Origin: Phalacrocorax aristotelis | Taxonomy: Eukaryota; Chordata; Aves; Suliformes; Phalacrocoracidae | DNA: 64,000 nt | Direction of reading: 5' to 3' | NCBI RefSeq assembly: GCF_949628215.1 | Contig: NC_134277.1 | Span: 121,746,963 to 121,810,962 of the forward strand | Part shown: positions 1 through 64,000 of the stretch, piece by piece | Layout: every line of letters begins with the position of its first letter | Position numbering within the stretch: position 1 is the first letter of the stretch | Notes under the pieces: model-generated | What the model was told of the DNA's origin: nothing | Databases searched by the model: none | The model's input: only the letters and a program-made list of their open reading frames with translations | Program-made: the position numbers and the translations under genes

Positions 1-75
1 TGTGAAGACTATAGCAGACAGGTTCAGAAATCCTTGGACAAACTGAAAATGGAGGAGGACATCAGGATGCTATGA
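1..75 (+). CDS. Partial C-terminal coding piece of an unidentified plus-strand gene
   Basis: Frame 1 is open from the window edge and ends in TGA at 73-75. It reads CEDYSRQVQKSLDKLKMEED and then IRML, a charged, heptad-like segment that would suit a coiled coil. No convincing donor follows, so it may be a terminal coding exon. An alternative is the weak donor CAG|GTTCAG at position 21, which would splice in phase to the exon at 403. Product not recognised. Confidence 0.35.
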   Translation, partial: CEDYSRQVQKSLDKLKMEEDIRML

Positions 76-402
76 TACAGCATCTTCTAACCGTTGAACA
101 TCTCACTGTCTACCTATTCAAAATATTCACTTACCGGTACAGTTAACAGTCAGTGATGTTGAAAACTGCCACTTTTTCTGGAGAAGTATCAGTAGTGCTT
201 ATGCATTGATTAAAAGCAAAGTAAATAGATTTTATTGCAATATTACAAGATGCTGCTTTTCTCAGGTTACAGCTCCTTTTGTACTTAAGTGCATGAAAAT
301 GAGAAGTTAAGCTTTAGGGTGCTGCGAGCACTGTGGGGTGGCAAGATCACAGGAGAAATGCTTTCTGCTGAAGAATGTTTTGGGGTCTTTTTCTCCCTGC
401 AG

Positions 403-474
403 GAGAGCCACACAGAAGAGCATGAAGGTGAAGAGCAAGTCCATGAACAGCCCCAGCAGCAGGAGGAGTACTGA
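403..474 (+). CDS. Terminal coding exon of an unidentified plus-strand gene
   Basis: A very good acceptor (TCTTTTTCTCCCTGCAG) precedes an open frame ESHTEEHEGEEQ-VHEQPQQQEEY ending in TGA at 472-474. The composition is Glu/Gln-rich and disordered. It could be the last exon of the gene entering from the left edge, or an alternative last exon to the piece at 1-75. I do not recognise the family. Confidence 0.5.
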   Translation, partial: ESHTEEHEGEEQVHEQPQQQEEY

Positions 475-3380
475 CTCACCCAGCGTCTCTGACAATTTTC
501 GTTTTGTGTGAGAACTTTCTTCTGGAGAACGGAACATGTGTGGCCTCAAACTTGAAATCAGTTCACTCCCAGTCTACCATTAACATTTATGTACCATAGT
601 GAGTGCCAGCCAACCACTGCATTCTGTACCCATACTTTGCCAAGATGCATTTGCAGACGTCTTCTTTCAGTGTATCTTCCCAAGAGAGGTTGTAGGGCTA
701 CATCACCTACTGTACATCACTGCAACTTCACCACTTGGCTGCTTGAGATTTGTTCTGCTCTTTTAAAACAAATATATATTTATTTTTTTTTTCCTTTTTC
801 GTCTTAAGTATGGTACACTTGTAACTTGTTCTAACATATTTATATTGGCATTTTGTGTGGCAAGAAGTACCGTACCACTAGCTGTGTCTCTCACTTTGTG
901 GTGCTTTCGCGTTTTTTCTAGTACATCTACCTTGGGGCATAAATTCGGTTGAACAATTGGAATAAAGGGATACAGTGGAAGTCATACTCAAGCCATAACG
1001 ATGAGGTGTGTTGTGGAGGAAAATGCTCGTGTTGCTCATGTTTGTTCCTTTCCTGCCTTCACAAAATGGGAGGCAGAGCATCTGTTTCACTAGAGGAGAT
1101 TTAAACCCCTGTGTTAGAAAGCTTGTTAGAAAGCTGCGTGGTATGTTTTTTGGCTTATTTCTGGAGGAACAGACATCCACTTAAGTTTTTTGAAAACCCT
1201 CCCAATTTCCTGACTAGTCAATAGACATTTCCCAGCTTTTCTTCCTTCCTGAGGAATCCAGTCCCAGCCTCCAGCTTCAGCTCTGCCTCCGCAGAGCTCA
1301 GTGCTAAAGGAGGAGAGAAATCTCCTTGACACAAGTGTAGCTGCAGGACACAATCTCTGCCGTCATACGTGGCTTCCCACCCCTCAGAAGAGGACAAAGT
1401 AGGCCAGCCATTTCTTTTCGCTATCCTTCCCCCCTCTGCTACCCCGGCCATACAAATATGGAAGACACAAAATTTCCTCACTAGTGCAAGGCATGGGGAA
1501 AAACCAGGAACAGCACTAGCCCAGAACCCCCCCAGACTCCCTTTAAAGTGGTGGTGGACACCTCACAAGTGGTGAGGCTGCTTCTGAAGCATGGAGAGGC
1601 AGTGAGGAGTCTTCCTGGAGACACAGCACGCATCAGAGGGGGACCAGCTGACTGAGGGACACAGAGCAGGTTCTGCACTTGGCTGACCTTCCTCTGGTGA
1701 GGCCAGCACAGTGCAGAACCACATTGGCCCTGGAGGTGTCCGCAGTGAGAGCGTTCCCTTCCAGTGTGGTCCCATCACCCTGTTCTAAATGATGGTATTT
1801 TATAAACAGAAGTATCTTGAAGTGTATAAAGCATTCCTTATTTTTCTCGTAAAACTGTGCATTGTAGTCTCTCTGAATATTTAATGCTTGGTATGCTTGG
1901 TCTCTCACTTGATTTTCCTAATTCTGGATTGTTATGCTGATTTAGCAGGTACACGGAAGTCCAATCCCAATTGGCAGTCACTGAAAAACTCCAAAGCCTA
2001 TTGAACAGCTTAGACCTTCCAGTGCTCCTAAAGTGTAAGTTCCCAGCTTACGCTTCCATAGAAGGGTTTTCAGTTAATCAGCCCCCAGCACTCACACGCA
2101 TGCGCAGTTTTCTGTTCCTGATCAGTCTTTTGCAGCTAAGTGGCTCTTACTTCAGGGCGAGATCCTGGCTGTTGTGTTGCACCACACACAATGTATAAAA
2201 TACTGTTAAGCGTTAGAACAGGTATTTCCAGTTCCTTGATTGCTTCCCCTGCTCAGCAGAAGAGTTTCTGGACCCTGCGGGCTGACGGTTTCCCAGCCCT
2301 GCCTCCAGCACTGACCTCACGTCCTACCCGGTGATGAAGTAAAAGCACTGCAACCTGCAGGCCAGCGCTTTCCTTTCCTGCTGCAATTGGTTACAAATAC
2401 AAATAAGGTCTGGTTTATAAAAACATGTATATTCCAAAATAAGTGTTTCCAAGAATCACCACAAATGGGGGAATTGTCATTTTTGTTGTATTTGTGTTTA
2501 TTAGAACATATGTACTTATTACAATTGTCATTGTAATAAACAGTAGTTCTTCATAATACTGTTGAACCGAAGAGCAGTTAGTAATTTTTTTCCAGTCTCC
2601 AGAACGTCCTTTAACCTGCATGGGATCTGTGATGGGGCAAGGCGTTTGGGATCAGGCTATGAACTTAATTTCATCAGCACCAGTCTCTGCTTACTGCAGT
2701 TCATCCTTCTGCTAATACTCGAGCAGACACGTGGAGAGCACTTTGAGGGAAAATGTTTCTCTCTAGGTGCGAATGGTTGGTTGCTGAGCTCCCTGGAGGG
2801 TTCGTAGCCAGGCTGTCGTGCCTCTCTCCTTTTCTCTCTTTGAAGCACATTTCTAAAAAAAATTTTAAAAAGCTGAACTTCATTTCCTGAAAATTCCTTA
2901 TGTCACATTTCTGGTCTGAGGACCACAGCTCTCTCACTGCTTGTATCAAGGGGGAAGTGACTGACGTAGGGAGCCGGGGCAGTAAAGTACCTCGTGGGCA
3001 CTAGAAATTTGGCTGTGCTGAGGGGAGAGCGATGCTCTGAAAGGGGAAAGGGTTGTCCTTCTTCCCCCACCCCCTGTGAGTAACCCATTATTCCGTTATG
3101 GTTTTAATATGCATTTGTAATTATCTTTACTAAATAGCACACCATAAAGCTTTGGTTATATATTAAATGTAAACTGAAAGGAATGTAAACATGTATTGTT
3201 AATTATAAACAGATAAGTAATGGCATAATAGATACAAAAAGTCTTATTCAGATGTATCAGTCATTTTACATTATCCACAGATTGTCGCATGGTAGAGTAG
3301 ATTTTTGTCTGAATATGTGAATAACTTGACTTGCGTTTATCTTTTTACATATTTAATAAAAAAATATATGTTAAAATCTG
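475..3380 (+). other. Probable 3' UTR of the plus-strand gene
   Basis: No coding exon was found here. AATAAA signals lie at 961-966, 2535-2540 and 3355-3360. The last is followed by AT-rich sequence and is the likeliest distal site. Which site is used cannot be told from sequence, so the UTR may be shorter than marked. Confidence 0.4.
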
Positions 3381-6300
3381 TCTAGCTCTAGAGACTATTC
3401 AAAACATTCTAAAATAATACTTTTCTGGTTTAAATACATATTTTTACTTCATTAGTGACTGCATATGGGAGCAGGGAGGAAAAGGCAGCTGCTTTAAAAA
3501 AGAAAGTTCACTTTTTCTATGTGTAGGTAGTATCTGTTTCCCCAAGAGCTCAGCAACTGTATCCCCTCCTGCAAATTAAAAATGAAAATGCATTGTATGT
3601 ACATGCATGTAAACAGAACATTCTTCTTTATGGTAAATGCTTTGTGATTTCAGAATACTAGATCTCTTGTTGTATCTCAGTTTTGAGGGGAAGAGAGTAC
3701 TAGAGCAAGGGCACCGAAGCTCCCAGTGGACTTCCCTTGCAATGGTCAAGTTGGTCAGGTATTCAGGGATGCATGTTCAGTGCAGTACCTAAAAGCCACC
3801 CATGTTTTAGATTAAAATATTAGGTTTTTTGAAGAAAATGAGGAAACTTCATTGTAATTCTCATAGCTCTGATCTGCTGGAGCATGAGCAATGTTGCTGC
3901 TGTAGTTGCTGCTAAATCTCCGGGGATTTGAGCCTTGGCTCCGGACCTTTTTCTGCCATGGGCTGAAGCTACCTGGTCGTGTCCCACCACCAGATGGTCA
4001 GGTATGATGGTTTCTTGGACCATCAATTATCAAGCAATAATGACCAGGAGTCCAGCCTAAGCCCACCCCACTGCCTTCGGGTATCACTGGGGCTGAGCCA
4101 CTGCCCAGCCCCACTTAGAGAAGGTTTCTGGTAGAGGGATGAGGGATGAGGACAAAGCCAGGACCAGAAGAGCCCATTTTCAACCCAGGTGCTCAGACGT
4201 GGGAGATTGGTGCTAGTGTAGTTGATTTCCATAAGACTAGCGGGAGGCATGTATTTGGGCTAGTGCGAATACTCAACGGCATAAAAAAGTAATGTATTTT
4301 CCAGTTCAAATAGTTGAAAACTTCCTGCCACAATGTTGTGACCAAAAAAAATTGCTGTTAGACTGTTGGGTCATCATACTCTCACCTGCCTTTGCAAAAT
4401 AAATTTGTGACTATACTGCCCTATTAACAAAGCATTTTAATTCACATTCATTGAACCAGTTACCATCTAAGATGGGTAACAATTCAATATATACACACTG
4501 TGCAATACATGATCTGGTTTTATACTTGTCATTATAGAGATCATAGTGACAAGTTGCTTTAAAAAGGAAAGTTATTTGCCGTGTCTTTCTATAGAATGTG
4601 AAAAAGCTGTCTGGAGCTTAATTTCCTTTAAAAGTTATACTGTATTTCTCTTTAGAAAGGTACAAGTGCAGGCAGGTTGTGGCAGTTCAAGTTTTATAAT
4701 TTCATTTAATTAAGTACTTCAAAATTCTCCATTACAGTGCATCAAACTGTGCTGCTTCTGTGACCCTTATTTCCAACTGTTTTATAAATAATGCAAGACA
4801 GAGGGAAAAGGGAATCCTGTCCTTCAGAGTTCCTCCAGTACAACCACATTCAATCCAGAGGTATTTTTGTTCATCTTATTCTAATTTTTTTCTTGTCAGA
4901 ACTTCCTCCCAATGCTTTTGATGGAAAGGTTAAATATAAGCTGTTGAAATAGGTGAGACACTTGTGGCAGTGTATCTGGTATTGGATGTAGTATTTAACT
5001 TCATCAAACAGATTGCAAGGGGCGTGCCTACATCAAACTCATTGTCCCCTTCAAACGCAGTCAGAACTACCTTTTTTAGCATCCCTCATTAAATAAACAG
5101 CCATCAGCCGTACTCTAAAAGAGTCCTTGGGCAGTTAGGGAGTGCCTTGGTGGAGACCCCATGCTCCGTGGGCATCGTGCAGGGAAGGGGCACAGCCACC
5201 CCACCAGCTGGGAGGAAGGCTGGAAGATGCCTCTTCTTGTTCCAGCTGCAGCCCCAGAGCTCAACTGCAGCAGCGCTGGAGGGTGCGGGAGCCTCCCTTC
5301 CCTGCAGGGCTCTCAGCAAAATCTCGACCCAGCATTAGCAGGATGACCTGTGTCCTCTGCCTGACTCGAACCTTAAGCTGCTTGAACTGTGATTGTAGTA
5401 TGATGCTCATTTGCGGGGTGGGACCCTCAACATGTTCGTTTGGTAGGTAGAACGTACATACTTTCAAACCATAAGAAACTTTACAAGTTCATGTGGTGTT
5501 TCTGCTTTGTGACGAAGGGAAGCTGATGTGCAGGGTTGTCCTCTGGTGCCAATGGTAAGGGCTGCCAGGGGAAATGAGCCCTCCCGACATTGTCGTGCAC
5601 CGCCTACTGTTAATAGGCGGTACAAAATTAAATTGAAGCTGTTCACAAAGATATGGCTAGTCAGTGCTCAGCCGAAAATATTAATAGGAGCTACTGATGT
5701 ACGGGTATGTTAACCAGGGAGAAAATGATCAGGCTACTGATAAAGCCAGAGAAATGGTCTAAGAACTGAAAAAGGTGAACTTAAGCCTCAGCAGCTCAAC
5801 AACTGCGCTTCTGCCCTGCTTCTGGCAAGTGATAGTTAACTAGTTAATAAACATGCCAGTCAGTCAGTCACATCCCTCTGCGCAAGAAATGTAATCTAAT
5901 GCTTACCTTGGGGAAAGTGGACAGATTGTTTCATTAATGCTTCAAGGCCACAGAGTCCCTCTGGCTAGGGCAGCGTATGAAAAGTGATGAAAACTCAAAT
6001 TCCTACTCCTTCCTCCAAGGCACGCAGGAAACCTACATCTATTATAGATGAAGCGAGTAGTTTACATCTGCATGTAAATGTATAATGTCTAAGGAAAGCT
6101 TTTCTTATCTCAATTTTTTTTTTGTCGTTATCTAAAACCACAAGAATTTGTTTCAAGCACACAGGCAAATAATTATTTGCTTAGCATTTTGCACTGATGG
6201 ATGAGGTTTGACTAACTAGTTTTGCAGTGAAATATGAGAATCTTCAAATGTTCGTTGGCCAAATTTAGTCTCAGCTGGTTATCTTTGCAAGGTATATTGC

Positions 6301-6945
6301 TTGTTGCTACCGAAATATCAACATTGTGCTTGTTACTGCCTAGAAAATAAGTATAAAGGCCAGCAGCTGCTGTACCGCACCTGCATTTCTGACAGATACA
6401 GGTCAGCTGAGACTCATCTTAACGCTGGGGAAAAAAGTCATACGTTTCCAAAACACTTTACTGTACCCTAGCTTCCTGAGCTCATTCTCTTTTCTTCACA
6501 CATTCATCTGAGGTTAGGAAAAGACTGAATCTACGTAAGCTCTTCAGGAGGTTGCATGGAAGAAATGAGTTGTGAGAAAATAAATGTGGAAAATGAAGCA
6601 GGCACAGATGTCTGAGTGGGAAGGACACACAGGGAGGGTTTGCATTGCCGGCGTCCCACTGGTGACTAGGCTGGGCAAAACCAGTGCTGGTTATAAACCA
6701 CCAAGGATCTCATGTAACCCAGCATGGATTTATCCAGTGCTTTGGACACAGTGGCGAGGAGGAAGACAAAAGCTTCAGAGCAGATAGTAACATGGCATTA
6801 GTGAACAGAATAAATATTAGCAGCAGAACAACATGGTAAACACTTCTCTGCCGGACAGGAATCTTCCTCTGAGATGATGCATCTTGCTGCATAGCTTATT
6901 GTCGCAGTGGTTTGGCTATCTGGAGTATTCTATTCTTTGGTTATT
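3381..6945. other. Spacer between two convergent gene ends
   Basis: Lies between the likely 3' ends of the plus-strand gene and the SELENOI-like gene. It has a GC-richer patch at about 5120-5350 and another AATAAA at about 5093 on the plus strand. No exon with good splice sites or recognisable product was found. Confidence 0.5.
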
Positions 6946-6967
6946 TTAATCAGATTAATCCCAACTA

Positions 6968-6973
6968 TTTATT
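6968..6973 (-). terminator. Polyadenylation signal AATAAA of the SELENOI-like gene
   Basis: TTTATT on the plus strand is AATAAA on the minus strand, about 60 nt after the stop codon. Cleavage some 15-25 nt further would give a 3' UTR of only about 80-90 nt. No second AATAAA on this strand was noticed close below it. A longer UTR using a variant signal cannot be excluded. Confidence 0.6.
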
Positions 6974-7033
6974 ACATCAGAAGAGTTGTGAATCGCCACA
7001 TCAAGTCTTACAGTCTGATCATAGTGCAAGCGT

Positions 7034-7099
7034 TCACTCCTGGACACGTTTCTTCAGGGAAAAGATGTAAATGTTCAAGTGCTCACTCAGCTGCCTCCC
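7034..7099 (-). CDS. SELENOI-like: SELENOI-like exon 10, C-terminal tail and TGA (residues 368-388)
   Basis: The acceptor GATTTCTCTTTAG follows intron 9. The exon reads GRQLSEH, then [14 protein letters not shown] and TGA. SELENOI has KQLSSH, FQIYPFSLRKPNSD and then Sec. The TGA at 7036-7034 (codon 389) therefore aligns with the Sec codon with no gap. Beyond it the frame reads only T-L-A-L before another TGA, with none of the SELENOI end. I read the first TGA as the real stop, as no SECIS was seen in the short 3' UTR. Confidence 0.88.
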   Translation of the reverse strand, partial: GRQLSEHLNIYIFSLKKRVQE

Positions 7100-10000
7100 C
7101 TAAAGAGAAATCACGGAGATTAACAACCAGTTTTGTACATGCTTCACAATTCACCATCTCTCCTCTCCCGGTCAGGGAGGGGAGGACCTGACCACAGTCC
7201 ACATGTATTTGGGGACCTATGAGTACATGGGGACCTACAAGTATTCAAGCAAGAGAGCTGTGGTCTTTACATTCCTCTTGCAGCACACTGAGGGGAAGTT
7301 AAATCGCTACAGACCAGATTCACAGATGACAAACTGTGATGGAGCTCAGCCCCCTCAGTCAATAGTGAATTTTGACCAGGTATTTCCATTCTGACCTTCA
7401 CTGACTGGCCTGTATCAGTGCTGGGGTAAAATCTGCTATGATGCCAATGTCTGCTGGCAAAAGGCTTCTTTCAAAGAAAAATCCTTACATTCTAATGGTT
7501 GTTATTTTAAATTAAATCTTAAATCTTAAGATTTAAGTATCTTAAATAAAAGAATGCTGACCAACTCTCTGTGAAATGAGATCTTTGCCAGGCAAAGGGT
7601 TTTATCTAAAAGCAAACCTCCATTAAGACACTTTCCTAAGCATTATTTGACAATACTCTTTAGAAAAAAGGGCATTAACTGAGAAAAAATGAATTTAAGC
7701 AATAATTCAGATGACAATAAATGACAAAACTGATACCTAGCAGACAAAACAATGCACTAGTAAGACTGAATGAACTGGAGAAACATTCATGTCTCCAGTT
7801 TGGGAGATGCTAACAGAGGGCCAAGAAAAGATTAGAAACTGGGACACGTATTGTGGTTGCAGATTCAAATCAAAGTTAATCTGATTTTTATGAATTCTAT
7901 TCATGGCATTTTACCCTCCTAATTTTTTAGTCAAGTAATCTCAGGAAGAAGAAAGGGAGAAAAAGGGGTGGGAGTATTCACACCATGTGGGCTAACTGCT
8001 ACATAAAACCAGCCCATAAGTATTCCGACTGTAATGGGTTTAAAGCCGAAACCAGTCGCCTACATTGGAATAATTCAAGTCACTGAGGTTGCTGCATGTG
8101 CAAAAAGGCACTGCCTGCAGTAAACTGATTATTTTTTAAACTTTTGACTAAATAAAACAATACAAAGGAAAAAAAAAAAACATAACTGAACATTCAGACT
8201 CCTGGAAAGCATTCCTAGACCCCATCTTCCTCCCCACCCCAGCACAGCTCTCCCGTGGCCACTTTGGAGGTGCCCACTCACCACGCAGACCCCGTAGTGC
8301 ACGTGGGCGGCCGTGAGCAGCATGGTGAACATGGCGAGCACCGCTTCTTCCATCCAGCTCAGCAGCCCAGAGATGGCTGCGTAGACCACCAGTGCCAGTG
8401 GGAAGAGGAACCAGTGGAAAAGCTCTGGCCGGGTGCTGCTCATCTGGCAGATGATCACCTTGCACTGTCAGAGCAAAAGGCGCCAGGTGAGAAGTGCTGG
8501 GTCAGCCTGGGGTCTGGGCAAAAGTACATCCATTTTCTCCACAGGTTGCTTTAGGTGAGGGGAAAACAAGGCTAGAATTCAAAATGGGGCTTTTTTCCTG
8601 GTGTGAAGACTACTATAGGTGCACCTTTGTGCCTTATTGCCTGTGAGTCTTAAAGGTCTTTATTACAAGTAATTTAAAATACACACTTATATTCTGGAGA
8701 CAATGTTTTGACACGCTTTGCTTTATGAGCCAAAGCACACCCTCACAAAAAGGGAGTTGTTTGACACCTCACACTTTCACACAGGCTCGTAAAGTTGTGA
8801 TCCCAAATCAAGTGTGGCACCACTTAATCACTGGGAGGACATACTGGTATTTTAATCCCATGGCATGACGAAAGTATATTCTGGTTCCTTGTATAGAAGG
8901 GAGGGAAGGTAATATATGCCACTTTTAAATCCTGTTTTTCTTTTCTAGCACTCCTTCATGTACTAAACCACCATTTTCTTGGCTCAATCATGGCGGTGGA
9001 CTCCCTGGAGATGTAGCTGGGGGCCCAGGGAAAGGGCTCCCACTCGGCAGAATGGCAGAAAAAATGAATGTACGGTGCATGGTTTAACTGAAAGCAATTA
9101 GCTTAATTTTACTGAGTTCTTGAAATTTAATTAGTTGAGTTGAAGTTCAGATTTTTAAAACCAGTTAAGTGCACCAAAGTGTTTCACCTGGATTTGCCTC
9201 CTTAAGAAATGTCTCATGTACACTATTCTTTTTAAGGAAAAAAAAAGGAATTTAGGCACAGCTGAAATGTTTTTTTGATGTAAGTTTCTATCAAAATTTC
9301 AGTGTGGTTAAAAATAGATTTTATGTATCCTGAAAACAGTAAAAGAATGAAAAATTCATTCCCAGTGCAGTGCCTGAAAGCTTATGACAGCAGCAGGGGT
9401 CTGACCATAGGGAAAAAATACTGGATTTACTGTATGTGCTGTAGAAGCTGAAGAATGCAAAAGTAAACCATGAAAAAAATAATAAACTTTCAATAATGCA
9501 AGAAGTAAGCATTTGTACCTAATGTAAATATTTTTGCTTACAATGCATTATCAGTACCGATTCTGAATTTTTTTAATAACACTAGTTTTATGAATCCATT
9601 GGGAATCTTTCCAGAGGGTATCAGAAATTGCTAAACATATTATAATTATATATATATATATTTATATATATATAAATTATATATATATAAATTATATATA
9701 TTATATATATAAATTTTTTTATATAATTTATATATAATATATAATAAATATATAGTTTTTCTGGCTGAATAATCGCACCTGTCCAGAGGTTGGATTTCAC
9801 ATTGTTTTAAACTGTTATTACACTGTGTTAAGTACAGTACTCAATTTTTCATAAAGATTGCTTATTAATATCTGGAGTAATTCACCCTCAGTGTATCACA
9901 GGACTGCAAAATGGACTATGCGCTGTTCCTTATTACCCCTGGTCCTGAAGCACTGACTCACACTACAAGTGAGGCAAAAACAGCGTTAGGAGATGAAAGA

Positions 10001-13000
10001 GCTGGAGTTTGGAGAGGCAGACTGGAAAGAAAAGGTAAGGCTGCAGGACTTTGCTCTGCACTTCTCCATGCCCTTCACCCACACCTTGCAATGCTACCCT
10101 GCTCCTCCTGAATTTAAACCTCTAGCAGCTGTGGCTGGTACCCCTGGGTAGGTCCTTAGCATCTTCTCTCTTCCCATCTCCCCGGGGAAGAGCTCCCTCA
10201 GTCTGAGCTGCCCCTGCTACTCACCCTATCATTGCACAGCTACGAGGCCAGGTCTGAGACCAGGCATTTAGCCCAAGGGATCTGCTGGGCAACTAAACAT
10301 GCTGTCAAAGGCATGAGACATTCAAGCTACTGGCAGGTAGAGACACATGAGCTGCAGAACAGATAATGGAAACCCAGTGTGTCAGAATATCATGAAGAAG
10401 AAAAGCATTGCCGTGACAAGCCTTACTCTGAAGCTGGAGGAAACGTGTGTGTGTGTGTGTGTGTATGTGTGTGTGTATAAGGGACCAGAGGAGATGAAAG
10501 GAGATACAGGCTTGTTTTTCACTTTTAAAATGTTATAAATTCCAACTAACACCCATACATTTTTAATGCTTGCTTTTAAAATGTTAATAATTTCCACTAA
10601 CATGCATACATTTTTAATTCACGCAAACCGTTAACACTGGAGTAGATGTTTCAGTAAAAGCAAAAACAAGGCCTGAAGAATATGTGTTGCATTCCCTGTT
10701 TAATAAACCGTAGTCTACAAAGAAACTTCTGGTTTGCCATACCATTTTATTTCTGCAAGCATCCTGCCACAATTGCTCTCAGTTGGTTAAGATGTATGTG
10801 CAGAACCTGCCATCTGCCAAACTCTGAAAGCACCTTCCCCACTAGTATGAAATAACTGTATTGCTCATTTAGCAATCTACACTGTCCTCTTAAGAAAAAG
10901 GGTAGACTAAGTAATGAAAAAATGCATACAATAAAACTTATACTTCTGAAAATAACCTAACTGTTGTCAGATGAAGTCCTTAAGATGGAACCATTTGATT
11001 TGTGACCCTCAGAAACATACATTTGTAGGCTACATCTAACAAGCATCACAATTATGATTTCTCTTCCATTCCTGAATACAAATTTCTGGATGGGTTATGC
11101 TTTCTTTTTTAAAATCCTGCATTTTCAAAGAGCGCTCTCATAATGCAAGGCACTTCAAGCCTCTCACTTTTTAAATTGGATGTAGTGTTGCTCAGTGACA
11201 CAATTGTAGATGGTGTTGGAGACTATTTTCCTCAAAATGACATTAGTCACTATCCTTTAGGGTATTTTAGCGTTAAATGGAGGAATACCTTTCTACCTGG
11301 CTGCAGACTCCTTGCCTCTCTCCTGGCAAGAAGAGTGGCGAAGGGCCTACTCCGGCAAAGAAAGCCCTGGGTTAACTGCAGTGCTCAGCATTACTGTTTG
11401 GCTGACTTTGTTATTGCTTCATAGAGGTTTATGTTGCTTCACAGGTATTAAAAGGGGGAAATTGGTCACAATGATGTGGTATGGGTGAAACTAACCTGTG
11501 GGCAGAGGGCCATCGCAAGGCCTCTGCACCTCTTTATGGCTTTCCCTAAAAACTGCTTATTCTGAACAGTGATAGGAAAATGCAGGATCAGCTGAGCTGT
11601 AAGATACAGGAATGCGTCTACCACACTAACGGGCACAACTGCAGGTGAAGGCTACAAGCACCCCTTACTCTTGTTGGTAAATCAATGCTTATGTTGAGCT
11701 TTCTTTGACTTTCGACAAATCCCCAGTTCTGCCTATGTATTGGGGAATATTTGTTACATTTCTGGGAGTAAGGGCTCCCCAGGGCTGTTCATAAACTCCC
11801 CGGAAAAAAAAGAATGCTCATTAAAATGTTATGCTGCAGTAAAGTAGGTATTGCAGTACTGTAAGGGTCCAGACAACTGCTGTGGTGTATTTTTATACAT
11901 GAGAGGATAACACAGAGGTAGAAGAGCGGTGAGATTCCAATGAGTTTTAGCTACCATTTCTGTTCCCTTTTGTTTATTCACATAGAAATAGAAGGCTAGC
12001 TCTAAATAATACCACCACCACTGACAACAACATACTTACAATAACGTTTGAGAAAGCAACCCCAACCATCCATAAAAACAATCTTGGTTGCTTTGCTAAT
12101 ATGTTGCCTGGAGATAAAACCACCCAGACTGTAAGAAGAATGAACAGCAACAGAGGTGACACAAGAGGTAGGAGTCCTTCATACAAAGAATCATTCTTCA
12201 GCGTTTTCTTTAAATGTGCTCTGTAAATAAATACAATCATTTTATGGAGTAAGAAAACTTATCCGTTCCATTTCCGCACAGTAACTTCGAACTCCAGCCT
12301 AAACTCAGCCCAGAAATTCATCTTGCAACACAACTACCTGTGCAAATGTGCTAGATATCCAGACATTTTACTAGAAATGTTAACATTTATTTCTGGGATA
12401 AAATTATATAGTTTTATTCCGGTAGCTTCTGGTCAGCTTCATCAGCTCATCATTACACACAAAGTGAGCTGCAGTAGCTCTGTTGTCATAGTTGTCATCC
12501 AAATGATGACTGCAGGCTTGTGGTGAATTCAAAGTATCTATTTTTTTAGAGGATGAAACTCCTGACATGAGGCATGAAATTACTTCAGCCAATATGCCCC
12601 ACGTTTTCAGTGGCAACACAGTCAAGCACATGGCTGGCAGGTGGGGTTGTTTAGGTCCAGAGCTGATGCTTCTAGACAATCCTGCACCATCACCAAACTC
12701 CAGGCTAAAGGGGAGGCTTTTTTTGCTAATTAGAGGACAGGAAAATTAATGATGCATTGTGTTTTCTTGGCTATTTTAAGCTGTCTTTTAAAGGTAGTAA
12801 TATTAAATACATTAAATTACTGTATTTTCTGTCAGCTAGGAAAAAGGTAATTGTAAGATCAAGAGCTTCTGCATCTATCTTGCATCCTTCTCACTCAGGC
12901 GAAACTCATTGAGAGGTTATAAAAGGCGTAGGAGGTTCCATTTACTGAAGTTCACTATCATTGAACCATTTCTTCACACCAATAGTTCAGAAGCGCAAGT

Positions 13001-16000
13001 CTGTGTTTGAAGTGTACTGGGAAATGTCCTGTTTAAAAATCTCTGAACATGTTTATTTATAGAATCAGCTAGACAAAAATCCAATATCTCCAATATCCTT
13101 CTCATTCCAAAAAAGAATATTTGTCTGATAAAATAACAACCGAGAACAGGCAGCAGGATGAAGAAAGAGAGGAGATGATTGGAAAACTCAAATTCCTCAT
13201 CACCAATTAGCTTGTGTGTGCATCCTTCAAGCAACCCTGACTGGATATTTAGAATTATTGTGTAGTTCTGTTCAGAGGTATGATAAAACCACTGGAAGGC
13301 TTGAGAGACACCTGATGTGGCAGGTGAGTGAAATGAGCTAGCAAATACTACAGGGAGGCAAGCAGCATTAATAAAAATAGGCCATCAGAGTATAAACTAA
13401 CCATGTATAAAATGCCTAGGTGCAGCAAGCCAACTCTTAGATGTAATCACAGCTTACCACCTGCCTAGCCTGTATCTGATGGCAATTGTCTGCAGACTTC
13501 ATACAGAGAAGAGTTTTACAGAAGGATCTGGAAGACAATAAAGTACTTCACGGAGTGCAGAATGATCAGCAACAGAATTTTACCTAGCACAGGTAGAAGT
13601 TACAAATCACATTTGACTGTGAATAAAATGCCATGTTTATAACTACAGAGCTTTCATCAGTTCAGTATGCTGGACCAGCATGAGACTGCCTGGAGAATGG
13701 CAAGTGAAAGGAGAAGGAGAGGTGTTCTAAACATGGAAAATGAATGAGTCAGATTCTCAAAATTGACCAGAAGAACTTTTTACTACATTATCAGGACAGC
13801 ATCTGGCTGAAAGAAGCTAGGCTACTTCAAGCATTACATTTATTTCTCAAGTGAGGAAACTGTTAAATATACAGAATGAAATGGGAAGGGCTAGAACTTA
13901 TTTAATGTGAATTAACTTACCTGTGAATGTTGTACAGTGTTTGAGGAAATGAAAGAAATAAACTGAAGCCTGGAAGAGAAAAAGATTCATATGTAATGAT
14001 ATACAGTCCTGCTACACTGATGACCTCAGAGTTTTCTTATATCATAACAAAGCTAGTGTGTTATTTTAAAAATGACTCAGTATTCCTGTACTCATTTCAG
14101 GATATGAACTGAGTTTGGAGGCTTCAGGCAATAATAAAACCTTCCTCATTTTTCCAAAAGTTAGCTGCTAGAAATAGTTGCTGACACAGATTTTCTCCTG
14201 TAATGAGTGACAAGACCAGAAAGGTTTTTAAAAATTCTAATGCAGTTAGTAGGTAGGATCAGTTATTTGTCATACGGGTTCCTCTGCTGGACCCAAGAAA
14301 TATAACACCCCATTTTGCATGAGCTGCTCACTGTTTATGTAGTAAAAAACCCCAAGTCTGACACCAAAAGCTTTCCAATGGAATATATAAAGACAACCTG
14401 AAACAGGGCTGCCCACATTACTGGGGAAATAACAGGTTTATCGTTCAATATACTAAAGTTCAACTAATTATCTGCTTTGCTGATACAGTGGCTGAAATGA
14501 ATTAGTTTTCATCATATGGCCATCATTTGAACGAGTGAGGTTTTTTTAACTAGTTTTTTTTAATACAGCTGTGTCCTTTCTGGAGCTCAGCTTTAACCCA
14601 CAAAGGACAAGGAAATCACCTTTGCTAACGCTGTATCTCTCTGCATTGCTGCCAGTATTACCAACACTGCTGCTGGCAGCCCTGGAGCTGCCTGAAGACC
14701 CAGTTATAACCCATCTAACACCTGCATCGCAAATACGTTGGGCCACCCACAGGTCAAAGAACTCCTCCAGCAAGAAGTGGAAGTTCAAGGTTTAAACAAA
14801 AAAGTCAAAGTATTAGTCAGCCTAACTGGTGAAAATATATATAATAATTTTTAAATCTATGACACCCATTTTCTATGTGTTTCCCTGCAGAGCTCTTTGG
14901 GTTTGGTTTGGGTTTTTTTCCCCCACTTTCTGTGTATCATGGGCTTTTCCCTGGTTTGTTTGCTGCTTGGAGATTGCTGTGGGTAGCATATTTCAGACAG
15001 GCTTTTATATTATAAGGCATGAGGATTGGTTTTGGTGCACTAAATTAATACATAATTCCTATTTTGTTGTGGGCAAGAAAAGCACTCTGATATTGTAAAC
15101 CTTCTGTTTTCACCTTAAAAAATCTCATTTAAGAAACACAATGTACTGTTTGTGCAGAAAAGTAGCAAACTTTAATCTCATTATTAGAAATAAGGAAAAA
15201 TAAGAATGAACAGAGGAAAGAACTCCTTTCAGATGACTTTGTACTGGGCTAATGTAACATAACAGACTTCCAAGAAACGTCACTGTTTACCATTCAGTCC
15301 TCATCAAAGATCTACCCAAATGTTTAGCATGCTCTGGCCAGAGTGGCAACTCAAGAGAAGGAAAACTAAAAAAAACAGGAACAGTGGGGATCAGGATTGT
15401 TGGAAAACAGAAGTAAAAAAGGATGCAATAGATAATGTATTTCTCCAGTCTTTCTGGTTACCTTTCAAAGAGAAGGAAACAAAGAATTGGGAAAAAAAAA
15501 AGATTATCCAGCCTGTAAATTATTTCACATATTGTATTTTTATGTGTTTATTTCTTGGTTTTGCTTTTTAAAACAAGTAAGATAAGGAGATCTGCTTCTT
15601 TACCATGGCAGGAACTCTGTATCAAACAGCTGAAGGATGTGCAATTGAAGTAATATCCCAAGTACTCTGTAAATATATTTCTAAAATTTGCAAGCTTGGT
15701 TCCTTCACAATGGTCTGTGTTTAATGTGCACTCCAGTTAGCTATGTTTTCTATTAGGCAGGGAGGGCTAGTTCAATAAAATCTTGAGTTACGTACAGCAG
15801 TTCCAACATCTGTATCACATTAGAGCAGACATGAGACAAAACATTGACTCTTGAGGTTAAATCTAAATTTCCTGCTGCAATCCTGAAGTTTGATTTGTTA
15901 GGAGAAAAGCAACCAAGAGGAACAGAAATAGAGACTAGAACTAGAAATAGAATTCAAAGAGGAATGGTTGCCAACAATTTGTTATTTTTATGAAGTGCCA

Positions 16001-19000
16001 TTTTATTTAGAAATAACACACTGACCACAAACAATCCCCCAGCTAGCTAAAAGCCACTTTCCGAATGGGGCAGTTACACCAGTTACTCCTCTGCATTTTT
16101 ATACGGCTTTGCTTTTAGCAGAGCAAGAGCTGAGGATGCAGTGGGGAAAGCAAAGGGTGTTCCCCTGTTTCTTATGGGATTTTTCAAAATTCCATCATTT
16201 CCTACAACATGTTGCTTTCCCACCTTTTTTTTAGCTAAGGAGGCCTGGCTTGGGGGCTGCTTTTGGTACTCATTAAGGCTGCTTTTTAATTGGTATTAAG
16301 GATCCCTTTGTGTCCAGGAGCTAAACTGCTGCTTTCACATTGTTGCCATTTTCTGCTGGACTGGGGAACAAAAGGTGCAGCCTGGAAAGCAAACCCACTG
16401 CTGTCTCTCTGGCCCTCAGCCACCCAGGCACTGCCCAAGTGATGATGGTGGAGCCTTTTTTTTTTTTTTAAAATGTCCTAAAGCATATATTTTATTTTTA
16501 AATCATTTAAAAACCCAAGTTTAGTGTATTAGACATTTTTAACACATTACAGAAAATAGAACTCATCAAGTATTTATTAGAAGTATTACTCCTGTTCCAG
16601 TGTTTTTTAATTTCTCCTTTAATGCTTTCCCCATTTTCCAGCTGATTTAAATTCTGAGACCCAAATGTAAGAACACGGGCCTGTACTAAAGGCAGAAATA
16701 CTGAAGCACAGATGGGTGGCACAGATACACGCAGGGAATTCTTGTGTCATGCTAGGCTGAAGGTATCAAGCTCAAATCCTCGGATTTAGACACAATCCTA
16801 GGGTCAGTCCTCTGCCTTGCACTATCTTGACACGCTTTTCAGAGAAATAGGCATTTGCAAAGCTCTTTACCAGGAATTATTTTGTCCATAATAAAAAAAA
16901 AAAAAACCAACCAAACAAAAAACAATGCATTCAAGAATTCAGGATTAGAGACATGTCAGAAATAAAGGTATATCTTGTTTTCCAAATATATATAGATATA
17001 TAAACACACAGATCCATACACACAGTTGCAAATATATATTTTTATATATACGCATGTGTGTGAAAAGGATCAAAAAGTTAATTCCCATCACTTCTAGTGA
17101 CAACTTTAGATTTCATTTGGTGCTTTCAAATTCAATTCCAAAACTCTAAGATGCATGATATTGCTGAGTAAATTAAAAAAAAACCAGCAACTAGCACATT
17201 TGTCCCCAGTGTTAGTCTAGACTAACATTAATGTATTTAAATTTAGCTACATGACAGCATCTTAAACCGTGCCCTAAAGTCTACTGAAGACCTGAAGACA
17301 GCCAGGTTACGTTTCTGCGACACACTGCAGTTACTTGGTGTGGCTGCTGTACCCGAGTTAATTTAGGCATTTCTGCAAAATGCAGACTTGCTTGCTGTAG
17401 AGAAAGAGAGGGTATGGCCAGAAACGAACTGCTGACACTACCGTCAGTTCTGGAAAATGCTATTTCAGTAACCAACGTAAGAGCTCCACGCTGGCATTCA
17501 GACAAAGGCAGAAAGCCCATCGCAGGTAGCCATGTTCCTGAATACACCAAACTTCACAGACTGTAAACACCATTAAATAAAGAAAAAACTCCAAGGAGGT
17601 AGGCAAGACATCTAACCACTATTTTTAAACAAATTACACTGCTTCAAAGGAAGGACAATGTTTACATTAGCTGTTTATCTTCTCCACACCTTTGCTATCG
17701 TAAACCACATTTGTTGGTAAGTTCCTGACGAACTATCCTTAAACTGTCCTAAGAAAAGCATTGAAATGTTATTTGTTAAGAATTGGCTCTTCCTGACCGT
17801 TAAAAGTTCACAAATGAGACAGTGCAATACAGGGATGTCATTTTTAGGTGAACACCACAATGGAAACTGCGGGAATTTGTTCAGGAAAAGTACCCTTCCA
17901 TCCCTGCTGTGTTCCCCCAAAAAGAGACAACCCTGAGCGCTCCTCCCACTTGGGAGGCAGTGAAGAGGTCTGTGCACACCTTCTCCTGAGCATATCACAG
18001 ACGTTGAGCTCAGTAAAAATCAACTCTTTAACAGTAGGCAGTTGTAGTTGCATTTCAGCCTACAAACAAAATACTATCACCCCCCTCTCCTGTTCTTCAG
18101 TAACCCACACCTCCATGTGGCCTTCTCCAGTATACTGCGTAGCCATTCTATGGCTATGTTAATAATTCATCATAGTCAATGCTTGCTTTAAAGAAATGAG
18201 ATGTTTTCATTTACCTTTCTTAGGCACTAGACAAATAATTAAGATAAAAAATATTTAGGCCTTAATATTAGCCTGGAAAAATCTTTAAATACTTTTTCCA
18301 AGTTTTTTCCAAATTTCTTCCACATTTAGAGCAGATGGACACAGGAAAATATCTTAACACACTGAATGTTTAGCACACTGATCAGTGCCTGGAAGCAAGC
18401 TTCAACAAAAGGTGAACATTTACAACCACTTGTAACTGGAACAGCAGCTTTTTATGGAACAGTGTGATTTTCTCAGGCATGTCTTGAGAAGTCAACTCTC
18501 TTAATTGGTTATGCAAACAGATAATTGCATATTGAGCTGTCCACTAACTATAAAATTACATTTTACTATTATATAAAATGGCAAATTTAGAACCACTTAG
18601 TAATTGGGGGGGAAAAAAAGCTTAGAAAATTAGTATATTATTTTCAGACTTAATTGAGCCTGTAAAGCCTGAATACATTAAGCAATTTAAGGACAGATGA
18701 AAAATACACCCAGACACATCTACACTGTATGAAACGATTGTACAGGTTTTAAGAGCACAGTGTAAACACAAGCACTGTCTTCACGCAAAGAGTTGGTGTA
18801 TGTTTTGGATGTTTAGCATCTAAGATGCTTCTTAGGTATAGAGATTGTAAAGGGATGCATTTATCATGCTTGTTGATTTTACAGCTTATTTTCAGTGGCT
18901 AAGGAAGTACACATTGCATTTATCTCTCTTGAACTGAGCTGCAAGCTAACTATGAGCATTTGCAGGGATTTAGTACAGACTGAGAAATTAGTTTATGGAT

Positions 19001-22000
19001 GTAGATGCTTCTTTGATGTAGTCCTGTTCATACACCATGTACACATCATTCTCTTTTTCTGGGCACAAGAGGAATCAAGCACCAGAGAAACGGTAGCTTC
19101 ATTTGAAAAGCCCAGGCTTGCTTCTGGAAGGACTCCGCCAGAAGAACACCCTTGTCTGACTTTCTTCTGGGGCTCCCACCACCTGTGAAATGACTCCTCA
19201 CGGCTAGCACTACTGAACCCATTCCCACTTGCAATTAGCGTCCCGTGACACTGCTCTGCCTCCGGCCTTCAGCGCTCTGGTTTACTGGGTTATTGTTCTG
19301 ACTGGTTCAGATGAGTTACTCCAAACATGAACTCAACTGCTTTTTATATTTATCTCAAGTGACAGGTGAGTATTTCGCACCCTTTACTTCAGCAAAGTCT
19401 CGTACAATCTGTCACAACAATGCTTTAATAAATGTTAAATTGGTGACATACATGTAGAAGCCAATTCATGTTAACCACACTTTTCAAACAAGGCTAGTCA
19501 AAGCCTGTTGGAGTGATAATGTTTTGAAAACATATCACTTAACATTTAATCATTCAACTATCCATCAGCAAGGCAGAACCATCAGCCACTTTGCATGGGA
19601 ACTATAGGAAATCACTACAGAATTAATTATCCATGTGAGGCAGAAACCAGTTATAATTTGACTAGTGTCTCCTAAACATTTTCTGACACTGAAAAATGGG
19701 CAGGCTGCTGTATAATTACCCACTGCAAGGACTTCTGTGTACTCCTTTGATATATAGGATATAGGCACTGTTTTAGATGGATAACTGTGCTTTCCCACTA
19801 TGACAGAATGCAAATACTCGGCACGTTTCAAATGTTGTGGCTTGGTCTCATGGTTAGTTTTGTGCTGCTATTATGTTTTCATTTATGTATTTACTCCTCA
19901 TTTTATATAATTAAGTAGCTCAGAGAAGGAGTGAACCTCAAGGAACGCACACTCTACAGAAGTCAGCACAGAACCCAACCCAATACACATCATAGGAAAA
20001 AACTCTGAATGCTTTGGCCCCATCTCTAAAAGAAAGTTCAAGTTTCAGATCTCTGACAGATGTTAGTACTCCATTCACATTTCATGTTCAAACCTATACT
20101 TGGAAAAATTGTCTCAGATTTGCCACAGGCTTCAGTAGCCAGATCTGGGGCACTGCTGACCAGATAGAACACTCAAATGTGCCACCACATCTGCTTACAG
20201 AACTATCTGCCCCACATGCCAGACACTGATGAAGTACAACATGTCCACTCCATGCTTTATTGGTCCTTTAACCAAAAAGGCTATTCTTGGGGTTGCAATT
20301 AATACTGAGGGGGAGCAGGTTTTCTTTCTGTGCATCCAGGAGTAATTTTTCCAACCTGGCTTCCTAAGGAATGAAGCTGACATGACGACACTGTGCTTGT
20401 TTGAGCGCTTCCCACCATAACTTCTGAGCCCTCTGGTCAATTCTGAACAAATTTAATGGACTGAAAAAAATTTCCAGTAAGTTGCATGGAAATGAGCAGA
20501 CAGGTAGAGGAAAACAGATATATAAATGTCTCCAGTGAGGAGAGGATTGCAGCCTGAACTCAAATTTTATTAGACATTATAAAATCTATCTCACAGAGAG
20601 CAAGTATGAACGTCCCAAGAATGGGACATGCTTCACTCAGAACATGCACCTATTATAGGTCATTTAATTGCAATGTGAGACAGAAACCATCATCAATTAA
20701 GTAATGCTACTTCCTGAACTACTGATGTTTACCCGTCAGTGAAAATCTTCTTATGAAGTGTATTGCATGATTTGTGGTACTAGACCTTATGTGAGTGGGG
20801 AATTGACTGTTTTAAAATGCTTATTGTAAATATTTTATATTGCTCTCAACCTGATAGCACGGTGACAGGGAATGCTAGGAATTCCAGATACCCTGGAGGG
20901 GCAAAAATAAATGATAGCTCTCACCCCAGTGCTGCCCTTTGAAGGCACCCTAGTTAGCCTGATAATGCTATGGGACAATTGTGGTTAAATCCCAGGAGAG
21001 CTTTTGGAGTGTCATCCACAGGAGCCTTGCTGAGAGCAGAAGTAATTAGTTTCAGCTGAGCACACAGGCACATAACTTTAGAAAGGTCTGGCTGCTTTCA
21101 CGCTAGGAGAGAAAAGGCATTTCTGTCTAGCAGCCAGGACAACACACTCTGGAAACAGGAGAAGGCCTTCTTTGTTTGTTTGGTGTCCAGCTAGGTGTGT
21201 GTTTCGGAGCTGCAGGATGGAATTGCATTCACTGCCTGTGAAAATTACGGGTTTCTGTTCGCTGGGTAGCTGAAAAATTCCCATAAAATATTATGCAGAA
21301 GTTTCTCTGCTTCACAGGGGAGTCCTCTGAGGTCACTGTTCAGCAGCCCGAGACTTGGCCTTCCTACAGGTGTTCACAGTGTGCTAGACAGTTCCCAGGG
21401 ACATATGTAAAGCTCTCTCTTCGGAGGCTTTCCTAAAACATCTAATCTAAACACTGGTATTGCTGCAATTTTATGTATATCTTTGTGTGTTCTGGCACCT
21501 GATAAAAATTCCATTATTTTCAGCAAGTGACTGTCACCTGCTGATACCACAGCTTCCTCTGAGGGGGTGCTTTTACAGAGTTCATCCTTAGGTTATACGT
21601 GGGCTATTCCCCCCCCTCAAAACTCCAAGAAAGACATCTGAAAAACTCCACTCTTGTGCATCTCATTTGGATTTCTTCCCACTACAGAAGGTACTAGCAC
21701 AAGCCCAGCTGTTCTTGGAGAAGTGACGGCTCAGCAGCTGAACTCCTGTTGTGCACAGAATAGTAAAAGCACAAAACGAATGCCAAGTATTGACGGAGCA
21801 GCTACAGGTTCATTGTTAGAAGAACCACTAGTGACTACTAAACGCTATCAGATGGTTAAGGACAGCCAGTTACGGTTTAATGGCTCCTCTCGGGGTCCTG
21901 GGAAACTAACTCGTAAAAAGCATCAGAGGCCCACTACGTCGCTTTGTTTTTTAACTAGTCACAAAGGCATTTAACTGAGCATGCCAGAGAGTGGGCTCTC

Positions 22001-25000
22001 TGATACAAATGGATCTGGCTGAGCAAGACACACTTGCTGCAGCCTCGCTAAGGGAGAGAATAATTTAATCTTCCCAGCTGCTTGGCCCTTGGTGTAGGCT
22101 AGACCGATACCTTTTCTGCAGTCACAGTGAAGTCCTGCTGTTTACTATGAGTTTCTAAGAAGTTTATATATCTATATTCACTATACACAGGTTATCCAAT
22201 GATAACCACCTTAAGTTGAGATTCAAACCTGGGGTGAAATGGCAGTGCTTTCTGGATCAGCACGACCCTCACTGGAAGGATTCTACTTTTTTAATATTTA
22301 AATGTAGTGTCTGTTTTTAAGAGATTTAGAAAGTACTGTGACAATTTTGTGATATAGAGTCAACCAAGATAATTTCTCGCATACTTTCAACACATATGTA
22401 ACTATAATTAAGCTGCAAAAGTTGCCCTGTTAATGCCATTGTGGATAGTGTGCGAGACACAATGTTTTTAAAGAAATCTTTTGACTCTTACTTATGCCTA
22501 CTCTGCTTGGGACAGTAAGGGAAGAAATACTCAATTCTCTGCTCACAGATCCATTCATGCAAGCACACCACATGAGGCAGAAGCAGTACTTCTTTCTAAT
22601 GCTAACGGAATAGTCCATCAAGCCTTGCTTTGCAGATGGTTTTGGTAAAGTATGAAAAAGGCTGCTCACTTCTACAGATTTGATGACTTTGACATGCTCC
22701 CCTACCACAAACCTTCCTAATATGTTGAACAGTTTGAACTAAACCTTCATCCATGGCTTCCCAAGCACAAGGGAAGCCATCAGCGTACTCACTGAATGGG
22801 CTGTCATGTGCCTTAGCGACAGGAACAAAAGCAGCGATGTGCATAGCCTGGAACAAGCGTGTTCAATGGACTAGCCCATGCTAGCACCTAACGCCAACGC
22901 AGGCATATCCTGCCACTTCTGGGAGAGCCAGCATCCCTCTCTCCTGGACTTGCGGCACTCCTTCAAGAGCACAAATCACTCCCTATTCCTCAGCGCCCTG
23001 CCAGCCACCAGAGGGCATTTTATAGCTACATCTGCCAAGCTGAATAATTCGTTGACTACTGAAAAGGCAACCACTATTTTTCCCTCTTCCTTTCTTCTTT
23101 TCCTCAGCGTGCCAAAAACAGGCCTGACAAAAAAAAAAAAAAAAAAAAGAGGCTGTGCAATCTTGGCCACGCAGAGTCTTATACTCTGGGTAAAGCACAA
23201 AGGACTGTCAAAACCATGTCCTTGTACATGCTACTTATTAGAAAGCACAGCCTGAACGCAGGGTCCTTTCTAATCTGGGAATTCTCGGAAGCACTGCTGA
23301 GCTGGAGGCAGTACCTGCTGAAGACCTCTCCATGGGAAAGGGTAGTAGGAGCACATGTCAATCAGTGGATTCAAAAATCCCCCCCAGAATGCTCAGATAG
23401 CTCGTGGTTAGAGTCAGCGTTGGGTGAGCACCTATGTCCAAGCTCTCCATCTGGCTCAAGGACTGAAGACGTTTCTTGGTATGTAAGTCTAGACTGCCTG
23501 GGTCAAACACTTTTTTTGGTGCCCTCTTCTCATCACCTGTATGCTCATAAAAATCCCTAAAATTTATATGCTATTTTCTTCACCTTCCAAGCAACACATC
23601 AAAGTCATTTTGCATACACATATTTTTATCTAGGATTCCCATGTTTTAATTCATTAAAATGTAATTGCTCTTGTTCTCGGTCTAGCTATAGCAATTGTAA
23701 AATGTTTGATGCTTATTTCAACTACATTGACAGTATCAAATAATGAGCAAATCGGCTACTGCTGTGTGTGAAAAACGCATCACTTCCGTTCAGAAGGGAA
23801 TTCTAAAGAAGCGCTTAGAAACCACCTGGCTCTTTTTCAGATTTACAGTTGTGCCTCCTAAGATTATTTATATAATGCCTTTATTGTTTCTATTCATCAT
23901 GTTTTGGAGCACAGCGTGCTGCAGGCCAAAGCATTAAACTTATAATATATGTAAATGTGAGTGACGTTTTACCTGAGTGACACGAGTTCCTGAGACTTTG
24001 AGAGGCAGCCAGCCAGCCGGCACACTGCACGCAACTGCACATGCAGGTAAGGAACATTTTCTGTATTATTTGTGTGCAACAATTCAGTGAGGAAAAATGT
24101 TTCCAAAACAATCTACTTTTTTAAAGTTTTCCAGTATTAGCCCTTTTAATCAGCTCTATTCATGTGTTTTTTGGCCTAGCCAACACTTAGAACAAGAAAA
24201 AAAATTATGAAGGAAATGTTAAGAAATAACTGATCAAAATAATTAAAAAGCAGTACAGTTTTGCATGGATCCAGACACTTACCTATAAGCAGGATTACTA
24301 ATGCGTCTGTAATGTAATAACCAAACAGAAAAGGCTTCTGCCAGACTTCCACACCAACAGCACCGGTGAGCAGATATGCTGCTATCAATACCTATATAAA
24401 AAGGATAATGTATTCTCAGTCCTTTACTTCTAAAGGCATAGAATTTTGCTTATCATCTTAATACAAATGCAAGAGTAAAAAAAAAAAAAGAATCTGTTAT
24501 TTTCCTCCTGCCTCCATTTTACACAGCCTTATGCTGCCAGCCCAAAACAATCACTTCTGAGCAGTAAAGCAGCTTCCAGGGTTACCAACAAAATTATTTC
24601 ATATGTATGAAATATGGTAAGCAAGGAACTTCCCTGCTAGTATGTGCACCTGTTGCATGTGGTATTACTGACTTACCTTTTCAAAACACCTAATTTCTAA
24701 ATCCCTTCATAATGCCAGGTGTACCCACTGCACATGCACTTTCTTGTATTTGCATACGGACTTCAGGATTAGCAATGTGGTAATGTGGTTATTTCTGCAG
24801 CTCAGCCCCCTGAACTGATTGTATCAGAATACCTGAGAGGGGTAAAAAATCTAAGCTCACCTGAAATAATAAAAAAATTCAATTGAATGTGAAGAAATAA
24901 CAAGAAGGGGAGGGAGATGAAGTCTTCCCTGATTTTTAATTTGTTTGACAGATAACATCATTACAGGACACTAAAAGAAACACTAGTCAAGCATCAATAG

Positions 25001-28000
25001 AAGCAAAAGGACTTGTACAAAAGGCTCATGAGTCACTCGCTGAAGTGCCACCAGTTTCAGTAGAGATGTAAATGTAGTTTCTACTCTCTCTTCAGAGTTA
25101 AGTTTGTGACCCAGCAAGGTCAGAATCTTAATGTAGCCAAAACCCTACAGTTCCTATAGCAACACCTTTCACGCCTGTTGTATTACCCATAGCAGCACCA
25201 CTGACAATTCATGGCACAAATTGATGACGTTTTACCATTTAACGTGTGTACCGTGCAAATGCAGCACTGAATGCGATGCAGTGGTTCCCAAGCCCTTGTG
25301 CCCTTGATCCCACCTCCTCAAGGGACCCTGCTCTCCCTTCAAACTCACTTCCCGGCTTAGCCCAGGCCACCCACCCCCTGAAGCCCCTTCTGCTGCTGGC
25401 ACCCAGCTAGCAGGACTGCTGCCCCACTCTTTCTCCAGGCTATTTTGTTCTCAGCTGCTTGGTTTTGCTATAGGAGTCATGAGGGGCTGTATGTTTCATG
25501 CTACATGTCTCAACCTCCTCAACTATTCTAGACTTGGATTAAGAATGAATTGCAAACATTTACTTTAGCTCTAAATTAAAACAACTATGTTAACTATAAT
25601 GCCATTTAGAAGACTGCGTTTCCATCTATTTATTCCCAGGTAAAGTCCAGTAACCCTTTCATTTTTCATTCAATAGTTTCTCAGTCTGGGATGACAAATA
25701 CTTTCCAGCTTAACGTGTATGATAGATTTTACTATATTTTGTGTAGTTTTTTTAAATACTCAGTTTTTACTATGTTATGGGTTTTCTTCATTTTTACCTT
25801 CAATAAACACATTTCTAGTCTTCTATCAAATTTTTGCTTTAATTTAAAGGTACACTGAAAATCTCTTTTTTAGGTAACAGGCTGTTTAAGATCACAGATT
25901 ATTAGCAGAACACTGATGTCGCTTAAACTCCCGATTACACATAGATACCACTATATTTGACTTCACTTCCTTCTCCGTATCTAAAGTCAAGATTCTTGCC
26001 CTATCAGTATGTAGCTCCTTAATAGTTTTGCTTGTGTGTGGCATTGCAGAATTGGATGTTTGAATTGCCTCTGCCAGAACAAGCAGCACAACAGATCTGC
26101 AACAGAGAAGAGCAGGCACTAGTATGAGAGTTACATCTTGGGCCATTGACAGTGGGTGAAATTTTGATCTAAAAGATCAAAGATTTTGAAGAACGGGTAT
26201 AATGGGGTTTGCAACCGACTACAACAGAGCTAAGATTTGGCTTTCTGAAGAAACTGCATTGTGTTATCCATACGACGTGACGGATGGGCTCCTGGCCCCA
26301 TCAAAGTTGATGGCAGAACTCCAGCTGGCTCTGATGGAGCCTGAATTTACCCTCACACGTTGAATTCTGAACAGACTTTTTTGGCAAGTGATAAAAGAGG
26401 AACTTCAGTATTACCCGTTATTACAGTCAGTACTTTTGGCAGTGCAGCCATGAGTATCACTGTCAGATGGCAGCACACCTTTAGGAACACAAGCATTGAT
26501 GCAACGGGCTCTCTCGGGGGAATGCCCTGCCCTGGGATTTGGTGATGCAGCACTCACAGGTTGAGATTGCCTCTTATTTAACAGATGTAGTGTATGAAAG
26601 AACACTCTTTGGCTTGAAATTTTTGGTGTGTTGTTTTTTAAGGACTCGAAACTTTGACTTCCCTGAGGCAGTCTCAAAGACTTCCTTTAGAATGCTGGAA
26701 GGATAAGAAAATGGCTGCATCCCTTGATTTAAGCTATATCAGCAAAAACTGAAGATTGTAAAAATTATTAGACAAAAGGTAAGTATGCCAATAAGTATAA
26801 GCTGTTTTTAAAGGCACTGCTGGTAAAATAAATATACTAAAATCTGTAACAGTGTTCCTAAGTGCAACTGAATAATTCTACTTAAGAAAAGATGGCCAGG
26901 ATTTTTACTCATCTCTCTGGCATCGATCGGCTTTAGTACTTTACAGATATAAATGTAGTCTTTAGCAAGTAAAAATAATTGCAACCTTTCATAAAATGAG
27001 AGTCCAAATTAATTAACACAAGTAAGGACTATGTAGCAAGTTAGTGTCAGACGTATACAATCTGGGATTCCAACTCACTGAAACATATGACTAGGAAAAT
27101 TTCTGGCTTGTCAAGGCTTATGTAGGAGGAGGAGGAGTACTTACGCAGACAAAAATCTGGAAATACATGGTGTTAATTTGTAGGCCCTTTGATATGGCTG
27201 AACAGCAGGACAGCTGGCTTCTGAGCAGTGGCTCCCTATCTTGTCACAACTTTGTAAATCACAGCAACATAGTCACCTTTATCCCTCTGTAAAATCAGAG
27301 TATTACTTCTTTAATGTGGTTTTGGGAAAAACCTATATAACCATAAGCCAGTATAACTCCTCAAAATCTCCTAGCTTCTAGATTTTAACTGCTCTCTAAA
27401 ATATTTATTTTTTAAAAAATCACCATCTCTTTCATGTCTTTCCACTACTGCAGGTGTAAGTTTGTGACCAAAATATTCTAGACTGTATGTGTGTGTACAT
27501 ACACTCTTTTTCTCCCTAATGATTTACCATTTCTGCTTTACACAGGCACATTGAGTATGCTGTATGATGTACTACACAGGGAAAAGAAAATTAATCAATT
27601 TCTCATCTTTTTAAAAAGATATTCTGGCTATACTTTTAAATTCTTTATGAGTCCACAAAAAATGACATTAATTTTGCTGTAACGTTCAATTTCACTAGCA
27701 TGTTCCAATAGCATTAATTGTTCCTGTGTTGAAATATTTTCCATTAACATAGTGCTCAAACTGAACAAAGAGAGCAAAGTCATTTAAAATACAAGGTTAC
27801 CTTTTTCCTCTGAAAATAAATGTGACACTTGGCTAAAAAAGTAAGAACTATCAATTTCCTGCAAGTTATTTCAACAGGAGTTAGCTTTAGCATGATGTGT
27901 AATTTTTCCCATTTTTTTCCTCAGTATTTTTCCTTTCAATAAATCACTAAAGGTTGTAAATTTAGCTGATAAAAATAGTTTTTTATATGTCTTGAAAATG

Positions 28001-31000
28001 TCATTTTACATTTAGACATGCAGTATGTCATAGGCAAACAGCTAAAGGCATGTGGAAGATTAATTAACCAAGAAGGGTTTGAGGAGAATCGTAACTGAGT
28101 GGTTAAGAAAGAAGCAATCTGCTGCAGAAGGAGCTTCTGCACCACAGGTTCTTCTCTTTAAATTTCACATGGATCCACCGTGGGTTTCCCTCAGATAACT
28201 GAGTACTGGGTTCGGTTCCCAGCGGAGTCAGGAGGCAGCTGGAAGCAGGCACCATAGCCTGGCCAGCACTGCTTCCACACAACTATTGGTTCTTTTACTT
28301 CAACAATTCCAGCGCATTCCTACCTTTGGAACTAAGTAATAATCAATATTATTTCTTACAAGAAAGGCTATGCTTTCCACAGACACTTCAAATTTGAAAA
28401 ACTCTGAAAGTGAATAACTTTTTAACTAAAATAAAAAAGGTTCTGAATCCTGATAACGTGACCAAAGAACAACACATTTGCATCTCCTTTTTTCTTTTTA
28501 ATAGAGACTTTTTTTTGCCCCTTAGAAGAGACAGAAGTTTTTAAAGGATGTGATGTGCACTTGCACTGCTCAGGATTTCTCTTCCAGTTCCTGAAACACT
28601 GGCTGCCACAGTACCTCCCAGGAAAAGGTCATATGAAACATATTTCAGCATGAGTTTTGTAAACTGCTTCTCAAAAGAAAACCTGATATATGACATCCAA
28701 AAACCTCTTGCCCTGTTCTGACCGAAAGGAAGGAGAAAAGTATAAGTTCTACAGTGTTTAAGTTGCTACCTGCATCATACACTTAATTTATTTGGAGTTT
28801 CAAGGCAGAGTGTTCTCCCTGAGAGCCTAGGTGGGACCATCCAAAGCCATTGGGCAGAACCAGCTGGGAAAGCACCTCAAACTGAAAACCTGGGGCTTAT
28901 GGTCCAAGCATCTGTGCCTGCAGGCATGACTGTTTACAGGATTTCTGGTCATCCTCTCCTCACAGGGCTAGGGCAGGGCCAGAGAGAGCTGCCAGTTGCC
29001 TTTCACACTTGCTACTTGTGGTTTTGTGCTTTTTTGAGCTTGCCCTCTTGGCTGGGGAGAGTGAGGGGAAGGAGCGTGGAACCCTCTGGGTCACTCCAGC
29101 TCTCACACAGCTCTTATTTTCACTTTTAAATTTTTATTTAAGACTATAAAGGGTACCTCCCTGTTACGCTTAATGCAGCACAAATGTAAGCAGAGGTATC
29201 ACTACATCATATTAAGGAAAAATTAATGTTTTGTTCCCCTACTATGAACTCAACCACAGTGGCTTACGAAAAGCAACAGCAAGATTAGAAAGTATTTCAT
29301 TAAGGGAATATTACAATTTTCAGGAGAAAAACAGATTTTCAAATAATACAGAGGACGTCTGTGAAAATTAACATATGGCAGGAAGCCTGAAATTTTAATT
29401 TCTCAGGAAAGCTTTGTCTTTTTTTTTTCTCCAAGAAACTTCATTTGCAGGTATTAGCTTTCTTTGTTTGGGCTTGTGACAAGATGCATTCAAGAACATT
29501 CAAGAACAGTTTCTTTCTAAGTCTTCACTTCAGCCCGTGACTTCTGGGGGCTTGTGCTTACTTGAGAGTACATGAAAATTGTCTAGACCATATGGTGTAA
29601 AGAGGCTCCTCTCCCTACATCTTCTGCCTGCAGAGGAGTCAGCAGAAATTTGTGCTGGAGAGAGGATGGAGGAAGAGTTTTCATTGTTGCAGATGCCTCC
29701 TCCTTGTCTCTGGATCCACAAACATAGCACTTCCCTGACCCAGCATCTCTCAGAAACATTACAGCCATTTTTCAAGTTTACACACCACAGCTTTCTATAA
29801 ATGGATGTCTGCTGTAATCAAAGCTAATTGGAGTGCCAATTACAGCCCAGCTACTGCAATTAGGTTACTGATTCTGACAAGTCATCAAGTTGCAGAAAAA
29901 TGTGATCTGCATAAGTCCTACAAATTTCTCTATTTATAATGAGGTATTTTTCACAAGGAACAGCAGCTCTTTTTGTACCACAGCTAACACAGACCCAGCA
30001 AGCGGGCTGTCTGTGTTTATATACAGTGGAGCTGACTCAGCAGCACTGTCCTGGGAGCTACATGCCAGTTAAGCTTTCATTAAGGTCAACAGTTATCTAT
30101 TTGCACACTTATACTAACTGCTGTATTTCCTGAACTTTGTGATGATAATGAAGTCCAAAGTTCCTGGCTATCATAAATTTTAAAAGCAGAAGCAGGGGAC
30201 TAGACCACCTGAACATCTGACATGCCAATGCAATAGCATCATGTTGTCAGTGAAATCACTGAAGACAGAGCAGAGAGGCACATTCATGCAGCAATCCAGC
30301 GAGGAACACCACAGAGGAAATGGTGAACTAAATGCTGGGAATTAGTCTGAATTCCACCCCCTCTGCCTCTCAGTGTGGCTGTGGGAATATCTGGCAGAGA
30401 TGTGGTGGGGGGAAACCAGCAAGGGGAATATTACCTTTCGTGCTCATCATCAGCCATTTGCTAATGTCCTCAGTATCCTCTCCTCCAAGTAACTGGAGAT
30501 GAAGAGCTACCTTTAATAGTGCACACATCATACAAAATTTGCTGAATGGGTTTACAAAACGAGAGGAAGGCAGTATTTGTAGGGGAATTAAGATCTTTTA
30601 CTAGACTAGTTAGTACAACTGAAAAAAAATTATGTTACGTACTTTCTGGTGTGCATGAAATGTAGTTTGGACTCATGGAAAAAATACTACCTTGATCTAC
30701 TAATCCCGTCCTGTCTTTGTTCATAGTCATTCACAACTACAAAAGCTAATTTTTACAGATGGGAAAATTGACATACAGATATTTCAATAGTACAGTCTTC
30801 CACCACTCTTGATGACTGTGTTATATAGCACCAAAATAACCTTACATTTATGTGCTTATCACTGCAGGCAAGTCATCACACAAGTTACTAGAAAGCAAGC
30901 ATGCAGGACAGCAATTCGGCATCAGAGGGGAACAGGAAATAGTACTTGTTAGCACCTTGCATCCAAGTTAAACAAAGCGGTTTACAGACTTTACTGAAAT

Positions 31001-34000
31001 TCAGCCTCACCACAAATCTGTCAGGCAGGGAAATGTTATTACCATTATTTCCCAGATGGGAAAACAGTGACAGAGGCAGAGGTCACTAAAAGGCACTGAC
31101 AGAGTTAACAATACTGCTCTGCTAGTTGATACCCATATTTAACCACTAATACAGTTCGGATGCTGTAGCAATCCAACATTCACATGTATATCTACAGCGA
31201 TCATCTGAGCAACAAGTGAAATTGGTTTGAACATAGCTATTCCTCTCCTGCTGGAAGAACTTCACTAAGAAACCTTACACAGACATGGCTGAAACTTGTA
31301 GACCAGCTGGCTGCCTAATGTCTTAGTCCTGAGCCAACTTCTTCTCCCAGAACCTATTTTCTAGGGGACAAAACAGATGCACAACAGCTGGACCACCATC
31401 TCTGAGTTGTTCTCAAACCACTGGATTCTGATTATGTTTACAGCAATACATCTGCAGCCATTAATTCAAATACTATATTTCCATTAAAACACGTATTTGA
31501 ATATTTGTCAAACTTCTTTTCAATTATGTCTATTTGGCTGTACCTTTCATCTCATGCCTGTGACAGGAAGCTTGGAAGACTGGGACTGTGCTCTTCAGGC
31601 TGCAAGAGCCTGGCTATCTAAGAAATAGATAAGCCAGCCCAGAAATCGCAGCACTGGGCCCTTGGCAGTGCAAGGGGCTTGTTACTGCTACTGCTGCTAT
31701 TCACTTGTGCACTGAGGCTACCACTCACTGTGGTGCCCTGGGCATGTTTCTGAAGAGGTCCACCCCAAGGTAGGGGTAAGCCATTCAAGAACTCATCTGG
31801 GGTTTGGCTGTGGGCTGACGTGTAATTCATGTTACTGAACGCCATACTCAGACAGGAAACCTCTATTGGTATGACTTGGACCTTTTTTCAAGGCTAAAAC
31901 TCACTTGACAACAGTTAATGCTCGCTGTATAGGTACAATGCTATTTCCATTATCACATTCAGTGTAAAAGCTGGTAGAACTGAGAAGGTCTAGTATTGTA
32001 TAACTGTATAATTACTGTTAATAAATACTACTTGGACTAGTTCACATCGTGTCTCAGAAACTAGTGTTGGTGGGAGAAGTGCTTATGGCTTCAGATAGCA
32101 TAATAATTTTTTGTTAATACCCCAAATCAAATGCAGTTAAATTACATTCTCCTAGGCACTATCCAACTGCTAGGCTTGCTGCAAGCTTTTTTTTTTTCCT
32201 GCAAGGCAGTGACTCTCTGATGCTGACAATTTGCTTCAGAGCATCCCTCTTTGCAAATGCAGGAAATATTTCTGAATTACTTTTAGGGTTATGCTATTTC
32301 ATATTCAAAATCTTGGCCAAATACATTTGCCTTGAGCTCTATTTTTCTATTTCTGTAATATTATGAAAACACTAACATAGTTAAAAAAATAAAACCAAAA
32401 CAGGAATGCTAAATACTTACCACTTGGCTTATATCGTATCCCCAAGGAAGAAAAAGAACTCCTGTGTTATATTTCTCCCAGTGTGAACACATAAAGTTAA
32501 ACAACACGATGCTTAAATATATATACATTGTATATACGGAAACTCCAGTCTTCCCATTGTCACGGGAACAGACAGAAAAAAAAGAAAGCACAAAAATGGA
32601 GGTAGCCCAGCTATCCAGCCCGTGGTCAAATAACTCTCCCAGAGGAGTACTGGACTGAGTCCTTCGAGCATGTTTCCCATCTATAGAGTCTAGAAGGATT
32701 GGGAAAGTAAAAGAAATAAAGAATTAGAGCACAACAGGAGTCACTTTCTTCACAAACACTTCACTATATATAACATATATATAAAACATAAATATATATA
32801 ACATATATAGCCTATATAATGTATGGGAAAAATACACCAATGACAGCAAACTGAAGCACAACAGTCCCTTCAATACCAACATATTAGGATTGCTCGTAAA
32901 ATATTCACTTCGGTTACCAGTAATTTTTCTGTCCTTACCTCAACTCTTAAACTAAATGCCAACTTCCTTACAAGGTTCAGAAAGACATTTATAATTACTT
33001 GTCCCCAGTGGTCTTTAAACACTTTAATGTCATTCCCTGCAATCGGTTTCTTAATTAAAGTGCTGAAAAGTGCCCATAAGGCTTCTCGCCTGTCCAGTGG
33101 TGTTCTGGACCCTCTGAGACTTCAGGCCACTTGTGGGGTAGATTCACTAAGGCATTTAGGTTGCCTAATGCTAAATGCCTCAATGACTAACAGTTATGTG
33201 GCAGCCTCAAGGAGCAAACTTCACAAAATTTATTTTTGTGTGTGCCTACATAAGATATTTTAAACAGTCTTCTGGTTGAAATCTTAGGATTCAAGAGTTG
33301 GCAGTGTGCCCAGGTGGCCAAGAAGGCCAACGGCATCCCGGCTTGTATCAGGAATAGCGTGGCCAGCAGGAGCAGGGAAGTGATCGTGCCCCTGTACTCA
33401 GCACTGGTGAGGCCGCACCTTGAGTGCTGTGTTCAGTTTTGGGCCCCTCACTACAAGAAGGACGTTGAGTTGCTGGAGCGTGTCCAGAGAAGGGCAACAA
33501 AGCTGGTGAAGGGTCTAGAGAAAAACTCTTATGAGGAGGGGTTGAGGGAGCTGGGTTTGTTTAGCCTGGAGAGGAGGAGGCTAAGGGGAGACCTTATTGC
33601 CCTCTACAACTACATGAAAGGAGGTTGTAGTGAGGTGGGTGTTGGTCTCTTCTCTCAAGTAACAAGTAATAGGACAAGAGGAAATGGCCTCAAGTTGTAC
33701 CAGGGGAAGTTTAGACTGGACGTTAGGAAAAATGTCTTCACAAAAAAGGGTTGTGAGAGATTGGAACAGTCTGCCCACGGAATTGGCTGAGTCACCATCC
33801 CTGGAGGTATTTAAAAGACATGTAGATGTGGCACTTAGGGACATGGTTTAGTGGTGAACTTGGCAGTGCCAGGTTTACGGTTGGACTCAATGATCTTAAA
33901 GGTCTTCTCCAACCTAAATGGTCCTATGATTCTAAGAACATCCTACTGTTAAGATGAGTTATATCTTCATCAGTTTTAATACTTAAGTGCTTGAAAGATG

Positions 34001-37000
34001 CCCAAACACTGTACTGGATCTCACTCTGAGGATGTCGTTGGACAATATGGTTTGAGTCGATCTGTGAGTTCACTGCTGTTGAACAGGGGAGGACCTGCAG
34101 CCTGCTCAGCTGGTGGAAAGACAGCAAACATTACATTTTCTTCTGGGTCACAGAACAGAATTGGTGCTGTGAATGAAAGCAAGGGAGATGGCACAAGGGA
34201 GGGGCAGCGAATGCAGGGAGAAGGAAAAGGGGGTCTAGCAGCTGTAACCTTTCTTAGTTGCATTGTCAAACCATACTGTTAGTCTTTTCTCTGAGACTAT
34301 GCTGGTGAGAAATAGAAATATTTTTTCCTTAGTTCAGTGTAAATATGCTGGATAAACCTCTTAGGAAAAAGTACACAGAACAAACCTTACCAATTACTTA
34401 TTGTTATCCTGAATCTCAAAATAACATGGGGAATTTTTTTCTTCTTAATGTTACTTGGACGGTACTAAAGCTAACAATTATTAGTTATTGATAGCATTAG
34501 TAACCCAAAACTGACTAGAGATAAAACTCAGCAGAGTGAGACCAAAGACTCCACAGCTGCTATAGATCATATGCTACTTACTTCTCCAGATTATTTGGCA
34601 GTACTCTGAGTTTTGTTTAATGTAAATATACTTCAGGGATCTAAACCAGGAAAACATGGGGTTTGATTTTGTACAGATTTTAGACTATCTCCCTATTGTA
34701 ATACCTAAACAGCTGTGAGACATCCTCCACTCAAATACAAATCTCTTGAGACAGGTCTCACAACTCTAAAAATTAAAGATATCAGAGAGGATTTCAAATG
34801 CAGCTTGCCCCCTTCTAGAGCTTCATTCTCTCTCCATCAACATTGCCATTGACTTGTCAGCTTCTTACTGAAAAGTGCAGAAAGAAAACTGTGTATATAA
34901 GCTTGAGGTTACTTGAATAGTGTTGTTATAAATGTAGAAGTTCTTTAAGTCTATTTTAGGATGCTTCTGAAACTTAACTAGCAAACAGGTACGTAAACAT
35001 CCCTAAACAGTATATAGTCTTTCATATTTCAAGAACATCTATCCCGAATCAGAGACCGTTCAGTTATAGGGGTAATGCTATTTTAATGAGAATGACAGAA
35101 GATTGGTCTATTCATAAATTATTTTACGCTGTCACCAAATAGTATTCACATTAGATAGTAAAATATGTACACCAGTGAAAGAATGGGTTTCATTTTATAA
35201 GAACACTTTACTAAAAAGAGTTAGGCTTATAATGGTGTCATGAAATACAGTACTTCTAATTATAACGGACATGGGGAAAAATACTGTATAACTGTATACA
35301 CATATACTCCCTGTATAACACATATGTAAAATTGGATTTTCACAAATCTTTACCCACATTTTCCATGTGGTTTCACTAGCTTTTTAAGAGACTGAAAATA
35401 TTTTCTGGTTTAGGTTTCATTTTGAAATCATTCGTGCCAACAATGGTGTATAGTGGACATAGGCTGTCCCACATTTCCACTGCTTCAGAATTATTATATT
35501 ATGATTTTGTCTCATGAAGATTCAAAAATCTTCAGTTTTATTAAAGTTTATATAACTTTTAAATAGTGGAATTCAAAATAACGACAAAGAGCATACCATT
35601 TTACAGAAAGGGAAAAGATACCAAACCACCTTAACAAAGAGCAGGGTAAAGAGCAGCATGCTAGGGAATTTGGAAAGAGTAACTGTGTCATTAAAAAGAA
35701 GCTGAGAGAGATTAAAGCTGCATATTTGGTTAGTTATTATGGCTCTCTGCAGTCTTCCAAAGGGAAAACTTTGGCCATGCAGAATTAAATCTGAGACTAA
35801 ATATTTCATGAAGTGGCTTGGACAGCAGACACAAAAATCTACATACACATCAGCTCATTATAGCTTTGATTGTCAACATCATATTCCTTGTCTTCCAAGT
35901 ATAAGGAACTATAGGCCTCACTGGCAAATAACATCTACATTAAGAAACTCAGAAGCTGTATTTCTAATGAGCTTTCTGGGGTGTTATACACTAACAGCTC
36001 CAATATGTAATTCCTACTTATGAAACAATAGCCACTTCATTAAATTGCCTACAATTGCATAAGGAATGGTTTTCAAAAAAGAAACTGCTGCTTCTGCTAA
36101 TGATTACACGGAGCTGTTAGGGAAATCTGACTGGTAGTCAGCTTCAAGGGTCAGTTGTCCCAATGATTTTCATGGTACAAACACAAAGAAATTCTGGACA
36201 AAATAATTTTGGCACAAACTCTCCACTTGAATAGAAATGGCAAGGCATTCGCAACGAAGAGGGAGATGTCTGCACAAGGGGATGCACCCAGGTTAATCAA
36301 GATGGCTCTACATGCATGGGTCTGATACCAAAAGGGGCCAGCATCTTTGCACAACACTGCAGTGTACATCTAGAACACATTTATGCCTGGGTATCTTAAA
36401 TATGGCACACAAACATATGGCTCCGCAATGCAGGGCCATATAAGAACCAGCTCCATAAGAGAGGGTACATTTACACAGCACAGTGCAGTCCATGTAAATA
36501 TGCCACCTTGAGTCCCCCAAAAAAATGAGCTCTGTTGCACCGTGTTGTGGAGAGACTAGTTTGGAATGAGTTAGCTTTGGAAGAGAAAGCAAGAAAGCTG
36601 TGCTAATGTGGATCTCACTCCCAGATCTGCATCAGTTTGAGTCTACGTCTTCACACCACTGCACAGAGCAAGATGCAATGTACCTAAAAATATGTCATGG
36701 TATGATATAAAAAGAAAAAGTAAAAATGGAATATGAAACTGAAAATGAGGTATAGGTGTCATGGAAGAAAAACAGCAACAGAGAAGTTAAAAAAAATTAT
36801 ACTTCATCTCCATAAGAAGCTCAGGCCTGTCACCACATTCATACCACCTCTCCTGACACATGCCATAAGCACTGAAGTGCCTAGCAGGTTAAAACACAGT
36901 GCTACATTCATTTTCCTTTTCCTCTGCTTTGCCCTTTATTTTCCCTGTCCCTGAAAGCACCCTTTGCTAATGCAAGTGTCAGGGAGCTTCTCAGAATGTC

Positions 37001-40000
37001 ATCGTTGAGGGACAAAGATTTTTATGAATCCCAACAGCAATGACTGCTTCTATGTAATGATTTCCATTGTTTCCCTAAAACAATTTGAAGTTTCAAAGGA
37101 GATAAGAGCAACAGTCATATAACCTCTAATATATCATTTAAAATTGTCTTTTTTTTTAAGCATTATGGCTGGTTTTTGTTGCTGGTTTGGGTTTTTCACA
37201 TCTCAGAGAAATGTTTTAGAGACAGATCAGTAATTTATCCACTATCCTCTTCATTTTGATAGTGCTGACCACTAATGAACTGGTAGATAAAATTATATGA
37301 AGACGTCAGACATGTAAATTGTTTCATCATACTTTACCTAAAGCATAAGCACAAAAGGTGGTAAAAGCACTGAACAGCCACACCCACGTGGGAACAAGTC
37401 CAGGACTGGTACCTGAAATAAATGGGGTAGTAAGTCAGCGTAACAGTGGTTAACATCAAAGAAGTCCACCGAGATATGCATATACATATGAACAAGCTGC
37501 CACTGATTAGCCCACTACGTCAAACAGATTGAAATATTTGGTTTTGACCCTAAGTCATCAGTGACCTCTATCAAAGAAGCAATGAGCAGGCTTGAATGTG
37601 CTGATACCATAAAGGAGAGAAGACAAGGGCAAGATTTTTCGTCCTGCAGTGACTCCAGTATTGCACAAAATAATGATAGTAACTAGCCAAAAATTTTCAC
37701 AGGTCATGGGAAGAGTACCTATCAACGAATTAGTTAATGTTTATGTAATATCTAAATATTTAAAAAAATGGAGTTTTCATCCACGATCATTCTTATAAGC
37801 ACAACCGTGGATTTTGTATAGCACTTTTACCATGCAGATCTGAAAAGGAAATTTTTGTCCTTAGGCTAGGACAGATATTAGCACCTTTTTTTTTCCTTGA
37901 AAAAGGAAATTGATCTGGAAAAGAAAGCTGAATTGGGCAGAACCCAGGGTTCTGTTATTGCTCTGCTGATTGCAATAACCCAAGGTTATTGTTACTCTTT
38001 TAAAGACATCAATCCTTTTTCCAAAGAGCATTCTATTTAACTTAAACATAATCCAATAAGGACTCTACCAGCACTAGGAACAACCGTATATGCAAAGCCC
38101 TCTCAGGTTTCTGGCATTCGGCACCGAACACAGCAAATACTTGCACACAGAGGTGCGTCATTGCTGAACAGGGAGATGCCAGTACCTAAAGCAGTGCCCT
38201 GACCACCTTTCTCTCAAGGCCTCATCTTGCCACTCTGAAAGAAAAGATGACAATTCCTGACTCCTAGCTGCAATTTTTCAAACTGTAGAATGAAAACCAG
38301 CTGTCCAGGAAATTAAGTCTTTTATTTCTGATCCTAGGTATGGGATTGATATATGATACTCAAAAGGCTTATTAGGCTGCATGAACGTTTTCAATCAATT
38401 GAAAAATGATGGGCACTGTTCTCGTGTGAAATCAAGAATAAGCTTGCACATAGAAATCTCAGCTCTAACAGACTTAATCACCATTTCAAATGCCTTCAAG
38501 TTTAACGTGTATCTACCAGGAATGTGTCGAGATAAAATTATCCCATTAAAAGATCTGTACTGGATGCTCTTTTATTACAGAACTTAGTAAATATCAGCTC
38601 CATTGATAAAAAACCAAGTGTTTAATGACAAGGCCAGATAACTACACAACATGCCAGTCATGAAAACTTAATGCTCATACAGGATTATTTTTTAACTAAA
38701 ACTGCTAACAAGTATCCCTGCCTCTAGAATTGTTGTGATAAATGTACAAACAGCTCACACCAAAGTGTATAAGAAATAAAAGGCAGCAAAAAAAACCCAA
38801 ACGTAATTGTTTCAGGAAATAAAAGTGTTGAGTCTTCACCAAATTGTCTAGTTTCAAGAAAAACTAAGATTTGTATATGTTAATCACTGGTGAGATGCTT
38901 AATACTTTCTGTAGGCTCCAACAGCTGGTCTGAGAAGCTCAGAACTGAACACGCCCTATACTCAGGAACAATCAGCTCCAAAAATCTTTTGATTTGGTCT
39001 GCCATGAGGTGCAAATATGGATTTGGAATTCAAAAGTCATAATTTCAAGAGACATTTGTTTAGAAACTGTTGGTTTTTTTTTTTTCTAGAAGCAGTCTTG
39101 AAGGGGGCAGTGGAGTAATGAAAGGGAAATTAACTCATTCAGGCATGGATTTAGGTATTAGGAAATGTGAAACCAATGAAAATTTTATTAAGAATGTCAG
39201 GGTGGGTTTTGGCAGTGTATTTAAATCCTGGCATACACTTTAAATAAAATGAGATATTATCACAGACTTCAAGCAGCACATGCTGAAACCCGTATTTGGG
39301 AATGAAATTAAATAAGGTTTTTCAATAAAATGATCTAAATTTAAAATGCCATGTGTGAGGTCAGATCCTCCTATGCACATGGAGCCTCATTAAGGGAATG
39401 AGTGGATGATCCAAGTATCTGATACCTCCCTGTATCATTCAGAACTATGACATAAGAAGCATACTAATTCTGACAAAATTACAACATGAGGATGTTTACC
39501 TGAGGCAGTGTAGTCCCAGTCATAAAAAGATATTAGAAAATAATTAACTAAAATCATGATAAATCCAGAGAACGTTAACATGTTGGGAGCAATCCACAAT
39601 GGCACTACCTGTTAAAAAAGAAAGAAAAAAAATCTAAGAAAAATTATATTTCAAATTCTAAGTCTAGTTTTAATTAAATATTTTTTATTTTTTATCAGGA
39701 AAGGAGAAGCCCATATATGACATCACCAACATTCAGATTTGTGCGTATTTTCCCATTTTCAAAAAAATAGTTTTCATTTCTGAAATTTATTTTCAAAGGT
39801 AATTCTTTTGCCTGATCTTTGCAACTGCAGCAGAAATGTAATTTTAAAATGTCGTATTTCTTATGTTATATACTATCCTTACTTTCCCAGCCACCAAGGA
39901 AAGCTTCTTGCAATTGTGTGTATCACAACTGAAAGAAGACTGCAGCACCCCAGTGTGGTAATTCAGCATCTACATAGCAGGTTTTTTGAAGCATTCTATT

Positions 40001-43000
40001 CCCATACCATAACAAGGAAATTTCCTCGTCTAAAATATGCTAATAATTTCCAACTCAAAACATCAATAAAATCATACATTGAGTGCATTACTTTTTTTAG
40101 ATCCACAAGATCTCCCTGTTACAAGCAGCTCCCTACTTCTCTAGATAGTAACTTTCTGCAGGGTCTCCCTCTTTAGCCATAAATTATAAACACTACATTA
40201 ATTCATTTGACTTTGTAGAGTGCTGAAAAGGACTCTCCACCTCCTCCTAAGCCTTTAATTCTTTGTCCCATTAACTGTTCTCAGCTATTCAACCCCCGTG
40301 GCTTTAAGGTATTCCTTGTACTGCAACAGGGATCCTTCCTGGTAACACTCTCCCCAGGTAACAGAGTTGCTCCAAAGTATTCTCTGAAATGGCATACACA
40401 GCTTTCTACATGATTTTTAGACAGAATATATATTCAGAAATACTAAGCACCAGCCACTACTGTCACTCAAACACGTATCAATATATTAAAAAAAAATTGG
40501 AGGCTTATAATCAAAATCTTTGGAGTGCCTAAGGGCTGAAAATAGATGCAAAGTGCTTCAAAATTATAAAATATTTAAAAAATTAAAGAAAAAGAAGTTA
40601 TATAATTTCAGATACTAATAAATTGAAATAAAATGTTTTGTTAATTTCTTTGGACTAGCTAGATCAACAGTGAGATTAATACATACTATTTTACATACAT
40701 CTTTAAATTTTCTCTACCCTATTACTACATGAAAAATTTGCAAGTAGAATCTGAATGCTTAGAACAATTAATTACCCTGATTAGATCCTCTTTTTCTACC
40801 AGAGAACAATTAATAACATTCAGGAGAAATTGTGCAACTGATAATCACAGAATGGTATGGGTTGGAAGAGACCTCTGGAGATCATCTTGTCCAACCCCCC
40901 TGCTTGAGCAGGGACACCCACAGCAGGGGGCACAGGAACGTATCCAGGTGGGTTTTGAATGTCTCCAGGGAAGGAGACTCCACAACCTCCCTGGGCAGCC
41001 TGTTCCACTGCTCTGTCACCCTCACAAGAAAGAAGTTTTTCCTCATAGTCAGGTGGATCTTCCTGTGTTTCAAGTTGTGCCCATTGACCCTTGTCCTGTC
41101 TCTGGGCACCACTGGAATCTGGTCCCATCCTCTTGACATCCACCCTTCAGATATTGATAACATCCCCCCTCAGTCCTCTCTTCTCCAGGCTGAACAAACC
41201 CAGGTCTCTCAGCCTTTCCTCATAAGAGCGATGCTCCAGTCCCCTGATCATCTTCGCAGCTCTCCGCTAGACTCTCTCCAGTAGTTCCCTGTCTTTCTTG
41301 AACTGGAGGGCCCAGAACTGGACACAGCACTCCAGATGTGGCCTCACTAGAGCAGAGTAGAGGGGGAGGATAACCTCCCTCGACCTGCTGGCCACACTCC
41401 CTTTAATGCACCCCAGGACACCGTTGGGCCTTCTTGGCCACAAGGGCACAGTGCTGGCTCAGGGTCACCTTGCTGTCCACCACCACTCCCAGGTCCTTCT
41501 CAGCAGAGCCACTTTCCAGTAGTTCAGCCCCCAGCCTGTACCGGTGCATGGGGTTGTTCCTCCCCAGGTGCCGGACCCTACAGTTGCTTTTGTTGAATTT
41601 CATGAGGTTCCCCTCGGCCCAGCTCTCCAGCCTGTCCAGGTCTCGCTGGATGGCAGCACAGCCTTCTGGTGTATCGGCCACTCCTCCCAGCTTGGTATCG
41701 TCAGCAAACTTGCTGAGGGTAATGTACAGTGTAAACTTTCAAAAATCAGATGAAAATTCCTGAATATTTTTCAGTTATATTTCTTAGATATTTTCTTTAA
41801 TAACATTGGGAAAAATATTAAATCTGATAGTTGCCTTCCTCATGACCAGGATTTTATCACTAATTTTAAAATACTGTATGTCACCTCTTACAGTATTTCA
41901 AATACATCATGGAATGCTTGAATAAAAATGTTTATCATATCTATCATTCTGAGTCTTCAAAAGCCCGATTTTAAATCCCTAAGAACAAGTGACAGCAAAT
42001 GTTCCCTGAAGCTCCTTTAGGCGAACACCTGAGAAGGAACCCTTCGCTGCACGGTCCCCTCTTCTTACATTGACTGCACACTCAGCATGCGGCGACAGCA
42101 ACACGTCTCCTAATTTTGCTTCCTGTCGATGCAGAAACTTAGTAAGATGGAGGCTTGGTATGAATCGCCTGCTGTGGAATTTGTCTGATGTCTGTGACCT
42201 TACATTAAATAAGAACGACAGATGCTGAAGAAATTCTAGATTGGCATCTTTTAATCTAAAACATAGGTCAAAATGTGTTAAGACAACCTGTGGATGAACA
42301 GTTTACATGGATATACAGGTGCCATCCAACGTATTGTTTTAAAATTACTGATTTCTCCTGTATGAGTCATAATAATTGTTGACTATTAAATAAAGTGGTG
42401 TGCCATAAGTTTCTGCTTTCTAATTAGGTTCATCGTTCCAAATAGTCACAATGTCATTATTAAGTTACTACAGGAAAAAAATTATGCTTACACAGTGCAA
42501 ACATGACAACATTATTTTAACCCATTTTTTTTGCTAACATCATTTATTTTAAGAAGGAAACCACCAAAGCATGTTGCTATACTTGCAGTCCCTTTGGCTA
42601 GTAGATACACCACAAAAAACAGTTACAGGAGATCTATCCTCAGGAAAACACCCTCTCCTGCAGTTAAACTCCTAAGGATACTCTTTTGACCCTTGCCGAA
42701 CCTAATCTGTGTAGGTATTTGGAAAGTATTCCCATTGCAGAATCCCTTTTGTAGTATTTAATTCCCCTTATCCTTTTGGTTGGCATTACACTACCATCAC
42801 CCTATTCCACAGTTCAAAAATTACAGAGTATTAAAGATTAACTTCTTATGCATGTTGAAAAAATACACCCTGAATTTACTAGTAGCTTAATAGAAGGACA
42901 CATTGTGATCTTTATTATCTAATTAACAGACAGTAGAAGTCTAATACATCAATGCACTACATGATTAATACAAGTGGATGTGCCACTGGGGAGAATCACA

Positions 43001-46000
43001 TCTGCTCTCTGGCAAAACCATTGCATGTTAGAACGTTTTAAAAAACTTTTAGTTCCACAAAATACTAATCAATTACTGTTTTAACAGGTCTACAGCCATT
43101 CACGCTAAAAGCCTTAATAAGTACAGTGAATGTTTTAATATATCAACTATTCAGATAATAAATGGTAAAGTACACATATTTATATAAAGCTCTGTTCAAA
43201 CTTGAAATATTCCTTAACTAGGCCACTTGAGACCACTAAAATTCTACTCATGCCTGATTCTAGTGATAAAATCAAAGTTCATAAAGGCAACAGAGGGGGG
43301 GTTAATTGACTTCAGTGAAGCTCACATACACCTGTGTATCCCAGTGAGATTTCCTCCTTTTCCTCTCATTGTCGTGCACAAATGTGATTTCTCATGAATA
43401 CAAATAGAGGAGGAATATTCTGTTCATGTAGTAGCTAAGTGATACTATCCATTATCTATCACAGTGCACATGATGGTACTTTATTACAAAATACAAATCT
43501 TAATTAAAGGCAAAAGGACAGAGCATTGAATTAATTAAAGACGAAATACTATAGTTGCATAATCAGAATAGTTTTAAATAAAACATAGAGGAAGTTAGTT
43601 GCTACTCTGTAGTTTCATATAGGTGTTACTAGAGTTTCATACAAGGTGGAAAAGCTGCCATGGACAGGAGTATCTCAGAGTACTTCAAGCCCATTACAGA
43701 ATCCAGGCATGAAACATTACCCTTCACTTTCTGCTTTAGCACCAGATTCAGCACATTTCTAAAGCACATACATCAAAAAAAAATCACACTCAGACTGACA
43801 CAGGCATGTGATACAGCACATAAGAAAGATGTCCTTGGACAAGGAAAGAGAGGAGGGTAATGATCAGGATTTCCAGGCAAATTTCTAACTTAAATGCACA
43901 AATTCTTTGCTTTCCTAGCATCCCCACCACAGGTAAATGAGCTGGCTTACGACAACATGTTTCAGTTCTTAAATACATCAATATCCCAGTTCATAAATTC
44001 TCACATCTTCTCATAACATAGGAAACACATCTTACAATGAATTCTGTGTTACCGAATACAGAGGAACTTGTGTTGCAATTAGGACTAAACTGACATATGA
44101 AAGGCCGGACCCAAATCCCAAGCCTCTGTTGTCATAGATTTTTTTTTCTTGGCTCTGTGAATTTTAGGTTGGTTTTTTTTTTTCAGCTCCTCTAGAATCT
44201 AGTAAAAATAGTCCCTGTGGAACGTTTATTTTCACCAGATTAGAAACTAAAATATAATTGACTCATACCTGCAAATGGATATATTAGGATGTCTGAACTG
44301 AGAGAAATTACTTCCCCAATCATCAAGAAGCACACTGGTACTGCCCAATGTTGAATTAACATATTAGATGCAATGTTTCCTCTTCTTAAATTTACCCCAG
44401 CTTTACTCTATCTTTCTACTGCAATGCACTGTTCTATTTGAATAGAAATAAGATGATACACTGTAAAATGTAATTCAATATTATATTGTAGATCACAGAT
44501 TATAGTCTAGTTCACGCCCACAGCCCAGTTATAATGCTTACAACAGATACAAGCTACAAAAAGATCAATGATGAGTAAATGCATTCAAAGCTTCTCCTTC
44601 TAAAAATAAGATTTGATCACATTTATTCTAATGCCACTGTTTTACTTATACTCCAAGAGAAAAAAAGTATTTTTGGGTAACAGATGCACAGAATTTTCTT
44701 AGACTGAATCTGGGGCAACAGTCACTGCCACACCAGGTTTCAGTATCTAGCCAGGAACAAAACCATTCTAGCAACTTCTGTTCCTGCTAATATATTACAA
44801 ACAGTTAAATTTTGGCCAGTAAGTTTGGTGCTCCCCCAGTCCTCATTTTTATCTCTAGGAGCAACCAAGATGACTCTACTGCATTCTCCCATTACATACT
44901 GCTCTCCCCTCTGCAGCTGCGCATTCCCAGCTCCTCTCCAGGACTCTGATTTTACCTGGCAGTATCTTTTAACATTTGAATGATTACCCCTACAAAAGTA
45001 TGGAGGAACCTAATTTCCCTTTAAATCCTTGTGATACATCACTGAGAATTATCCTTTAGCACTCTCGCACCAGAAGACAAAGCAGAACACTCATTGCTAT
45101 ATCTTCAGGGTTCAAACCAAAAGGCAAAGTACAGACAGCACCCACTCCGATCCTTGGTTCTGTACTCAGATCTCCCAGCTTTTGAAACAGGTTTTCAGTC
45201 CTGTGCTCTGGTTTGGGTTCCCCTCCAGCACGAAGTGAACAAAATCATGCTCACCTAAAATGTAAGGAGGTTTAAAAAAATCTAATGACATCTCATTTTT
45301 TATAGGATCTATCACCCTATGCTACATGGGGGCATATGTTGCTTTTCCTCTGGGAACACCCTACAACCATTAGAACAACTTCTCTCCAAAGGAAGTTTTT
45401 CACTGATAATACTCTCCTTTCAGTTTGAGAGCAGATGAATACCCAGGATCTCCTAAACCAAACTGCAAGTGCACAGTAAGGCCTCTGCTCATCTCCCATG
45501 CTGGACTCCAGAGTGCTGGGGGGCTTTTCTGCCTCATTTTTTTCTTCAATATTATGATGGGAATGAAAACAAGAGTCTCTGAACTGAATTACTAAATTCA
45601 GTTTCACATCTTTGAATTGCTTTTTTCTCGTTGCTTTTTTCTCTTCAGGGTTTTTTTTTAATTCTTAGGTTGGGTCATATAAACACTTTCATGAAACTAC
45701 ATTAAGGTTATGAGGTTATGATTTTCCTGTTATATCAAGCATAAGCAATACCTGATTTATAGAATCCAAAGATGGCAGATCCAACAGCACTCTGACATCT
45801 TTTCTTGTTTGTATTTTCAAGTCTGCTCCAATCTAAAGATTTCCTCTAAAGAGGCAGATGCAGAAGTCATTGCTTCCTCGGAGATCAATAAAGTTTATAT
45901 TTATTTGAGATACAGTCTTTTTTTTGCCAACAACAGCAAAACTGATTGTGAGCGGTTTTATTTTTAAAAACTGCAGATCATAATGCATTCAAGAGATGTC

Positions 46001-49000
46001 ATCTTCCAATCGTTATGGTGATCATGGTAACCGCTCTCATTTTCAGCTTCTTAGAGAAATGCCTAGCTCCCTCGAGCAAGTACCCTTGGGAGAAAATGAG
46101 GCAGCACTTGCAGAAAATCATGTGCACAGCACAGAGATAAAGCCATGCTGTTGTTAGGCGGCATATGCTGCACAAAAATAATTTGCACTAAGTAAACCCT
46201 TCAGCATCTGCAAAGCTGTTTAATGAAAGATGTAATAATGAGATGTAAAAAAGAAACAGATGCTTTTTGTGTAGCGATCAGAACAAATAAACAAACCTTG
46301 TTTTTCTAAAAAACCCACCTCAAAATTCAAACATACTTATCTTAAATATAGCTATATGTCCTGTAACATTTGTTTTCTTTTATACAGATGTCTTAATTTC
46401 AGCTTTATTAATAAATATGTATTTTAAAATGAAAATACATGCTGCATTTAAAACCAATTCTTACATTATCATGTGATATTTCTTTTAAATAAAATTCTTA
46501 CCTTAATAATTTTGTTCCAGATGGGCTGCATAATGTACACAGATAAAGGATTTGTATCCACAGCACTGTACTGTGAGGAAAAAATTAAACATGTTAAACA
46601 AAGCACTGAACAACGCACATTTTTCCATCATTGTATGTCCTTCAGCATCTAAGAACAATCACGCTGACTCTGACTGGTATAAATTTATTTTATTCTGATG
46701 ACCATTCATACAGTTTTAATTTAATTTAAAAGAACTGGCCTGGTTTACAATTACCTTGTTAGCAACTCTGTGTACTAACACAAAGGTTTAGGCTGGTAAA
46801 AGGGCACACAGTACTGTAGTCACATTTTACTTTTAAAATTCTTATTCATTTTACAAGTTATCCTAGAAGATTCTGCATTTCTACTGTATTTTGGATTTAA
46901 TACCTTTATTTGCACTACCAGTAATGCATTGTCTGAGCAGCAGTTCATTGTTAGTATGTAGAATAAAAAGCACGTATGTAATATGGTCATAAGTGGAATA
47001 TTATCTTGTAGAGATGTGCAGCTTTTGACACAGTAAACCAGTTGCATTTGCACTATACTAGTTATTTTAAGGTGATGTTATTATAAAAATAAGCTCTGAA
47101 ATAGCACAGTTCATTACCACAATAAAATCTCCCTATTGGACAGACTTGTAAAAATATTGTATATTCAATAAATTCCAAGAAGTACATATCTGTATCTCTT
47201 GCAAACAAAATATTTCAGAAATCCAAGCCACCCCAAATTGCTTTCTCCTCAGACAACAGTATCAAGTTTTATCTTGCCTTGAGATTGCAGAAAACAGACT
47301 CAGAACAATCTGCAGAAGAATGATCTTAACTGATAATACCAGTCACAACTACGGTCTTGAGCCCTGGCGGGTCCAGTGCGGCAGAAGTTAGTCATCATTG
47401 GGGTGGTATACGTAATTCTTTCAGAAATTCTTGGACTTTGAAAGTGTACATATGGCTTATGTTGTTAGCATGATGCACATCGCTTACATAAGGATTCAGA
47501 TATATCTATATACAGCATCGTGCAAACATCGTGTGTGGACAATGGGAACAAGAGAGAGATGTGTTAGACCACAATTTGTCAAAGCTGTTCACATGCAGAA
47601 GAGCTGATGACAGAGACAGTCATTCCACCTAACTTCAGCTCACAACTAACTGTTCTCACTATAGTTAATTAATCGGCCCCTCTCAGCCAACTACCCTTTG
47701 GATGAGATTGCACTCTGGAAGTACCTGTTTCAAGTCATTAATTGTCGAAGGAGCCTAGACACTTGTCTTAAACTGAGGCATCTTTTAGGTGACTGAAGTG
47801 TGGCAAGATTATTCTAAGTTTCAATATCCACATTCACCAAGCTTCTACACACGCTTAACCTGCACACATCTGAGCTAACAGCTCTCAGTGGACAAGTGCA
47901 AGCGGGACAGAATATTAATGCAGCATGCCTCAGGTTTTGAATGCACAGTCTATGACTTTTCATCCAATCTTTCTGAGGATATCAGGCTATGGAGTGCTTA
48001 AGAACTTTTCCACCCATTTCCTTTTTCCATCTGTGTACAAAAGATACGTATTCATTCCTTTCTGGACAAAACAAAACATTTTCTTAGTTATTTTGTAATT
48101 TATGGTTAAGTTTTAATCACAGATAATAAATGTAGTATACTTGTAAAATTGTTATAACACAGCTACATGTTGTGAATACATATTAGCAAATACCCAAGAA
48201 ATCACCTATCAGCTACTGGTCAGATGGGGCAGACTAACTTTACACAGGGAATAAAAAGTACGGTTATCGAACTGTACATCACTGATTATTTTTTTTCCTA
48301 AAAATACTGGAAATGTCACTTAAGTGTATGATTTTTCTCTGCTTCTCCCACTCATATTATTTAAAACATGAGACAATTCTGTCATCAACACCTTTTCTGC
48401 CAGATCATATATTAGAATTCTTAAATACATTACCTTGGAAAAAAATGAATTTGCAGGTAAAACTAAAGTTTTCACTGTTCCGCATGTCTTTGCAGCTCCA
48501 GATGCTGTATTTTATACTGTATCTTTCAAACATTGATTATTACAACTCATTGATCTTTTGATGGTCCAGCTTGCATGTGAATTAACCCAGTCTGAACTAT
48601 CTGTGGGCTTTGCTTATATTTATGCCAAAAATAACAATAATACCTATGCCAACAGAAGAGTCAGCTAGTACTTAATTCACATGAGAACTACAGAAATCCT
48701 CTGAAAATCAAGAAAATTCAAAGTATCCATGAGCACTATTGAGGTTACAGGTAATCAGGAATCTGCCTGAAGCTTCTCGGTAGCTATTGCCCATTTCCTT
48801 ACCTTCACTGGTATTCAAAAACTGTGTGAGGTACGTGATAATTTGCTGACCAACAAATTAAATTAATTCAGCCATACCCAGATAAGAACATGCAAAGGTC
48901 AAAATATGTGACCTTCACTCCTGCTCCTGCTTTGGCTTTCTCCTCCTCCCTTCTACCCCAAGCCTTCAAAGTCATGAATAAAATCACAAAATCCTAGGTA

Positions 49001-52000
49001 AATAACAATGCAAAATGAGGCTTTCTACCCAAAGTACTCACTGGCCGTCCATATTGGTCGCAGGAGGAAAAAAGGAAAAACAATCTAATTTCTTTAAAAT
49101 TATTTTCTTACATAGAAAATATAAGAGACCACATTAGGGATTATATAATTCTTATATTTTCTTAAATGGAAAATATATTACGTCGTTTTCCAACATATCT
49201 CTATACAATAGACATGAACATAAGACACAGGAGCTTTTTCATTTGCTTGACAGTTTCCAAATTCAAGCATCAAAAATCAAAACAGTCCTTATTAAAAAAA
49301 ATTGGAATTACAGCCAGCTCCTGTCACCTAAAGACATTTCAAGACCCGTCACACTTCATCCCGTTCATTCCTATGTCTGTGGCTGAACCATGGTCCTCTG
49401 TGCAGGGAAGGAACATTCAGCAGATGTACAAAAGAATGGAAATTTGCTCTTTGCTTGTCAGTAATCTCTTTTAGCCAGACCAAAGGAAACACCCATGGAA
49501 AAAAGCATTCTGGAGTTTTCTGTCATGGCAAAATAAAACTTGACAAATAAAATCCACTATACGGTTTAACACCCTGCTTTACTCTGCTCCCAAGAAGCTA
49601 CTAAACCTCCAGGTCATGAAATCCTCAGGAGTTTAATGTGCGTGGCTGCTCAGAAAAGCAAATTGCTGAGTAACGTGCTCACATTACGATCAATGAACAT
49701 GAATGCAAGAGTGCACTGAACCTGATGAAAAAATAGTACTGCCATTTGCTATTGCATAATTCTGTCCTTTTCAGGGCACTTACAATAAAAGACAGAAGTG
49801 AAGGACAAGCCTGTTGGAGGTTTTTGAGTACAAGACTGACACAAGTGCTAAGCACTCCCCAGCAAGCACTTTCTGCACTGGAAAAGGGATCTTGATTGTC
49901 CTAATACAAAGAAGAGGAGCTTGGATTAATCAGAAAGCTTCTGTTAATTATTTTTCAAAGAAGTTGTAATAGTTCGGAAGGAACAGCTGTGGTGAGGGAA
50001 TAAGAATAAATGGCATTAAAGGACTCCATCTTACTCCCAAGTTAAAAGATGCTTCTGTTCCTTTATTTTTAAATAGCTGATATCTCCTTGAAAGCCATCA
50101 GCTTTCCCTCTCTGCGTTAATAACAGCTTCTAGCAGAGCTAGAAATGAGAATACAGACAGCAGACACATGTGCACACATAGATGTTGACTCGGGCAGCAC
50201 ATGTACGATGTGCTCTCACTCTGTGATCCTGCGTCTTAACCTCCATCCAAGGGATCCAGCACAGCATCCAGTCTGTGCTGGTCAGCTGTGTTAGAGGGAA
50301 GAGGAAAGGCGAGAGGATTAAGGTGAGGGGTGGGGGGAAGGTATAAAGAGTAAGAAAAGTAAAAGTAAGGAAAGAATAGGGCTGAGAAAAACAAAAGAAA
50401 GAAAAATGAGCCAAAGCAAAGGTTTAGCTACACAGAAGAGAGACAACTGTTCTGGAGTGGCAGAGCAGAGCCAACCCATGGGTCGCCCGTGGGTCAAAAG
50501 CACTCACAGTGATCAAGGTCTGCACTGCTATATACAAGACGAACAGTACCTTCTGCTCACATCCACACAGCTTAGAAATACCTCCCCTTATTGCAAACTG
50601 GTCACATCCACATCTCACAGAACTTGCTGGAGGAGTTTTGGGCTTCCTTATCTGGCCCTGCACACCTAATACATTATTAGGATTGAGTATGTTTCCATTC
50701 AAAGTACCTAAACCAATCTGGCGACTACGTTGTAACCCAGCAATACTGCATTTTCAGAGCATGGAAATGACAGTTGTGTGTTACGTGTGTTCAAAGATCC
50801 AAATGCCCATATTGGGAGAGTGCTGTAGGATGGCAAAAGCCAAAAAAATGGTGTGTAATGCCTCCAGAATGGACTATTTCCAAAACAAAGCCTAGCTATT
50901 GGAGAGACCTTCTGGGAAAAAGAACCAGGGAGTGAACTAACCATTAATCAGAGCAGACAGCTGGATCTTCACTGGGCTCCCTAGCCCTCTCCAGCCTTGC
51001 ACTATGGAGGTATCCCAAGAATAAAATTTGGAAAGATTACAATGAAGAGAAAAATATAAAGCGTGTCCACACAAACTTCAGAGTCAGGAAAGAAAGTTGC
51101 AAGAAACGTAGCTGCATTAACTACTGGGAGATGGTTATTTTAACTCAAGCTGGTCCTTATGCTAGCAGACTATTCCTTCTCTGTACTTAAATTACCTTAT
51201 TCCAGGTAGCATTGAATTGTGCCATGCAGTCATATCCATTCAGAGATACAGAGTAAAACTGTTGTGAATTGTTTACATTTGAATTGTTGGCAGCAAAATT
51301 GCTCCGTAGGTTTTAATTTCATATTAGTAGCAACAAATTTGCAACACTTCCCATTCCTGCCCAGAAATCAGCAAATTTAATTTTTCATTAACTTTATGAA
51401 TCAGCACAGGAATTATCATCTCCATTGTATACGCTGGAAGACTGCAGCACAGAAGGGCTGTGATTCACCCTAAGAGTATATAGCAAAGGATACAGCCACA
51501 ACATTGTTAGAAGTGTCATATTTATATACATAATTTAAGTATAAGCAATACCAGTTTATTCAAATAAAGTCTGCCCATATTAGCTCAACTTTATACTTGA
51601 GTTCATTTTTACAAAAGGAAATAAAGAAGTCTATTAAAAATGTAAAGGCTGAGAAGCTCCTTTCCCAGACAAACTAATGTTTAAAACAGCTATGTATCAG
51701 ATAGTAATCACTGTTTAGGTTACAGTATATTGACTATATGGTTCTGTGATTCCTCTAATATTTCATGTGAAGTCAGACGCCTGTTATGGAAGAATACACT
51801 AGCTGTTCCCACATGGAAAAGATGAGAACCCGCTAACAATGATGTAAGGACTCAGATGAAGAATATAAATACAGTGATAACTGCTGTTTTCCTGCAAGCA
51901 AACTCAGCCAGGTCAGGCACAGGCATGGAAGAGCCCCAGCTGTACGTATGTGCCGATGTTCTAACAACTCAATGGTCCTGCAGGCTTGGGGAACCTCCTC

Positions 52001-55000
52001 TTCAGTCAAGTTGTTCATTATATTTGCGTTACCCATGCAAAAAAAAAAATTATCTATTAATGAACAATACCTGGCAAAAGATAAAATGATGGAAAAGGGT
52101 GAGAACACGTAAAGAAGTTATTACAAGATAGCCAAGAGTTTGCCTCGTGGTGCACCACAGCTGATGTACCTGTGCATGTCATTACCTCATAATGAGTATT
52201 TGATGAATTGAGGTAACCTCTACCTAAATGTAAAAAGGTAAGGTACTTCATATTTTCTGTGGGGGAAGCACCAAAATGAGAGCAGCTGAAATGCAGTAGT
52301 AAGTTCCACACACACCTTATTCCACATAAGTTGTCTTGTTCCCTTGCTTTACAACTGTTTCAAAGTGTTATCAAACTTTTAAAGTGTTATTAAAATTTTA
52401 AATTATCATTGAACCTGCATTTACATGTGTTCAAAATTAATGAAAAGGGGAGGGGGAGAAACAAGTAATTTTCTCTTCCTCCTAAATTAACTTTTCATGA
52501 AGATGATAGAAGACAGCCTAAACCAGCTGAGAATCAATCCATCAAATTCAAAATAGGCAAAATTTAAAATAGGCAAAAACAAGTTGTATACTGAAAATAA
52601 TAACCCTGCAGAGTGGTTTTCCTCAATATTTGCAGGATGATAAATTTCCACAATGCCACCTGCATCCTTCTCCAGAATGCCTAAATGCAGGTTTGTCGCC
52701 ATTTGGCCTTTACTTATACGCAGAGACCTACATCTCAGAAAATTTTGAGGGATCTGCTGCTGAAAAAACTTTAAAAATATTATGCTCCACAGCTTATCTT
52801 TTAAATAAAATAATAATTAAAAAAAAAGATTTAAGCAAGTGATGAGGTGTTACTGCCTACCCTGTACCATGCAGCTGGTCTACCATGGGTACCTCAGGCA
52901 CCATATCTATCACGTACCATGAACTGGGTAGACCCAGCTACCCCTCCCAGGGCCGGCACAGCGTGGGTGGCCCTTTCCTTGGGTACCCACGGACAGAACC
53001 TTCTGGGTGCTGAGGGGAACAGCTGGGTCCCAGCCCTGCTCCCTGGGAGCTTTTGGCTGAGCTGGTGGGACAGGACAGGCTGCCAGGCCCTGTCCTGCTG
53101 CCCTGGCACCCCTCCACCCCCAGCCATCATGGCACCCTGACAGCTACTAATACCTTCCTATGGCTTCTTTTATCACATCTCCCCTCTGATAATGCAATTT
53201 CACAATACCTGTGTTTTGCAACCAACAGGAAAGGAGATAGGAGGACTGAGGATGGATTGGGCAAGGAATATTCTCTTTTGTATTAGACAAGTTTTTCATT
53301 GTTTTGAAGTCTGCAATATGACCCTCCAATCCAGGGCATGAACCAGTTGCTATTTAAGAGAGCTCGGTGGGAACTCTCCTTTCTGGGCAAGTCAAACTTT
53401 CAACGTTGTCATGGTTTGAGCTGGGATAGAGTTAATTTTCTTCACTGCAGCTGATATAGTGCTGTGCTTTGGACTTAGTATGAAAACAATGTTGATAACA
53501 CACCGATGTTTTGGTTGTTGCTGGGTAACGCTTGTACTAGTCAAGGACTTTTCCAGCTTCCCATGCTCTGCTGGGGGCACAAGAAGCCGGGAGGGGAGGG
53601 GGCACAGCTAAGAGAGCGGATTCAAACTGGCGAAAGCAATATTCCACATCGTGTAACATCATGCCCAGTATGTTAACTGGGAGGAGCTGGCCAGGGGAGG
53701 GAGGCAGCAATCACAGCTCGGGGACGGGCAGCGTCGGTCGGCAGGTGGTGAGCAGTTGTATTATTTGTGTTTCTGTTTTTTTTCCCATTTCCTTTTTATT
53801 TTATTATCATCATTGTTATTATTATTATAATAATCATTATTATTATTTTATTCTAATAATTAAACTGTTCTTATCTCAACCCACAAGTTCTTTTGCTCTT
53901 CTGATTCTCCCCTCCATCCCACAGGGGTGGGGGCAGTGAGCAAGCGGCTGCGTGGTGTTTAGTTGCTGACTGGGGCTGAACCACGACAAACATGCAACAT
54001 GAACTTTCCTTCTGTGGTATCTTACACTTCTGGAACCACACAAAAATTACAGAAAATACTGAAATACTGGCCCATTTGGTAGCAATCTTTCGGATTCCTA
54101 GAATACATTAAACACGTGGGTTTTAATTCTACTTTATGGGTTTGTAGATGTTATGGGACACAGTCTTGGGTTTGAACAAAAGCTTCACAAAGGGAGAGAA
54201 GTACACTATAAAACAGCAACAGAGCTATACAACATTGTGGATGCCAAGTGATTTCCAAATGTTCAGCAGTTTAAAGGTGCTGATGTTTCCCAAAACACAG
54301 TCCTGTTATTTCTAATAATAAAATTACTTTATGTTACATCAGCATTTAGTTAATTTTTCATAAATAATGGCTTGGATTTAGTAACTCCTATTGCTTAAAT
54401 AGTTTGGACTACCCTGCCTTTTTTCTCATCCATCCATATATATTTTTTTTATTAGGTCACCAATACCTAACTCCAGGAGTTATAAGCCCCTAAGATATCT
54501 AGGGCTGAAGCATATAACATACAAGCAGAAACTAAAGAATAAGGTTTGTAATTTAGCCTGGAAAAGAGAACATGCTGGTGGGCATGTAATTGCATCCTCA
54601 GACACAAATGCTTGTGTCTTTGGGGGTCTGAGGTTGTGGACTCTTATTACCCAACGGTTGTGCTGTCTGTACTAGGGCTGGATGTAGCTGCACTGTGAGT
54701 GAACAGGCTGCCCAAGTTGGGCTCCTGAGTGGTTCTCTTCCCCCTCACTTTGCTCCCTTCAGTTCCATTAGCCTGTGCATGCCTATGGCCAGGAAATAGG
54801 GTTAAATTTTCCTTCCTTCTTAAACTATTCCTAGTAAAATACTTGAAACCCAATGTGATAGTTTGGGCAATTCAAGAATTCTGGTTGGCATTATGAAGTC
54901 ATCAGGAAGTTGTCGTTACATAAACTTCTGCCCTGGGGATGCTCCTTTGTAAATGTATACTCATCATTCAAACCTCCCCATTTTCAGGAATCCTGACACA

Positions 55001-58000
55001 CGCATCGGGCCACACGCCCACATCCTGTCACTTAATGGAGGTATGTATGAACTCACATCCACGAGATCATGGGACATGTGGAGTTGTGGGTCAGGACAGG
55101 CTGCCTTTAGGGAGTCATGCCTGCTAGCGTCATATCTCCTTGCCTGCAGAGCATTGTTTTCACCTCAGGATCACAGAATCATGGGTTAGGATCACAGGAT
55201 AATTCAGGTCAGAAGGTACCTCAGCAGGTCTCTAGTCCTACCTCCTTCCCAAAGTGGGCTCAGCCAGGAGCTCAAACCAGGTGCTTGGTACTTTTATCCA
55301 GCTGGGTCTTGAAAAGCTCCAAGGATGAGGACTGCACAACCTCACTGGGCAACCTGTGCCACTGCCACACTGTGTTTTTGAGTAAAATTTTCTCCTTATA
55401 TCCATCGTGAAGATGTCTTGTCTCAGCTTGTGCCTGTTGTCTGTTGTCTTCCCACCCAGCACTGTTATAAAGAGCCTGGCTTCATCTTCCCAAGTACTTT
55501 CACATAGGTACTGGGGGGCTGCTGCTAGGTGCCACTGAAGATGTCTCATCTCCAGGCCAAAAAAGCCCCAGTCCCTCAGCCTCCCCTCATAGGACAAGTG
55601 CTCCAGCCCCAACTACTTTGGTGGCCTCCACTGAACTTACTCCAGTTTGTTGACATTTTTCTTGTACTGGGGACCCAAAACTGGACACAATATTCTACAT
55701 GTGGCCTAGTAAAGGAGAAAAATTACTTCTCCCTTACTTAATGGGCTACGCTACCCAGGGTGCTGTTGACCACCTTTGCTGCCAGGGCACACTGAGGGCT
55801 TGTGTTCAGCTTCCTGCCTGCCACAACCCCATTTGCCAAGAATAAGAGGCTGGTGGATCGCTGATCTGCAGAGAGTAGCAATGCTTGAGATGTGGTATCT
55901 ATGAGAGACATCAGAGACACACCACGTTTGAGAGAGAAGCACATTCTGAGGCAAGAAGTCATAATGTGCTGGCCCCAACGAGTTAGTTCTTGCTCACCTT
56001 GTAAGACTAGATAGATCCAATTCTTTACTGACAGGACTGTAAGCAGCCAGACCAGGGGTGGGTGGAGAGGGGATAACACTGGAAGTCAGCAACAGTTTTT
56101 CAATCAACAGTAGTTACATTAAAGCTGCTGACTAACTTCTCTTCAGGAAAAGGCTCTGTTTAATGGGACACCTCCAAACACATAATAGTGAAACCAAACT
56201 GATGGAAAAGAGCACAGAAACACGATTAAATGTTGAGCAAGGAATAACAGAAGGCCGATGCACATTTATTGCTCTAAAGGGACAAAGGTAGAGGCTGGCC
56301 CAGACTGGCAAAACTACAAATGCTGCTAAAAAGCAAGACCTGCACACTCTTAAGGAACTGCACAAAAAGATCCTTAACCATCCCTATTCAAAGATGCTCT
56401 AGCACGGTAAAGATGTTGATTTCTACGTACTTTTTGTGTACATTTGTCTTCTAAAGTTGGTGAAGGAAAAGTCAGTAAGATTTCGTGCCACATCTCTCTG
56501 TGTGCATGTACAAATGTGTGTTTTGGAGATGCCAGCAGCCCTTTAAAGATCAAACGGTAGACCAAATTCCCAAGAGCTGGAGCTCCGCCAGAGGATGTAC
56601 CTAAGTCTCTGGAGAACCCAAGGAAACTGCTCTAGGCCCAAAAGGGCAGAAAGATTAAAAGTGGGTTGCAGTTTTAATGACGGATGCTAAACATGGGTTC
56701 TGTACCACATATGCTAAACAGTTGTGTGACCTAGTATCCTGACGCATAAGAGTGGAGATATTTCACAGAAAGACGCAAAACCCCAATTCCTCCCTTTATA
56801 AAACAACCCTTATAAAAATGGTACCCCTAGATTGATAACAAATAATACACATCCAAATCACAGATACTTCCCTGCAATTAGTCCTCTATTAAAACACAGA
56901 AGAAAAAAAATTTTAAAAAATCGCTCTCTACAACTACCTGAAAGGAGGTTGTAGCGAGGTGGGTGTTAGTCTCTTCTCACAAGTTATTAGTGACAGAATG
57001 AAAGGAAAAAAGCTTCAAGCTGCATCAGGGGAGGTTTAGCTTGGATATTAGGAAAACTTTCTTCACTGAAAGAGTGGTCAGGCACTGGAACAGGCTGCCC
57101 AGAGAGGTGGCAGAGTCGTCATCCCTGGAGGTATTTAAAAGACGTGTAGAGGTGGCACTTCAGGCCATGGTTTAGGAGACATGGTGGTGTTGAGTTGATG
57201 GTTGGACTTGATGATCCTGGAGGTCTTTTCCAACCTTAATGATTCTGAGATTCTGTGGTTCTACATAAGCATGTATATATGCAGATCCTACACGTAAAAA
57301 TCCAATAAACATTTCAGAACACTAACACCTCTTGGTAAAGCAATAAAATGAAATTATGTGGTTGATATTTGCACTTTTATGAGACTCAGCACAGCATACA
57401 ACTCTATATCCAGTGTATTTGTCTCAAAAGTGATCTAATGAACCTTTGTAAATGCATGGGCATAATGTGGCACTCAGAAACATGTACAATTACACCATCA
57501 TTGGGAAAAAGTCCTGTGGCAAGTAATATCAAATGCAGCATCTCTGTGATGTGAGTTCATTATGCTGTTGTCTCATTAGTATTAGCATATGATATATAGA
57601 AGGAAAATAATTATCACAAAGCCCTTGAAATGCTACATTATTTCGGCTGCCATTACAAGGGAATGAGGAATAAGAAATGGTGTGTACATGAAGACAGTCT
57701 TTCAGAACTATGTAATTCAGTTGGCCCACAACTCTTCTACACATGAACACAGTAACAGAAAATGTAAGGGAAACGAATGGTTTGGTTTATTTCACATATT
57801 ATTCAACAACTTTTAATTATACCCCTAGTCTTCCAATCCATCAAAGTAATATGAAGAATACTACAAGATTTTATTTGTACAACAGTGGGCTGTTGACTGA
57901 CCAGTTTTATGGAAGGTGGAAAACGGGTATTTGAGGCAGTGAAAACTAAGAAGGGCTTTACTAAACTCAGGTAGTTTGCAAAAACTAACTGGAGCAGATA

Positions 58001-61000
58001 AAACCGATTATAACTGTTTTTCAGTAATATTTGAAAATAAAAATCAGGGAAAAAAACTAAAAATACCATCTGCAAAAACACTACGTAATAAACACTGTAC
58101 TCAACATGTATCAAATTGTCCATGCACAACCATGAAGATCATTAACTGTCTCCTAAGAAGTTCCAGATAAATATGCAAATGAAAGTCTCCTGTCCTAAAT
58201 TTTCAAAATCATGTAAAATCCTTGCACTACTGGAATTCAAAGCAAAACTCCTGTTCAATCAATGTGAGCAGTACCCATTATGTTTCTAAATCTCATAGTT
58301 ACACAGGTAGCCTTGGAAATGCATAAAGACTTAACAGAAATCCAGTCTTGTATTTTTCCATACTGAATCGATCCTGAACTTCCAGAAAGTAATTCACCAG
58401 ATTATACTTAACAGACTTAAAATGTGATCATCATACGTCTGATCCTATTTCTCTAACCTGCCATAACAAGGACTGGGATGTAACTTGAGAGGTCTTCTAG
58501 TCCAGCACATTCACCTAATGCAGGATCATGTTTAGGAGCCATGCAGGAAGCAGATCAAGTTACCATGAGATAACGAGCCACTGGCTTCCAACTACTTGTG
58601 ATAAAGGACCACGTCAGCAGATTAGAACAGAACACATTATCCAAAACTTTGCTAAAAAAAGGTGTAAGCAACTGTTTAACACTCAATGCTAGATTTTAGA
58701 TCCTCCCTGAGCGAAATCGAACCATTTCTTAAGACTGATAAAACGACTGCTGAATGCCCCCTAGTACCTGTTCCGGCATTTAAATACCCTTATTGACATA
58801 AGTCTGACATAGCACCCACCTTAAATGTGCAGCCAAAACTTATATATTGTCTGTCTTTAAAAGGGCATGCGCGAAGACTAACTGGCTGTTATGCTTTTAC
58901 TCCCACAGTACTCGGACTGCTTCTCAGAGTTCATCTTTTCTAAGCCTCTTAATATTCCTAATGCCATTCTGTGGATTGTAAACTGTGTGCCAAAGCAAGC
59001 AGGACTCATTATTCCAGCTGATACCTGATCAGTACGTCAGCTACAGCAGTATATGTAACCCTTTGACATACCTACGACACTTCACACTTAAGACCTTTTT
59101 TCTCTTTCTTATAACAGCCACAGCATTGCTGATGCATTGATCCCCCCAGATATCCTTTTTTGCAGCCTGTTGTCTCTTATTTTATGTTTGAAATGTTGAT
59201 TTTCTTTCCCCTTAACATTGTACATTGTTTAATGAATTTCTTCATATTGATTTATGGCCGTTATATTCCTTTTTCAAGAACACTTTAAATCATAAGCCTG
59301 TTCTTCCAGGTGCTTTAGGATGACATGAAAATTTTACAAGAGTAACCTCCCTTCTGTTAATTAACAAATGTATTGACCAGCAACGGAGCCAGGACAGAGA
59401 CAGCTCTGTAGGTATGATCCCATTTGATAGAACCTCCTACTTTGTCAGAGAACTCATGATTACTCTTTAATGTGTTTCTATTTTACACTGATTTTATCTT
59501 ACTTACCTCTACCTACTTCACTTACGAGAATGTAGGACAGCATCAGAAGGCTCACTGAAATGAAACCACATTTACTGGCCCCACCTTCTCTGCACAGGGA
59601 GTTACCCTCTAAAAAATGGCTTAAACGATAGAAACAGTGTGGATGTACCAAGATGAAAATGTGGAACCTTAGACCTTAATTTTTAATGTTATCTCTGATT
59701 TTTTAAAATTATTTTTCCAAGGCCTATTCTTTGAGTCAAGCCTCTACAGTTTGTCCTCAGATCTCTTCTGAAAGAGGATAAAGCGTCAAAGATTTCTGGC
59801 TTGGAAAACCTCAGTGCATAGGTGCTGCAGAAAAGTCGATTGAAGGTTGTTTTGCAAGGGAAATCCTAAGACCACAGTGATGAAAAGAGGCAATGGCAAC
59901 AAGAGCTCATCATCAACATTACTGCATTCTGATGAGAAGAGGAGGTTAAAAGTAAAGAATTAAATTCTGCCTTGATTTGTACCCATCACCTGGCTGTCTC
60001 AGAACTGCTTGTTTCCAACAGAAACCCAAACAGATGGAAAAAGGCAGCTGTGTAATTCCATGGGTGCTCCTCTAGAGCTGCAAAATGCTGATCACAGAAA
60101 TATAAAAGTTGGAATGACATAACCTGAGGGCTACAATTGCAGCTGGTTGTAGCATTTTGGCTGTGTCACTCCAGATCCTAGGGAACGGCACAAAATTCGG
60201 CTATCAGCTTATTCTGCTGTACAGTTGCAGCAAAGCACCTGAGCATACACCTGTCCTGAAATCATTACCTGCCCATCTGCCCCACAGACAAGAAGACAGC
60301 AGAATTATCACAGCAGCAATACCCAGGGTTGTGTCTGAACTGTCTCACTGATACATCTCCACCTGTTCTCTGTGTGCTTTTGAGCAGAGAAAGGAAAACA
60401 ATCTCTGAATCGCCATTAACATGCAGAATGAATGGGAATAGATTTGTAAAGTGAAATGGCTAGCCCTAAGGATCCGATGTCCATGCTATAAGGATTTCAG
60501 AAGGTTTTACACTGAACTTGTTCCAGTACGATACCATGGACTGAATATAGTGGGTGTACTTGTGCGTTCCTAGTATATCTGGTTTAGGTTCACTCAAAGG
60601 GAACGCATTTTGTGCGCTCTGGGGTCACTCCGTGATGTAAACCAAAGCTTGGTAATTGGGGAAAACTTGCTTTAAAAGCATGGACCTAGTGATTCTAAAG
60701 GCTGCTGACGTCTTTGCATTCATTAGGTCTGCCATTCCCTTTGCAAAGAACTGCACTGGTTTTGTTGCCAAGACCCTCCTCCAGCTGCAAACAGGAGACA
60801 GACAGTGGCCGAGACATACAATTGCAGCATTCATGGCAGAGAAATTAGTTCAGCTGTGTGAAAATTTTGAAAATTGAGCAGTATTTTTTTCAGGCCAAAT
60901 TTACCTTTACAAAACAGAGTTGATTACACAAATGACTCTTTTAAGCTGCATTACAATCAGCTCAGCAGATAAATTGTGCAAAGTGCAGAGTGTATTAAGC

Positions 61001-63277
61001 CACTGATACTAGTGCAAGTGTAATGCTGCAATGTGATGCACAACAGAGAGTTGGATGCCTCTACCTAGTCTCCTGGGCATGCTTCAGGTCTGGAAGCAAT
61101 ATGTTGCTTTAGCTCAATATTGAACGTGCGCTAATAAATCCTTCCACAGATTATCAACCCATGTATCCCTCCACCGTATCCTAGAGCTGGGTCCACCCAG
61201 GTGTCTGTAGGCAACAGACTACAGAAATAGCCAGGTGGTTGTAAAAAAGACCTAACTCATGTCTGCCAGGCACTGTAAGCTGAGTTCAGCGCCAGTCCTG
61301 TTGGCAGCAAAAGTGGCAGCAATCTCCTCAGCAGGGCCGGGAAGCTGGAAGAGCAGGATGAGGCGAGGGGCTAGGCGGAAGGGGATAATCGAGGAGACAG
61401 CAGCCAGAGGGCAATAACAGGTTGAAGAGCATGTCTCAGGCCTGGGAGGTGGTGAGAACAAAGCTGTGGTTGTAGTAGCAGCCCTGGGCATGGGAGGGTG
61501 AAGTGAGGAGGTGGGGAGGAGATTGTGGCAGTGATTAGTGTCTCCTCGCCTCTGCTTTTGCATTTTTGGAGGACTTTAACCCATTGTGAGCAACACTTCA
61601 GGAACCAGTAGACCTGCCATCACCTGCCATGTCCTCCTGCAACCCGGAGGACCAGGAAGGCGTTGCGGATACCCCACCAGTTTGGCAGCACTGGCCTCTC
61701 ATGGCTATGCTTCTCTGGGCGTAACCTGTGTCATTTGGATGTATTTATTTCCAGGATGCCCCAGTCCCGAGTCACCTCAGATAATAGAGAACTGACTATT
61801 TCACGTCACCTTTCTAAAACCTGTACTTACCATAGTTTTCCAGAACATGGTTGAACAGATACTTCTCAAGTGCGCTGGCTGATTCCTAGAGTTAAAAAAA
61901 ACGACCTAACACATTTTCTGGCCTTTGCAATTTTCCCAAGAAACCAAAGTAATTTTAATATATTCAACTGAAATGTTTTGATATGTGATTCTGTCTTTTG
62001 GCAATCATTTGCCCTCATAAGGAGTACACAATTATTACAAGTTTTTTTAAAAAAATCTTATTTTGATTCTCCCCATCTGCATTTGTTTGCAGCCACTTTC
62101 ATTCAAGTGGTAAAGAAGAATGCAATACAAGACTTCCATGTATTTGTACTACAAACTCAAATATTTTAGGCAAGTTACTTAAATAATAGTGTCTGTTTAT
62201 GCTAAAAATAGCTTTCCATTTTGCCTCTGGTGATCTGAGTCGAGACTGCGGCTCCTGTTGTTCAAGCACAGGCCTGTGCAACTTATGCCCAGTGGCCAGG
62301 TGCAGCCTGCAGCATGTTTTATCCCACTCACACTGGAGACATACAAGCAGGTCGTTCAACAAGCTGCTGCAACCAACAAGTTCCTAGTAAGTAACCTGGA
62401 GCAGGCTCTTGAAACCACAACTACTCCACCATCATCCACCCTGCAGAGAGCCTGCAGAACCCCTGGCCCGGGGAAGTGACAAGCTTGGTAGGAGCTGGGA
62501 GAAGCTGAACACCCTGGCTGGAGGCCAGGCTGGGAGGGTGGGGGGTAAAAGCAGGAAGGCAAGAGGCATGGGGAGCGCAGGGTAGGGGCTGCTTTGGGAA
62601 ACTGAACCTAAAATAAAAGCTGGTGGAATCCGTCCCCCATGCCTGTAACAGGGAGCGGGGTGAGGGTGTGTGAATGGGGTGGCACAGCCCATCTCAGACA
62701 CCTGCACCTCAACTAAAGCAAATGTGGACAACCTGCAACGTTGTGGGAACAAAACCCAGGTTTCTCCTAAGTCTGCAACATAACGTTGGTAAATCAAAAT
62801 ATCTAATGATCCACCCATTCATCTGAATTCTGCAGGCCTGTTATTTGCAAACATGAGGTTTACTTCCAGTTATTTGAAGTAAGCTTTTTTCCTGGCTTTC
62901 CTATTTCTTAAAGCCAAAGCATCCCTGCGTATGAAGAATTCGCACGCGGCCAGACAAGCACCACCGGCGCGCGCTTTCTTACAGAAATACCGATTTTACA
63001 CCCAGCCAGCGTTTCTTTAAAACGTGCAAGGCTTTTAAAGATGTTGCTCCTCACTTAAACCCCCGGTAACGCTGTTTCCACCGAGACCTGCCACTTCGCA
63101 CGCACCCCCAGCTCCCGTCCCCACGCTCTCTCGACCTGAGCAAGACCCCGGCCAGCCTCCCGCCGCCCCCGGAAGCCCCGACGCGCCGCTGAGCCCCCCC
63201 CCCGCCCAGCCCCCCGTTACCTTGTAGTGGCGGAAGCCGTCCAGCTGCCGGCCGCTGACATACCGACACCGCCACAT
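7034..63277 (-). CDS. SELENOI-like: Ethanolaminephosphotransferase 1-like (SELENOI paralogue), 10 coding exons
   Basis: Seen: ten exons on the minus strand with consensus GT/AG sites and consistent phases join to a 388-residue protein (367 residues through exon 9 plus 21 in exon 10). It aligns along its whole length with vertebrate SELENOI/EPT1, starting with a YVS..QL.GF..YK motif and ending in the same H-x-x-I-Y-x-F-S-L tail. The CDP-alcohol phosphotransferase motif D-x2-D-G-x2-A-R-x8-G-x3-D-x3-D is intact at residues 104-129. Hydrophobic runs suggest about ten membrane spans. Known for the family: a Mg/Mn-dependent ER/Golgi membrane enzyme that transfers phosphoethanolamine from CDP-ethanolamine to diacylglycerol, the last step of the Kennedy pathway. 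Inferred: it is a paralogue and not SELENOI itself, because many positions differ from the highly conserved SELENOI and because the frame stops at the TGA that aligns with the Sec codon. Substrate preference (ethanolamine, choline or other) cannot be read from sequence. Confidence 0.93.
7100..8281 (-). other. Intron 9 of the SELENOI-like gene
   Basis: Bounded by donor GTGAGT and acceptor TTTCTCTTTAG. It contains a perfect 20-bp palindrome (7518-7537) and an A-rich run near 8168-8180. Nothing else recognised. Confidence 0.8.
8282..8464 (-). CDS. SELENOI-like: SELENOI-like exon 9 (residues 307-367)
   Basis: 183 nt, acceptor TTTTGCTCTGACAG, donor GTGAGT, phase 0 to 0. It encodes the conserved ICQMSSTR block, two membrane spans (about 322-341 and 346-360), and ends HVHYGVCV against SELENOI HIHYGVRV. 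GC content is clearly higher than in the flanking introns. Confidence 0.93.
9638..9754. repeat. AT-rich low-complexity block (TA)n
   Basis: About 117 bp made almost only of A and T, with TATATA runs broken by AATT steps. It can fold back on itself. Confidence 0.9.
10445..10476 (+). repeat. (TG)n microsatellite
   Basis: TG dinucleotide run with one interruption (TATG) in the second half. Likely length-polymorphic. Confidence 0.92.
10522..10618 (+). repeat. Two-copy tandem duplication of about 50 bp
   Basis: The unit CTTTTAAAATGTTATAAATT through ACATTTTTAATGC is followed at once by a second, slightly changed copy ending ACATTTTTAATTC. The copies differ by a few substitutions and small indels. 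Confidence 0.8.
12040..12220 (-). CDS. SELENOI-like: SELENOI-like exon 8 (residues 246-306)
   Basis: 181 nt, acceptor TTTATTTACAG, donor GTAAGT, phase 2 to 0. It encodes a cytosolic loop ([10 protein letters not shown] against SELENOI TLKLNSVYEA), a membrane span at about 262-281, then a loop and another span. It shares S-P-x-x-I-L and M-V-G-x-A-F-x-N with SELENOI. Confidence 0.92.
12221..13920 (-). other. Intron 7 of the SELENOI-like gene
   Basis: Bounded by the exon 7 donor GTAAGT and the exon 8 acceptor TTTATTTACAG. No repeat or other gene recognised. Confidence 0.75.
13921..13969 (-). CDS. SELENOI-like: SELENOI-like exon 7, micro-sized (residues 230-246)
   Basis: A 49-nt exon with acceptor TTTTCTCTTCCAG and donor GTAAGT, phase 1 to 2. 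It encodes [16 protein letters not shown], which aligns with SELENOI GCALCVTLPMSLLNFF. It is too short to show as a long reading frame. It is placed by phase, by the splice sites and by the need to bridge exons 6 and 8. Confidence 0.87.
16984..17062. repeat. AT/CA-rich low-complexity tract
   Basis: ATATAT runs alternate with ACACAC and end in GCATGTGTGTG. Confidence 0.8.
23129..23148 (+). repeat. (A)20 homopolymer
   Basis: Twenty consecutive A. There is no clear retrocopy body upstream, so I call it simple repeat and not a retroposon tail. Confidence 0.9.
24283..24391 (-). CDS. SELENOI-like: SELENOI-like exon 6 (residues 194-230)
   Basis: 109 nt, acceptor CTTTTTATATAG, donor GTAAGT, phase 0 to 1. 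It encodes a membrane span, the [14 protein letters not shown] block (SELENOI: AVVGVEAW-x-x-PFLF), and the start of the next span. Confidence 0.92.
24392..32420 (-). other. Intron 5 of the SELENOI-like gene
   Basis: Contains one MIR/L2-like relic (30940-31130). The rest is unique-looking AT-rich sequence without recognisable genes. Confidence 0.75.
30940..31130 (+). repeat. Ancient MIR/L2-like SINE/LINE relic
   Basis: Text such as TTATTACCATTATTTCCCAG followed by ATGGGAAAACAGTGACAGAGGCAGAGGTCACT matches the general shape of the MIR/L2 3' region (CCCATTTTACAGATGGGGAA, then ACTGAGGCACAGAG and a GGTCAC box). Strongly diverged. Identification by eye only. Confidence 0.5.
32421..32689 (-). CDS. 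SELENOI-like: SELENOI-like exon 5, catalytic motif (residues 104-193)
   Basis: 269 nt, long pyrimidine tract and acceptor TTCTAG, donor GTAAGT, phase 1 to 0. It holds the whole CDP-alcohol phosphotransferase signature: D104, D107, G108, A111, R112, G121, D125 and D129, read as [10 protein letters not shown] then [11 protein letters not shown]. By family knowledge the aspartates bind the two metal ions and the last one acts in catalysis. Further on it has the conserved SHWEKYNTG and [11 protein letters not shown] blocks of SELENOI. A second AG lies 9 nt into the exon (see findings). I chose the upstream AG because it keeps D104 and matches the family length. Confidence 0.94.
32764..32820. repeat. 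AT-rich tract (TATATAACA)n-like
   Basis: Several imperfect copies of TATATAACATATATA in 57 bp, about 75 bp from the exon 5 acceptor on the intron side. Confidence 0.75.
33299..33936 (+). mobile_element. CR1 LINE fragment, 5'-truncated, 3' end present
   Basis: The frame at 33314-33790 reads [20 protein letters not shown], then [20 protein letters not shown] and [16 protein letters not shown], which is the C-terminal part of the CR1 reverse-transcriptase ORF2. A frameshift after RLEQSA ends the frame early. The 3' end GGTCTTCTCCAACCTAAATG then GTCCTATGATTCTA is the usual CR1 tail. Non-functional because of truncation. It lies antisense to the host gene. Confidence 0.93.
37338..37412 (-). CDS. 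SELENOI-like: SELENOI-like exon 4 (residues 79-103)
   Basis: 75 nt, acceptor ATTTATTTCAG, donor GTAAAG, phase 1 to 1. It encodes a short lumenal loop ending VPTWVW, then a membrane span ending FCAYAL directly before the catalytic motif. SELENOI has VPDWVW and FVAYTL at the same places. The codon for the first catalytic aspartate is split over the exon 4/5 junction. Confidence 0.9.
   Translation of the reverse strand, partial: VPVLDLFPRGCGCSVLLPPFVLML
37413..39499 (-). other. Intron 3 of the SELENOI-like gene
   Basis: Nothing recognisable apart from the flanking splice sites. Confidence 0.75.
39500..39608 (-). CDS. SELENOI-like: SELENOI-like exon 3 (residues 43-79)
   Basis: 109 nt, acceptor TTTTTTAACAG, donor GTAAAC, ends in phase 1. 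It encodes [14 protein letters not shown] and then a hydrophobic run (about residues 55-73), the first membrane span. SELENOI has PTWLAPNLITFSGF at this place. Only 24 nt of the exon 5' part precede the conserved W-x-A-P-N motif. Confidence 0.92.
39609..46501 (-). other. Intron 2 of the SELENOI-like gene
   Basis: Contains one CR1 copy (40842-41720). The remainder is AT-rich with no gene recognised. Confidence 0.75.
40842..41720 (-). mobile_element. CR1 LINE fragment, about 0.88 kb
   Basis: On the minus strand it reads [36 protein letters not shown], then [20 protein letters not shown] in another frame, the C-terminal half of CR1 ORF2. The element ends in TCCAACCCATACCATTCTGTGATT, typical of CR1. 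It is truncated at 41720 inside the reverse transcriptase and broken by frameshifts. It lies in the same orientation as the host gene. Confidence 0.93.
46502..46570 (-). CDS. SELENOI-like: SELENOI-like exon 2 (residues 20-42)
   Basis: 69 nt, phase 0 to 0, acceptor TTTTTCCTCACAG and donor GTAAGA. It begins [10 protein letters not shown], the near-invariant SELENOI block before the first membrane span, and continues with a VYIMQPIWN segment that corresponds to SELENOI LYVMHPFWN. Confidence 0.93.
50291..50412 (+). repeat. Purine-rich (GA/AAAG) tract
   Basis: About 120 bp of nearly pure A and G, such as GGTGAGGGGTGGGGGGAAGG then AGTAAGAAAAGTAAAAG. Low complexity, with potential for triplex formation. 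Confidence 0.75.
51403..51500 (+). repeat. Ancient MIR/L2-like relic
   Basis: ATTATCATCTCCATTGTATA followed by GACTGCAGCACAGAAGGGCT and GTGATTCACCC resembles the MIR/L2 3' block (ATTATCATCCCCATTTTACA, then ACTGAGGCACAGAGAGG). Heavily diverged, judged by eye. Confidence 0.42.
53407..53988 (+). mobile_element. Solo LTR of an avian ERVL-like endogenous retrovirus
   Basis: 582 bp starting TGTCATGGTTTGAGCTGGGA and ending GGGGCTGAACCACGACA, with TG...CA ends. It is flanked by a 5-bp target-site duplication with one mismatch (AACGT at 53402-53406, AACAT at 53989-53993). The pattern, including the ATTATT-rich middle and the CTTATCTCAACCCACAAGTT block, fits a common avian ERVL-type LTR. A decayed TATA-like stretch (CAGTATGTTAACTGGG near 53668) supports plus orientation. 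No internal retroviral genes lie beside it, so it arose by LTR-LTR recombination. Confidence 0.88.
55166..55845 (-). mobile_element. CR1 LINE fragment, older and diverged
   Basis: On the plus strand it begins GGATCACAGAATCATGGG, then AGGTCTCTAGTCCTACC, CTTTTATCCAGCTGGGTCTT and ACTGGACACAATATTCTACA, the reverse complement of a CR1 3' region and ORF2 end. It has many more mismatches than the copies at 33 and 41 kb. The inner boundary near 55845 is approximate. Confidence 0.82.
56922..57262 (+). mobile_element. CR1 LINE fragment, strongly 5'-truncated
   Basis: Begins CGCTCTCTACAACTACCTGA, the LYNYLKGGC part of CR1 ORF2, and runs to the 3' tail GATGATCCTGGAGGTCTTTT with GATTCTGAGATTCTGTGG. About 340 bp remain. 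Non-coding because of truncation and frameshifts. Confidence 0.92.
58450..59490 (-). mobile_element. Ancient CR1/L3-like LINE relic
   Basis: Scattered blocks on the plus strand follow the order of an inverted CR1/L3: AGGTCTTCTAGTCCAGCAC (3' end), TCATCTTTTCTAAGCCTCTT, TATTCCAGCTGATACCTGAT, CAGATATCCTTTTTTGCAGC, GCCAGGACAGAGACAGCTCT and ACCTCCTACTTTGTCAGAGA. Collinear but heavily mutated, with unclear ends. Confidence 0.6.
61831..61885 (-). other. Candidate 55-nt cassette (poison) exon in intron 1
   Basis: A T-rich tract and acceptor TTTTTTTAACTCTAG are followed by 55 open nucleotides ([18 protein letters not shown] plus one base) and a perfect donor GTAAGT. It does not align to SELENOI. Its length is not a multiple of three, so inclusion after exon 1 would shift exon 2 into a frame that meets TAA at the end of exon 2. 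Confidence 0.35.
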
Positions 63278-63680
63278 CGCCGCGCCGGCAGGGAGGGAGG
63301 GACGGACGGAGGGAGGGAGGCAGCGGGGCCGGGGGCGGGCGGCTCCCCGGCCGCGCCCCTCGGGCTGGGCCCTGCCCTCCGCGTCCTGTGGCGTGGGGGT
63401 GCGTGGCGCCGGGGTGCCCCGCAGCGCCGGGCGGTGGGCGTTCCCCCGGGGGCGGCTCCCGCCCGCCCACGCCTGTGGGAGCGGGCGTTTGCCCGTGGGT
63501 CCCTGCGGCCCGGCCCGGGTACCAGCCCGCCATGGGCCTCTGTTAGAAACCCTGGACTCCGTGCCGGTGCTCGGTACCGGGGACAGGCTGCGGCAGCCTC
63601 CCCCCGGCCACAGCCAGCCCTAACCCAAGTGCCGCTGCAGCGTCAGGCCCCGAATCTGTTTTTCTGCTTAAAGGTGTGTT
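62930..63680 (-). promoter_or_regulatory. CpG island promoter and 5' UTR of the SELENOI-like gene
   Basis: Strong rise in G+C and CpG around exon 1, with GGGCGGG-type Sp1-like boxes at about 63320-63345 and a GGAGG/GGACG purine repeat just upstream of the ATG. No TATA box was seen, which fits a housekeeping promoter. The exact transcription start cannot be placed from sequence alone. Plus-strand reading frames in this block look like by-products of the high GC. Confidence 0.75.
63221..63277 (-). CDS. SELENOI-like: SELENOI-like exon 1 (residues 1-19)
   Basis: Encodes [19 protein letters not shown], matching the SELENOI N-terminus (YVS..QL.GF..YK). The start ATG is preceded by GCGGCG, so position -3 is a purine. 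The exon ends in AAG followed by donor GTAACG, phase 0. It sits in a CpG island, as expected for a first exon. Confidence 0.92.
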
Positions 63681-63791
63681 AAAAATGCCGTGTTTATAGT
63701 ACGTGCAAAGACGTGCCTGTGAAGACAGTACACAAACCAATGTTACTTAAGTACCGTCTTTTAGAAACAGGTGATACTGAGGATTAAAGAT

Positions 63792-63923
63792 TTTATTGGC
63801 ATTCCTTTCCAGCAACAACGTGCCTCTCACATCTGTTTCTTAAAACACCTGCGCTGGAGCACTTTGCCCCACACCAGCCTGCAGTCCATCCTGTACCTTC
63901 TGATTCCCAGGGAAGAGAGGCAC
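63792..63923 (-). other. Possible terminal exon and AATAAA of an upstream minus-strand gene
   Basis: On the minus strand a good acceptor (CTGGTCTTTTGCCTACACAG) at 63924 is followed by a short open frame and then AATAAA at 63797-63792. One frame reads RMDCRLVWGKVLQRRCFKKQ before a TGA at 63829-63827; another stops with TAA at 63842-63840. The product is not recognised and no further exon lies inside the window to test the phase. Confidence 0.3.
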
Positions 63924-64000
63924 CTGTGTAGGCAAAAGACCAGAAAACATCAGGAGTAATGTTTCAGCTGCAAATCCATTTCAGCATATGGCACGACACC

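Follow-up and report, generated by a model that had tools for sequence, protein, structure and literature searches.

Introduction

Selenocysteine (Sec) in the ethanolamine phosphotransferase (EPT) SELENOI, also named EPT1, has been reported, in the available parts of PMC3316567 and PMC3473315, only from vertebrates, where it lies in a C-terminal extension that is absent from homologues. The role of this Sec is not established in the available sections of PMC3316567 and PMC8540796; recombinant SELENOI truncated before Sec retains EPT activity according to both, and that Sec sets a preference for CDP-ethanolamine is a speculation of PMC8540796. Three cysteines, C133, C229 and C310, are specific to SELENOI, and C133 is the proposed partner of Sec, a link that is put forward as a conjecture (PMC3316567).

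GPX5, GPX7 and GPX8 (PMC12822975, in the part available) are, like the gene described here, non-selenium paralogues that stand beside a selenoprotein, but in them Cys replaces Sec, whereas here a stop codon takes its place and the tail is absent. A Cys form of the SELENOI extension was not found in PMC3316567. The C-terminal growth of SelP offers a likeness of another kind, the last Sec codons of one lineage lying at the stop signals of another (available part of PMC3473315, citing Lobanov et al.); there, however, TGA is set against TAG or TAA between species and in a protein with many Sec residues, whereas here TGA is set against TGA between paralogues of a one-Sec enzyme. CEPT1 and CHPT1 resemble the present gene in belonging to the CDP-alcohol phosphotransferase family and in being non-selenium enzymes.

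The gene lies in a stretch of 64,000 nucleotides from Phalacrocorax aristotelis, hereafter the window. It shares with SELENOI the exon plan, the catalytic motif, the last exon as far as the TGA, and both Cys305 and Cys310; unlike SELENOI it has no Sec, no 10-residue tail and no SECIS element that we could find, it carries Thr for Cys133 and Phe for Cys229, and it reads UGA ACG where SELENOI reads UGA CUA G. We regard it, on its sequence, as a complete, constrained and probably selenium-independent second copy of SELENOI, predicted to be ethanolamine phosphotransferase-like.

Structure of the gene

The exons were located, collinear on the minus strand, by tblastn with a human SELENOI query. Its Sec387 and its cysteines 133, 229 and 310 agree with the positions given in PMC8540796 and PMC3316567. 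The assembled model is a complete ten-exon gene that runs from 63277 to 7034 of the window, with an uninterrupted coding sequence of 1167 nt, 388 codons before the stop, and nine introns, all of them GT-AG (Table 1). Four candidates for the micro-exon passed the splice and frame constraints, and the one chosen scored 35 against 1 for the next best. Pfam PF01066 matches the predicted protein (E 5.3e-10), and the family motif is listed in the form given in the available part of PMC10650576; of the other long open reading frames of the window, eight were searched against Pfam at E up to 0.01, and none of these eight had a match.

Table 1. Features of the SELENOI paralogue and its surroundings, in window coordinates.
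Feature	Position	Strand	Description
Exon 1	63221..63277	-	ATG 63277-63275, 19 residues; also matched in the genome-wide protein search (C2:121810177-121810239)
Exon 2	46502..46570	-	69 nt, equal to SELENOI exon 2
Exon 3	39500..39608	-	109 nt, equal to SELENOI
Exon 4	37338..37412	-	75 nt, equal to SELENOI
Exon 5	32421..32689	-	269 nt, 263 in SELENOI
CDP-alcohol phosphotransferase motif DG(X)2AR(X)8G(X)3D(X)3D	32613..32681	-	intact, 23 residues
Thr codon ACC, aligned with Cys133 of human SELENOI	32601..32603	-	by alignment; site as in PMC3316567
Exon 6	24283..24391	-	109 nt
Exon 7, micro-exon	13921..13969	-	49 nt, 15 residues and split codons; equal to SELENOI exon 7; Phe at the Cys229 column
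Exon 8	12040..12220	-	181 nt, equal to SELENOI
Exon 9	8282..8464	-	183 nt, equal to SELENOI; Cys at the SELENOI Cys310 column
Exon 10, last coding exon	7034..7099	-	66 nt including the stop; acceptor TTTAG, 21 residues, TGA
TGA stop at the SELENOI selenocysteine column	7034..7036	-	next bases ACG
AATAAA	6968..6973	-	60 nt behind the stop
Downstream stretch SECIS-free by the scans used	1..7033	-	7.0 kb; SELENOI as positive control

Two other features of the window were recorded. Inside intron 4, positions 33254-33787 of the plus strand are an interspersed repeat with at least 40 other genomic matches at 88-92% identity (40 of 8252 candidates scored); its frame has no Pfam match and is similar to the 3' end of a CR1 LINE. 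At 4008-4124 on the minus strand there is a weak SNORA57-like match; it scores 22.6 bits (E 0.05), short of the gathering score, which is 40, and is probably due to chance.

SELENOI and its relatives in the genome

The window belongs to contig C2 of an assembly of 1.28 Gb. Searching this whole genome with the paralogue protein at E up to 1 returned 19 places, namely the ten exons of the window gene, five places on C3, two on C21 and two on C1. The C3 locus, at 1.14-1.16 Mb, is SELENOI: it has 80.8% identity to the human sequence over 349 comparable positions, one of its exons being partly masked and exon 1 not found, its last exon carries the TGA and the conserved tail, and a SECIS lies 1.3 kb downstream. 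Behind the Sec codon (5723-5773 of this locus, L008) the ten tail residues are followed by RSAEVL and then by a stop, which makes the bird protein six residues longer than the human one. By sequence the C21 locus is identified as CEPT1, and the C1 locus, which CEPT1 and CHPT1 chains matched about equally, was assigned to CHPT1 by elimination. PF01066 also matches at a fifth place, at 86.8 Mb of C3, which shows no similarity to SELENOI or to the paralogue. Relatives were also sought elsewhere: none of three pattern matches on viral contigs with the paralogue as query and none of 17 on genome contigs with human SELENOI as query was confirmed, and blastn of the last exon found no match in phages.

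The paralogue has 52.3% identity to human SELENOI and 53.9% to the SELENOI of its own genome, against 27.0-27.9% to four PDB chains of the CEPT1/CHPT1 type, and so is by sequence nearer to SELENOI than to those proteins. Exon lengths are equal to those of SELENOI in seven of the eight comparable exons (2, 3, 4, 7, 8, 9, and 10 up to the TGA), exon 5 being the one that differs. The identity and the shared exon plan bear out an earlier note on this DNA, which had called the gene a SELENOI paralogue.

Comparison of the last exons

In both genes the last exon measures 66 nt from the acceptor through the TGA. When exons 7-10 are paired by position, 159 codons run without a gap and are followed by TGA in both genes; the opening base of the first SELENOI codon had to be assumed in this pairing, the preceding exon being masked at its end. 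The earlier note had aligned the last exon to SELENOI without a gap and had put the TGA exactly at the Sec position; comparison with the C3 gene of the same genome upholds both statements. Of the 63 nucleotides ahead of the TGA 40 are identical in the two genes; of the 33 that come behind it 5 are identical, where chance would give about 8 of 33. The frame behind the paralogue TGA reads ACG CTT GCA CTA TGA, that is TLAL and a stop, residues as unlike SELENOI as they had been said to be.

These figures bear on whether the paralogue stop could have moved to the Sec column independently and merely happen to be TGA. The last four residues before it are hardly conserved (RVQE here, whereas SELENOI has PTPD in the bird and PNSD in human), and stops in the family do shift by a few columns: in the same genome CEPT1 ends 3 columns later with TAG and the CHPT1-like gene on C1 ends 8 columns later with TGA, so that, counted from one shared His, the family members end at 15, 18 and 23 residues. 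Because stop columns vary in this way elsewhere in the family, agreement in both place and codon exceeds the usual chance, and for a coincidence of the two we arrive at a rough, inferred figure of 1 in 20. An independent move would have had to reach the exact column with the same codon, at equal acceptor-to-TGA length and behind 159 codons without a gap, and we consider it improbable; the two TGAs are, we infer, homologous rather than coincident.

Search for a SECIS element

Since the Rfam SECIS model is too weak to be relied on alone, we combined searches at low threshold, with SELENOI as the control, with a structural scan. The SECIS of SELENOI was matched by RF00031 at L008:7007-7076, 1.3 kb behind the Sec codon, at 22.4 bits (E 1.4). 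This falls short of the gathering score, 35, and the match is the second of nine sub-threshold Rfam matches in its 10 kb, so that by Rfam alone it is not distinguishable from chance matches. The structural scan, which was written with this SECIS already in view and is hence tuned to its type, gives this place its best score as well, -23.7 kcal/mol. In the genome-wide Rfam search, of which the best 150 of 27,099 candidates were scored, the only SECIS returned was at G000:C36:66025317-66025380 (L055).

Behind the paralogue TGA, where positions 1-7300 of the window were searched at E up to 10, RF00031 had no match, and in the 7.0 kb given to the structural scan no SECIS was recognised, the one weak candidate having -4.6 kcal/mol. 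This candidate was rejected: candidates arose in 9 of 20 shuffles, and 7 of these were more stable. An ATGA...TGAT match at 7022-7000, just behind the TGA, was also set aside, its stem being by eye too short for a SECIS. A search of the downstream sequence for SECIS elements had been suggested in the earlier note; carried out with these two scans, both of which pick up the SECIS of SELENOI, it found none in 7.0 kb, and the AATAAA that had been placed within about 70 nt was measured at 60 nt behind the TGA. Residues 388-397 of SELENOI, searched downstream on the minus strand by tblastn at E up to 100, had no match, which is a weak test with ten residues.

Because no SECIS is recognisable and the base after the UGA is A (UGA ACG), the paralogue UGA very probably acts as an ordinary stop. 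For it to be a Sec codon still, the gene would need a SECIS that is distant or non-canonical, or else a different terminal exon. The weakness of the Rfam model, which gives even the SELENOI element 22.4 bits where 35 are asked, leaves some room for this, as do scans that covered 7.0 kb and 3' ends placed from sequence alone; but only TLAL separates the UGA from the next stop, the AATAAA follows closely, RF00031 has no match, the best structural score compares with that of SELENOI as -4.6 with -23.7 kcal/mol, and the tail residues, on the weak test just described, are unmatched downstream. That the paralogue is a selenoprotein today is therefore very unlikely indeed.

The Sec codon of SELENOI, by comparison, stands in the context UGA CUA G (L008:5720-5726, G000:C3:1155720-1155726), as read in this genome only. 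This matches the consensus published for mammalian stop codons with high readthrough (PMC4359377, in the part available), and in SELENOI the context may be recent.

Age and constraint of the paralogue

Over 331 codons, a comparison that leaves out two inserted codons as well as exons 1 and 6, identity to SELENOI is 0.644, 0.773 and 0.381 at codon positions 1, 2 and 3, which shows that the paralogue protein is constrained. Human and bird SELENOI differ from each other at 67 sites; at these the paralogue agrees with human at 11, with bird at 13 and with neither at 43, and a recent bird-specific duplicate was rejected on these grounds, the two being matched about equally. Where human and bird SELENOI agree, the paralogue has the same residue at 175 of 282 sites; at the other 107 the state of at least two of the four outgroups is found in the paralogue at 20 and in SELENOI at 16, so that neither copy is merely a decayed version of the other. 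A maximum-likelihood tree of seven sequences places the paralogue outside human plus bird SELENOI with support 96, on a branch of 0.47 against 0.39-0.42 for SELENOI.

Taken by sequence, then, the paralogue is old, constrained and evolving only slightly faster than SELENOI, and the duplication is older than the split of birds and mammals. That the gene is a recent pseudogene is scarcely credible, given 388 codons with neither frameshift nor premature stop, intact splice sites and catalytic motif, and a branch only slightly longer than that of SELENOI.

The chromosomal surroundings offer a suggestion, and no more than that, of the two rounds of vertebrate duplication. Ferlin_C has nine matches, on C2, C3, C4, C12 and C13, and Nuc_rec_co-act has three, on C2, C3 and C13; the ferlin- and NCOA-family matches on C3 lie at most 0.7 Mb from SELENOI, those on C2 lie 10-34 Mb from the window on a contig that makes up 13% of the assembly, and PRKDC is 270 kb from the window. 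The suggestion assumes the names given here to the ferlin-family, NCOA-family and PRKDC genes, and the human paralogon. The paralogue may be a 2R ohnologue of SELENOI.

SELENOI-specific cysteines

The paralogue keeps one of the three cysteines specific to SELENOI, C310, and at site 133 its codon is ACC where SELENOI has TGT. The four outgroup chains, which are CEPT1/CHPT1-type chains and not invertebrate EPTs, have T, T, T and I at site 133 and Ala in all four at site 310. The paralogue thus resembles at site 133 the chains 8gyw (CEPT1), 9uet and 8ul9 (both Cholinephosphotransferase 1; we take the species to be human and yeast, respectively), while 8ero differs in having Ile, and it is unlike all four at site 310.

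Since C310 is common to both copies, part of the SELENOI-specific cysteine set is older than their split. In the simplest history C310 would have arisen before the duplication and C133 after it, in SELENOI only, a polarity that rests on column counts in one genome, the human sequence and the outgroup chains.

Discussion

The reading that we prefer, with a probability of about 0.5, is that the UGA stop of the paralogue is the ancestral one, and that in SELENOI this stop became a Sec codon. The common ancestor of both copies would already have ended at a UGA stop; SELENOI would later have gained a SECIS, recoded the stop to Sec and grown the 10-residue tail, together with Cys133, and the paralogue would have retained the ancestral end. 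If C133 came with Sec, as the conjecture of PMC3316567 implies, then the common ancestor ended at UGA and it was SELENOI that recoded the stop; and an extension with Sec that is reported only for SELENOI, and only in vertebrates, would have been added past an older end. A fuller version, in which the ancestral UGA stop, perhaps leaky in UGA CUA G, came under the control of a new SECIS and the protein was lengthened, Cys133 arising as the redox partner, we hold to be slightly less probable than an even chance.

The earlier note had proposed the reverse, a paralogue that lost Sec by losing its SECIS and letting the UGA act as a stop. In full, the common ancestor would have encoded Sec, and in the paralogue the SECIS would have been lost, the UGA would have reverted to a stop, the tail would have decayed, and Cys133 and Cys229 would have gone later. 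One part of this stands, in that no SECIS was found and the UGA is very probably a stop; an earlier Sec in the paralogue is not established, C133 and C229 being absent and Thr standing at 133 as in three of the four outgroup chains. We know of no Sec-bearing orthologue of the paralogue.

Several observations nevertheless sit well with such a loss. The TGA is at the exact Sec codon, Cys310 is common to both copies, and a one-step truncation could be survived, since EPT activity persists without Sec (PMC3316567 and PMC8540796, in the parts available). A copy without Sec could drop C133 and reach Thr by chance, and after so old a split a relic of the tail is not expected; no relic of tail or SECIS was found, which counts against the loss, although such an absence is expected under it as well. 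The loss also requires Cys133 to have changed to exactly the residue of three of the four outgroup chains. We rate a loss of Sec as a serious possibility, with a good deal less than an even chance, and below retention of an ancestral stop; the odds, and with them the proposed direction of change, are a matter of judgement.

Among the papers listed by literature searches we saw none on a SELENOI paralogue with a UGA stop; the 2025 vertebrate selenoproteome survey of Tico and Mariotti may already include one. The lone text match to 'selenoi2' proved to be a reference number. Presumably there is a database entry under a name like 'ethanolaminephosphotransferase 1-like', and the gene may well be annotated already; what is unusual is the same-codon pair of stop and Sec.

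Because truncated SELENOI retains EPT activity, it is plausible that the paralogue protein is a multi-helix membrane ethanolamine phosphotransferase that works without selenium, its activity and substrate preference being judged by analogy. A sister enzyme that is intact, lacks Sec and occurs in one animal together with SELENOI would be a natural control for the function of Sec, one that goes unmentioned in the available parts of PMC3316567 and PMC8540796, and swaps of the tail between paralogue and SELENOI would show the role of Sec, for example in CDP-ethanolamine preference. The same-codon pair has a further use: with outgroup genomes it allows a selenoprotein's birth or death to be dated, and it can reveal how stop and selenocysteine codons interconvert. 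If the paralogue does retain the ancestral stop, it would show, in a living animal, the state that came before a selenoprotein was born.
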